Source: Bacillota bacterium
Lineage (GTDB): Bacteria; Bacillota; Dethiobacteria; DTU022; UBA8154
DNA: 46,546 bases
Direction: 5' to 3'
Assembly: GCA_030656575.1 (NCBI GenBank)
Contig: JAUSPO010000072.1
Coordinates: 1-46,546, forward strand
Shown: piece by piece, positions 1-46,546 of the stretch
Layout: each line of letters begins with the position of its first letter
Position numbering within the stretch: the stretch's first letter is position 1
Notes under the pieces: generated by a model
What the model was told of the DNA's origin: nothing
The model's database searches: none
What the model saw: the letters and a program-made list of their open reading frames with translations, nothing else
Position numbers and translations under genes: made by a program

Positions 1-905
1 CGTTTATTCAGTATGTCCGCTCCTTTACACAGCCCATTGTGCAACTTGCCAACATTTCAAACCAGCTTCAACAAATGATAGCATCAGCTGAGCGTGTCTT
101 TGAATTTTTGGACGAACCAGGAGAAGTTGAAAATGAAGTAAAGCTTACAATGAAAGAGCACGAAATAGAAGGAAATATTCTTTTTGACCACGTAAAGTTT
201 GGTTATGAAGACAGTGATAAAATAATAATCAAAGATTTTACCGCCCAGGTAAAAGCGGGCCTGAAAATTGCTATTGTAGGTCCTACAGGGGCCGGTAAAA
301 CAACAATGGTTAAATTGCTAATGCGATTCCATGAATTAAAAGGTGGAAAAATATACGTGGATGGACACGACATAACAGATTATACCCGCTCCGATTTACG
401 GAGGGAATTTGGCATGGTTTTACAAGACACATGGTTATATAACGGAACGATTATGGAAAACATCCGTTATGGTAAATTGAACGCCAAGGACGATGAAGTA
501 ATTGAAGCGGCAAAAGCAGCACAGGCAGATCATTTCATCCGCACACTACCTGGCGGTTATAATATGGTTATTAACGAAGAAGCGACAAACATATCGCAAG
601 GACAGAAACAGCTGCTGACGATAGCAAGAGCCGTGCTTGCCGATACAAAAGTACTCATCCTTGACGAAGCTACAAGTTCGGTGGATACTCGCACGGAAAT
701 CCTTATCCAAAAAGCTATGGATAATCTCATGCGGGGCCGCACCAGCTTTATCATCGCCCATAGGCTATCTACAATCAGAAATGCAGATTTGATACTTTGC
801 ATGAATGACGGAGATATAGTTGAACAAGGCACGCACGACGAATTGCTCAAAAAAGACGGATTCTATGCAAATCTATATAATAGCCAATTTGAAAAGGCGT
901 CTTAA
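1..905 (+). CDS. ABC exporter, ATPase/permease half-transporter, 3' part only
   Basis: This is the C-terminal part of an ABC export half-transporter; the gene begins left of the window and the open frame runs from base 3. The visible protein starts in the end of the membrane domain (the stretch through ASAERVFEFLDEP is the usual link to the ATPase) and continues into a complete nucleotide-binding domain. Walker A GPTGAGKTT, the Q-loop LQDTWLYNGT, the signature ISQGQKQ, Walker B VLILDEATSSVDT and the switch histidine in IIAHRLST are all intact, so the ATPase should be functional. Family members pump drugs, lipids or peptides out using ATP, usually as homo- or heterodimers. A decayed second ABC gene follows directly, which suggests a former tandem pair of the heterodimeric kind. 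The substrate is unknown. Confidence 0.93.
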   Translation, partial: FIQYVRSFTQPIVQLANISNQLQQMIASAERVFEFLDEPGEVENEVKLTMKEHEIEGNILFDHVKFGYEDSDKIIIKDFTAQVKAGLKIAIVGPTGAGKTTMVKLLMRFHELKGGKIYVDGHDITDYTRSDLRREFGMVLQDTWLYNGTIMENIRYGKLNAKDDEVIEAAKAAQADHFIRTLPGGYNMVINEEATNISQGQKQLLTIARAVLADTKVLILDEATSSVDTRTEILIQKAMDNLMRGRTSFIIAHRLSTIRNADLILCMNDGDIVEQGTHDELLKKDGFYANLYNSQFEKAS

Positions 906-999
906 TCGGGAGTGTATTTCGGGACACGGTAAATATTTTCACTGAAAATTGCGATATTACGTGTTGCCGCCAATATTTCTTCAATCTGCCCCTCTGTGA

Positions 1000-1156
1000 G
1001 GACAGCATTTGAGTCATATAGCTGCTTGGAAGCTGGTTGCCGACATGAGGGTCATGGTATATGAACAATTACAAAAACTTTCCTTGAAATTTTACCACGA
1101 TAAGCAGACCGGACAGCTTTCTGGATGAAGCTACAGCATCTGTCGATGTGGAGACA
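1000..1156 (+). pseudogene. Remnant of a second ABC exporter gene (internal deletion and frameshift)
   Basis: Two pieces of an ABC exporter can be read here. In the frame starting at 1000 the sequence gives SHIAAWKLVADMR and then LQKLSLKFYHDKQTGQ, which match the cytoplasmic loop of the first membrane half of these exporters. The next frame, from 1121, gives LDEATASVDVE, the Walker B/D-loop region of the ATPase domain. In an intact protein these segments lie several hundred residues apart, so the middle has been deleted and the frame changed. An in-frame stop (997-999) precedes the first piece. This is a dead gene, probably once the partner of the upstream ABC gene. Confidence 0.75.
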
Positions 1157-2935
1157 TTACTTAATATTTTCCAAATTGGCTGCGATCAGGCTTAACGTTC
1201 TGTTTGTTCGGATATCAACGAACCCCTCTTCACAAATTCGGAAAAAGGGAATGGCTGGAGTAGTCAGGGTCATGAGGGTGAAGTGGGTATTAGGAAAGGG
1301 AGAACCCAGATCGGCCGCTGCATTTTGAAATTCCTTCAAATTTTGAAAGAGATCTTCAATTGGAGCATCGGTTAAGACTCCGCCGATGGTCAGTGAAAAT
1401 TCGGCGAGCACCTTGCCCTCAGAGCAAACAACCGCGCCTCCCTGCATTTGCACAATTCTGTTCACCGCCAGCGCCAGGTCTTCATCATTTGCGCCAATGG
1501 CAATAATATTTGTCAAATCCCAGGCTGCACTGCTGGCCAGAGCTCCTTTTTTCAAACTAAACCCTTTGATTAAACCCACAAATTGTTTTCCCTGATTTGT
1601 GGAAAAATCAATGGCTGCAACCTTTAAGAGATCCTGTTCTGTATCGGCAGCAATCGTTCCCCGGGAAACCGGGACATTTAAGCGAAGCTCCTGCGTTACT
1701 AAATCCTCAACCTGTTCAATTACCCTGACCTCCACAGAATCATTATTATTACCTTGAACATGGATCAAAAAATCATCCGGCGTAAACGTTTTGGCTAAAT
1801 GGATTCCTTGACGTGTCCATTCTGGGTAAGAGTGTTTTCTTGGCTGAACAACCAGCTCCCCATTCTTTGCGACAATCTGGCCATTACTGATCACATACTC
1901 GGCCTTAATCTCCTTAAGATTCGGGATAATAACAATATCCGCAAGCTTTCCCGGGGCAATCCCGCCAACGCGATCATCTATGTTCAGATACCTGGCAGGA
2001 TTTATTGTGACCATCTGAATGGCTGAAATAGGGTCAAAACCCAGATCAATAGCTTTTTGCAGGATAACATCCATGCAGCCTTCTTCGACTACCTGCTTAA
2101 TGGACGTTCCATCTGAAGTCATGGCTAATTGACACAGATCTATATTCATGTCTTTAATCTTTACAATGTTCTCAAGATCTCTCCGGGCCTCCCCTTCTCT
2201 TGCCAGGACATACATTCCCAGGCGGAGCCTTTCAATGACTTCCTCAGCTGTAATAGGTTCGTGACAGGAACAGACTCCGCTGGCCACGTAGGCAGCCAGC
2301 CTATGCCCTTTTGCCCCGGCAGTATGTCCGGTGACCTTCTTTCCTGCCTTTAAGGTCTCCTCAAAAAGTTCCAGAAGCCTCTGGTCCTGTTCAACAACGG
2401 ATAACCAGTAAGTTTCCCCTAAGCCTAAGATATCCTCCCGCTGGAGAAGTTCCCTAACCTGCTCCTTATTGATTGCTTCTGCTCTGACCCGGGAACTGAG
2501 TGAAACCATGCTCGGCACAACACTAAAAACCCTTACCGGCTGGTCTTTACATGACTCCAGAAATTCGAGGATCCCCTGGAATCCCATTGTAAAAGCTGCC
2601 TCCATCACTTCTGTAACTATAGTGGTTGTTCCTCCCCTCATGGAATACCTGAGGAACTCGTCCACGGTACAGAGGCACATATGAGTATGGCTGTCGATAA
2701 ACCCGGGGACAATGGTTTTTCCTAGCGCATCAATTACTAAAGTATCCGGACCGATAGTCCGCTGAATATCTTTTCCAGTGTAAGCTATCCGCTCTCCCTT
2801 GACAGCCACTGAATATCCTTCTAATAATTCACCGGTATAGACATTAAGCAGTGACCCGTTAGCAATCACTAAATCTGCCTTCCCGGTGCCTAAAGCCACT
2901 TTGATTAATTCCGCCATTTCACCAGACCGCATCAT
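1157..2935 (-). CDS. Adenine deaminase-like amidohydrolase (divergent)
   Basis: This is an amidohydrolase-superfamily protein with the overall layout of adenine deaminase, which hydrolyses adenine to hypoxanthine and ammonia. An N-terminal composite sheet (ADLVIANGSLLNVYTGE) leads to the metal motif PGFIDSHTH, then GHTAGAKGHRLAAYVASGV and CHEPITAEE, the IQMVTINPARYL and GGIAPGKLADIVI segments, and the family's C-terminal domain (ANDEDLALAVNRI, GGVLTDAPIEDL). Several usual active-site positions differ: HxHxESS is HTHMCLCT, the DPHE stretch is TEVME, SDHE is SCHE and TDD is TSD. The substrate may therefore not be adenine. The longer frame opens at 2971, but GAGAGG lies just before the ATGATG at 2935/2932, so that start is preferred. 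It ends tail-to-tail with the ABC remnant. Confidence 0.8.
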   Translation of the reverse strand: MMRSGEMAELIKVALGTGKADLVIANGSLLNVYTGELLEGYSVAVKGERIAYTGKDIQRTIGPDTLVIDALGKTIVPGFIDSHTHMCLCTVDEFLRYSMRGGTTTIVTEVMEAAFTMGFQGILEFLESCKDQPVRVFSVVPSMVSLSSRVRAEAINKEQVRELLQREDILGLGETYWLSVVEQDQRLLELFEETLKAGKKVTGHTAGAKGHRLAAYVASGVCSCHEPITAEEVIERLRLGMYVLAREGEARRDLENIVKIKDMNIDLCQLAMTSDGTSIKQVVEEGCMDVILQKAIDLGFDPISAIQMVTINPARYLNIDDRVGGIAPGKLADIVIIPNLKEIKAEYVISNGQIVAKNGELVVQPRKHSYPEWTRQGIHLAKTFTPDDFLIHVQGNNNDSVEVRVIEQVEDLVTQELRLNVPVSRGTIAADTEQDLLKVAAIDFSTNQGKQFVGLIKGFSLKKGALASSAAWDLTNIIAIGANDEDLALAVNRIVQMQGGAVVCSEGKVLAEFSLTIGGVLTDAPIEDLFQNLKEFQNAAADLGSPFPNTHFTLMTLTTPAIPFFRICEEGFVDIRTNRTLSLIAANLENIK

Positions 2936-3123
2936 AATACCTCTCTTTTTCATTTTGCTCAATATATTCATTATTGGATAAATACTTCTACAACGAACGC
3001 AAAAAACCTGTCTATCTTAATAGACAATAACTGATTCTCATATTTGCAAAAATAAATACCCTTAAAAATAGGGCATTCTTTGAGTCTCAAGTGGAACAAA
3101 ATATCAGTTTCTATGGTCAGTTT

Positions 3124-3237
3124 CTACATTTGAAAATAGATCACTATACCCAGCACGACCCCTGCAACAGCAGAGATCACCAGGCCATAGAGATAATATT
3201 TCAAGATCTTCCTAAAGATCTTCTTAAAAATTTTCAT
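3124..3237 (-). CDS. Possible 37-residue single-pass membrane peptide
   Basis: This short minus-strand frame encodes a lysine/arginine-rich amphipathic start (MKIFKKIFRKILKYY) followed by one hydrophobic stretch of about 20 residues (LYGLVISAVAGVVLGIVIYF) and a stop. The layout, positive inside and then one helix, is typical of small bacterial membrane proteins. AGGGGTG sits just before the ATG, a usable though close ribosome binding site. It is oriented like the amidohydrolase downstream. No family is recognised and the function is unknown. It could be a chance frame, but the composition looks selected. The rest of the 2936-3291 gap holds nothing else I can support. Confidence 0.45.
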   Translation of the reverse strand: MKIFKKIFRKILKYYLYGLVISAVAGVVLGIVIYFQM

Positions 3238-3291
3238 CACCCCTATGAAAAAACCTCTACTTTATCTTATGCAGTAATTCTAAAAAAACTA

Positions 3292-3672
3292 CTATTTTAA
3301 GTTTTCAAATGCACTGCGAGTTGTATTGAATGTATCGTAAATTATTGATAATTCTTTAATTAACCCATCCTCAGAAAAATAAAAGATATCCACGCATTCA
3401 AAAGAAACGGGCGTTCCATCCCTCATGACCCAGTCATAGCGAAAGTGCCCGGCGCTGTTAAACGAGTTATCTGTGCCGTTAAAAATATTAAGCAAAGTTA
3501 TTGTTGATTTTGAAGTATCTTTAAACAACCCATCATAAAAAACGCTGGCAGTAACCGTTCCATATAGAGGTGAATTTATGATGGCATCCGGTGTAAATAA
3601 CTGCATAATCTCATCATAGCTTCCTTTTTGTAAAGCTGCAAAGTATTTTTTAATACCCTGCTCTTTTTCCAT
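3292..3672 (-). CDS. SnoaL/NTF2-like small protein
   Basis: This 126-residue protein has the pattern of the SnoaL-like/NTF2 fold: an N-terminal helix (GIKKYFAALQKGSYDEIMQLFTPDA), a short loop (INSPLYGT) and a run of strands with a conserved-looking FECVDIFYFSEDGLIKEL segment near the end. Members are cone-shaped alpha+beta barrels that act as small isomerases, cyclases or ligand-binding proteins; the sequence does not say which. The ribosome binding site AGGAGGGC precedes the ATG at good spacing. A good promoter lies directly upstream with a palindrome over its -35 box, so it is probably a single regulated gene. It is transcribed away from the propeller gene at 3895. Confidence 0.75.
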   Translation of the reverse strand: MEKEQGIKKYFAALQKGSYDEIMQLFTPDAIINSPLYGTVTASVFYDGLFKDTSKSTITLLNIFNGTDNSFNSAGHFRYDWVMRDGTPVSFECVDIFYFSEDGLIKELSIIYDTFNTTRSAFENLK

Positions 3673-3698
3673 TACTGCCCTCCTATCTTCTTGCTAAA

Positions 3699-3727
3699 AT
3701 TTTACAACAAAAAGTGGAATGAGTCAA
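3699..3727 (-). promoter_or_regulatory. Promoter of the SnoaL-like gene
   Basis: Read on the minus strand there is TTGACT (3727-3722), a spacer of exactly 17 bases and TAAAAT (3704-3699). Transcription would begin about 20 bases ahead of the ATG, leaving room for the AGGAGGGC site. Confidence 0.65.
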
Positions 3728-3749
3728 AGACAAACTATAATGACTCATT
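3718..3749. promoter_or_regulatory. Inverted repeat over the -35 box, candidate operator
   Basis: AATGAGTCA (3718-3726) is repeated in perfect inverse as TGACTCATT (3741-3749), separated by 14 bases. It covers the -35 box of the SnoaL-like gene and lies between divergent genes, as a repressor site would. No regulator is encoded next to it. Confidence 0.5.
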
Positions 3750-3894
3750 TTCTCATTTATATGGAATAGTGAGGTTTTGTTTGTCGCATGCAATACCCTT
3801 CCAATAAATAATTATGCTGAATTATACTCCAAGATCTAGCAAATAATAGAAACAGGAAAAACCAAATAAAAAGAACAATTGAGGAGATGAAATA

Positions 3895-5979
3895 GTGAAA
3901 AACAGGATTTTTGGGGGGTTGCTGGCAGGAATCATGGGGGGATTGGCTGGAGCACTGATTTTATGGGGCTCATGGCTGCTTCCCTCCCTCGGTTTACTGC
4001 TCACGAGAGCTGACATCGTTAATGGAGCCTCTGCTGTTCTTGTCTTGGGCGCAGTAGGAGGAATTCTCTATGCCCTGGTAATGGGAGAAAGAAGGTTAAG
4101 GCTTTCAGCTACGATTTTGACGGGCTTAGCCTTGGGAGTTATCTTTTGGTTTCTGGGGGTTTTAATTCTGGTTCCCGTTATTCTTGGTTTTCCTCCCCAG
4201 CTTACAAGCCCACTTGATCACTGGGTCCCTCTGGTGGCTTTCACCTTTTACGGGATCATAGTATCTCTTTTGTACAGCAGGTGGGCTCTGCGGCAGCCAG
4301 TGTTTAGAACATATCTTGCCCTTGGACTGATCATCGTTTCGGGGATTTTAACGCCAATTATGCTCCGTGCTGCTATGAGCACCGATCCGGAGGACATTGC
4401 CCTTCCAGAGGGGTTCCGGGCGGAAGTGGTAGCGAAGGGATTTACCTTTCCCACAGCTCTGTTAATGGGAGAGAACGGAAATATCTATGTTGCTGAAGCG
4501 GGCTTTGCTTATGGACCTAAAACGACCCTTGCCAGGGTACTGATGGTTCGAAAAAACGGATCCGTGGAGGAGATAGCCAGGGATTTTGAAGGGCCGATTA
4601 ACGGCCTGGCAATGAAAGAAAATATGCTGTATATTTCTCACAGGGGAAAAATTACTGAATTTGACCTGGAAAGCAAGGAGAGAAAAGACCTCGTTAAAGA
4701 TTTACCTTCGCTGGGAGATCACCATAACAACGACTTGATCTTTGGAGAAGACGGGGCACTCTACTTCGGGCAGGGTTCGGCCACTAATACCGGAGTAGTA
4801 GGCTCTGACAATTTCGTATACGCCTGGTTGGATAGGCATCCTGAGTTTCATGACGCTCCCTCACGCAATTTTGTTTTAACCGGAGAAAACTATGAGGCAC
4901 TGGATCTGAGCACCCCCGGACCGACCGACACAATGACCACCGGAGCATTTGCCCCCTTCGGCCAAAAAAGGGAAGAGGGTGAAGATGTAGAAAAGGCGAC
5001 TCCTGCAAACGCGGCTATCCACCGCCTGGATCTGGAGACAGAAACTCTATCAATTTATGCAGATGGCCTGCGAAACCCTTATGGCCTTGTATCGGGCCCT
5101 GATGGTACCATTTACGCCACAAATTTAGGCTACGATGATCGGGGAGAAAGGGCTGTCGCAGGTTCACCGGACTGGATAGTAAAAATAAAGGAGGGTGCCT
5201 GGTACGGCTGGCCCGACTATGCCGGTTCGCTGCCGTTAACCGATGAGCGTTTTGCTTCAGAAAGGGGAGTTAACCTTAACCCCTTGATTGAAAATCCCCC
5301 TGATGTTGAGCCTCCACTCACGGAGCTCCCCCCTCACTATTCGCCCATGAAACTGGATTGGTCTCCGGAAGGGTTTCAGACTCAGGGTTTATTCGTGGCT
5401 ATTTTTGGTGATGCTCAGCCCCTTACCGAAGATCTCGAAGAGCAGGTGCCCACCGGCATCATTAATGTTGACCCTGAAAGCGGCGAATACGAATGGTTTA
5501 TTAAAAACAAAGAAAAGCCCAGAGCCGGTCGTCTGGGAGACGGCTTAAAAAGAGTCGTTGATGTTAAATTTGATCAAGAAAGCCAATCCATGTATGTGCT
5601 GGACTTTGGCGTCATGGAATTTACCGACTTCGCTCCCAATGCCATTCCCCGTACCGGAGTGTTGTGGAAAATAGAAAAGATTGAAGCTAAGAATGATGGA
5701 GCAGGAAAAGTTGAAATGGAACGGGTGAAGAAAGAAGAAAAAACAGTGGAAGATAAGCCAGTTAAGCCGGAAGAAGAGCCTGAAAAAGCTCCTGAACAAC
5801 CTGGGAGAAAAGAAGAAGAGCCTGAGGAACCAGAACCTGAACCTGACGAGCCTGAGGAACCAGAACCTGAACCTGACGAGCCCGACGAACCTGCAGAACC
5901 TGGCAATAATGCTGAACCAGAGGAACCTGGGGAACCAGAAGAGCCTGTGGAGCCTAAAGAAGAAAACAATGCAAACTAA
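3895..5979 (+). CDS. Membrane-anchored beta-propeller (glucose/sorbosone dehydrogenase-like) with Glu/Pro-rich tail
   Basis: The N-terminal ~160 residues carry about five hydrophobic segments (for example GLLAGIMGGLAGALILWGSW and TYLALGLIIVSGILTPIML). A large propeller domain of the sorbosone/glucose dehydrogenase type follows, with segments such as LPEGFRAEVVAKGFTFPTAL, GDHHNNDLIFGEDGALYFGQG and ADGLRNPYGLVSGPDGTIYATN. Relatives are soluble PQQ-type sugar dehydrogenases, but many propellers of this shape are non-enzymatic. The last ~95 residues are charged (E, P, D) and partly built from a 30-base tandem repeat, looking like a wall- or matrix-spanning linker. The start is GTG, with GAGGAG 8 bases ahead. 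The propeller is probably extracellular, which is inferred from the topology. The fusion of a multi-pass anchor to a propeller is uncommon. Confidence 0.8.
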   Translation: MKNRIFGGLLAGIMGGLAGALILWGSWLLPSLGLLLTRADIVNGASAVLVLGAVGGILYALVMGERRLRLSATILTGLALGVIFWFLGVLILVPVILGFPPQLTSPLDHWVPLVAFTFYGIIVSLLYSRWALRQPVFRTYLALGLIIVSGILTPIMLRAAMSTDPEDIALPEGFRAEVVAKGFTFPTALLMGENGNIYVAEAGFAYGPKTTLARVLMVRKNGSVEEIARDFEGPINGLAMKENMLYISHRGKITEFDLESKERKDLVKDLPSLGDHHNNDLIFGEDGALYFGQGSATNTGVVGSDNFVYAWLDRHPEFHDAPSRNFVLTGENYEALDLSTPGPTDTMTTGAFAPFGQKREEGEDVEKATPANAAIHRLDLETETLSIYADGLRNPYGLVSGPDGTIYATNLGYDDRGERAVAGSPDWIVKIKEGAWYGWPDYAGSLPLTDERFASERGVNLNPLIENPPDVEPPLTELPPHYSPMKLDWSPEGFQTQGLFVAIFGDAQPLTEDLEEQVPTGIINVDPESGEYEWFIKNKEKPRAGRLGDGLKRVVDVKFDQESQSMYVLDFGVMEFTDFAPNAIPRTGVLWKIEKIEAKNDGAGKVEMERVKKEEKTVEDKPVKPEEEPEKAPEQPGRKEEEPEEPEPEPDEPEEPEPEPDEPDEPAEPGNNAEPEEPGEPEEPVEPKEENNAN
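5821..5880 (+). repeat. Two perfect 30-base tandem repeats inside the propeller gene
   Basis: The 30 bases at 5821-5850 are repeated exactly at 5851-5880 and each encodes PEEPEPEPDE. Flanking degenerate copies extend the Glu/Pro pattern to the end of the gene. Exact DNA identity implies recent slippage or ongoing length variation. Confidence 0.9.
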
Positions 5980-6059
5980 GAATTAGAGTGGCCTCATTCA
6001 GCTAAAGTTGTATACCAACGCTTCAGTAGCGAATAACCACCCCACCTGACACAAGAAAT

Positions 6060-6092
6060 GAATGCGGCAGAAGAGATGAATCTGCCGCATTC
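6060..6092. terminator. Bidirectional terminator between convergent genes
   Basis: GAATGCGGCAGA (6060-6071) and TCTGCCGCATTC (6081-6092) form a perfect 12-base-pair stem with a 9-base loop. It sits between the propeller gene (+) and the MoaD-like gene (-). T-rich sequence flanks both sides, but neither run is a long T tract. Confidence 0.75.
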
Positions 6093-6123
6093 TCCTATTA
6101 CGATCACAAAAATAATTCTCAGA

Positions 6124-6417
6124 TTATCCTCCCATTAAGGGAGGGATAATAGAAAAGCGGTCCCCTTCTTTCAACTCCGTATTAAGTCCGTTTAGGAAAA
6201 CAATATCCTGACCGTTTACCAGCAGTCTTAAATCTTTTCTCAGTTCCCTGCCGTTATTAATGTACAGCCTTTCAAACAGAGCAGGACCATATTTTTCCAC
6301 AAGGATATCAAGGAGATTGTTCAAATCGGAACCGGAGGTTAGAGCAATTTCATGCTTCCCGGTACCCCCCAACAGTTTGCCTATATCTGCAACCCCTTTA
6401 ACAATGACAATAATCAT
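6124..6417 (-). CDS. MoaD/ThiS-family sulfur-carrier-like protein
   Basis: This protein of about 97 residues has a ubiquitin-like beta-grasp pattern (MIIVIVKGVADIGKLLGG at the start, LRLLVNGQDIVFLNGLNTELKEGDRFSIIPPLMGG at the end) and finishes in Gly-Gly. In the family that tail is thiocarboxylated to carry sulfur for molybdopterin/tungstopterin or other cofactors. An alternative TTG opens at 6423, but GAGG stands 9 bases before the ATG at 6417, so the ATG is preferred. MoaD-like genes of this length often accompany tungsten/molybdenum enzymes in anaerobes, but none is visible here. It lies downstream of the UbiD-family gene and ends at a strong terminator. Confidence 0.8.
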   Translation of the reverse strand: MIIVIVKGVADIGKLLGGTGKHEIALTSGSDLNNLLDILVEKYGPALFERLYINNGRELRKDLRLLVNGQDIVFLNGLNTELKEGDRFSIIPPLMGG

Positions 6418-6469
6418 ATACAAAAACCTCGCTTACTTTTTCAAATCCCGGTTGCTTCAAAGCAATTCT

Positions 6470-6562
6470 TCAAACTTCTCCAATCACAGGAACCCAATCT
6501 TTCTTCTGTAGGAACTCCTTCTGACGTCCAGCCTCAGTCCTCGTTAATACTTCATCTAGCAT
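6470..6562 (-). other. Short open frame, possible gene remnant
   Basis: A 30-codon frame between the UbiD-family and MoaD-like genes encodes MLDEVLTRTEAGRQKEFLQK and ten more residues, with no good ribosome binding site. Just upstream in frame is FDK, giving FDKMLDE, which faintly recalls the C-terminus of aldehyde ferredoxin oxidoreductases, enzymes often encoded next to MoaD-like genes. The match is too short to be relied on; this may be a chance frame. Confidence 0.2.
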
Positions 6563-6587
6563 TTTATCGAAGATAATGGGTTAACCC

Positions 6588-7958
6588 TTAAAAATGCCTA
6601 TTACCCAAAATTTCCCTTGCTCTTAGCACAGATTCCCGAGGCAGGGTAATGCGTTCGTAGCGGCTGCTGTAGGGACCTTCCGGTCTGGCGGTGGCATCAA
6701 AACCTATTTTTGTAATTTTCCCATCCTCAGTAGATGGGTCAATAACATAACCCTCCAGTTCCTGAAGGCAGACCAGGTCGCGGGAGCCCTGAAAGCGGGT
6801 CCCCAGTGCCCACAAGACCTCCCGGGAATTATGAATATCCACATCTTCATCAACCACGATTACATGTTTTAAGCGCCGATCCAGGTTAAGTGCAAGGTGG
6901 ATTAAGCGGCGAATTTCTGTCCTGGAAACCGACTTTGCTACCTTAATAACACCCTGGAAGGTGAGAGACCCAGGCAAAAAGGAGACATCTAAAACTCCCG
7001 GGATAAGTCTGTGAAGTTCCTGCCACAACTCCCCTCCGCTGAAAACGGAAAGAATGATGTCGGTTTCAATACCCCAGGGAGGTATAACTGAAAGGATGGG
7101 TTCTTTTCGGTAGGTTACCGCTTGAACTTCCATGATAGGGCTTACAGCCTTAAAATAGTATCCGCTGCTTTCACCAAAAGGCCCCTCATCCTCCCTTACA
7201 CCAGGCAGCAGCTGCCCCTCCAGGATGATTTCTGCCAGTGCCGGAACCATCATGTCTATCACTTTTGCTTTTACGAGGGGTACCGGGCGTCCTGCCAGTC
7301 CTCCTGCCAGATGAACTTTACTCTTCATTCCTTGCTTCAAAGAAACGGCGGCTGCCAGCAGTTCAGCTGGATGAAGCCCGAGGGCCACCGCAACCTGCAT
7401 CGGTTTCCCCTCCTGCTCTGCGCGGTGAAAGTAATCAGATAGAGGTGGATTGGATAGAAATATACCTAGCCGGTTTTTCCCTTTAAGCTGCAGCCTATGA
7501 ATCCCCATATTCAGTTCATTTGTAAGAGGATCCTTACCTATGAGAACCCCTGCCGTCATATAATGGCCTGCATCGCCCTGGTGAAAAAAGGGAGCGGGCA
7601 AAAGAGATAAAAGGTCAGGCACATTATCCACAACAATCTCCTGGGCAGGAGCCGGGCCATCCCACATCACCGGATCTAAGGATTCAAAACGTTTTTTAAT
7701 ATATGTATCCCGCAGTTCTTCAACCTCACAACCAAGTGCCATTGCCATTTTTTTACGGCTTGCCAACAAGTTTCCGGTTACACTCCTGCCCGGATAGTCC
7801 CGTACGTTCCCAAAGAGTACCGCCGGGCCACCCTGTTCTCCAAGAACTTCTTTCAGCACCGCTGTAATTTCAAAGTGTGTATCTACTTCTTCCCCTACCT
7901 CCAGCAGTTCACCTCTCTTTTTCAGTTCGCTTAAAAAGCTCCGCAAATCTACTTCCAT
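6588..7958 (-). CDS. UbiD-family decarboxylase (prenyl-FMN dependent)
   Basis: This is a UbiD-family (de)carboxylase, which uses prenylated FMN to add or remove carboxyl groups on aromatic or unsaturated acids. Family hallmarks are visible: DLRSFLSELKKRGEL at the start, GIHRLQLKGKNRLGIFLSNPP (cofactor pocket), AVALGLHPAELLAAA, REDEGPFGESSGYY (the acidic catalytic stretch), EPILSVIPPWGIETDIIL, and VDEDVDIHNSREVLWALGTRF. The length of about 456 residues fits. GGGAGG lies 8 bases before the ATG at 7958, which is preferred over an in-frame TTG at 7979. The prenyl-FMN maker UbiX is not in the window. The MFS transporter upstream may import or export its substrate. Confidence 0.9.
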   Translation of the reverse strand: MEVDLRSFLSELKKRGELLEVGEEVDTHFEITAVLKEVLGEQGGPAVLFGNVRDYPGRSVTGNLLASRKKMAMALGCEVEELRDTYIKKRFESLDPVMWDGPAPAQEIVVDNVPDLLSLLPAPFFHQGDAGHYMTAGVLIGKDPLTNELNMGIHRLQLKGKNRLGIFLSNPPLSDYFHRAEQEGKPMQVAVALGLHPAELLAAAVSLKQGMKSKVHLAGGLAGRPVPLVKAKVIDMMVPALAEIILEGQLLPGVREDEGPFGESSGYYFKAVSPIMEVQAVTYRKEPILSVIPPWGIETDIILSVFSGGELWQELHRLIPGVLDVSFLPGSLTFQGVIKVAKSVSRTEIRRLIHLALNLDRRLKHVIVVDEDVDIHNSREVLWALGTRFQGSRDLVCLQELEGYVIDPSTEDGKITKIGFDATARPEGPYSSRYERITLPRESVLRAREILGNRHF

Positions 7959-8061
7959 TTCAAAAGCCTCCCTTTTCAATTACTACCCCAGGGCTGTTTA
8001 GAGGTTTTGCTTTGCATAGCGAAGGGATAGATTAATTAACTATTGAGCTACCCTTAAGTTC

Positions 8062-9246
8062 CTATAAAGTTGTGGCATGTACAGGCTCTCTCTTTTTTTC
8101 CAGGCGTCCTAAGACCAAAAGAAAACCAAGACCTATAAAAGAAAACAGTCCAAAAACCAGAAATGCAGCCTGGTAGGAATATAGCTGTTCCATATAACCT
8201 CCGATCAGAGGTGCCAAAGCACCCATGCCGCTGCTGAATGTAAAAATTACTCCAATGGCGGTGCTCCGGGTTTCGACCGCTACGAGATCGGATACCTTGG
8301 CACTGACTAAAGCCCGCAGTGCCAGAACAGAAGCACCTATGCACACGCAAAAAACCGAAGACCAGGCAGGGCTTTGGGTCAGGAAAAGAAGTATGCAGAA
8401 AAGGCTGTTAACACTTCCCAAGATTAAAAGGAGCCGATTCCGGTCCAGAAGATCAGAGAGGTAACCGAAAAGAGGCTGTGAAACAATGGCGCTGAAATGA
8501 AAGGCTCCTAACAGGGCACCCGTAGCAGCTGCACTCCATCCAAAGCGGTAGGAGAAGAAGAGAGGTATAAAGGTAACGGACCCCCAGTATACCATCTGGT
8601 TTACTCCCCCAAAGCTGGCGGTAAGGAGCAGCAGCGGGTTAAGCACCGTCATTTTCAGAGCGGGAGAGCTCTTCTTGTCTTTTTCATCTCCGGCCTTTCT
8701 TCCTCCGAAGGTCAGAAGGATCCATAACGCGCTGAAAATACCGGGAACTGCCATCAGGGAAACCCCCAGGCGCCAGGTGCCGCTAAAAAAACCAATAATC
8801 GCTGGAACTGCCGTCGCCCCCATGGAACCAGCAACGGTATGCAGCCCAAGCGAAAACCCCTTTCTGTCGCTGAACTGCTGGGTCATCAGGTTCATGCTGA
8901 TTGGATGATAGCCGCTGAACCCCAAGCCCCCCAGGAAAGCAAAGAACAGCAGCCAGAAGTAAGATGTACTCCAACCCCATCCCAACAGCGCCAAGGAGAA
9001 AACAAACAAACCTGCCGCCAGGATCTCTCTTATTCTCCCTGTATAGTCTCCCCACATGGCCACCGGTAATTGAGCCAGTGCTGAAGAAAGTGTAAAAACA
9101 CTTATTATGGTAGCCACCTGCATGGTGCTAAGCCCAAACTCCAGGGATATGACCATGAGGAGGGGTGGGAGGATAACAGAATAACCATCATTAGCCCCGT
9201 GTGATATCAGCAGAGCAGCGATTTTGCTTCCTCTGGATTTTAGCAA
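8062..9246 (-). CDS. MFS transporter, 12 helices
   Basis: This is a major facilitator transporter of 394 residues with about 12 hydrophobic helices. Motif-A-like loops occur in both halves (MWGDYTGRIREIL; GYLSDLLDRNRLLLILG). The start ALLISHGANDGYSVILPPLL resembles the sH..nD..y..lppLL beginning seen in fosmidomycin-resistance-type and oxalate/formate-type carriers. The start is a TTG, with AGAGG 11 bases ahead. It is the first gene of a leftward set with the UbiD-family and MoaD-like genes, so carriage of an aromatic or unsaturated acid is possible but unproven. The last bases overlap nothing, and 103 bases separate it from the UbiD-family gene. Confidence 0.85.
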   Translation of the reverse strand: MLKSRGSKIAALLISHGANDGYSVILPPLLMVISLEFGLSTMQVATIISVFTLSSALAQLPVAMWGDYTGRIREILAAGLFVFSLALLGWGWSTSYFWLLFFAFLGGLGFSGYHPISMNLMTQQFSDRKGFSLGLHTVAGSMGATAVPAIIGFFSGTWRLGVSLMAVPGIFSALWILLTFGGRKAGDEKDKKSSPALKMTVLNPLLLLTASFGGVNQMVYWGSVTFIPLFFSYRFGWSAAATGALLGAFHFSAIVSQPLFGYLSDLLDRNRLLLILGSVNSLFCILLFLTQSPAWSSVFCVCIGASVLALRALVSAKVSDLVAVETRSTAIGVIFTFSSGMGALAPLIGGYMEQLYSYQAAFLVFGLFSFIGLGFLLVLGRLEKKREPVHATTL

Positions 9247-9278
9247 TCGTTTTTCATCCTCTTCTGTGTTGTAACATA

Positions 9279-9305
9279 AAATTCAGCTTTCAATAAATTC
9301 GTCAA
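9279..9305 (-). promoter_or_regulatory. Possible promoter of the MFS-UbiD-MoaD set
   Basis: On the minus strand there is TTGACG (9305-9300) followed after about 18 bases by a weak TTTTAT -10. The -35 is good but the -10 is poor. Confidence 0.3.
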
Positions 9306-9416
9306 ACTCTTTAGAAAAACCTGCCGGACAAATCATTTATCTCGCCAGACGTTTTAGGTTGTGAATAATAAATCTGAGAGTTCTTTTTTGATAGTCCTAC
9401 AACCTTCGATAAATGT

Positions 9417-9439
9417 TATAATCATAATATAAGATTATA
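9417..9439. promoter_or_regulatory. Inverted repeat with embedded TATAAT, upstream of the AbrB-like gene
   Basis: TATAATC (9417-9423) is mirrored by GATTATA (9433-9439) across 9 bases. The left arm contains a perfect -10 box, but no good -35 is spaced for it. It may be the core promoter/operator of the gene at 9480. The rest of the gap 9247-9479 shows nothing further. Confidence 0.35.
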
Positions 9440-9479
9440 TCTAGTCGCAATTATGCTTCCGGATTGAAGGGATTAAATA

Positions 9480-10643
9480 ATGATACAAGATTTGCTGTTA
9501 TTATTCATGCTGGGGTTTGCTGGTTGGGGTCTTTTTAAGATCTTGCATTTACCGGTCCCTGCCATGTTAGGGCCGCTGGTTCTTATCGGTTCGTTGAGAG
9601 CGCTAAATTATCCCCTTCCCTCACCTCCTCCTTCTCTACATTACTTTTTCCAGATTGTTTTAGGATTTTCTATTGGAAGCAGGGTAAACAGAGAAACAAT
9701 TCGCCAGCTAAAAGAATTGTTAAAACCGGCATTAATTATTGTTACCTGGGCTATCACAATTGTTTTCGTGTTCGGTAATATCCTCTCCAAGATAACTTTT
9801 ATGGACACTTATACAGCCATACTCTCCTCCAGCATGGGAGGGCTGCCTGAAATGACAGTAATAGCGTTGGCAACAAATGCTGATGTACCAGTTGTAGTTT
9901 TGATGCAGACCTTCCGTATGTTATCTACCGTTGTAGCTTTTCCGCTTATGTTGAAGTTCTGGTTTGGTGATAATGTGCCGCTTAAAAAAATTCTCGCCCA
10001 GAATGAAAAGAAGAAGAAAAGAATGGGTGGTCGCGTAGGGAAAACTCTTGAACTAAATGCATTTATTAAAACAAAAGTTAAGCAAATACTTGTCTTACTT
10101 ACAGGACATGGGTACTTTTCCCGGCAGGGGATGAAAGATGGTCTGCCTTACCTTGCCAAAGGGTTGACAGCTTTGACCCTGGCAGCAGGAGGAGGTTTTT
10201 TGTTACACTACCTGGGAATTCCATCAGGGGCAATGGTTGGCTCCACCCTTGCAACGGTAGCGCTCTGCCTGCTGCGTTTTCCCGTGAGGACCCCCTCTCC
10301 CAAAATTTTCGAATTAGTAATTATTGGAGTAGGTATTGTCGTTTCAGACAATATTTCTCCTGCTACCATCAAAGTATTATTTTCCGGATCAATCCTGTTA
10401 CCTGTTGTGCTTTCCACAATTGTTATCTTCCTCACATCCTTAATGGTAGCCTGGATTATCAGCAGGACAGCGGGCTGGGATTATCCAACAAGCTTTCTGG
10501 CTGCAGCCCCCGGAGGTTTTACGTTAATGATTGCCCTCGCCATCAGCTCAGGCAAAGACCCCTTTAAGGTTTCCATGCTCCATCTATGTCGTTTACTATC
10601 ACTAAAAATAGTTATTCCCTTATTTTTCTGGTTTCTGGTCTAG
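9480..10643 (+). CDS. AbrB-duplication family membrane protein
   Basis: This 387-residue integral membrane protein is built from two similar halves. Each half has the family's glycine-rich motif (SSSMGGLPEMTVIAL near residue 120 and LAAAPGGFTLMIALA near residue 345) and a LGIPSGAMVGSTLATVAL-type helix; the first half begins FKILHLPVPAMLGPLVLIGS. Databases call this family AbrB or 'ammonia monooxygenase', but it is not a DNA-binding protein and no such activity is shown; it is probably a transporter. The ATG has GAAGGGA about 8 bases upstream. It is convergent with the GntR gene and divergent from the MFS gene. Confidence 0.85.
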   Translation: MIQDLLLLFMLGFAGWGLFKILHLPVPAMLGPLVLIGSLRALNYPLPSPPPSLHYFFQIVLGFSIGSRVNRETIRQLKELLKPALIIVTWAITIVFVFGNILSKITFMDTYTAILSSSMGGLPEMTVIALATNADVPVVVLMQTFRMLSTVVAFPLMLKFWFGDNVPLKKILAQNEKKKKRMGGRVGKTLELNAFIKTKVKQILVLLTGHGYFSRQGMKDGLPYLAKGLTALTLAAGGGFLLHYLGIPSGAMVGSTLATVALCLLRFPVRTPSPKIFELVIIGVGIVVSDNISPATIKVLFSGSILLPVVLSTIVIFLTSLMVAWIISRTAGWDYPTSFLAAAPGGFTLMIALAISSGKDPFKVSMLHLCRLLSLKIVIPLFFWFLV

Positions 10644-10714
10644 CAGCACTTCATTTTAGTCATTAACATACGATCTTTTTCCACGATAAGCCATGCATTA
10701 CTCTTTCACCAAAC

Positions 10715-10733
10715 AAAAAAACCCTTTTCGGGC
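10715..10733 (-). terminator. Terminator after the GntR gene
   Basis: Read on the minus strand, CCC-GAAAA-GGG is followed by seven T bases (10721-10715). The stem is short but the T run is strong. The downstream tail is identical over 17 bases to that of the terminator near 41880. Confidence 0.6.
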
Positions 10734-10793
10734 AGCTACAAAATTAACCAGCCTCTTAATAATCTCTAATATGAGGCAAGGTAAAATAAAAAA

Positions 10794-11459
10794 CTAAATT
10801 CTGTTTTTTACGCTTTCGGGCACACATGATAATATAAAATTCAGGCCGCTTCTAATATGGCCGTGCATTAATGACTCTGCCTTGCCTCCATCACCTGCAA
10901 AAATTGCTTCAACTATTTCCTCGTGACTATTCTGCGAAATCTCCAAGTCTGAATCGCTCATTAGCGAGATAAATTGATTTCCTATTATCTGGGCATTTAA
11001 CCGTTCAATAATTTTTATCAATGTTTCATTCCCTGTAACAAAAGCAAGTTCCATATGAAAACGATTGTTCAGGGATCTATGATTCATGCGGTCTTTCTTC
11101 CATACTGCAGCTGCCCCTTTTGAGCAAATTTCTGTCAAATCATTTAAGGAATTATTAGGTAATTGAGCTGCCAATCTGGCTGCCAAAGCTTCAACTGTCG
11201 CCCTGACGGTATAAATTTCCACAATTTCTTTGTATGATAGTTCTCGCACACGAATGCCACTGTTTGGTATGAGAACAACCAAGTCATCAGCAATCAATCT
11301 CCTCAAGGCTTCCCGCAGAGTTACCCTGCTTACATTAAAATCCTCAGTTAGCTCTGCTTCAACCAAACGTCTCCCCGGCAGGTATTCCCCGGAGACTATC
11401 CTTTTTTTAATCTCTGTATAAATTTTTTCAACCAACAATACTTTTTGGTATACACTCAT
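10794..11459 (-). CDS. GntR-family regulator, FCD (FadR-type) subfamily
   Basis: This 221-residue repressor/activator has an N-terminal winged helix-turn-helix (IVSGEYLPGRRLVEAELTED then VSRVTLREALRRLIADDLV). The C-terminal FCD ligand domain carries metal-binding histidines in RFHMELAFVTGNETLI, NSHEEIVEAI and LMHGHI. FCD regulators typically sense organic acids and bind TNGTNNNACNA. Two such sites occur upstream of the GRE and MmgE/PrpD genes at 35.8 and 41.8 kb, which makes this protein a candidate regulator of them (inference). TTAGGAGC lies 11 bases before the ATG. It is the last gene of the long leftward cluster and ends at a terminator. Confidence 0.9.
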   Translation of the reverse strand: MSVYQKVLLVEKIYTEIKKRIVSGEYLPGRRLVEAELTEDFNVSRVTLREALRRLIADDLVVLIPNSGIRVRELSYKEIVEIYTVRATVEALAARLAAQLPNNSLNDLTEICSKGAAAVWKKDRMNHRSLNNRFHMELAFVTGNETLIKIIERLNAQIIGNQFISLMSDSDLEISQNSHEEIVEAIFAGDGGKAESLMHGHIRSGLNFILSCVPESVKNRI

Positions 11460-11549
11460 ATTAATTCAAGCTCCTAACTTGTAACCTAAGTTTATCAAAT
11501 AAAACGCTTCTAATAAGTTTTTTATTAATTATATTATTTTTTGCAACAA

Positions 11550-11561
11550 TTTGTCTACAAA
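11550..11561. promoter_or_regulatory. Palindrome TTTGTCTACAAA upstream of the GntR gene
   Basis: TTTGT-CT-ACAAA lies about 90 bases upstream of the GntR start. It resembles GntR-type sites (GT..AC core) but with a two-base centre, unlike the three-base centre of the sites at 35.8 and 41.8 kb. Possible autoregulation. Confidence 0.35.
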
Positions 11562-11621
11562 ATTTCCCTTCCTTAAGCTAGAAATATAAATTCTTAGCTG
11601 ATAAACAAACAAATTTTATAT

Positions 11622-12734
11622 TTATGAACCCTTTACCACTATTTCGTCTTCCTGCCAGTCGAATTCGGCATTCAAACCCGCATCCCTGGTTATCTTCTCC
11701 ATGTATTCGAAAACCTTCTCTCCCCTCGCATCCCTTTTCATTACCTCAGGCTGTCCCTGTTTGTTGACCAAGCATGGAATATAACTCACCTGACTGATTT
11801 TTTTATCCTTAATTTTACACTTTGCAATGATCGTATACTTGGCCTCGGGATGGAAGGGATATGTTGGATACTCTGGGTCAGGCTCAAAACCAAAGATCTC
11901 TCTTCTTCTCGCTGCCCATGACTTGGGATCCTGACCAGGCTTGGGGACCAGGCTTGGTAGGAAGGCTACTAAATTGCATAATCCGTGAAAAATTGCTTTT
12001 CCCTTATAAAGCTCAATTCCTTTTAGAATATGAGCATGCTGCCCAACTACAAGGTCTGCACCAGCATCGATAGCAGCATAGGATACCTGGTGTTCATATG
12101 CCGCCAACTTTACTGGCATATGAACTAAGCCCTTGTGAAGAGATACGACCAGGATATCGCAGAGGGGACGAAGCCTGCTTATGTCTTCCACCATCTGCCC
12201 CAGGCTGTCGGGCTCAGCCCATGTATAAATGGCTGGAGGCCCCCCTGGAGTAGCATATTCCAGCTCATAGTGAGTAATTATATGTACATAGGCGCATCCC
12301 GCCTTGTCCCGGGACGCCCACATCTCTTTAGGCCCCACACAATTATAATTCAGAAATCCAAAGCGTGTGCCTTCACAATCTATAATAACAGGCAACCGCG
12401 CCTCCTCAATGTTCATCCCTGCCCCGGTAAAAGCAATACCATGCTTTTTCAGCCATGCCATAGTATCCTCTATCCCTTGAACACCAGCATCCCAGATATG
12501 GTTCCCTGCCAGGGTAACCACGTCAAATCCAGCAGAGACTAAAGCCTGCAGATTATCCGGGTCGCGGCCCAGGGAAACAGCTTCAGGATCTCTTTTGGTA
12601 TAGGGAACCTCTAACTGTCCCACCAGTACGTCACCTGCATCCAGTACCGGCTTTACATAAGTAAAAAACGCCTCCGCATCCGGACCCAAAATTATATCCC
12701 CCACGGCGAGCATATTCAGTGAATTCGAGTTCAT
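11622..12734 (-). CDS. CapA-like metallophosphatase, copy 1
   Basis: This 370-residue protein is of the CapA (poly-gamma-glutamate biosynthesis) calcineurin-like phosphoesterase family. Metal-site motifs are intact: LAVGDIILGPD at the start, TLAGNHIWDAG, VVSLHKG and GQHAHILKGIELY. It has no signal peptide or anchor, unlike classical CapA, so it is probably cytoplasmic and not a capsule protein. It is very close to copy 3 at 25.1 kb (same length, shared HIITHYELxYATPGGPPAIY stretch) and more distant from copy 2. AAAGGAG stands just before the ATG. The substrate is unknown; its placement among peptide importers hints at a role in processing an imported compound. Confidence 0.85.
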   Translation of the reverse strand: MNSNSLNMLAVGDIILGPDAEAFFTYVKPVLDAGDVLVGQLEVPYTKRDPEAVSLGRDPDNLQALVSAGFDVVTLAGNHIWDAGVQGIEDTMAWLKKHGIAFTGAGMNIEEARLPVIIDCEGTRFGFLNYNCVGPKEMWASRDKAGCAYVHIITHYELEYATPGGPPAIYTWAEPDSLGQMVEDISRLRPLCDILVVSLHKGLVHMPVKLAAYEHQVSYAAIDAGADLVVGQHAHILKGIELYKGKAIFHGLCNLVAFLPSLVPKPGQDPKSWAARRREIFGFEPDPEYPTYPFHPEAKYTIIAKCKIKDKKISQVSYIPCLVNKQGQPEVMKRDARGEKVFEYMEKITRDAGLNAEFDWQEDEIVVKGS

Positions 12735-12793
12735 CTTTTTCTCCTTTCAAATTCGTCCATTTCGTTAAACAACGTTACCAAAAATATGTTCAT

Positions 12794-14383
12794 TTATTTA
12801 TAAGAACGAAGAGGGATTTCTTCCAAAAACAGTCCTATCAGGAAAGCAATAAGAATAACTGCCGATACTATTATAAATACCCCGAAAAGCGCATAACTTA
12901 GAGCTGAGCGAAGCAGTTCAAGCAATACCATAAATGTTTCTTCAAACCTTGGAGGTAAAACGTTCTGAATCTGGAACAGTTTTTCGGCATCTATTAATAC
13001 CTGGGGGTCTTGCAAAGCTAATAGGGCCTCAGCTGTTTCAGGTTCTTTCTCCCAAAGGTTGACTGCTGCCGACTTACTAAAGAGTTGGTTAAGCTGTGAC
13101 TTTAATCTGAAATTCATAATGATACCCAGGATAGAAACCCCGATAGTACCTCCAAACTGGCGGGCCATCTGAAAAGTGGCGGTGGCAACACCAAGCTGGC
13201 TATTTTCAACCGCATTCTGAATGGATAAGAGAAAAATAGGCAGTGCAATTCCCATACCAATCCCAACAATCATCATATTAAAAGCCCCTATCAGCAGGGA
13301 AGTATTTTGATTCATAAAAGATATTGACAGTAATCCGCCTGCCATAACAAGTAAACCTGTTAAGGCCAATTTTTTAAACTTCCCTGTTCGGGTAACAATC
13401 TGGCCGCTAATAGCACTGGCAGTGACCATTGCAAGAGTCATGGGCATAACCACAAAACCTGACATAGTCGATGAAGCACCCATCACTCCCTGAACAAAAA
13501 AAGGCATATACATAAGAACTCCAAAAAAGCCAACTCCCAACATACACCCAACCAGGCTGGAAACTGTGAAAACCCTGTTGCTAAAGAGTTTTAGTTGTAT
13601 CACAGGGCTTTTCATCCTGCTTTCGACCAGAAAAAATGTACCCAACGATAAGAAAGATAAGCCAAAGAGACCAATTATTGCCGGTGCCCCCCAGGCATAT
13701 CTGTCTCCGCCCCAATTAAAGGCTAATAAAAGAGAAATAGCAAATATAGTTAACAGCAGTGTTCCATAGTAATCAATTTCCTCGGGTTCCCTTCTCTCTG
13801 CTCTTGGGTATAACCTGATAATAAGGATAAAAGCAATAAATCCTACAGGTAAAAATATCCAGAATACCCACTGCCAGTCTGCGTTGTCAACTATAAAACC
13901 ACCTAAAGCAGGACCGAAGATACTGGCCATTCCAAATGCTCCGGTCAGAAAGCCCTGCCAGCGTGCACGCTCCCGGGGTGGAAACAAATCCCCAACAGAA
14001 GCAAATGAAACTACCAGGATCATCCCGCCTCCAAGACCCTGTACTCCCCTGCTGATTATTAAATGAAATATATTCCCGGCCAATCCGGAAAAAAATGACC
14101 CAACCATAAATAAAGACATTCCGGTTATGATAAAAGGTCTTCGTCCATATATATCAGAAAGTTTTCCAATTAAAATAGCAGGCACACTGGAAGCAAGTAA
14201 AAAGATAGAAAATACCCAGCTGAAATATTTCATTCCTCCCAGAGAAGCGATAATTCGCGGCAGAGCAGTGCTTACAATAGTCTGACTCAAGGCAACAAAT
14301 AACATCACCGACATAACTGCGATCATAATTATAACTTTTTGTCTGTAGTTTAAATCATCCAAATTTTTTCGTCTTCTTTCCAA
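12794..14383 (-). CDS. DHA2-type MFS exporter, 14 helices (EmrB/QacA family)
   Basis: This 529-residue drug:H+ antiporter-2 protein shows motif A (GKLSDIYGRRPFIITG), the motif-C-like glycine stretch (GFLTGAFGMASIFGPALGGF) and about 14 hydrophobic helices, with a hydrophilic stretch before the last one. Such proteins expel toxic compounds or siderophores by proton antiport. The longest frame starts at a TTG two bases after the stop of the ATPase gene, with no clear ribosome binding site; an in-frame ATG about 19 codons later is an alternative. The tight spacing makes it part of the oligopeptide transporter operon. Confidence 0.88.
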   Translation of the reverse strand: MERRRKNLDDLNYRQKVIIMIAVMSVMLFVALSQTIVSTALPRIIASLGGMKYFSWVFSIFLLASSVPAILIGKLSDIYGRRPFIITGMSLFMVGSFFSGLAGNIFHLIISRGVQGLGGGMILVVSFASVGDLFPPRERARWQGFLTGAFGMASIFGPALGGFIVDNADWQWVFWIFLPVGFIAFILIIRLYPRAERREPEEIDYYGTLLLTIFAISLLLAFNWGGDRYAWGAPAIIGLFGLSFLSLGTFFLVESRMKSPVIQLKLFSNRVFTVSSLVGCMLGVGFFGVLMYMPFFVQGVMGASSTMSGFVVMPMTLAMVTASAISGQIVTRTGKFKKLALTGLLVMAGGLLSISFMNQNTSLLIGAFNMMIVGIGMGIALPIFLLSIQNAVENSQLGVATATFQMARQFGGTIGVSILGIIMNFRLKSQLNQLFSKSAAVNLWEKEPETAEALLALQDPQVLIDAEKLFQIQNVLPPRFEETFMVLLELLRSALSYALFGVFIIVSAVILIAFLIGLFLEEIPLRSYK

Positions 14384-14385
14384 TA

Positions 14386-16485
14386 TTACATTTTTATACA
14401 GGCAACTTCGTGTCCTCCGCCAACATTTTTAAGTGTAGGCACTATACTGCTGCAATCTTCTATTGCTTCAGAGCAGCGAGGATGAAAACAGCAGCCGGTT
14501 GGCCTGTTCAGCAGACTGGGAACTTCCCCTCTCAGGATGATTCGTTCGCGCTTTTCCTCTACAAAAGGATCCGGTATGGGCACTGCCGAAAGCAATGCCT
14601 TTGTATATGGATGCAGAGGATTTTCATAAAGTGATTTCCAATCTGTAATCTCGACTATACGACCTAAATACATTACAGCAACCCGGTCACTGATATGACG
14701 CACTACAGAAAGGTCATGGGCTATAAAAAGATAAGTTAAACCCAGTTTTTCCTGTAATTCTTCCAGGAGATTGATTATCTGCGCCTGGATTGAAACATCC
14801 AGCGCAGAAATGGGCTCATCACACACAATTAAAGAAGGATTGGTGGCGAGCGCACGGGCAATGCCGATACGCTGCCTTTGGCCACCGCTGAATTCATGAG
14901 GAACGCGATCTTCCATGCTGGGGTCAAGTCCGACCATCTCAAAAAGCTCAGCAACCCGATGGCTGTATTCTTGTTTACTGGCAACCATTTTGTGAACCTT
15001 TAACGGTTCTCCAATAATACTACCTGCAGTCTGGCGGGGATCAAGAGAGCTGTAAGGGTCCTGGAAAATAAGCTGTACCCTGCGGCGCATATTCCGCAAA
15101 CCTCTTTTCGGCTGTCCCAGAATATTCCGCCCTTCAAAATGGATTCCCCCCCCCGTCGGACTGTAGAGCTGAAGTATACAACGAGCTACGGTAGTCTTTC
15201 CACAGCCGCTTTCACCTACTAGTCCCAGCGTCTCACCCTTCCTTACCTTAAAACTAACATCATCAACAGCTTTAATTTGGGCTGCTTCATGCTTAAAAAA
15301 TCCTTTAGTCCCTGAAAAATACATTTTCAGGTTTTTTGCTTCCAGAAGTATTTCCTCTGAAGACTGGTACGTGCTATTCGTTAATTGATCTTTTTGTGAA
15401 ACAGTTGAAGCAACTATGTCCGACAATTCAGCCGAGGGATCCTTCATTCCCGCTGTGTTCATGAGCTGTAAAATAGTGACATTGCCTCCCGAACCAAGCT
15501 TTTTCGCCGGGAGATCAACGTAGCATGAAACGCAGTGCTGACCGTCCACTACCTTCAGTTCAGGCCAGGGCTCCTGATAGCATTTTTCGGTGCGGTAAGA
15601 ACACCTGAGCAGAAAAGCACACATTGGCGGCCTGTTGATGAGGCTGGGAGGCAGTCCGTTTATGGGAACCAGTTTGTGACCCTTGGGTTCATCAAGCCTC
15701 GGCACCGCTTTCAAAAGACCGATAGTATAAGGATGACGGGGATTTGCAAAGATATCATTGGAAGTCCCCGATTCTACAACACGACCTGCATACATGACAT
15801 AAATCCTCTGGGCGTAACGGGCTACTACGCCAAGGTTATGGGTAACAATCAATAATGAAGTGTCGAAATGTTTAACCGTATCCTTTAAAAGTTCCAAAAT
15901 CTGTGCTTGTGTAGTCACATCCAATGCTGTAGTCGGTTCGTCGGCAATAAGAAGTTTGGGTCTGCACGCCATTGCCATGGCAATCATAGCCCTTTGCCGC
16001 ATTCCGCCGCTGAATTGGTGAGGATAATTGTCAATTCTCTGTTCAGCATCGGTAATGCCTACCAGTTTAAGCTGTTCAACAGCATGTTTCCTAGCTGCAG
16101 CGCTGTCCATCTTGAGATGCAGCATAACCGACTCGACTATCTGCTGTCCTATGGTCAAAACCGGATTCAATGAGGTCATCGGCTCCTGAAAGATAATACC
16201 GATGTTACCCCCACGGATCTTTCTCATCTGCTCGCTGTCGCTCTTGAACTTGAGCAGGTCAACTCCTTCAAAGAGCGCCTCTCCACCCATAATTTTACCG
16301 GGCGGGCTAGAGATTAATTGGAGCAGGGAGAGTTGGGTAACCGATTTTCCGCAGCCGCTTTCTCCCACAATGCCCACAATTTCGCCATGATCAATATGGT
16401 AGGAAACACCATCCACAGCTTGCACAATACCATTATCTACCTTGAACTGGGTTCTTAAATTCCTAACTTCCAGCATCTGAACCAT
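14386..16485 (-). CDS. Fused double-ATPase of an oligopeptide/dipeptide ABC importer (DppD-DppF type)
   Basis: This 699-residue protein contains two complete peptide-importer ATPases in one chain. The first has Walker A GESGCGKS (residues 41-48), signature [14 protein letters not shown] and Walker [15 protein letters not shown]. The second has [30 protein letters not shown] and [14 protein letters not shown]. Each half ends in the oligopeptide-type C-terminal region with cysteines ([21 protein letters not shown]). Usually these are two genes; the fusion resembles the GsiA/YejF arrangement. It is the only ATPase for two permease pairs in this window, so it may energise both. GAGGAG precedes the ATG, and 27 bases separate it from the permease upstream. 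Confidence 0.93.
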
Positions 16486-16512
16486 ATTGAGTCAAATCTC
16501 CTCACTTTAGTA

Positions 16513-17415
16513 TTAGATTGTCCCCCTTAGTCTGGGGTCAAGGGCATCTCTTAGACCGTCACCTACAAGATTAAAAGCCAGGACTACAAGAAAGATACAA
16601 AGACCCGGTGCAAAGGATAAAATGGGGTTAGTGAGCAGGTATTTGTAACCATCATTAACCATTGCTCCCCAGGCTGCCGCCGGTGGAGCAATCCCCAGTC
16701 CAAGGAAACTAAGACCTGCTTCAGCAAGAATGGCAAAGCCCAGGTTTAGTGTCACGAGCACGATAATAGGCGGTAAACAGTTGGGAAATACATGCATCAT
16801 GATAATGCGAAGGTCGCTGCAGCCAACGACCCTGGCAGCCATAATATAATCTGTTTGTTTAACAGATAAAACCTGACCACGTATCAACCTGGCATAAGTG
16901 GGTAATAGAGCAATCCCCAAAGATATCATTACACTGCCCAACCCACCGCCAAGAGCTGCCCCAATAGCAAGCGCCAACACCAACGGGGGAATAGCAAGCA
17001 GTGCATCAATACATCTCATAATTACAGTATCCACAATGCCCCCAAAGTAACCTGCCAGCAAACCTAAGAACATGCCAAAGCACCCTGCGATACCAACCGA
17101 AACAATACCTACTGCCAGAGAAATCCGGGAGCCGTAAATAATTCGGCTCAATACATCTCTGCCAAGGTGATCAGTTCCAAAAAGATGTTTCCCAGACGAC
17201 TCCTGGAGAGTCTCCCACAAGTTCTGCTGAGTTGGATTATGGGGAGCAATAAGGGGGGCGAAAATGGCTATTAGAAGCAGAGCTAAAATTATTATTGAAC
17301 CAAAGATAACTACCTTTCGACTGAGGAAAACCCTGAGAAAGCGCCGAAATTCACTGATCCGTGGTGGTAACTCCATATGTTCAATGTGTCGTACAGTCGC
17401 CGTTGTCATTTTCAT
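16513..17415 (-). CDS. Dipeptide/oligopeptide ABC permease, DppC/OppC type, set 1
   Basis: This inner-membrane permease of about 300 residues has an N-terminal helix (VVIFGSIIILALLLIAIFAPLIAPH), the family's HLFGTDHLGRDVLSRIIYGSR segment and the EAA loop (VVGCSDLRIIMMHVFPN) that docks the ATPase. It ends in NLVGDGLRDALDPRLRGT, typical of DppC. The frame opens with GTG at 17421, but AGGAG overlapping the upstream gene's stop fits the ATG at 17415, indicating translational coupling to the DppB-type gene. It is strongly similar to the set 2 copy at 21.4 kb. Confidence 0.93.
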   Translation of the reverse strand: MKMTTATVRHIEHMELPPRISEFRRFLRVFLSRKVVIFGSIIILALLLIAIFAPLIAPHNPTQQNLWETLQESSGKHLFGTDHLGRDVLSRIIYGSRISLAVGIVSVGIAGCFGMFLGLLAGYFGGIVDTVIMRCIDALLAIPPLVLALAIGAALGGGLGSVMISLGIALLPTYARLIRGQVLSVKQTDYIMAARVVGCSDLRIIMMHVFPNCLPPIIVLVTLNLGFAILAEAGLSFLGLGIAPPAAAWGAMVNDGYKYLLTNPILSFAPGLCIFLVVLAFNLVGDGLRDALDPRLRGTI

Positions 17416-17423
17416 TACCACTC

Positions 17424-18368
17424 CTATTCATTCCGTGTCCGGGGGTTAAAGTAGCCATAGGAGATATCCACCACCAGGTTCGCCAGTGCAACTACAAGGG
17501 CAATTACTAAAATACAGCCCTGCACAACCGGGAAGTCCTTTCCCAGCACACTGTTTACCAAAAGCCTGCCCATGCCGGGTATATTGAATACTGTCTCCAC
17601 AAGGACAGAGCCGCCAACGAGGTTTCGAACCTGAAGTCCTAATAGAGTAATCACTGGAATGATAGCATTCTTAAGAGCATGTCTGGTAATTACCGTTCTT
17701 TCTTTTAACCCCTTGGACCGGGCAGTGCGGATATAATCTTCTCTAATTACCTCGAGCATACTTGAGCGGGTCTGACGGGTCCAAACAGCCAGTGGCAAAA
17801 CGGAAAGACATAAAACAGGCATGACAGCCTTTTTAATACTTAACCAAAAATCATCAAAAGGTGAAGTATAGCCATAAACCGGCAGCCATCCCAGATGCAG
17901 GCCAAATAGATAAATACCCAGGATACCAAGCCAAAAAACCGGTACTGCCACGCCGACGTTCGCTATTAAGGAAGTCAAAGAATCCAGAAAGCCGCCTCGA
18001 CGTACAGCGCTGATTACTCCGGCGGGAATACTGAGCAAAACGCTAAAGATAAGGGCAAGCATACCAAGAAAAAAAGTTGCCGGCAGACGAGCTGCTATTA
18101 TTTGGGCGACACTTTCACGATAAAAAATGGACCTTCCAAGATCGCCCTGCAGCATATTAACAAACCAGTGCACGTATTGTATCACCAGTGGCTTATTCAA
18201 CCCAAGCTCTTCTCTCAAAGCTTCAATCTGTTCAGGCGTAGCTTCTATACCCAGCATGGTTAGCGCCGGGTCTCCGGGAAGTAGATGTAAAACAGAAAAA
18301 GCAATAAAGCTTACTATAACAAGGACAACGATAGTATGAAGTAACCTGCGCCCAATAAACGCTATCAT
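17424..18368 (-). CDS. Dipeptide/oligopeptide ABC permease, DppB/OppB type, set 1
   Basis: This 314-residue permease begins with the classical RRLLHTIVVLVIVSFIAF helix and the HLLPGDPALTMLG motif. It has the EAA-like loop (RTARSKGLKERTVITRHALKN) and the ending FNPRTRNE after a membrane helix. With the DppC-type partner it forms the channel of a peptide or peptide-like importer. GGAG stands 10 bases ahead of the ATG. It lies 34 bases after the CapA-like copy 2 gene, so the two are probably co-transcribed. Confidence 0.93.
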   Translation of the reverse strand: MIAFIGRRLLHTIVVLVIVSFIAFSVLHLLPGDPALTMLGIEATPEQIEALREELGLNKPLVIQYVHWFVNMLQGDLGRSIFYRESVAQIIAARLPATFFLGMLALIFSVLLSIPAGVISAVRRGGFLDSLTSLIANVGVAVPVFWLGILGIYLFGLHLGWLPVYGYTSPFDDFWLSIKKAVMPVLCLSVLPLAVWTRQTRSSMLEVIREDYIRTARSKGLKERTVITRHALKNAIIPVITLLGLQVRNLVGGSVLVETVFNIPGMGRLLVNSVLGKDFPVVQGCILVIALVVALANLVVDISYGYFNPRTRNE

Positions 18369-18402
18369 TTAGGTGTCTCTCCTTTTTGCCTTTCAACCTT
18401 TT

Positions 18403-19524
18403 TTATCCTTGAATTATTACTTCATTACCTTGAATTGTATATCTGGTATCCAGGCGCTGATCTTTAGTAATAGCATCCATATATTCAACCACTTCAACAA
18501 AGTTTTTGTCATGGGACTCCGCCACTTCGGGCTGAGATTGTTTGTTGATAAAAGTCGGCAGAAAGGATACCCTTTTTATTTGCTTATGCGAAATAATACA
18601 TTTGGCAATGATCGTTTTCCTGCAATCAGGAGGCATATAAAAACTGGGATAATCAGGGTCAGGCAGCCATTCCGGGTTAAGAGCCAGTATTTCCTGATGG
18701 GCGGGACTTTCCATCATTTTGGGGTTCGGCCGCAGATCCAGAGCAAAATTAGAGAGACTGTAAAAAATAACCTTACCTGCGTATACCTCAATTCCCTTCA
18801 GGATATGTGCATGGTGCCCCAATATCAGATCTGCTCCGGAATCAACGGCCACATGGGCCATCTCTCTTTGATAATCAGCCAGCACTGCAGGAATAAAATG
18901 AATACCCCAGTGCATCGACACGATAACAATGTCGGCCTGTGATTTTGCTTTTTTAATGTCACTTACCATTGCCTTCAAATCGTCCCTGTGGGGAAAAGTG
19001 TGGATGCGGCAGGGTGTACCGGGTTGATCATGTTCGATTTGCTCATAGAGTGTTAATCCCCTCAGGGGAACACAACCTGGTCTATCAAGATCAGCCCAGT
19101 AATTCTGCGGCAAGATGGTATTATAGGCTAATAATGCCACCCTGGTGCCTTTACATTCAATAATCGCCGGTTTCCTGGCTTCCTCAATGTTTTCGCCCAC
19201 TCCAATAGTATAAAGGTTTTGTTTCTTCAAATTATCAATGGTATCAAAAAAAGCCTCTCTCCCCCAGTCCATACAGTGATTACTGGCGAAAGACACTACA
19301 TTAAATCCTGCATCTTTGATTGCCTCAGCTATTTGAGGCTTTCCACGTGAAGCAAGCCTTGCCTGCGGTAGAGGGGTACCCCTTTCTGAAAGGTTTGCTT
19401 CAAGCTGACAGAATGCTATGTCTCCTTTTCTTAAAAGATCAGCAGTTTGCTGAAATATTGTAGCGGGGTTTTCCCGGTCAGGAGCAATATCACCAACACC
19501 ATAGAGGATAATTTCATCAGACAT
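18403..19524 (-). CDS. CapA-like metallophosphatase, copy 2 (divergent)
   Basis: This 373-residue CapA-family phosphoesterase has the motifs YGVGDIAPD, FASNHCMDWG, VSMHWGIHF and GHHAHILKGIEVY, so the metal-binding positions look intact. It has no signal peptide. It is clearly more distant from copies 1 and 3 than those are from each other (GNH is replaced by SNH, for example) and may act on a different substrate. It sits between the binding-protein gene SBP1 and the set 1 permeases, inside the transporter operon, which strongly suggests a function linked to the imported compound. AGAGG precedes the ATG by 8 bases. Confidence 0.83.
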   Translation of the reverse strand: MSDEIILYGVGDIAPDRENPATIFQQTADLLRKGDIAFCQLEANLSERGTPLPQARLASRGKPQIAEAIKDAGFNVVSFASNHCMDWGREAFFDTIDNLKKQNLYTIGVGENIEEARKPAIIECKGTRVALLAYNTILPQNYWADLDRPGCVPLRGLTLYEQIEHDQPGTPCRIHTFPHRDDLKAMVSDIKKAKSQADIVIVSMHWGIHFIPAVLADYQREMAHVAVDSGADLILGHHAHILKGIEVYAGKVIFYSLSNFALDLRPNPKMMESPAHQEILALNPEWLPDPDYPSFYMPPDCRKTIIAKCIISHKQIKRVSFLPTFINKQSQPEVAESHDKNFVEVVEYMDAITKDQRLDTRYTIQGNEVIIQG

Positions 19525-19603
19525 TCGGTTAACCTCTTTCTACTTTTATGGTTCATACAGCGTAGACTCAACTGTATAAAATAGTTTACGGGAAGTTATA
19601 AGG

Positions 19604-19643
19604 GTGTTTTAGAGGTCGGCCTTTTGGACAACCTCTAAAACAC
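19604..19643 (-). promoter_or_regulatory. Intercistronic hairpin after the SBP1 gene
   Basis: GTGTTTTAGAGGT (19604-19616) and ACCTCTAAAACAC (19631-19643) form a perfect 13-base-pair stem with a 14-base loop, just past the SBP1 stop. No T run follows, so it more likely protects the binding-protein mRNA or partly attenuates than fully terminates. Confidence 0.65.
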
Positions 19644-19654
19644 ACGCAGACTTT

Positions 19655-21280
19655 CTACTTTTCAATCCAGGCATCCTGAGGTGTCCACTGTGAAAACAGT
19701 GTTTCGTAAAGCCCGTCATCATGAACATAATCATACCTGGCAGCAATTCCGTTCGTTGCATACATATACGGAACTAGGGCGTACTTGTCGGTCATCATTT
19801 CCATTAATGCAGGGGTACGCTGCTGCATGGTTTTATAATCAGGGGCAAAAATTACTTCGTCCAGTAAGTCCTGGTACTCATCAGGAAAATAAACGCTGGG
19901 AAGCCTGGCAGCACTAACCTTTCTAGACATAAGACGGGACTGTACTGTAAGCTCGTTCGGTACAACAGATGACCAGAGTATGGTCAGACCGTCTTCCCAT
20001 CCTCCACCACCGGCAACCATGACATCAAATCTGCCTTTATCGATAATTTCTATCTGAGCATCGATGCCCACATCTTGAAGGAAGGCTTGATAAATCGTCG
20101 CCACATCCGGGAGAGGCGGAAGGTTTAAGCAGTAAATCGTTGTCTTAAATCCGTCTGCGAAACCGGCTTCTGCCAGCAATTGTTTTGCCTTCGCCTGATC
20201 AAAGGGATAACCTTTCACTTTGGGATTGTAGACCCAACTATCCTTCACTGCTGCCTGGTTCAGAGGTTCCCAGTAACCAAGCCCGACTGCATGACAGAGA
20301 GCATCCCTGTCAATGGCATGCCACACAGCCTGCCGCACCCTTACGTCAGCATAGGCTGAGTTAGGATTATTGCTGTCTGGGAAAAGACCATGAAGCCTCA
20401 TGGGAAGCCCGGTCTTGGTAATCCTGTAATCAGCAACGTTCTCAAGTTCTTTGGCCACGTTTTCCGTCAGTTCAATGATCGCATCGACTTCTCCTCTCTG
20501 AAAAGCAGCTTTCATTACCATCGGGTCAGTGATAATTTCAAACTCTACCTTGTCAAGATAAGGTTTCCCTTCCTGCCAATAACCGTCAAACCTTTCAAAT
20601 ACTATCCTTTCATCGCGTTTCCACTCCACAAATTTAAAGGGGCCTGTGCCAACGGGGTTTGATTCGGCCCATTCTGCACCATTCTGTTCATATGATGCGG
20701 GCGAAATGATCATTCCTGTAACATTGGCCAGATTTGGCAAGAGCATATTATCCATATTAGAAAGGTTGAGCACAATGGTATACTCACTGGTAACATCCAT
20801 GGATTCAATTGCCAACAACTCGGATCTCTTTTGCTCCAAATACTTTTCAAAATTCCATTTCACTGCATCGGCATTGAAGTCAGTGCCATCATGGAACTTG
20901 ACCCCTTCTCTCAAGGTCAGTGTTATGGTATTGGCTGCGGAGTCAATATCCCAACCTGTAGCCAGCCCTGGGACCAGATTGCCCGCTGAATCAAAAAAGA
21001 CAATTTTTTCAATGGCTGGAGCACCAAAGACACTGCAAGCTTGCCTAAACATCGTTGATGGGTTGCCCAATACAAGTGCATCTTCTGTTTTGGCTATTCT
21101 CAGAGTGCCTCCGTACTGAGGCCCTTCATCCGGGGTGGCTTCCGGTGCGGATGGTACCGGAGAGTTACGCTGCGGTGTTACAGGCTGCGGCGAACTACAA
21201 CCAGAAAATATCATAGAAACCAGCAAACAAAATATTACCCCCAGATAAACTAACCTTGATCCTGCTTTCCTGTTTTTCAT
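19655..21280 (-). CDS. Family 5 extracellular solute-binding lipoprotein (SBP1)
   Basis: This 541-residue peptide/nickel-type binding protein delivers substrate to the set 1 permeases. It has a lipoprotein signal ending in MIFSGC (lipid-anchored Cys28), a Pro-rich linker, the start GGTLRIAKTEDAL, and the family motif VKFHDGTDFNADAVKWNFEKYL. GTGPFKFVEWKRDERIVFERFDGYW and VRQAVWHAIDRDALCHAVG follow. AAGGGGGT precedes the ATG. The family binds di/oligopeptides, glutathione, opines or sugars, and the ligand cannot be predicted here. An intercistronic hairpin follows the stop. Confidence 0.93.
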   Translation of the reverse strand: MKNRKAGSRLVYLGVIFCLLVSMIFSGCSSPQPVTPQRNSPVPSAPEATPDEGPQYGGTLRIAKTEDALVLGNPSTMFRQACSVFGAPAIEKIVFFDSAGNLVPGLATGWDIDSAANTITLTLREGVKFHDGTDFNADAVKWNFEKYLEQKRSELLAIESMDVTSEYTIVLNLSNMDNMLLPNLANVTGMIISPASYEQNGAEWAESNPVGTGPFKFVEWKRDERIVFERFDGYWQEGKPYLDKVEFEIITDPMVMKAAFQRGEVDAIIELTENVAKELENVADYRITKTGLPMRLHGLFPDSNNPNSAYADVRVRQAVWHAIDRDALCHAVGLGYWEPLNQAAVKDSWVYNPKVKGYPFDQAKAKQLLAEAGFADGFKTTIYCLNLPPLPDVATIYQAFLQDVGIDAQIEIIDKGRFDVMVAGGGGWEDGLTILWSSVVPNELTVQSRLMSRKVSAARLPSVYFPDEYQDLLDEVIFAPDYKTMQQRTPALMEMMTDKYALVPYMYATNGIAARYDYVHDDGLYETLFSQWTPQDAWIEK

Positions 21281-21363
21281 TTTAATAACCCCCTTATATT
21301 TTTCTTTTAATTCCCTTATACTTCGGCAAAAACAATTGAATCAGCTGAATAAGCCCCATTTCA

Positions 21364-21408
21364 TGATAGGCGGTTCAAATAAGCAATTAAATCCCCAACC
21401 GTCTATCA
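21364..21408 (-). promoter_or_regulatory. Hairpin overlapping the stop of the set 2 DppC gene
   Basis: TGATAGGCGGTT (21364-21375) and AACCGTCTATCA (21397-21408) form a 12-position stem with one mismatch (an A-C pair in the minus-strand RNA). The stem includes the stop codon of the set 2 DppC-type gene and precedes the SBP1 gene. No T tract follows. Confidence 0.45.
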
Positions 21409-22302
21409 AATCGTCCCCCTGAGCCTGGGATCAAGCACATCTCTTAAACCATCTCCTACAATGTTAAAAGCTAAAACTACCAGCATGATGCAGATACCCG
21501 GTGCAAACGAAAGCAAGGGATTGGTCATTAAATATGTATAACCATCATAGACCATAGCTCCCCATGCTGCGCCTGGGGGAGATATTCCCAGTCCCAGAAA
21601 ACTAAGGGATGCTTCAGATAAAATGGCAACTCCCAGATTAAGGGTCACCAGCACAATTAATGGAGGCAGGCAGTTTGGAAACACATGTCTGAACATGATA
21701 CGAAAATCACTGCATCCTACCACTTTGCCAGCCTTAACATAGTCGGCTTGTTTCACCGCTAAAACCTGACCACGCATCAAGCGGGCATACGTCGGCAAAA
21801 GGGAAATACCCAATGCTATCATGACATTGTTTAGGCCGCCCCCGAGGGACACTCCAAGAACCAGGGCTAACATTAAGGGAGGAATCGCCATCATAGCATC
21901 AATAAATCGCATAATCAGCAAGTCTACAATACGGCCAAAATATCCTGCCAGTAAACCCAGTGTCATACCCAATACTCCTCCAACACCTACGGCAATAAAA
22001 CCTACCGCCAGAGATACCCGTGAACCATAAATTATGCGGCTTAATATATCCCTGCCCAGGGGATCCGTACCCAACAAATGTTCAGAGGAAGGAGATTGCA
22101 AAGCTATCCTTAAGTTTTGCTTGATAGGATCATGCGGGGCAATCTGAGGCGCAAATAATGCGGTAATAATTAGCACCAGGATTATTATTACCCCTACCAG
22201 AACCACCTTACGTCCCAAAAACACTCTCATGAATCTCCGCAGTTCATTGGTACGCGGCGCGTTTCCGGATAAAATTTCATTAGTTGTTGTAACTTCCGCC
22301 AT
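21406..22302 (-). CDS. Dipeptide/oligopeptide ABC permease, DppC/OppC type, set 2
   Basis: This 298-residue permease is a close relative of the set 1 copy: HLLGTDPLGRDILSRIIYGSR, EAA loop VVGCSDFRIMFRHVFPN and ending FNIVGDGLRDVLDPRLRGT. The frame opens at 22323 within the end of the DppB-type gene, but AAAGGAGGG lies directly upstream of the ATG at 22302, so the genes abut rather than overlap. No ATPase gene belongs to this set; the fused ATPase at 14.4 kb probably serves it. Confidence 0.93.
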   Translation of the reverse strand: MAEVTTTNEILSGNAPRTNELRRFMRVFLGRKVVLVGVIIILVLIITALFAPQIAPHDPIKQNLRIALQSPSSEHLLGTDPLGRDILSRIIYGSRVSLAVGFIAVGVGGVLGMTLGLLAGYFGRIVDLLIMRFIDAMMAIPPLMLALVLGVSLGGGLNNVMIALGISLLPTYARLMRGQVLAVKQADYVKAGKVVGCSDFRIMFRHVFPNCLPPLIVLVTLNLGVAILSEASLSFLGLGISPPGAAWGAMVYDGYTYLMTNPLLSFAPGICIMLVVLAFNIVGDGLRDVLDPRLRGTI

Positions 22303-22315
22303 CCGTATCCCTCCT

Positions 22316-23260
22316 TTAATCATCCCTTATCCTGGGATCAAGATAGCCGTAAGAAAGATCGATAACCAGGTTAGCGAGAATGATTGCTATTGCCACTACA
22401 AGAATACAACCTTGCACTATGGGGAAATCTTTGTCAAAGACACTGCTGACCATGAGTCTGCCCATACCGGGAATATTAAATATTTGCTCCACCAGGATCG
22501 AACCACCCACAAGGTAACGGGCCTGCAAACCAAGCAGGGTGACTACAGGAATAATAGCATTCTTAAGAGCATGCCTTGTGATCACCGTCTTCTCTTTTAA
22601 TCCCTTGGACCGGGCCGTACGGATATAGTCCTGGCGGATAACCTCCAGCATACTGGAGCGGGTCTGCCGGGTTAGTGTCGCAAGTGGTATTACTGCGAGA
22701 CAAATCACCGGCATGATCGCCTGTTTGGTGCTTAACCAGAAATTATCCAAAGGCGAAGTATACCCCATCACCGGAAGCCACCCCAGTTTAAGGCTGAAAA
22801 AATAAATTCCCAGAATACCCAGCCAAAAAATGGGTATTGCCATACCTAGATTGGCTGCTACCGTAATTATTGAATCAGAAATATGGCCGCGCCGAACAGC
22901 ACTGATAATGCCCGCAGGAATACTGATCAGAATACTCAAGAGAAGTGCAAGCGTTCCAAGATAAATTGTTACCGGTAATCGTTTGGCTATCACGCTGATA
23001 ACGCTTTCACGATGGAATATGGATCTGCCCAAATTCCCCTGCAGTGCATTGGTAAACCATCGTCCGTACTGCACCCACATTGGTTGATCCAGTCCCAACT
23101 CCTGCCGCAAATTTAAAATCTCTTCTTGTGTGGCCTCTCCGCCTAAAATAACTAACGCTGCATCTCCAGGAAGTAGATGTAAAAAAGAAAAAGCAATAAA
23201 GCTGACCATAATTAGCACGATCACTGACTGTACTAACCGGCGTGCAACAAACCCTGCCAT
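22316..23260 (-). CDS. Dipeptide/oligopeptide ABC permease, DppB/OppB type, set 2
   Basis: This 314-residue permease is the same length as its set 1 counterpart and plainly a duplicate of it: ARRLVQSVIVLIMVSFIAF, HLLPGDAALVILG, loop RTARSKGLKEKTVITRHALKN and ending YGYLDPRIRDD. It has an AAAGGAG ribosome binding site. It follows the SBP2 gene after a hairpin and is coupled to the DppC-type gene. Confidence 0.93.
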   Translation of the reverse strand: MAGFVARRLVQSVIVLIMVSFIAFSFLHLLPGDAALVILGGEATQEEILNLRQELGLDQPMWVQYGRWFTNALQGNLGRSIFHRESVISVIAKRLPVTIYLGTLALLLSILISIPAGIISAVRRGHISDSIITVAANLGMAIPIFWLGILGIYFFSLKLGWLPVMGYTSPLDNFWLSTKQAIMPVICLAVIPLATLTRQTRSSMLEVIRQDYIRTARSKGLKEKTVITRHALKNAIIPVVTLLGLQARYLVGGSILVEQIFNIPGMGRLMVSSVFDKDFPIVQGCILVVAIAIILANLVIDLSYGYLDPRIRDD

Positions 23261-23310
23261 TCAGTTTACTCTCCTTTTTCGTCCTTCACTTTCTTCCAGC
23301 AAAAGTTAAT

Positions 23311-23349
23311 AATTCAAGGGGATAGAGACAATACCTACCCCCTTGAATT
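23311..23349 (-). promoter_or_regulatory. Intercistronic hairpin after the SBP2 gene
   Basis: AATTCAAGGGG (23311-23321) and CCCCTTGAATT (23339-23349) form a perfect 11-base-pair stem with a 17-base loop, starting five bases past the SBP2 stop. Only a short T run follows on the minus strand. This is likely an attenuator or mRNA 3' protector that keeps binding protein in excess over permease. Confidence 0.65.
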
Positions 23350-23353
23350 CGAA

Positions 23354-24979
23354 TTATTTCTCTATCCACGCACTTTCCGGTGTCCATAGTGAAGCCTGAG
23401 CCTTATTGAATCCTTCGTCGTGAAGATGTGGATACTTGGCAACAGGCATTGTCAACACGAACAGAGGCGTAATGATGCATTGTTCTTCGTAGATTTCTTT
23501 TTGTAATTCAAAAGCGATCTGTTTTACAGTATTAAAATCAGAGGCAGCAGCCGCGTCAACAAGCAGCTTGTCAATCTTATCCGTTGTAATGAGACCATTG
23601 ACCATAAGCAATCCCTTGGAGCTAAAGTTCCTGGGCATATAAGTCACCACATCGGCGTCTCCTCTGCCGCGGTATAACATCAAACCATCCCAGGGATCTG
23701 ACGCTACATTGGTAATCTCGCGGTAATGTGCCGTATCCACCAACTCCATCTGAGCATCAATGCCTACGTCGGCAAGATAGCCCTGAACAGCTGTCATGAT
23801 CTGTACTTCCATTGGAGAATTTAGAGTTGTAAGTTTTGTCGTGAACCCATCCGGATAACCCGCTTCGGCCAACAGCTGCTTCGCTTTCTCCGGGTTATAA
23901 GCGTATTTCTCCACAGCAGGGTTGAAAGACCAGCTGCCGGGAACACCCCACTGGTTGGTCGCAACCGCGTAGCCAAAAAGGATGCTTTCGGTTATTTCCT
24001 CTGAATCCACTGCAAAGGAAAGTGCTTTTCGCACTCTCACATCGGAAAACGGGGAATCAGAGTTGATACTGTCGCCGGCAAAGCCTATGGCCATGGCACC
24101 CAATCCAGTCTCAAGCTTCTTGATATCCGCTCCCATTCCCTCAATCTGACGGGCAATACCTGGTTCCAAGTTAACCAAAGCATCAACTTCCTTTGCCCGG
24201 AACGAAGCCATAGCTGTCATCGCGTCAGCAATAAGATGCCATTCCACAGCGTCCAGATAAGGTTGGCCTTCCTGCCAGTAACCCTCAAACTTAGTAAATT
24301 TTACTGAAACGTCCCGGTCCCAGCTAGCAAATTTAAAAGGTCCGGTGCCTATTGGATTATTGGCAGCCCAGTCTTTATCATTTTCCTGAAATGCTGTTGG
24401 GGAGGTCATGAGCACGAAATAAAACAAAGCATCCATCAAGCTGCTGTTCCAGGTCACGAGATTTAAGCGTACGGTGTATTCATCAATCACATCGGTTGAC
24501 TCCAGATCCTTTGCTTCAGCTCGTCCGTAGTTAAGGAACTCATCCATATTCCACTTCACAGCCTCAGCATTAAAGTCTGTCCCGTCGTGAAACTTGATGC
24601 CTTTCTTCAACTTGACTGTAATCGTTTTGGCATCAGCGTCCGATTCCCAGCTTTCTGCGAGCCACGGCTGCATTTGGCCTGTTTCGTCATGGCGTCCCAG
24701 AGGCTCAAGAGCAGTTGAGCCAATCAAGAATTCCTGATAGGTTCTCATTTCAGCTGCGTAGCCTAATACTGTTGGTTTTAAAGCGATACCCAGCTTCAAA
24801 ACACCGCCTTCTTTCTGCGGCTCTGCAGGCGCTGGCTCTGTAGGCGCTGACGGTGGGACTGTAGGTTCTACCACTGGCTCCTTGGGAGCACAACCTGCAA
24901 TTACCATGGAAAATAACAGTGCAAACACCAAACTGAGACTTACCATCCTAATCAATGCTGCCTTACCTTTCTTGGTCAT
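23354..24979 (-). CDS. Family 5 extracellular solute-binding lipoprotein (SBP2)
   Basis: This 541-residue binding protein is the same length as SBP1. The lipoprotein signal ends in MVIAGC (Cys30) and is followed by a Pro/Glu/Ala linker. The mature part shows GGVLKLGIALKPTVLG, IKFHDGTDFNAEAVKWNMDEFL, GTGPFKFASWDRDVSVKFTKFEGYW and VRVRKALSFAVDSEEIT. AAAGGAG precedes the ATG. The sequence differs from SBP1 across the ligand domain, so the two may bind different members of a compound class while sharing one ATPase. It heads set 2. Confidence 0.93.
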   Translation of the reverse strand: MTKKGKAALIRMVSLSLVFALLFSMVIAGCAPKEPVVEPTVPPSAPTEPAPAEPQKEGGVLKLGIALKPTVLGYAAEMRTYQEFLIGSTALEPLGRHDETGQMQPWLAESWESDADAKTITVKLKKGIKFHDGTDFNAEAVKWNMDEFLNYGRAEAKDLESTDVIDEYTVRLNLVTWNSSLMDALFYFVLMTSPTAFQENDKDWAANNPIGTGPFKFASWDRDVSVKFTKFEGYWQEGQPYLDAVEWHLIADAMTAMASFRAKEVDALVNLEPGIARQIEGMGADIKKLETGLGAMAIGFAGDSINSDSPFSDVRVRKALSFAVDSEEITESILFGYAVATNQWGVPGSWSFNPAVEKYAYNPEKAKQLLAEAGYPDGFTTKLTTLNSPMEVQIMTAVQGYLADVGIDAQMELVDTAHYREITNVASDPWDGLMLYRGRGDADVVTYMPRNFSSKGLLMVNGLITTDKIDKLLVDAAAASDFNTVKQIAFELQKEIYEEQCIITPLFVLTMPVAKYPHLHDEGFNKAQASLWTPESAWIEK

Positions 24980-25027
24980 AGAAAAGCTCCTTTCCCTTCT
25001 TTTAATAAAACAATCTGAATAATATCA

Positions 25028-25045
25028 TCTTACATTATTGTAAGA
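25028..25045. promoter_or_regulatory. Inverted repeat upstream of the SBP2 gene, candidate operator
   Basis: TCTTACA-TTAT-TGTAAGA is a perfect 7-4-7 inverted repeat about 50 bases before the SBP2 start. A second, weaker stem (25054-25061 with 25078-25085) lies between it and the CapA copy 3 stop. It may be a regulator site or part of a leader. Confidence 0.4.
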
Positions 25046-25110
25046 CATTTTTAAAGATAAAAATTTTTTCAATTGCATTTATCTTCAAAATAATACTCCC
25101 TGCATACGAT

Positions 25111-26226
25111 TTAACTCCCAGCTCTGACCGATATTTCATCTCCCCTCCATTCACACACACCATTTAAACCTGCTTCCCGTGTTATTTTATTCATGTAGTC
25201 AAAAACTTCCTTTCCCTCTGAATCCTTTTTAAAGACCTCCGGATGACCCTGTTTGTTGATTTTACAGGGATAATAGCTCACTTCGGTAATCTCTTTATCC
25301 TCTATGGTACACTTGGCAATGATTGTGTACTTTGCCTCGGGATGAAAAGGATACGTAGGATACTCGGGATCAGGCTCAAACCCAAATATTTCTCTCCTTC
25401 TCTTTGCCCAGGACTGTGAATCCTGATCATCCTGAGGGGCCAGACTCGGCACATAGGCAACCATATTGCATAATCCGTGAAAGATCGCTTTTCCTTTGTA
25501 AAACTCGATTCCTCTTAATATATGGGCATGATGACCTGCAATAAAATCCGCACCCGCATCAATAGCAGCATAGGATACCTGCTTCTCGTAAGCAGCCAAT
25601 TTTGCCGGTGTATGCCCAATCCCCTTATGAAGTGAAACCATGAGGACATCGCAGAGGGGACGAAGCTTTTGAATATCATCAATCATAGCGTTAAGAGTAT
25701 CCGGTTCGGCCCAGGTATAAATCGCTGGAGGGCCCCCTGGTGTAGCATAATCAAGTTCATAGTGAGTAATGATATGCACATAGGCGCATCCCGGCCTATT
25801 CGAAGCAGCCCATGTTTCTTTCGGCCCGACACAATTGTAACTCAAAAAACCAAACCGGGTTCCATTGCGCTCAATGATGACAGGGCTCCTGGCTTCATCT
25901 ATATTCATTCCACCCCCCACAAAAGCAATATTGTGCTTTTTTAGCCACTTGGCAGTGTCCTCTATCCCCTCGATCCCTGCATCCCAAATATGGTTTCCGG
26001 CCAGGGTAACTACATCAAAGCCGACAGATATTAAAGCATTAAGAACTTCCGGGTCACGACCCAGTGCAACAGCATCCGGGTTTCTTGTGGTATAGGGAAC
26101 CTCTAACTGACCTACCACCACATCCCCTTTTTTTAATACCGGCGCAGCATAAGTGAAGTAAGACCCTGCATCGGGACCGAGAATTATATCCCCTACAGCT
26201 AACATGCTCATCGATTTCGAACTCAT
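25111..26226 (-). CDS. CapA-like metallophosphatase, copy 3
   Basis: This CapA-family phosphoesterase of about 371 residues is nearly collinear with copy 1: SMLAVGDIILGPDAG, VVGQLEVPYTTRNPDAVALG, TLAGNHIWDAG, VSLHKGIGH, GHHAHILRGIEFY and the ending KITREAGLNG. It has no signal peptide. The frame opens at 26256 inside the CoA-transferase gene, but AAGGGGG sits before the ATG at 26226, so that start is preferred and the genes do not overlap. Its position links the CoA-transferase/dehydratase genes upstream to the SBP2 set downstream. Confidence 0.85.
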   Translation of the reverse strand: MSSKSMSMLAVGDIILGPDAGSYFTYAAPVLKKGDVVVGQLEVPYTTRNPDAVALGRDPEVLNALISVGFDVVTLAGNHIWDAGIEGIEDTAKWLKKHNIAFVGGGMNIDEARSPVIIERNGTRFGFLSYNCVGPKETWAASNRPGCAYVHIITHYELDYATPGGPPAIYTWAEPDTLNAMIDDIQKLRPLCDVLMVSLHKGIGHTPAKLAAYEKQVSYAAIDAGADFIAGHHAHILRGIEFYKGKAIFHGLCNMVAYVPSLAPQDDQDSQSWAKRRREIFGFEPDPEYPTYPFHPEAKYTIIAKCTIEDKEITEVSYYPCKINKQGHPEVFKKDSEGKEVFDYMNKITREAGLNGVCEWRGDEISVRAGS

Positions 26227-26242
26227 TAATTTTCCCCCTTCT

Positions 26243-27460
26243 TTAGACAACTCCATCCCGCTTCATCCGTTCCAGTTCGTCTGCTGTAATCCCCAGCACT
26301 CCCTCATATATCTCCTCGTTATGCTCACCAAGAAGCGGTGCAGGTTGAACGGGAACCGAAGAAGCAGACATTTGCAACGGAAATCCGGGCATAACGATTG
26401 GACCAAGCTGGGGATGCTCAACTTCCACCATCATCCCCCGTTTTCTTAGATATGGGTCTTCGGAAAGATCGGCATTGGTTAAAACAGCACCTGCAGGCAC
26501 ACCTGCGCTGCCAAGTTCTTCCATGGCCTCATACTTTGTCTTTTTAAGGGTCCAGGCACTGATTATTGCATCCACCTCACTGTTGTGCTGATAGCGCGTT
26601 TCGGGAGTTGCGAAACGGGGATCGTCAAGAATGTCTTCACGACCAATAACCTCAAGTAACTTTTCCCACTGCCTGCTGCCGGGCCAGCGTGATGTGTAGA
26701 GGTAAACATAGTCGTTGGGTCCCCCGGGGCTGCATGGAAATACGCCACAGGGCGCAACAGGAGCCAGGGGCATCCCGTTGCCCACTCTTCCGGAAGGATT
26801 GCCAGTCTTTAGATAGCGCGCCCAGGAGGGACGGCAAAAATTTATGACTACGTCCTGCATGACTACCTCAATCCTTTGACCTAAACCGGTAACTGTACGC
26901 TGATAGAGCGCAGCAAGAATCCCCATTGCACAATGGATACCAGTCCCGCTGTCCGCCAGGTTCGGACCAGCCTGCATGGGCAATCCGTCAGGTTCTCCCG
27001 TGATGGCTGCACATCCACCGGTAGCCTGGCCGATCGGGTCAAAAGCTGGAAAATCTGCATACGGACCATCCGTACCAAAGCCCTTGATTTGTGCATAAAT
27101 AATACGCGGGTTAATGTTTCGTAATGTCTCGTAATCAAAGCCAAGCTTTTCAATCGCTCCCGGTTTAAAGTTTTCCACGAACACGTCAGCATGCTTAACA
27201 AGCTGCAGTACAAGTTCTTTTCCTTTCGGATGCTTGATATCAAGAGTTACGGATTTTTTATTGGCATTTAGAAGAATAAAATCGTAGGAATTAGCCTCTG
27301 CTGTATCTCCATAACCTGCACGACCCTGCTCACCGATCCCCGGTCTCTCGATCTTAATTACATCGGCACCGAGCCAGGCCAGTGTTTCTGTGCAGGTCGT
27401 TCCGGATTCAAATTGTGTAAAGTCAAGAACCATTATTCCTTCCAATGCTGCAGCAGTCAT
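26243..27460 (-). CDS. Class III CoA-transferase (CaiB/BaiF family)
   Basis: This 405-residue family III CoA-transferase moves CoA between acyl-CoA and a free acid by an enzyme-bound aspartyl-CoA. It begins ALEGIMVLDFTQFESGTTC and contains GADVIKIERPGIGE, FVENFKPGAIEKLGFDYETL and the catalytic-Asp motif NLADSGTGIHCAMGILAAL (the Asp is near residue 170). The length is normal. It overlaps the dehydratase-like gene by four bases (ATGA), so the two are translationally coupled and probably work in sequence: CoA activation of an acid, then reaction of the CoA ester. Confidence 0.93.
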   Translation of the reverse strand: MTAAALEGIMVLDFTQFESGTTCTETLAWLGADVIKIERPGIGEQGRAGYGDTAEANSYDFILLNANKKSVTLDIKHPKGKELVLQLVKHADVFVENFKPGAIEKLGFDYETLRNINPRIIYAQIKGFGTDGPYADFPAFDPIGQATGGCAAITGEPDGLPMQAGPNLADSGTGIHCAMGILAALYQRTVTGLGQRIEVVMQDVVINFCRPSWARYLKTGNPSGRVGNGMPLAPVAPCGVFPCSPGGPNDYVYLYTSRWPGSRQWEKLLEVIGREDILDDPRFATPETRYQHNSEVDAIISAWTLKKTKYEAMEELGSAGVPAGAVLTNADLSEDPYLRKRGMMVEVEHPQLGPIVMPGFPLQMSASSVPVQPAPLLGEHNEEIYEGVLGITADELERMKRDGVV

Positions 27461-30051
27461 CTTGCATCCACCCCCAGTCTGTTTTCTAAAAATGTTTCAA
27501 TTTCCGCAGTCATGCGTGCATCATTCCATACACGTGCATCAACTGTATCCGCACGCAGCTCCAGCACAGGAATACCAGCATCTTCAAAAGCCTTTTTAAT
27601 AAAATATGACCCCTGCACTGCCTGGGTACAGCTTTCTGCCACAAGGTGTACCATCCCGTTAATCCCATTCTTCTTTGCTTCCTTTAAATACCAGTCACTG
27701 TTCCAGGGAGGCATATGCAGCATATCTTCCATTCCCACAAAACGACTCGCCAAGGCCCTGAGGGGCTCCCCTCCGTAACGGGCATAGGCATCTGCAGCAA
27801 GCCCGAGGTAGATAGACCAAACAAATGTCGCACCGTAGCGCTGTTCAAAATGCTGGTAGAAACCCAGGTTAAACCAGAGACCGGTACCAAGCCACATAAG
27901 CCGGACACGCTCCGTCTGACAGGGCGCGGCTTTCCTGTCAACCAGATCCTTTACTTCTTCGTAAAACATACGTGCCGCTTTCACTCCCCATTCTGTTCCA
28001 CGGTGCCACTGGGGAATCATCACGCTAGGCACCTGATCCGTTATGCTGACCGGTGCTGGCACAGTTTCTGCGATAAGATCCCGGGTTAGCCTGTTGTACT
28101 CTTCCTGCTCATTGACTAATTCCATAACCCTTTTGAATTTCGTCTCGCTAAAGGTCGACCCTGTAGTCGTCTCCAGAAAGCGAATCAGCCCTTGAAGTTC
28201 TTCTACCATAAGATCCAGACGGTGGGGTTCGAATAGATCCTCCCACTGTCTTGGAGCCTTCTCCCACCAACGTTCGGGAACAAACTGGGGGATTGTATTT
28301 TCAAGGGGGTAATAAGGAATACCGAATTCGCGGGACCAGAGTTCAAAAATTTTTGCCTGTGCATCGCATGTCAGGCGTGTTACTGCCAGCGTTGGCTTGG
28401 GTAATCCGCCCCACGGAGCCTTCTCCGTCTCGGGGTCTATAGCAGAGGCAAATGACAGTGAACAGTAGCGACAAAGGTTTTTGCGGTATCCACGCTCGTT
28501 CATAAGGCCAAAATAATGAGGTGACAATTGTTTAGCCGAACAGACCGCCGCCCACCACTGGTTGACAACATAGGGAAGATCCATGGCGCGAAAGATTTCC
28601 TGAGGAACATCGGCGTTGACAATGGCAAAAGGCTCACCATTTCGCACCCTCTCACTTGTGCGCATAAACCACTCCCGCTGAAACGCATTGGCCTCTACTG
28701 CTGATCGCAGCCGTTTTACACTGGCAACGCCACGGGACGGGGAGCTTCGCATCCCTGAAGAAGCAGTTGGCTGCTGATCAACTAAAGCTTTTTCTTTTTT
28801 TTCATCAGCTTGTTCAGCCTGGGGAAAAGGTTTTCCGCTGTTAATTGCGTCGACAAATGTTTCAATTTCATGACGGAGCTTATGCACATCTTTCATTCCA
28901 TAAGGCTGATGCTCAAGGAGCAGGACCGGCACCCCCATCTTTTCAAGAGCGCGGCGCTGTTCAGGAAAGTCCCAGGAGGGCGCGTCATCTAATTCGAGGA
29001 TAAAGAAAATTACTCCCCCCGCACCGGAAGTACGAACCTGTTCAACCAGTGCCGTAACACGTTCCGAAACAGTAGACTGGTTAATAGCAGGCTGGCGCAG
29101 GTGATAACGGTCGATCAGTGCATCGTGCCAGTCTGCCTTAGTATCTATTTCACCTTCAAAGTGTCGGTTGCCCCAATCGTGATCTTCCCCGACTATTACT
29201 GCATTGCAGGACTCCACCAACTCATAAAAATTAGGATTATCCTGAGCACTTCCGGTGATAAAAAGAGGAACTCCGGGAAGTGGAGTGCGTTTTTTTGCTT
29301 CCTGCAGGTAATCTTCAAGAAGTGCACTATGTTCTTCACGAGGCAGAAACATTGATGCACCGATAATCTGCAAAGCTTCCACACCGCTAACAAGCGTCCT
29401 TTTCGAAGAACGCAGCACGGCCAGTTCCTGGAGCAGCCTGCGGTTCTCGTTGCAAATTATGATAGCTTTGACAATCTCTTCAGCAGTAATAGGCTTACCG
29501 CACCATTGTTCAACAATATTTTTCAGCTCAAGCAGCCTTTCCCGATTGTAAAGGGCACTTGTACGGTAGCGGGTATGCAAAAAGTCAAAAAAATAAAGCT
29601 CTGGAACTGGCAGCCAAGATTCAACCCTGCGCAGCTCTCTTAAATAATAGAAAACGCGAACCAGTGCATCAGAAGAGTTATTGATAATGATGTGATCCAG
29701 AAATGAATACGAACCGTCAACTATCCTCCTGAACTGTGACCGTACCAGTGGATCGAATGCCCGCTCTATAAAGCGGTCAGCAGGTTCTTCGTTTCCGCCT
29801 GGTTCTCCACATACGCGAACAGGCAGGTATCCGGCGGCAATCAGTATCTCCTCGGGCACGTCATTGCCAAGGCAGCCGACCACTTTTCCTCCCCGGGATT
29901 TCCATTCCAGCGCAGCACGGTTACGCTCATAGTAAGCGCGAGCCAGTTTTTCGTCGCCGTTCTTTTCTCCCAAAACAGCTATTTCCTCCCTTTCGATTTT
30001 CTTCCATAAAAGCTTTTTTAGCCAAAAAATAATTGTTTTTTTCTGCACCAC
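27457..30051 (-). CDS. Fused two-domain 2-hydroxyacyl-CoA dehydratase / benzoyl-CoA reductase-like protein
   Basis: This 864-residue protein contains two copies of the HgdB/BcrC (D-component) fold, usually separate subunits of about 400 residues. The C-terminal half keeps the expected cysteines: NLCRYCSLSFASA, RLTCDAQAKIFEL and VAESCTQAVQGSYFIKKAF, plus the ending GIPVLELRADTVD. The N-terminal half (VPEEILIAAGYLPVRVCG, GVPVLLLEHQP) lacks them at the matching places: FDPLVRS where CP is usual, NNSSDALV where CD is usual, and LELDDAPSW where a Cys is usual. So only one half should hold the [4Fe-4S] cluster. No ASKHA-type activator gene is in the window. The start is uncertain: GTG at 30051 overlapping the TRAP stop, or TTG at 29973 behind GGGAGG. 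Confidence 0.85.
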   Translation of the reverse strand: MVQKKTIIFWLKKLLWKKIEREEIAVLGEKNGDEKLARAYYERNRAALEWKSRGGKVVGCLGNDVPEEILIAAGYLPVRVCGEPGGNEEPADRFIERAFDPLVRSQFRRIVDGSYSFLDHIIINNSSDALVRVFYYLRELRRVESWLPVPELYFFDFLHTRYRTSALYNRERLLELKNIVEQWCGKPITAEEIVKAIIICNENRRLLQELAVLRSSKRTLVSGVEALQIIGASMFLPREEHSALLEDYLQEAKKRTPLPGVPLFITGSAQDNPNFYELVESCNAVIVGEDHDWGNRHFEGEIDTKADWHDALIDRYHLRQPAINQSTVSERVTALVEQVRTSGAGGVIFFILELDDAPSWDFPEQRRALEKMGVPVLLLEHQPYGMKDVHKLRHEIETFVDAINSGKPFPQAEQADEKKEKALVDQQPTASSGMRSSPSRGVASVKRLRSAVEANAFQREWFMRTSERVRNGEPFAIVNADVPQEIFRAMDLPYVVNQWWAAVCSAKQLSPHYFGLMNERGYRKNLCRYCSLSFASAIDPETEKAPWGGLPKPTLAVTRLTCDAQAKIFELWSREFGIPYYPLENTIPQFVPERWWEKAPRQWEDLFEPHRLDLMVEELQGLIRFLETTTGSTFSETKFKRVMELVNEQEEYNRLTRDLIAETVPAPVSITDQVPSVMIPQWHRGTEWGVKAARMFYEEVKDLVDRKAAPCQTERVRLMWLGTGLWFNLGFYQHFEQRYGATFVWSIYLGLAADAYARYGGEPLRALASRFVGMEDMLHMPPWNSDWYLKEAKKNGINGMVHLVAESCTQAVQGSYFIKKAFEDAGIPVLELRADTVDARVWNDARMTAEIETFLENRLGVDAR

Positions 30052-31961
30052 TAGATTTCCGGAGAAAATTCTGTTGTCCGGGATAATTTTTTCTTGGAAA
30101 GATAGAAATAAAGCAAAACCACACCAACAATTACTGCTCCGAGTATAGAGCTAAATAAGCCTGGGAAGAGCAATAGCCCCGCTGCGGCGATCAGGACAAT
30201 TTTTTCAATTATGTTAAGCCCCCTGAATAAGTAACCTTCCGAAGCGATGCCAAGCGCCAGTAAAGCAAGAACAGCAAAAAAAACTGCATTCATCGTTGAA
30301 GCAAAACTGGTATCGACAACCAGTAGTGCAGGTCGATACATAAAATAAAAAGGCAGGATAAACGCCGGCAGACCGAGACGTACTGTTGTCAGCGCCGCAG
30401 GCCAGAATTTACATTTTGCAATACCGCAGGCCACCATGGGATTGATAGCAACTGGAGGCGTAATGGCTGATAAGCAGGAGATAATGAACACAAACATGTG
30501 CGCACTAATGATTGATGCTCCGGCCTCAACCAATGCCGGTGCACCCAGGACTGCCACGAGAATGTAGGCGCTGACACTGGGCATACCCATGCCAAAAATA
30601 ATGCAGGCGATGGCAGTAAAAATCAGCAATAAGAGAAAGCTGCCGCCGGAAAGATCTATTAACATATTGGAAAATTTCTGCGCCAAACCTGTGGTAACCA
30701 GCATCTCGATTGCCACACCAACCAATACAACAAAGAGAAAAAGCGGTGCGCCGGTTTTTGCGGCACCTGCCAATCCTTCGATAATATTGTTAACAAAGTT
30801 TTTAACCTTTTCCAATTTGTTTTCTTCGGTCATAATTCTGATTAACGAAAACCCGGCAATTGATAATATCCCATAAACCACGGACATGCTCACCGGGTAC
30901 CTGATAAACAGAAGGTAAATCAGTACGCCAACACCAATAAGAAGGTGAAAATAGTCCTTTAAAATCTTCAAAAATGTATCATCTGAATCGGCAGCATCCA
31001 GGGGAACGACCTGGTCTTTCCTTGCCCGCAGCTCTACAGCTAAACTGATTGAAAAGTAAAATAACAGGGCTGGCACTAAAGCAGCAATAGCAATGGTAGA
31101 ATACGGAATGCCAAGAAACCCTACCATCACGAAAGCAACAGATCCCATTACCGGTGGCATAAACTGCCCTCCGGTGGAGGCCACACCCTCTACGGCTGCA
31201 GCGTATTCCGCTTTGTAGCCAGCAGATTTCATCATGGGGATGGTAAATGATCCTGTTGTGGCCACATTTGCTGCAGTACTGCCTGATATGGAACCAAATA
31301 AAAGACTGCAGACAACAGCAGCCTGAGCTGGACCTGAGCGAAATCTGCCTGCCAAAATATGACCTACCCTTAAAAACATTTTTCTTCCACCCATTACATC
31401 CAACATATTGGCAAAAATGAATAAGGGAATGATTAGCGTAGCGCCGATTCCCGCCAGTCTGCCGAAAATACCTCTAAAAAACATCGTCGAATAACCGATA
31501 ATGCGTACAAATGAAATTCCACCGTGGTAAAAGGGGTCGGGAAGAAGGTATCCAAAATGTCCATAAAGAAGCATAATCAACACAAAGATAGGGATCAATA
31601 AACCCCAAAACCTGCGGGAAGCCTCCCAAACCATCAACAAAATGATCGTCCCCACAATCGTGGCGGGCAGAGTCATAATCCCCATCAACCTGGCTATTTG
31701 TTGGTAATTAACCTGCATATAGGTAGTCGATGCTAATGAGAGGATAATGAGTATTATGATGCATACTTTGGAGATCACAGAATGTTTTTTACTCTGAAGG
31801 TCGACCAGAAAAAAAAGTACCAGGGAGAACATAACTGCATATATTTTTATCTGATCCTGCGTTATAGGCATATAGATAACGACATATAGAAGAAATACCG
31901 ACATGGCTACCGCTATAACAGTAATTAATCTTTCGAGACTGAAAAAACGACTGAAGCGCAT
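30051..31961 (-). CDS. TRAP transporter fused permease, TAXI type
   Basis: This permease of about 636 residues fuses the small (DctQ-like) and large (DctM-like) TRAP subunits, as is usual in TAXI systems. The core is recognisable from GRFRSGPAQAAVVCSLLFGS, ISGSTAANVATTGSFTIP, EGVASTGGQFMPPVMGSVAF and GMGMPSVSAYILVAVLGAPA. Many helices are present, with a hydrophobic C-terminus. It imports an organic acid by ion gradient together with the TAXI binding protein. The frame opens with TTG at 31979, but GAGAGG fits the ATG at 31961. It touches the dehydratase-like gene downstream. Confidence 0.93.
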   Translation of the reverse strand: MRFSRFFSLERLITVIAVAMSVFLLYVVIYMPITQDQIKIYAVMFSLVLFFLVDLQSKKHSVISKVCIIILIILSLASTTYMQVNYQQIARLMGIMTLPATIVGTIILLMVWEASRRFWGLLIPIFVLIMLLYGHFGYLLPDPFYHGGISFVRIIGYSTMFFRGIFGRLAGIGATLIIPLFIFANMLDVMGGRKMFLRVGHILAGRFRSGPAQAAVVCSLLFGSISGSTAANVATTGSFTIPMMKSAGYKAEYAAAVEGVASTGGQFMPPVMGSVAFVMVGFLGIPYSTIAIAALVPALLFYFSISLAVELRARKDQVVPLDAADSDDTFLKILKDYFHLLIGVGVLIYLLFIRYPVSMSVVYGILSIAGFSLIRIMTEENKLEKVKNFVNNIIEGLAGAAKTGAPLFLFVVLVGVAIEMLVTTGLAQKFSNMLIDLSGGSFLLLLIFTAIACIIFGMGMPSVSAYILVAVLGAPALVEAGASIISAHMFVFIISCLSAITPPVAINPMVACGIAKCKFWPAALTTVRLGLPAFILPFYFMYRPALLVVDTSFASTMNAVFFAVLALLALGIASEGYLFRGLNIIEKIVLIAAAGLLLFPGLFSSILGAVIVGVVLLYFYLSKKKLSRTTEFSPEI

Positions 31962-32002
31962 ATTCATCCCTCTCTTCAAAAAGCTTCAGGGAATGTCCCC
32001 GA

Positions 32003-32069
32003 ATCCCCCCCCCACTTAAGAACAATCCCGCACAGTAAAGCATTTTTTCTATTCCTCGTGAGGGGGGAT
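32003..32069 (-). promoter_or_regulatory. C/G-rich hairpin between TAXI genes
   Basis: ATCCCCCC (32003-32010) pairs with GGGGGGAT (32062-32069), and inside it CAC (32013-32015) pairs with GTG (32058-32060). It lies between the binding-protein and permease genes. A smaller stem, GTTTCA/TGAAAC around 32098-32116, stands just past the binding-protein stop. Neither has a T run. Confidence 0.45.
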
Positions 32070-32122
32070 GCCTTTGTTATCTTAATTTTTCTTTTAGGTT
32101 TCAACTTGCTGAAACGAGTTCA

Positions 32123-33142
32123 CTACTTACCCGCTGTCAACCTGTCTTCCCAAATTCCCGTTTCCTTATAGTACCTGACCGCACCTGGATGCACGGGAAA
32201 CTTGGCTACCAAACCCTTGGTAACATTTTCAGGTGCTACCATTTGTAAATGGGGGGTTATAGCCTTCAGTTCTTCAACGTTCTCAACCAGCGTTTTTGTA
32301 ATGGAATAGGCCAGTTCTTCCTCCAAATCAGGTCTGACAAGTAAGATCATGGGATTCATATATACTTCCATCGGCTCGTTCATAAACGGGGAAACATCCG
32401 GCGAGATAATTCCTGGTGTAGCTGCAGTAGCATCCATCATCATTTTGTTAATCTTGGGATCCCAGGGAAGGTATCTGATTTCCATCGCTGCTTCAACTTC
32501 CATATTCAGGGGATATGGTTGCCCATTGCGGAAAAGAAGCAGTGCCGCGTCAGCCCTGCCGCTGATAAAAGCATCAGCTGTTTCAGGGATGGCAAGGTTT
32601 ACCGGGACAATATCAATATCGGCAAAACCAAAATACCTAGTCGTGTCAGTTTCCAACCCGCTGCCGGGAGGTCCGACAATAACTTTTTTCCCTTTCAGGT
32701 CATAGATGGTTTTAATATCAGAATCCGCACGTACTGCAACGATCTGCGTTAAGGCACCGTAGGAAAGCAACTGCATCGGCTCATATTTCTTGTCTTTAAA
32801 AGGTCCTTCTGACATGTAAGCGTTCAGAATATCGGCATTGTTTGAGTGCCCTGCATCAATATCATTGTTGAAGAGCAGAAAAATATTCTCGGAACCACCA
32901 TCTGTGGAAACAGAAGAAAATCTGATATCTGTAAAATGTTTGTTCAACACGCTGCTCATGGCTTCTAATACGAGATAACCATAAGAACCGTCAACCGATG
33001 ACCCAAAGACAAAGTTTGTTCTGGTTGGTTTTGGGCTCGTTCCCGGGCTCGTTCCTTCTTTAGTGGCACAACCGACTACTAATGACAAGACCAGGATAAG
33101 TACGGCAATCAAAACAATCAACTTCTTGTTTCGTTTAAACAT
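32123..33142 (-). CDS. TAXI-family TRAP solute-binding lipoprotein
   Basis: This 339-residue TAXI-type TRAP binding protein has a lipoprotein signal ending VVGC (Cys25). The body begins TNFVFGSSVDGSYGYLVLEAM and has SVSTDGGSENIFLLFNNDID, DLKGKKVIVGPPGSGLE and the family-typical ending FPVHPGAVRYYKETGIW. Family members bind small organic acids such as glutamate or other carboxylates, and the ligand is not predictable. GGGGAG precedes the ATG. It stands directly downstream of a glycyl radical enzyme gene, suggesting it imports that enzyme's substrate. Confidence 0.93.
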   Translation of the reverse strand: MFKRNKKLIVLIAVLILVLSLVVGCATKEGTSPGTSPKPTRTNFVFGSSVDGSYGYLVLEAMSSVLNKHFTDIRFSSVSTDGGSENIFLLFNNDIDAGHSNNADILNAYMSEGPFKDKKYEPMQLLSYGALTQIVAVRADSDIKTIYDLKGKKVIVGPPGSGLETDTTRYFGFADIDIVPVNLAIPETADAFISGRADAALLLFRNGQPYPLNMEVEAAMEIRYLPWDPKINKMMMDATAATPGIISPDVSPFMNEPMEVYMNPMILLVRPDLEEELAYSITKTLVENVEELKAITPHLQMVAPENVTKGLVAKFPVHPGAVRYYKETGIWEDRLTAGK

Positions 33143-33236
33143 TAAATCTCACTCCCCATTTTTTTGTTTTTGACCCCATTAAGCAATTAACAATAAGCAA
33201 ATAACAACTTACATCTAAAGACATCATCCTTTCTTT

Positions 33237-33300
33237 ATTAGCACTACAGCGTAAAACTGCTTCTTTCTGCTATATTGCCAAGCTCCGCTGTAGTGTTAGT
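33237..33300 (-). promoter_or_regulatory. Long imperfect hairpin between the GRE1 and TAXI genes
   Basis: CACTACAGCG (33242-33251) pairs with CGCTGTAGTG (33286-33295), and flanking bases extend the stem to about 15 pairs with wobble. The loop is about 34 bases. No T run follows, so it may be an attenuator or processing site between the two cistrons. Confidence 0.5.
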
Positions 33301-33319
33301 TCTCAGGGAATACCCTCAG

Positions 33320-35728
33320 TTAATTGGCAACGCCCTGCAAGTCATGCTCAGCTCTTCCGATAATCTCTTCCTGGACGGCCCTGCCAAGTTGTATAAAGTA
33401 AGCACTGTAGCCGGCAACCCTGACAACCAGATCCCGGTGCTTTTCCGGATGAGCCTGGGCATCCAGCAATGTAGCTCTATCCACTATATTAAACTGTATA
33501 TGTTTCCCGCTAAATTTAAAGTAGGTCTTGATGAGACTGGACAGCTTAAGCAAGTCCTCCCTGCTCTCCAAGGCCGACGGATGGAACTTCATGTTCAAAA
33601 GCGTAGCCTGATAGGGATCCTGGTCTATTTTGACGGCACTCTTAATAATCGCTGTCGGACCACCGCTATCCATACCACGCATGGGGGACATAGTTCCATC
33701 GGCCAACACTTCGCCGGCATACCTGCCGTCCGGTGTGGCACCTGTCATTTCCCCCCCAGGTCCGTGAGCTGTAATAGAAATAGCCGTCGGCAGATGCTTG
33801 CCGCCAAGAGCCGTAGCAAATGTTGCCGTCGTCTCGGCCCAAAATTTATAGAGATCTCCGGCAATCAGGTCGGCATAATCGTCATCATTACCGTATTTTG
33901 GCGCTTCCAGGCACATTTTTCGTATTTCTTCAAATTCTTCTCCGCTCCAGTTTGCTGACAGGGCTTCCTGCAACTGCTTCATGGTCACTGTTTTTTCTTC
34001 AAAAACGAGTTTTTTAATGGCAGCTAAAGAGTCAGCCACGTTAATCATGCCAACAGGGTTCATCACCGCTCCATTTTCGAAAGGCATGGTGCGATCCAGT
34101 AAAGCCTTTCCTTCTTTGATGGCATCGACCATAAAGGACGAACGAACCGGGTCGGGCAGCAATTCCTGGTTGGCAATGAGCTCAATATTGTCACGTTCGG
34201 CGTTTAATTCCATGAAATAGGCAAGTTGACTTTTAAATGCCTCTAGAAGATCATCAAAAGTTTGGAAATCTTCCAGTGCGCCGGTTTTAAGGCCGATCTG
34301 CCTGCCGCTTCGCGGCTCGACTCCATTATGGAAAGTAATTTCTAAAACAAGCGGCACAATAAACATTGCAATTGAAGCAGTGCGGGATTTCCCCGGGAGG
34401 TTGGCATCAAGACAGCCCGTTACGATATAGTCCCGCGCGTCCCGCAAGTCAACACCGTTGTTCACAAAAAAATTGATATATGATTTATCTCCGATAAAGG
34501 CTGGCATACCAACCCCTGCTTTTACTACTTCCAGAGCTTTAAGCATGAAGTCGTCAGAGGTCTTTTCATGTACTCTTACAGTGATGGTATGATGAGGAGT
34601 CGGGCAGTCTTTGGCCGCTTCCAGGATAAGGTAGGAGAGCTCGTTCGTAGCGTCTTCTCCTTCAGTCGTTACTCCTCCGATGGTCCAATTATGCCACTTG
34701 GCCATCCCTGAATTCTTCTGCCTATTAAGTTTGCCGGATACCCGGTTCAACTGCATATCTTTGATTCTTAAACATTCCAACAATTCCAAAACATCTTCGT
34801 CGGTAGCCCTGCCTTCTGCGATGTCCTTCTTGTAAAAGGGATACATGTACTGGTCAAAGCGTCCTGCAGCCGCAGTCGGAGAAGGAGTTATCATCAAAAA
34901 AATAAACCAGAAAGACTGCATCGCCTCATAAAAAGTCCTGGCCGGTTTTGCCGGTACCCTTCGGCACGTTTCTGCAATTCTTTCAAGTTCTTGTTTCCTA
35001 ACCGCATTAGTTTCTCTCTGCTCCATCTCCGCTGCCAGATCGGCAAACCTGTCGGCAAAGCGAATAATAGCTTTATGGGTGATTAATACAGATTTTAAAA
35101 AGTATGTTTTTTTAACGGAATCGGCATCAATATACTTTACCCTTTGCAGCTCTTCTTCTGCTTCTTCAATAATCTTGTATAACCCGTCATTAAGTATCTT
35201 TGCAAAGTCAATGCCCATCAAATATAAGCCCGGTCCCAGGCCCATCCCTCCCTGGGCATAACCTCCTCCGCTTCCCTCACCTTTACTCTTCCAGGGGGGA
35301 AGAACCATCCCTGATTGGACAAAAGGCCATAATCGCTCATTATCAAAGAGGATCTCTCCCATTCTGCTAACAAGGCTCTTGCCTTTATAGTAATGATTAA
35401 GGGTCTTTAACTCCTCTTCATCCTCAGGGGAGATGGTATAGCCTTCTTCTTTGAGGGCGTCAATTTCTTCCTGGGACCATGTTCCATAATCGTGATCGAT
35501 CTCTAAACCCATTGGTTTGCTTGCCACGTTGCCCACAATCAATTCATCATCTTCAATAAATACTGTTATATTATCCAAAACATTGGCCAGGGTCTTGGCT
35601 CTTCTCAGAATTTCGGGGTCACCTTCCGTCTTTTCAAGGGACTTTGTGATTAAACGAAACTTTTCAATACATAAAGGATATTTATGCACATAAAGCCTTT
35701 GCTTTAATTTTTTTACTCGTTCATTCAT
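33320..35728 (-). CDS. Glycyl radical enzyme, unassigned type (GRE1)
   Basis: This 802-residue glycyl radical enzyme of the eliminase/decarboxylase size class carries the radical-bearing Gly in RVAGYSAYF (about Gly773) and a single thiyl Cys in TGCLDANLPG (about Cys439). It is not pyruvate formate-lyase, which has two adjacent cysteines. In many eliminases (diol and choline lyases, 4-hydroxyphenylacetate decarboxylase) the motif is C-x-E; here it is C-L-D. Other family stretches include CPTPHHTITVRVH, VLEITFHNGVEPRSGRQIG and HGPGGEMTGATPDGRYAGE. GGAGG stands before the ATG at 35728, preferred to the longer frame opening at 35758. A 27-base block with a TTGTATTACAA palindrome precedes it. Confidence 0.92.
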   Translation of the reverse strand: MNERVKKLKQRLYVHKYPLCIEKFRLITKSLEKTEGDPEILRRAKTLANVLDNITVFIEDDELIVGNVASKPMGLEIDHDYGTWSQEEIDALKEEGYTISPEDEEELKTLNHYYKGKSLVSRMGEILFDNERLWPFVQSGMVLPPWKSKGEGSGGGYAQGGMGLGPGLYLMGIDFAKILNDGLYKIIEEAEEELQRVKYIDADSVKKTYFLKSVLITHKAIIRFADRFADLAAEMEQRETNAVRKQELERIAETCRRVPAKPARTFYEAMQSFWFIFLMITPSPTAAAGRFDQYMYPFYKKDIAEGRATDEDVLELLECLRIKDMQLNRVSGKLNRQKNSGMAKWHNWTIGGVTTEGEDATNELSYLILEAAKDCPTPHHTITVRVHEKTSDDFMLKALEVVKAGVGMPAFIGDKSYINFFVNNGVDLRDARDYIVTGCLDANLPGKSRTASIAMFIVPLVLEITFHNGVEPRSGRQIGLKTGALEDFQTFDDLLEAFKSQLAYFMELNAERDNIELIANQELLPDPVRSSFMVDAIKEGKALLDRTMPFENGAVMNPVGMINVADSLAAIKKLVFEEKTVTMKQLQEALSANWSGEEFEEIRKMCLEAPKYGNDDDYADLIAGDLYKFWAETTATFATALGGKHLPTAISITAHGPGGEMTGATPDGRYAGEVLADGTMSPMRGMDSGGPTAIIKSAVKIDQDPYQATLLNMKFHPSALESREDLLKLSSLIKTYFKFSGKHIQFNIVDRATLLDAQAHPEKHRDLVVRVAGYSAYFIQLGRAVQEEIIGRAEHDLQGVAN

Positions 35729-35781
35729 CACGGAAAACCTCCAATTTATACAATCCATGAATAAAAATAAGCATTACCCTT

Positions 35782-35808
35782 CTTTGTCATACTAAATTGT
35801 ATTACAAT
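35782..35808 (-). promoter_or_regulatory. Conserved operator/promoter block upstream of GRE1
   Basis: The palindrome ATTGTATTACAAT (35796-35808) fits the FCD-GntR consensus TNGTNNNACNA. The surrounding 27 bases match 41754-41780 at 24 of 27 positions. Read on the minus strand, the palindrome is followed by TAGTAT, a -10-like box, so the bound protein would sit over the -35 region. Confidence 0.6.
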
Positions 35809-35863
35809 GATTATATTATATTTTTATTTGTTTGTCTACCATTTTAGAAAAATTTCCTCTTTT

Positions 35864-38260
35864 TCAAACTGTCGACCGGTGCTCGGCGCGCTCGATAATC
35901 TCATCCTGTACCGCTTTGTTCAGTATGGTAAAGTAGGTACTGTACCCAGCCACACGCACAATAAGATCACGATATCGCTCCGGGTTTTTCTGGGCTTTGA
36001 GCAGGGTTTCCTGATCAACCACGTTGAACTGTATATGCTTTCCGCCGTTTTTAAAATAAGTTTTTATGAGACCAGAAAGTTTTCTAAGATCGTCAGTACT
36101 TTGCAAGGCTGTGGGATGAAATTTCATATTGAGCAGGGTCGCCTGATAAGATGACTGGTCAACAGCCACGGCACTGCGAATAACACCTGTAGGACCATTT
36201 AGGTCCATCCCCTGGCTGGGAGACATGGAACCGTCGGGCAAAGAATCCCCTGCATACCTGCCGTCAGGGGTGGCTCCAGTCATAGATCCACCGGGAGCGT
36301 GTGCAGTAATGGAGATAGCCGTGGGTTTTACGGTAGCACCATAGATGGAACGAAATGAATTCGAGGTATCAGCCCAGAAACGGTACAGTTCACAAGCAAT
36401 AGAATCCACGAATGCATCACCATTGCCGAACTTCGGCACTGCCAGGCACATCCTGCGAATATCCTCATAGCCTTCCCAGTTGGCTGCCAGAGCGGCATGC
36501 AAATCCTTTTTGCTCACTTTTCTTTCCTCGAAAACCAGCTTCTTAACCACTGCCATGGAATCGGCTACGTTGATCATCCCCACCATATTCAGAGCTGAAC
36601 CGTTTTCAAAGGGCAGGGCACGGTCCAAGGCATCTTTGCCCACTTTAATGGCGTCCACCATCAGCGCTGAATGCACTACATCAGGATAAAGATCCCTTTG
36701 TGCCTGCAGCAGGATGTTATGCTCTTCATTAGTCAGGCTCATAAAAAAACAGAGCTGTTCCTTAAATGCCTTCATGAAGTCGTCAAAGGTCTCGAAACTG
36801 GCAAATTCACCGGTTTTTGGCCCCAACTGCACGCCGGTCTTCGGCTCCACCCCATTATTCATGGTGATCTCGAAGATACGGGGTACTACAAACATGCCAA
36901 AAGCATTGATACGGGACTTCCCGGGCAAATTAACGTCCAGGCACCCGGCCAGGGCATAGTCCCTAGCCTCTACCATACTCACACCCTGGCTGGTCAAAAA
37001 ATCAAGATAGGAATTATCGGAAATGAAAGCTGGCATGCCAATCCCTGTCCTGACAACTTCCAGCGCTTTAATCATTAATTCTTCAGGTGTCTTGTCGTGA
37101 ACCCTGACGGTAATGGTGTGGTGGGGAGTCTGACAATCCAGGGCTGCTTCCAGGATGAGATAGGAAAGTTCATTAGTGGCGTCTGCCCCGTCGGGAGTCA
37201 CTCCGCCAATGACAAAATTATGCCACCTGGCTATGCCTGCCCACTTATCCCTTTGCTCTTTGCCTCCATTGATAAAATTGAAATGCATAATCTTGATACG
37301 CAGGCACTCCAACAGCTCCAGCACTTCATGATCATTGATGCGGCCCATTTCCCTGTCTTTTTTATAAAAGGGATACATAAATTGGTCAAAGCGGCCACCC
37401 GGAGTCGTACCGCTGGCTACCATCATCCAGTAAAACCAGAAGGACTGCATTGCTTCCCTAAAAGTCCCGGCCGGTTCGCCAGGCACCCGGTAACACGTTT
37501 CGGCAATACGCTGAAGTTCATTTTTCCGCACAGAATCCTTTTCTTCCCGGGCCATCCCGGAAGCCAGGTCGCCGAATCTTTTGCCGATACGGACAATAGC
37601 TTCAAAAGCAATAACGGTGGCCTTCAGAAAATCAGCCTTTTTGATCGCTTCAGTATCAGTATACCTGAGGTTAGTTAGCTCTGCCCGGGCATCCCCGATC
37701 ACTTTATTCAGTCCTTCGTTGATCACCTTGGCATAATCAGGCAGAATGAGAGACAACCCAATGCCCAGTCCCCAACCGACTCCGGCTGTGCCCGGCCCCC
37801 GTCCCTGCTCTTTACGGTTCCAGGGTGGGCAAAGGATACCGGATTTAATAAAAGGCCATAGATGATCATCATCATAATAAAGTCCCTGCCTCTCATCCAA
37901 GGTCCTGCCCTGACCCAGCCAATAAGAGTCCATAGCCCTGAGCCTGGTTTCATCTTCTGGAGAAATATATAGAGAACCTTTTTTTAAGTCATCCAAATCT
38001 TCTTCAGGCCAGGTCGGACCGAGAGATCCCGCTTCCATGCCCATTGGCAGACTAGCTACATTGCCGACAAGAAGCTCGCCGTCTTCTATAAAAATGGACT
38101 TATGATCCAGGTAGTGAGCTGTGCTCATCGCCCTTCTTAGGACTGTCGGGAGTCCCTCTGTCTGTTTATAAGAATCTAAAATCAGGGAAGCCTTCTCCAG
38201 ACAAATGGGATATTTATCGACCTTGAGCCTATCTTTCAATTTTGTTAGCCGTTCGTTCAA
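35864..38260 (-). CDS. Glycyl radical enzyme, unassigned type (GRE2)
   Basis: This 798-residue paralogue of GRE1 shares its start (MNERLTKLKDRLKVDKYPIC versus MNERVKKLKQRLYVHKYPLC). The Cys motif LAGCLDVNLPG (about Cys440) and the Gly motif RVAGYSTYF (about Gly772) are intact. It also carries C-L-D in place of the common C-x-E. Other landmarks are CQTPHHTITVRVHDKTPEEL, FEITMNNGVEPKTGVQLG and HAPGGSMTGATPDGRYAGD. The start is TTG with AAGG about 11 bases ahead. It begins 31 bases after the activase and is probably transcribed from the MerR-type promoter. Whether GRE1 and GRE2 have different substrates or form a complex is unknown. Confidence 0.92.
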   Translation of the reverse strand: MNERLTKLKDRLKVDKYPICLEKASLILDSYKQTEGLPTVLRRAMSTAHYLDHKSIFIEDGELLVGNVASLPMGMEAGSLGPTWPEEDLDDLKKGSLYISPEDETRLRAMDSYWLGQGRTLDERQGLYYDDDHLWPFIKSGILCPPWNRKEQGRGPGTAGVGWGLGIGLSLILPDYAKVINEGLNKVIGDARAELTNLRYTDTEAIKKADFLKATVIAFEAIVRIGKRFGDLASGMAREEKDSVRKNELQRIAETCYRVPGEPAGTFREAMQSFWFYWMMVASGTTPGGRFDQFMYPFYKKDREMGRINDHEVLELLECLRIKIMHFNFINGGKEQRDKWAGIARWHNFVIGGVTPDGADATNELSYLILEAALDCQTPHHTITVRVHDKTPEELMIKALEVVRTGIGMPAFISDNSYLDFLTSQGVSMVEARDYALAGCLDVNLPGKSRINAFGMFVVPRIFEITMNNGVEPKTGVQLGPKTGEFASFETFDDFMKAFKEQLCFFMSLTNEEHNILLQAQRDLYPDVVHSALMVDAIKVGKDALDRALPFENGSALNMVGMINVADSMAVVKKLVFEERKVSKKDLHAALAANWEGYEDIRRMCLAVPKFGNGDAFVDSIACELYRFWADTSNSFRSIYGATVKPTAISITAHAPGGSMTGATPDGRYAGDSLPDGSMSPSQGMDLNGPTGVIRSAVAVDQSSYQATLLNMKFHPTALQSTDDLRKLSGLIKTYFKNGGKHIQFNVVDQETLLKAQKNPERYRDLIVRVAGYSTYFTILNKAVQDEIIERAEHRSTV

Positions 38261-38291
38261 TATAAACCCATCCTTCCATAACCGTTCTCCT

Positions 38292-39218
38292 TTATCCTCC
38301 TATTTGCACCGTTAATCCATGGGAAACAAAGATTTCTTTTAATTCTTTCAGATGCTGCTCGCTGGGGGGGATGCTGTTAAAGAGCAGACCCTGAACACCC
38401 ATTCTCTCGTTTTTGGACTCACCAAGACGATGAAAGGGTAGAAGGTTTACCGGCACAGAAGCCCCCAGTTTGCAGGCCACAAATTCAGCCGTGGCCTCTA
38501 TGTTCTCAAGCGAATCGTTATATCCCGGGATTACCGGTATTCGGATAATTACCGGCTTTTTTTGCTGGTGATAAATCCTGATAACATTATCTTTGATTAA
38601 TTCATTAGATACACCAGTGCATTTTTGATGCTCGCTGGGATCCATGTGCTTCAAATCGAATAATAGGAGATCGACATATGGCAAAACCAGCTGCAAAATA
38701 TCCCACCTGGCGTACCCAGATGTTTCTAAGGCGGTATGTATACCAGCTTTCTTGCACAAACTCAGCACACTCGCGGCAAACTCCGACTGAAATAGTGGTT
38801 CTCCACCGCTTAGAGTAGCACCACCGCCCGATTCTTCGTAGAAAATTTTATCCTGCTCAATTTTATTAAAAACCTCACCGGCCGATACCCGAGTACCCAT
38901 CATGTTTCTGGCCTCATGCAAACATACAGTTGTACAAACTCCGCAACTTTGGCACAAGTTGCGGTTTGTCACAGCTTTCCCATCCTGAATATGAATGGCT
39001 CCTATGGGGCAGGCAGGTATGCATTTCCCGCATCCTGCACACTTTTCTGCAGTAAAAAAGATCTGGTGACACATGGAATGTGACTCCGGATTCTGGCACC
39101 ATAAGCACCTCAGAGGACACCCTTTCATAAAAACCGTAGTTCGAATACCAGGCCCATCGTGGATGCAATAGTGCTGCACATTAAAAATCATGCCCTCCAC
39201 AGCGGATAAATTAGTCAT
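38292..39218 (-). CDS. Glycyl radical enzyme activase (radical SAM)
   Basis: This activase of about 308 residues uses S-adenosylmethionine and an iron-sulfur cluster to place the radical on a GRE glycine. The N-terminal IHDGPGIRTTVFMKG leads into the CX3CX2C motif CPLRCLWC. Next come two ferredoxin-type clusters (CAGCGKCIPACP and CQSCGVCTTVC), as in activases of the non-PFL type, then GGGATLSGGEPLFQ, LLLFDLKHMD and IPVIPGYND. The frame opens at 39284, but AGGTGG fits the ATG at 39218. It is the only activase in the window and probably serves both GREs. A MerR-type promoter lies directly upstream. Confidence 0.93.
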   Translation of the reverse strand: MTNLSAVEGMIFNVQHYCIHDGPGIRTTVFMKGCPLRCLWCQNPESHSMCHQIFFTAEKCAGCGKCIPACPIGAIHIQDGKAVTNRNLCQSCGVCTTVCLHEARNMMGTRVSAGEVFNKIEQDKIFYEESGGGATLSGGEPLFQSEFAASVLSLCKKAGIHTALETSGYARWDILQLVLPYVDLLLFDLKHMDPSEHQKCTGVSNELIKDNVIRIYHQQKKPVIIRIPVIPGYNDSLENIEATAEFVACKLGASVPVNLLPFHRLGESKNERMGVQGLLFNSIPPSEQHLKELKEIFVSHGLTVQIGG

Positions 39219-39269
39219 ATGTGTACCACCACCTAGTTGGTAAAAGCAATCTTTAATTACTCTATCACC

Positions 39270-39300
39270 AGTATAAACCCTCAAGCAACTTGAGAGTCAA
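39270..39300 (-). promoter_or_regulatory. MerR-type promoter and operator of the activase-GRE2 genes
   Basis: On the minus strand there is TTGACT (39300-39295) and TATACT (39275-39270) with a 19-base spacer, two longer than optimal. The spacer holds the palindrome CTCAAG-TTG-CTTGAG (39294-39280). Overlong spacers with a central dyad are the signature of MerR-family promoters, which the regulator activates by untwisting the DNA. A MerR gene ends 88 bases upstream (its last base is 39388). Confidence 0.85.
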
Positions 39301-39387
39301 TTATATATTTTCTAATTTTTTAAGTTTTTTAAAAAAATCCCGCGACTCTCTCGCCGGGGGAAATTTTAATTCAGAATTAAATTCTCT

Positions 39388-40200
39388 TTATATTATTTTT
39401 TCCACGGGGATTTGTATTTCCGCCAGGTACATTTTCCGGTTTTCGGTGAAGGTTCGATCAATGATAATAAACCTCACCGGATCACCACAGGCAGCATAGT
39501 TATTTTCTTTGAGATAGTTTAATAACTTTTCATAATAGGGTGGAGACTCATCGTGCTTTCCCCTGTAATAGATACAGACGTAGTCTCCGGCAGGCAGTGT
39601 ACTGTTCATCTTTGTATCTTCCTGGCTGTCTTCAGGCATCACAAAGATTGAATTATAATCCTTAAAATAATGCCTGCTCAAATCCATGCATGAAATCGTG
39701 AGCCCCACTTTTTCTAAATAAGCATTGGCCATCTTCTCCAGTTTTCGAATTGCCAACTCTAATTCCGACCTGGATGCAATCCTCTCATGCAAACGCAAGA
39801 CCTTTCTTTCCTGGAGATGCTCTATCCTGATAACGTCCAAGTCCTTACACCTGCGGGCCTCTTCGATTTCATTGATACGATGTGTGAATTTATTAATCAC
39901 GGTCTGCAGTCTGTTATATTCCTGAACAGCCTTCTCATGCTGCTTTTTTAAAAGCAGCAGGTAATTTTCCGGAGTCATCTTTTCGCAGATATTTTTTGTT
40001 TCTTTCAGGGATACCCCCATCAGCCTTAAATATCTGATTTTACTTAACTCTTCAAATTGGTCAATGGAATAATAACGATATCCACTGTGGGGATCCGTTT
40101 GGATCGGCTTAAACAAGTCAATTGCATCGTAATAACGCAGGGTCGCTACCGAAATATTAAATATTTTGGAAATTTCGCCAATGGAAAAAAGTTTTTTCAT
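39388..40200 (-). CDS. MerR-family regulator with effector-binding domain
   Basis: This 270-residue regulator has a classical MerR winged helix at its start (LFSIGEISKIFNISVATLRYYDAIDLFKP, then HSGYRYYSIDQFEELSKIRYLRLMGVSLKE). A coiled-coil dimerisation helix follows around residues 80-115. The C-terminal domain is of the BmrR/GyrI-like ligand-binding type (VCIYYRGKHDESPPYYEKLL, MYLAEIQIPVEKI). It lies directly upstream of the promoter with the MerR signature, so it very likely controls the activase and GRE2 in response to a small molecule. GGCGGGG precedes the ATG. Confidence 0.92.
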   Translation of the reverse strand: MKKLFSIGEISKIFNISVATLRYYDAIDLFKPIQTDPHSGYRYYSIDQFEELSKIRYLRLMGVSLKETKNICEKMTPENYLLLLKKQHEKAVQEYNRLQTVINKFTHRINEIEEARRCKDLDVIRIEHLQERKVLRLHERIASRSELELAIRKLEKMANAYLEKVGLTISCMDLSRHYFKDYNSIFVMPEDSQEDTKMNSTLPAGDYVCIYYRGKHDESPPYYEKLLNYLKENNYAACGDPVRFIIIDRTFTENRKMYLAEIQIPVEKII

Positions 40201-40293
40201 ATAACCCCGCCTACTCTCCAGATAGTCAGAATAATATAATTATATATCTTAAATATCAGACAATCTATACCAAGCAGCAGTTTTATACCTTCC

Positions 40294-41667
40294 TTATAAG
40301 AGTGCAGTAATCTGGGCAATGTTTTCGACTTCATCCAAATTCATGATTAATCCTACTAAATCCTTTAACTTTTCCATGGTAATATTTTTCATTGAGTGCC
40401 CGGCACAATCCATAAACTTTGTTATCAAGGCCTCCTGGCTCATGGGATTTCCGGGATGGCCATAGGGGAAACTTACTCTTTTTGAAAGGACAGAGTTTTT
40501 AGTGTGGACTTCCAACCGACTTTGCATAGTTGATTTAGAAGTAAAAGAGTCGTCCACCTCATATGTGACTTTTCTGGATACTCCCAACACTTCCCGGTTT
40601 ACCAACGCCTGGGGTGAAAAATGCTCCAGTGCAACTCTCTTGTAAACAATAGCAGTCGCGACAACGAAAGGGATACTGAATTTGGCATCGATTGCCGTTA
40701 TTGGGTTTTGCTTTGTTTCCAATGGCTCACAAAGCATCCTGTTTAAAGGGCTCACAACAGCCCTGATTTCCTTTACGTCTCCAGGCTTTAAATCATGTTC
40801 TTCTATAATCTGCAAAACTGCATCAACGTAAGAATGGGTACCCCTGCAGCTGGGCCAGGGTTTGAAACTAACATTGGCACTTTCAAAGACCTTTCCCAGG
40901 TTATCTGTCAACATATCAGGAAAATAATTTCCTCTTGCATACAGATTAAAAAATCCTGCCTTACCTTCAAACGGCTGTTTAAAACCAACAATACCTTCCC
41001 TGGCCAGCAATGCCGATAATACTCCGGCCTTTGCCGAAAAAGCATCCCTTATTGACCTTACTACCGATTGAGGGTTGTGGATTAGTTCCCCGCTGCATGT
41101 TGCCTGGCATAGAGTTAGGGAGAAAGCGTCCAAAATCTGTTCTTCAGAGAGTTTTAAAAGTTTGCTAACCGCCGTTGTCGCTCCAAAAGCACCTAATATA
41201 GGAGGCATATACCAACCATACCCCAGCAAGTCTTCCTTTAAAGACAGACCTAATCTGCAAACCAGATCACTTCCCAAAATGATCGCGGCAAGGAAGTCCC
41301 TGCCGCTTACATCTCCCAGAGATTCCGCAACTGCAAGGGCAGCAGGTATAGCAGCAGCATTGGGATGCACAAATGCCCTATCGTGTGCATCCTCAAAATC
41401 CAGTGCATGGGCCATTGATCCATTGGCAAAAGCGGCCATAGCCGCAGGCACCTTTTGATCAAAACCCAGAATCGTACTTTCGTTTTTTCCTCCACTGGTC
41501 ACCGCCAGATGAACAAATTCTTTGCATCCCTCTCCAAGAGTACCGGCGGCAAGCATTACCGCAAGTGCATCCAGGAAGCAATTTTTCGCAATTTTCACCA
41601 CACCTGCAGGTATATGATCATAATCAGTATTAGCAATATGTTTTGCCAATATTTGCGACTCGTTCAT
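40294..41667 (-). CDS. MmgE/PrpD family protein
   Basis: This 457-residue protein is of the MmgE/PrpD family, which includes 2-methylcitrate dehydratase, cis-aconitate decarboxylase and iminodisuccinate epimerase. Landmarks are IAKNCFLDALAVMLAAGTLGE, MAAFANGSMAHALDFEDAHD (the family's active-site region with Asp/His), HPNAAAIPAALAVAESLG, SFKPWPSCRGTHSYVDAVLQ and DAKFSIPFVVATAI. The exact reaction is not predictable. GAGGAGG precedes the ATG. A 27-base operator/promoter block shared with GRE1 lies 87 bases upstream, tying it to the same regulon. Confidence 0.9.
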   Translation of the reverse strand: MNESQILAKHIANTDYDHIPAGVVKIAKNCFLDALAVMLAAGTLGEGCKEFVHLAVTSGGKNESTILGFDQKVPAAMAAFANGSMAHALDFEDAHDRAFVHPNAAAIPAALAVAESLGDVSGRDFLAAIILGSDLVCRLGLSLKEDLLGYGWYMPPILGAFGATTAVSKLLKLSEEQILDAFSLTLCQATCSGELIHNPQSVVRSIRDAFSAKAGVLSALLAREGIVGFKQPFEGKAGFFNLYARGNYFPDMLTDNLGKVFESANVSFKPWPSCRGTHSYVDAVLQIIEEHDLKPGDVKEIRAVVSPLNRMLCEPLETKQNPITAIDAKFSIPFVVATAIVYKRVALEHFSPQALVNREVLGVSRKVTYEVDDSFTSKSTMQSRLEVHTKNSVLSKRVSFPYGHPGNPMSQEALITKFMDCAGHSMKNITMEKLKDLVGLIMNLDEVENIAQITALL

Positions 41668-41753
41668 TTTTTTCTTGCTTCCTCCTCAATTGGCCAGTTG
41701 GACTGAAACATTTGTTATCCCACGCACTGGCAAGTAAATAGGTTAATCAAAGA

Positions 41754-41780
41754 CTTTGTTATACTAATTTGTAATACAAT
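41754..41780 (-). promoter_or_regulatory. Conserved operator/promoter block upstream of the MmgE/PrpD gene
   Basis: TTGTAATACAA (41769-41779) matches TNGTNNNACNA. The surrounding 27 bases match 35782-35808 at 24 of 27 positions, including the TAGTAT -10-like box read on the minus strand. The match in two unrelated genes implies a common regulator. Confidence 0.6.
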
Positions 41781-41874
41781 TATAAGACAATCTTATTTTT
41801 ATGTCTATAGAATCTTACTTCTTCATAAAAATTACTTTATACTTTTAATGATAGAAGTTATTTTTTCACCAAAC

Positions 41875-41896
41875 AAAAAATTGCCCATAAGGGCAA
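41875..41896 (-). terminator. Terminator after the cell-wall amidase gene
   Basis: On the minus strand TTGCCC-TTAT-GGGCAA is followed by TTTTTT, a textbook intrinsic terminator 60 bases past the amidase stop. Confidence 0.88.
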
Positions 41897-41958
41897 CTAA
41901 TAATAATATTTAACAAGACCAGCTTCTACATGGAAAGATTAACCGAAGCTGAACTCAA

Positions 41959-43497
41959 TTAACGGCCAAAGAAGTTCTTAATTCCTCTGCTAATAGACTC
42001 GGCGCTAAGTCTCTGAAACTCTGATGAAGCCAGGAGTTTTTCTTCTACAGAATTACTTATAAATGCAGTCTCGACTAATACTGCAGGAACCAGGGACTCC
42101 CGCAGGACTAGAAAATTGGCTTCTCTTACACCTTTGTCTTCTCTCTGTAGAAGGGCGACCAGTTCGACCTGAATAACAGAAGCAAGCACCATCCGGTTTT
42201 GATTAATGGCTTCCTGCCCCGGTTCCCGGGATGAGCAATAAAAGGTCATCGTTCCGGAGAGCTGGGGATTGGTGGACGCATTGGCGTGAACACTTACCAG
42301 AAGATCGGCATTTGCCGCACAAGCTGCATTGGCCCTTTCACTGAGGGTTAAGGAAGTATCGCCGTGCCTGGTAAATATCACGGTAAACCCTTCTTTAAGC
42401 AGGATGTCACCCAGCTTAAGGGAGATATTCATGACAACATCCCGCTCCACAACACCGCTTGGGCCGATAGCTCCCGGATCTGAGCCGTCCCAGAGGTGAG
42501 TCATACCATGCCCCGGGTCAATTACCACAGACTTCCCGGCACCCCTGGAGGGACCCACATGGGGAGAATAGACGACAGCTGTAAGCCACCGTGCTATCCA
42601 GCCGGTCCTTCCGTCCGGAAGGCTGACCTCATACCAGTCGTCTTGCTCCCCGACTATTGCCAATTTCTGTCCGCACTTCACCTGGGCAATCAATGGAAAA
42701 TTCGCTCCTGGAGAGGATCTGACATTAACAATATCTTTCATAATTAAAGCGGAACGAGGGAAAGGGAGTAGCGAAAAGTTCAAACCATCGTTACCGCCAA
42801 TGCCGCCGCTGTACTCCCGGCCTGCTTCATTTACGTCCACAAGCCACCCGGCAATCCATCCCTTTTGGAAACCAGGCACATCCACCTCATACCACTCCCC
42901 AAGCTCCCCGATCACAGTCAGCACGGTTCCTGCTTTTACCTGGGTAACGCGGGGCAAAGAGGTGTCAGGTCCCGACCTTATATTTACTATGCTTCCGGTT
43001 ACAGTAACTGTTTTTGTCTTATCAGAAGAAGGTGGTAACACCACCGGAAGACGTAAAGAGACGCTTCTGCTTTCGTTATCCCAGGAGACAGTCATGCCAA
43101 ATGTTTCAGCCAAAAAACGAAGAGGCACCATGGTACGGCCGTCCTTTAAAGCCGCTGCCGTATCCATTAATTTATTTTCTCCATTGACCCTAGCTGTCTT
43201 TTCATTGATCCACAATTCTACTGCAACATTTCCCCTCTTTACTACAACCTTCTGCTCTTTCCCGTCCCAGGAAACAAAACTGCCTAAGGCCTCGGTAACA
43301 AAACGGACCGGAACCATTGTTCGTGAGTTATGGTCTATGTAAGCGGGCACGTCCGGTTCTATCTTTACACCGTCGACAATGAGGTTAACCTGTTGACTTC
43401 CCCAAACCACCTGCGCTCCCAAAAAAAGCAATATTAATGCCATAAGCGGAATTAAAATATATTTTAATGTCGAATTTAGTCTTACCGCACTCGACAT
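41959..43497 (-). CDS. N-acetylmuramoyl-L-alanine amidase with copper-amine-oxidase-like and SH3 domains
   Basis: This 512-residue secreted cell-wall hydrolase has a signal peptide (ILIPLMALILLFLGAQVVWG). Next comes a copper-amine-oxidase N-terminal-like domain in two repeats (TMVPVRFVTEALGSFVSWD; TMVPLRFLAETFGMTVSWD), then two bacterial SH3 domains (VNIRSGPDTSLPRV and VNVRSSPGANFPLI, each ending GWIAxWL). The C-terminal zinc amidase (Amidase_3) follows. Zinc and catalytic residues are in VIDPGHG, VVERD, SVHANAS and VETAFISN. It cleaves the bond between muramic acid and the stem peptide. The domain order is typical of Clostridia. ACAGGAGGTG precedes the ATG. Confidence 0.95.
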   Translation of the reverse strand: MSSAVRLNSTLKYILIPLMALILLFLGAQVVWGSQQVNLIVDGVKIEPDVPAYIDHNSRTMVPVRFVTEALGSFVSWDGKEQKVVVKRGNVAVELWINEKTARVNGENKLMDTAAALKDGRTMVPLRFLAETFGMTVSWDNESRSVSLRLPVVLPPSSDKTKTVTVTGSIVNIRSGPDTSLPRVTQVKAGTVLTVIGELGEWYEVDVPGFQKGWIAGWLVDVNEAGREYSGGIGGNDGLNFSLLPFPRSALIMKDIVNVRSSPGANFPLIAQVKCGQKLAIVGEQDDWYEVSLPDGRTGWIARWLTAVVYSPHVGPSRGAGKSVVIDPGHGMTHLWDGSDPGAIGPSGVVERDVVMNISLKLGDILLKEGFTVIFTRHGDTSLTLSERANAACAANADLLVSVHANASTNPQLSGTMTFYCSSREPGQEAINQNRMVLASVIQVELVALLQREDKGVREANFLVLRESLVPAVLVETAFISNSVEEKLLASSEFQRLSAESISRGIKNFFGR

Positions 43498-43600
43498 AAC
43501 ACACCTCCTGTCAAAATACGTCTGCTTTTGTTTAACGAATTCTTCAAAAAAAGGATACGGTTTCCTTTGTTATATTTTTAGGTTGGATTGAATTCACAAA

Positions 43601-43637
43601 AAAAGATGATTTCTCTATTTTAGAAAAATCATCTTTT
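43601..43637 (-). terminator. Terminator after the lipoprotein gene
   Basis: AAAAGATGATTT (43601-43612) pairs perfectly with AAATCATCTTTT (43626-43637) over a 13-base loop. On the minus strand the stem runs into a T tract. It lies 46 bases beyond the lipoprotein stop. Confidence 0.8.
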
Positions 43638-43682
43638 AAATTTTTACAGTGACCATATTAATACTGAAATTCTATTTATGAA

Positions 43683-44411
43683 TTAGATGGTCCATTCATC
43701 GTGGACAATGCCCACAAGAAACCACGATCCGTTAACGTCTTCAAAAACCAGCCGCAGGCTTTTCCAGTCCATACCTAAATACTGAGAATCAAAGCCGGTG
43801 AAATGGAATTCCACAAAGCTTCCATTAGGATATGCCTGGTCTAAGTTAATAAGAGTATTGCCGGTACCGATCACTATATTATTTCCGATCATATGCGGGT
43901 CGGCAAAGTCTTTATCATAGATAAACCGGTCGTAGTAATCGCTGAAGGTAAAGTCGATGGGATCACCGCTACCATCAAAAGCACCCCAATTATAGACCTG
44001 GCTGCCGGGCAGCAGGGTGGTAATATCCTGGGCAGAAAAGACCAAATTCTCCTGCAGGTTGATATAGCCATAAGGAGAGAAACGCACCCCCTGAGCCGGG
44101 TGAACGTGAGCAGAAAGGCTACCCATGTCCTGATTCTGCAGCAGTTCCACAACTGTCAGAGCCGAACTCAGCAAAGAGCTTGACTGAGTTCCGGAGGCGG
44201 CATCGATTTGGCGCTGCAGCTCAGCCACTTTTGATTCCAGTCCTGCCTTTTCAGCGATTAGTTGGCTGATCAGCGCCTCCTTTTCCGCCAGCTCGGCTTC
44301 CAATTCGCTGGATGGCCCGGCGGGAGTGTTATTGGGAGCACAACCATAGAAAGAAGCTCCTACAATAAGAACCAGTAGCATTACTATAACTATAATAGGC
44401 TTTGATTTCAA
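43683..44411 (-). CDS. Coiled-coil lipoprotein of unknown function
   Basis: This 242-residue lipoprotein has the lipobox SFYGC (Cys24), a coiled-coil heptad stretch of about 40 residues rich in Glu/Lys/Leu (ELEAELAEKEALISQLIAEK onward), and then a globular domain beginning SALTVVELLQNQDMGSLSAH. The C-terminal domain, with VRFSPYGYINLQ, MIGNNIVIGTGNTLINL and GMDWKSLRLVFEDVNGSW, matches no family I can name with confidence; it looks like an NTF2-like or small extracellular beta domain. The start is TTG with AGGGG 8 bases upstream. Its own promoter and terminator suggest a single-gene unit. Confidence 0.8.
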   Translation of the reverse strand: MKSKPIIVIVMLLVLIVGASFYGCAPNNTPAGPSSELEAELAEKEALISQLIAEKAGLESKVAELQRQIDAASGTQSSSLLSSALTVVELLQNQDMGSLSAHVHPAQGVRFSPYGYINLQENLVFSAQDITTLLPGSQVYNWGAFDGSGDPIDFTFSDYYDRFIYDKDFADPHMIGNNIVIGTGNTLINLDQAYPNGSFVEFHFTGFDSQYLGMDWKSLRLVFEDVNGSWFLVGIVHDEWTI

Positions 44412-44439
44412 TAGCTCATCCCCTTTCTAACTTTCTTTA

Positions 44440-44468
44440 ATAATAAATAGAAACATTGAGCTTTACAA
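44440..44468 (-). promoter_or_regulatory. Promoter of the lipoprotein gene
   Basis: On the minus strand there is TTGTAA (44468-44463), 17 bases and TATTAT (44445-44440). Transcription would start just upstream of the AGGGG site. Confidence 0.55.
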
Positions 44469-44507
44469 GTCAGGGGGACACCATAATTATTTCCATTTTT
44501 AATATTG

Positions 44508-44726
44508 TTACCCTCCTGCGATAACAGGATATACGCGGATTTCATCGCTGTTGGATAGCCTCTTAGTAACGTATTCCGAAGTGGGAATGACTTCGTTATT
44601 GAGGATTACAGTAACCCTGCCGCGCAGGATAAACTGATATGCCTTCTCCTCTTTCATTTTCTGAAGCAGCCCTTCAACCGTCAGGCCCTCTTCCCATTCC
44701 ATCTCCTTGTAGTTCACCCGAAGCAT
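44508..44726 (-). CDS. ThiS/MoaD-like sulfur-carrier protein
   Basis: This 72-residue beta-grasp protein reads MLRVNYKEMEWEEGLTVEGL at the start, has VTVILNNEVIPTSEY in the middle, and ends DEIRVYPVIAGG with the terminal Gly-Gly needed for adenylation and thiocarboxylation in this family. The frame opens at 44762, but GGGAGG sits before the ATG at 44726. It lies downstream of the rhodanese-containing disulfide reductase, so a sulfur-relay role is plausible. ThiS for thiamine is the closest assignment, but no thi genes are nearby. Confidence 0.82.
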   Translation of the reverse strand: MLRVNYKEMEWEEGLTVEGLLQKMKEEKAYQFILRGRVTVILNNEVIPTSEYVTKRLSNSDEIRVYPVIAGG

Positions 44727-44845
44727 CTTCAACCTCCCAGAACCATTATTGAAAAGTTCCACTACTCAGAAAAATTGCCCGGCTCTGCAATTTTCAAGCG
44801 AAGTAGATTTCAATAACTAAAAATATTCGAGAAAACTAAAAAGCA

Positions 44846-46504
44846 TTACCCCTTCTTTTTTTTCCTTTTCCATATTTCTTCTTCTATCACCTGGTAGATA
44901 TTGTATCCTCCGTTAAGGTTGCGAACCCGTCTAAAACCCTTCTGCATTAATATTCTCACCGCTATGTAGGATCGCAATCCTACGGCACAGTTAACAACCA
45001 GCTCCTGCTCTGGAAAGAGTTCATTGATCCTCCCGCGCAGCTGTCCAAGAGGAATGTTAACAGCTCCCGGTATATGTCCCAGCTCATATTCCCATGGCTC
45101 CCGGACATCCACCACTTTCATATCTTCATTAAGGACTGCTATTTCATCACAGTTGATGGTCTGCACATCACCCTGCAGGATATTGCCAGCCACATAGCCT
45201 GCCATATTGACGGGATCCTTGGCCGAGGAAAAAGGCGGGGCATAAGCCAGCTCCAGTGCCTGCAGGTCATATACATTTTTACCGGACCGCAGGGCGGCGG
45301 CGATAACATCAATGCGCTTTTCAATACCGCTGTATCCAACAGCCTGAGCACCATATATTTTTCCTTCGGGACTAAAAAGAAGTTTAAGAACAATAGGCTT
45401 ACTTCCCGGGTAATATCCGGCATGGGAATCAGGTTGAACAATACAGTGTCTATATTCAATTCCGGCTTCTTTTAGGATGCGTTCACCAACGCCTGTACCG
45501 GCTGCAACCAGGTCAAACACTTTTATTACAGCCGTTCCCTGGGTTCCAGCGTACGATTCCCGACGACCGGTGATATTATTGGCAGCGATACGGCCCTGCT
45601 TGTTGGCGGGTCCGGCCAAAGGAATAACTGCAGGGTTCCCTGTAACAAAATCCACCACTTCAACAGCATCGCCCAGGGCATAAATTCTGGGATCCGAGGT
45701 CTGCAGGTATTCATTTACCCGTATCCCTTTCCCAACTTCCAGTCCTGCTTCGCGGGCCAGCTTTACTTCTGGAATGACGCCAATGGAGATAATAACCATC
45801 TCCGCCTGGATTTTGCTGCCGCTCTGCAGAATTGCTGCCACACCCCCGGCGCCGCTTTCTTTAAAACCGGCAACCCCGTCACCTAAAAACAAGTTTATTC
45901 CCCGCTCCCGCAAGTACCGCTGCACCAGGGCAGCCATTTCTCTGTCCAGAAAGGTCAGTACTTGTGAGGCCATTTCCACAAGTGTAACCGTCATCCCCCG
46001 GGTCTGGAGATTTTCGCACATTTCCAGGCCTACGAAACCTCCTCCCACCACGATGGCGGTAGTTGGACTTTTATCCCTGATAAAGTTGAAAATTTTATCC
46101 GTATCAGGAACATTACGCAGGGTAAAAATTGCAGGGTGGTTAATACCCGGCAAAGAGGGCCTTATAGGTTCTGCCCCCGGAGATAATACGAGGCAGTCAT
46201 AGCTTTCCAGGTATTTTTCACCGGTCAGGTGATTTATTACCTCCACCTGCTGCCCTTGCCGATCAATGGTTATGACCTCACAATTTACCCGGACATCGAT
46301 ATTAAATCGAGCCTGAAATTTCTGAGGAGTCATCACGAAAAGCTCATCCCGCTCTTTGATTACCTCTCCAATATAGTAAGGTAAGCCGCAATTAGCGTGT
46401 CGCCACTCATTCTCCATGTCGGTGGGGGAGCGATTTTTTCTTGCTAGTTTTGGCAGAGTCATGGCATAATGATTGGTGGTAGAGATTCGATATCCTACCG
46501 ACAA
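44846..46504 (-). CDS. CoA-disulfide reductase-like flavoprotein with C-terminal rhodanese, N-terminus abnormal
   Basis: This 552-residue protein is a pyridine nucleotide-disulfide oxidoreductase of the CoA-disulfide reductase / NADH oxidase group: active-site NCGLPYYIG, the NAD motif VVGGGFVGLEMCENL, IYALGDAVEV (FAD) and the dimerisation domain. A rhodanese domain (VVDVREPWEYELGHIPGAVN; catalytic Cys in VVNCAVGLRS) follows. The expected first FAD motif (VIVGGxAAG) is missing; the first ~35 residues read unlike the family, start at TTG and follow an in-frame stop. A different frame contains MIVGRIS, so a frameshift is likely. It may be a pseudogene, or the sequence may contain an error. Confidence 0.8.
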   Translation of the reverse strand: MSVGYRISTTNHYAMTLPKLARKNRSPTDMENEWRHANCGLPYYIGEVIKERDELFVMTPQKFQARFNIDVRVNCEVITIDRQGQQVEVINHLTGEKYLESYDCLVLSPGAEPIRPSLPGINHPAIFTLRNVPDTDKIFNFIRDKSPTTAIVVGGGFVGLEMCENLQTRGMTVTLVEMASQVLTFLDREMAALVQRYLRERGINLFLGDGVAGFKESGAGGVAAILQSGSKIQAEMVIISIGVIPEVKLAREAGLEVGKGIRVNEYLQTSDPRIYALGDAVEVVDFVTGNPAVIPLAGPANKQGRIAANNITGRRESYAGTQGTAVIKVFDLVAAGTGVGERILKEAGIEYRHCIVQPDSHAGYYPGSKPIVLKLLFSPEGKIYGAQAVGYSGIEKRIDVIAAALRSGKNVYDLQALELAYAPPFSSAKDPVNMAGYVAGNILQGDVQTINCDEIAVLNEDMKVVDVREPWEYELGHIPGAVNIPLGQLRGRINELFPEQELVVNCAVGLRSYIAVRILMQKGFRRVRNLNGGYNIYQVIEEEIWKRKKKKG

Positions 46505-46546
46505 TCATACATAAGGTGTTCACGGAGAATAGAAAGAGAGAAACCC

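Follow-up and report, generated by a model that had tools for sequence, protein, structure and literature searches.

Glycyl radical enzymes (GREs) catalyse some of the hardest reactions of anaerobic life, and newly characterised GRE subfamilies have repeatedly been a way into new pathways. The stretch of DNA analysed here (46,546 nucleotides, contig JAUSPO010000072.1 of a Bacillota bacterium; hereafter the window) encodes two adjacent GREs with Asp where the eliminases of this superfamily have Glu, which raises the question of what the pair does. Both genes lie on the reverse strand: GRE-A (33320..35758, 812 aa) and GRE-B (35864..38260, 798 aa, TTG start), assigned to types A and B of a GC[LIV]D clade by ORF, domain, alignment and tree. 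The PFL-like domain matched at full length in both (E 5.5e-176 for GRE-A, 1.7e-159 for GRE-B), as did Gly_radical PF01228 (E 2.3e-33 and 3.4e-31, respectively). An ATG at 35728, with TTGGAGG ahead of it, aligns with the start of GRE-B and is, on sequence grounds, likely the true start of GRE-A.

We then located the catalytic residues by alignment and codon reading. Cys449 of GRE-A and Cys440 of GRE-B align with the thiyl Cys433 of glycerol dehydratase. The Cys449-Leu450-Asp451 codons occupy 34406..34414 on the reverse strand, with C449 as TGT (34412-34414) and D451 as GAT (34406-34408), and those of Cys440-Leu441-Asp442 occupy 36935..36943 on the same strand, with C440 as TGC (36941-36943) and D442 as GAC (36935-36937). 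Since the Cys and Asp codons differ between the two genes, the identity of these residues is maintained at the protein level. Each enzyme has a single Cys followed by Leu, rather than the Cys-Cys pair of pyruvate formate-lyase, and the radical Gly lies in an RVAGYS loop (reverse-strand codons 33410..33412 for Gly783 of GRE-A and 35945..35947 for Gly772 of GRE-B). One radical-SAM GRE activase with a ferredoxin-like insert (38292..39284, reverse strand; TIGR02494, 352 bits against a cut-off of 174) is located transcriptionally upstream of the pair. Both proteins thus carry the marks of the superfamily, namely the RVxGY loop domain, the barrel Cys and a dedicated radical-SAM activase. A preliminary description of this DNA had proposed two intact GREs with a single catalytic Cys and a Gly motif, one activase for the pair and Asp two positions past Cys in both copies, and all of this was borne out. 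On another contig of the window's genome (C128, 23667-26088) there is one more GRE, a third, with a classical motif (GCVEPDATGKEYGWHDAA) and a broken reading frame.

The CxE motif is reported as conserved in GRE eliminases (PMC7077986, PMC8473560), and the decarboxylases HPAD and IAD retain Glu as well (PMC6181972). We read CxE in the solved glycerol/propanediol dehydratases, 9rco, PflD, 8id0, CutC, IslA/IseG and HpsG, and found CxD in none of the solved structures read at this position, which do not include the X-succinate synthases, 2f3o, 7vua, 8iof and 8id1. The arylacetate decarboxylase 7e7l has GCVL, i.e., CxL, which rules out the statement that all characterised GREs are CxE. Scanning a genome collection and searching whole genomes, followed by a motif screen, yielded 43 canonical members of the clade, from Bacillota, Proteobacteria, Spirochaetales, Sedimentisphaerales and rumen clostridia. 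All 43 carry CxD (GCLD in 33, GCVD in eight, GCID in two), with Asp encoded by GAC in 27 and GAT in 16. The earlier view that the Asp is no chance mutation therefore holds. Two other early claims held in part: GC[LIV]D is common to the clade but the NLPG portion of the proposed GCLDxNLPG signature varies, and CxE usage extends to the eliminases, HPAD and IAD but not to 7e7l. CxD is not private to the clade either and is insufficient on its own to define the family: in a deltaproteobacterial MAG, a GRE (L020:2768-5206) has GCVD without [KR]W or the inserted loop described below and falls outside the clade, so CxD arose more than once.

Two homologues with 44-45% identity to GRE-A have Gly in place of the Asp, one on plasmid Mpl of Novosphingobium sp. 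PP1Y (L158:19902-22400) and one in a gammaproteobacterial MAG (L014:9890-12376). Their motifs read GCLG and GSLG, one thus lacking the Cys too, and their radical loop is RIGGCS. A search of the MAG and of the plasmid, the PP1Y chromosome lying outside it, gave no GRE activase, and the two homologues may be non-radical descendants. The plasmid neighbourhood shares a TonB receptor (59%) and a P450 (56%) with that of the intact GRE pair on contig C2 of a proteobacterial genome (G062).

Does the pair belong to a described subfamily? In a tree of 44 sequences, including 13 reference and background GREs, a branch with 100/100 support divides the clade from CutC, HypD, the glycerol/propanediol dehydratases, E. 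coli PflD, YbiW and other GREs. Within the clade, the same tree supports type B at 100/100 and type A at 91/82, with the second copy of G062 and a divergent copy in G021 weakly placed. The window GREs show the full clade signature: GC[LIV]D, [KR]W, an LPPW/Gly-rich insertion and monophyly. Against TIGR01774, a broad GRE subfamily model, they score 625 and 537 bits, under the cut-off of 678, and the best score against the NCBIfam GRE equivalogs (CutC, HypD, HpsG/HpfG, IAD, HPAD) is 578.6 against a cut-off of 1000. Membership in CutC, HypD, HpsG, IAD, HPAD or PFL is ruled out by score or motif. In the open literature, a scope that leaves most subscription journals outside, we found no GRE with a GC[LIV]D motif or CapA neighbours. 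The pair belongs to a new GRE subfamily, so far uncharacterised, whose catalytic motif is altered. What was known already is the superfamily with its general mechanism; the GC[LIV]D subfamily, matched by no curated equivalog, is new. The preliminary description had set the pair apart as a subfamily of its own and called for a phylogeny, and both the scores below every NCBIfam GRE cut-off and the 100/100 branch between clade and references agree with it.

The subfamily is rare in the window's own phylum (2 of 398 sampled genomes at a strict cut-off, including the window's own), yet it occurs in several phyla and is multi-copy in rumen bacteria. Three of the latter (G068, G065 and G066) have 17 to 29 GRE matches per genome, and eight GC[LV]D GREs on the 38-kb contig C66 of G068 (L117, L118) pass the motif screen.

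We next compared the active site with that of glycerol dehydratase (1r8w). In the alignment, Glu435 is replaced by Asp in the clade and Met338-Tyr339 by Lys/Arg-Trp (Lys354-Trp355 in GRE-A, 34694..34699, reverse strand), the His164 position is hydrophobic, the loop that carries His281/Ser282 is shorter and lacks both, and Asp447 has no counterpart; His164, His281/Ser282 and Asp447 are diol-binding residues of glycerol dehydratase by its established structure. The [KR]-Trp pair is invariant across the clade, and an Arg ten residues past the Cys is nearly so. Ahead of the first barrel strand, the clade has an insertion, LPPWKxKxxGSGGGxAQSGxGLGPG, that is absent in all references compared. An AlphaFold2 model built with 18 clade sequences (pLDDT 84.1, pTM 0.87) places this loop (residues 161-180) with lower confidence (block means 55 and 67). 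By these alignments the active site of the clade is remodelled. Trp at the Tyr339 position has otherwise been reported only for IslA, whose substrate is anionic (PMC8473560).

The first alternative to weigh is an ordinary diol- or polyol-dehydratase-like GRE with Asp for Glu, whose acid-catabolism neighbours would be incidental or process its product. The solved folds nearest to the AlphaFold2 model are indeed propanediol and glycerol dehydratases (TM 0.90, 36% identity), CutC and glycerol dehydratase top the profile search, and Asp is able to serve as a base like Glu. Against this stand the clade-wide loss of the His164, His281/Ser282 and Asp447 counterparts, with the new loop and [KR]W in their stead, and the lack of aldehyde/alcohol dehydrogenase or microcompartment genes by the pair in the window. 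We regard a diol dehydratase as unlikely, if still worth keeping in mind. Somewhat less probable still is that the pair are radical decarboxylases, like HPAD, IAD and 7e7l, with a substituted acetate or dicarboxylate as the substrate: the superfamily includes decarboxylases, one of them (7e7l) without CxE, and carboxylate transporters adjoin the pair, but HPAD and IAD retain Glu (PMC6181972), an HPAD-type small subunit was not recognised, and 7e7l groups apart from the clade.

The window's gene order bears on the substrate. A run of 21 co-directional genes stretches from the MmgE/PrpD gene (40294-41667) to a GntR regulator (10794-11459); several neighbours overlap, and no gap between genes exceeds 177 bases. 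The run starts with MmgE/PrpD of a GRE-linked GWY subtype (40294..41667, reverse strand; domain search and homologue comparison) and a MerR-type regulator with a GyrI-like domain (39388..40200, reverse strand), assigned by domain, with homologues next to GREs of the family in G021 and G061. After the activase, GRE-B and GRE-A come, all on the reverse strand, a TAXI-family TRAP solute-binding protein (32123..33142, TIGR02122), a TRAP transporter fused permease (30051..31979, TIGR02123), a fused HGD-D protein of the 2-hydroxyacyl-CoA dehydratase / benzoyl-CoA reductase type (27457..30051) and a class III CoA-transferase (26243..27460), both by profile and domain matches, and a CapA-like (PGA_cap) protein (25111..26256, domain search). 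The rest of the run consists of two Dpp-type ABC sets, more CapA-like genes, an MFS transporter and GntR; the first set (21406..24979, reverse strand, homologue comparison) comprises SBP_bac_5 (23354-24979) and two permeases, and the further set spans 14386-21280. None of the known GRE clusters matched these neighbours, as had been claimed from the letters. The three CapA-like genes (11622-12734, 18403-19524 and 25111-26256) are interleaved with the ABC transporter genes. The window protein (27457-30051, 864 aa) and L110:8416-10894 fuse the two halves of HGD-D, each of which has its own gene in Geosporobacter (47% and 62% identity). The window's genome encodes BadFG-type activators, which could serve the fused protein.

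To place these neighbours, we compared the genes within about 11 kb of the GRE in 18 family genomes with those at 68 control loci, which carry GREs of other subfamilies and stem from the scan that also supplied part of the family. Because the family genomes are not independent (the window, G010 and G021 belong to one family, and G062/G463 and G065/G066 are near pairs), the significance of the following enrichment is overstated: a MatC-type dicarboxylate permease in 7/18 family genomes versus 0/68 control loci, CapA-like in 5/18 versus 0/68, SBP5 (Dpp-type ABC) in 5/18 versus 1/68, MmgE/PrpD in 4/18 versus 0/68, HGD-D and the MerR/GyrI regulator each in 3/18 versus 0/68, and class III CoA-transferase in 3/18 versus 1/68. 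The GRE activase occurs at the same frequency in both sets. The HGD-D/CoA-transferase link has three genomes behind it when traced through close homologues, and two of these are from one family; the transporter types vary from locus to locus. CapA-like genes directly adjoin family GREs in three genomes (G065, G066, G806). In Geosporobacter ferrireducens, the three family GREs (genes at 1977264-2005775) sit with CoA-transferases, HGD-D genes, acyl-CoA dehydrogenase, EtfAB, a FadB-like protein, thiolase and Tct, DASS, CitMHS and MatC transporters. A Sedimentisphaerales genome (L005/L114) has an HGD-D gene near its GRE, and a gene there is judged from its sequence to be a BadF-type activator.

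The MmgE/PrpD and CapA-like genes need care. Characterised MmgE/PrpD substrates have a 1,4-dicarboxylate core in common (PMC12290011). The GRE-linked proteins share GWY and Arg where the IDS epimerase has GWH and Lys, and therefore form a subtype of their own. With two of the six dicarboxylate-binding residues altered (His to Tyr, Lys to Arg), the dicarboxylate argument from this gene is weakened, and it does not serve as proof of a 1,4-dicarboxylate. MslH, a CapA relative, is an epimerase acting adjacent to a carboxylate (PMC10406935); the match to its NCBIfam model has E 1.1e-26, far below the cut-off.

The same neighbours could suggest C-C chemistry akin to the X-succinate synthases, i.e., fumarate addition or its reverse on a substituted succinate. 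The class III CoA-transferase and acyl-CoA breakdown genes nearby recall the fate of alkyl- and arylsuccinates, and there are dicarboxylate permeases and an MmgE/PrpD gene with known relatives acting on substituted succinates. Yet, among those ORFs near the pair that reach 90 aa, no small accessory subunit of the BssB/BssC type was recognised, nor were chaperone genes recognised in the window, and of the solved relatives BSS and MasD belong to the more distant; we hold this reading to be quite improbable.

Why are there two GREs? GRE-A and GRE-B are ancient paralogues that are found together again in other phyla: types A and B are adjacent in the window, G010, G061, G062 and G463, and a MatC-type permease gene separates them in G064. 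That the two form a single heterodimeric enzyme, as separate A and B clades and the side-by-side placement with one activase might suggest, is very unlikely, since the GREs known so far are homodimers, G060, G067, G312 and G819 have A-type genes with no B gene next to them, and both copies retain all catalytic residues.

The enriched dicarboxylate permeases together with the CoA-transferase and HGD-D neighbours lead us to read the pair as radical lyases. We give an even chance to the proposal that their substrate carries carboxylate groups and is probably a dicarboxylate, and that the product of this lyase reaction is broken down by a CoA-dependent route. It is a tentative but serious possibility that the GRE reaction is one so far undescribed, such as C-O, C-N or C-C cleavage of a substituted dicarboxylate, with the paralogues splitting stereoisomers or successive steps. 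We infer the base role of Asp, the carboxylate binding by Lys/Arg, the elimination chemistry and the A/B division of labour. Uptake of the substrate would fall to the TAXI/TRAP or Dpp-type transporters. The activase (38292-39284) would generate the radical on Gly783 or Gly772, from which it would move to Cys449 or Cys440, and the thiyl would abstract a hydrogen from the substrate. The carboxylate would be gripped by the invariant Lys/Arg ahead of the conserved Trp and by the nearly invariant Arg ten residues past the Cys. Asp451 or Asp442 would be the base, in the role of Glu in CxE eliminases; the exchange may keep that role on a differently sized substrate, and a chemistry of its own for the subfamily, as the preliminary description had proposed, is no more than possible. 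The substrate radical would then shed a neighbouring group in a 1,2-elimination (C-O or C-N), as the first committed step in the anaerobic use of the compound, and the product would become a CoA ester via the class III CoA-transferase, on which the fused HGD-D protein would act by dehydration or reduction. GRE-A and GRE-B may handle two stereoisomers or two successive substrates, and the MmgE/PrpD or CapA-like proteins, from families with known epimerases, may interconvert them. Methylsuccinate-like acids, aminopolycarboxylates, cyclitols and quinate were considered as substrates, and the evidence singles out none. Direct substrate testing is feasible, as the subfamily has a defined signature and a conserved neighbourhood, and one of its hosts, Geosporobacter ferrireducens, is in culture and completely sequenced.

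Among known systems, the B12-independent glycerol/1,2-propanediol dehydratases (1r8w, 5i2a/5i2g, 9rco) share with the pair the barrel fold (TM 0.90), the single thiyl Cys, the RVAGYS radical loop and a dedicated radical-SAM activase, but the pair differs in CxD, the LPPW/Gly-rich loop, [KR]W for Met-Tyr and the lack of a diol gene cluster. IslA, the isethionate sulfite-lyase, shares Trp at the aromatic position by the Cys and Gly loops, a feature reported to be unique to it among eliminases (PMC8473560); unlike the pair, IslA is CxE (GCTE/GCIE), it has its Arg189/Gln193 site at the place of the clade's new loop, and the window has no sulfonate genes. HypD is likewise an eliminase GRE for a carboxylate-bearing substrate, and its activase model NF043069 is the best match of the window activase (357.9 bits, under the cut-off of 425). 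However, HypD is CxE with His160, Asp278 and Asp339 essential (PMC7077986), and the window GREs score 528 and 499 against its model, with a cut-off of 1100. Finally, the pseudomonad itaconate/methylsuccinate cluster, which has CoA-transferase, MmgE/PrpD and acyl-CoA dehydrogenase for a branched dicarboxylate (PMC12290011), differs in having no GRE, and the GRE-linked MmgE/PrpD is of a distinct subtype (GWY, Lys to Arg); the acyl-CoA dehydrogenase is shared between that cluster and the GRE cluster of Geosporobacter.
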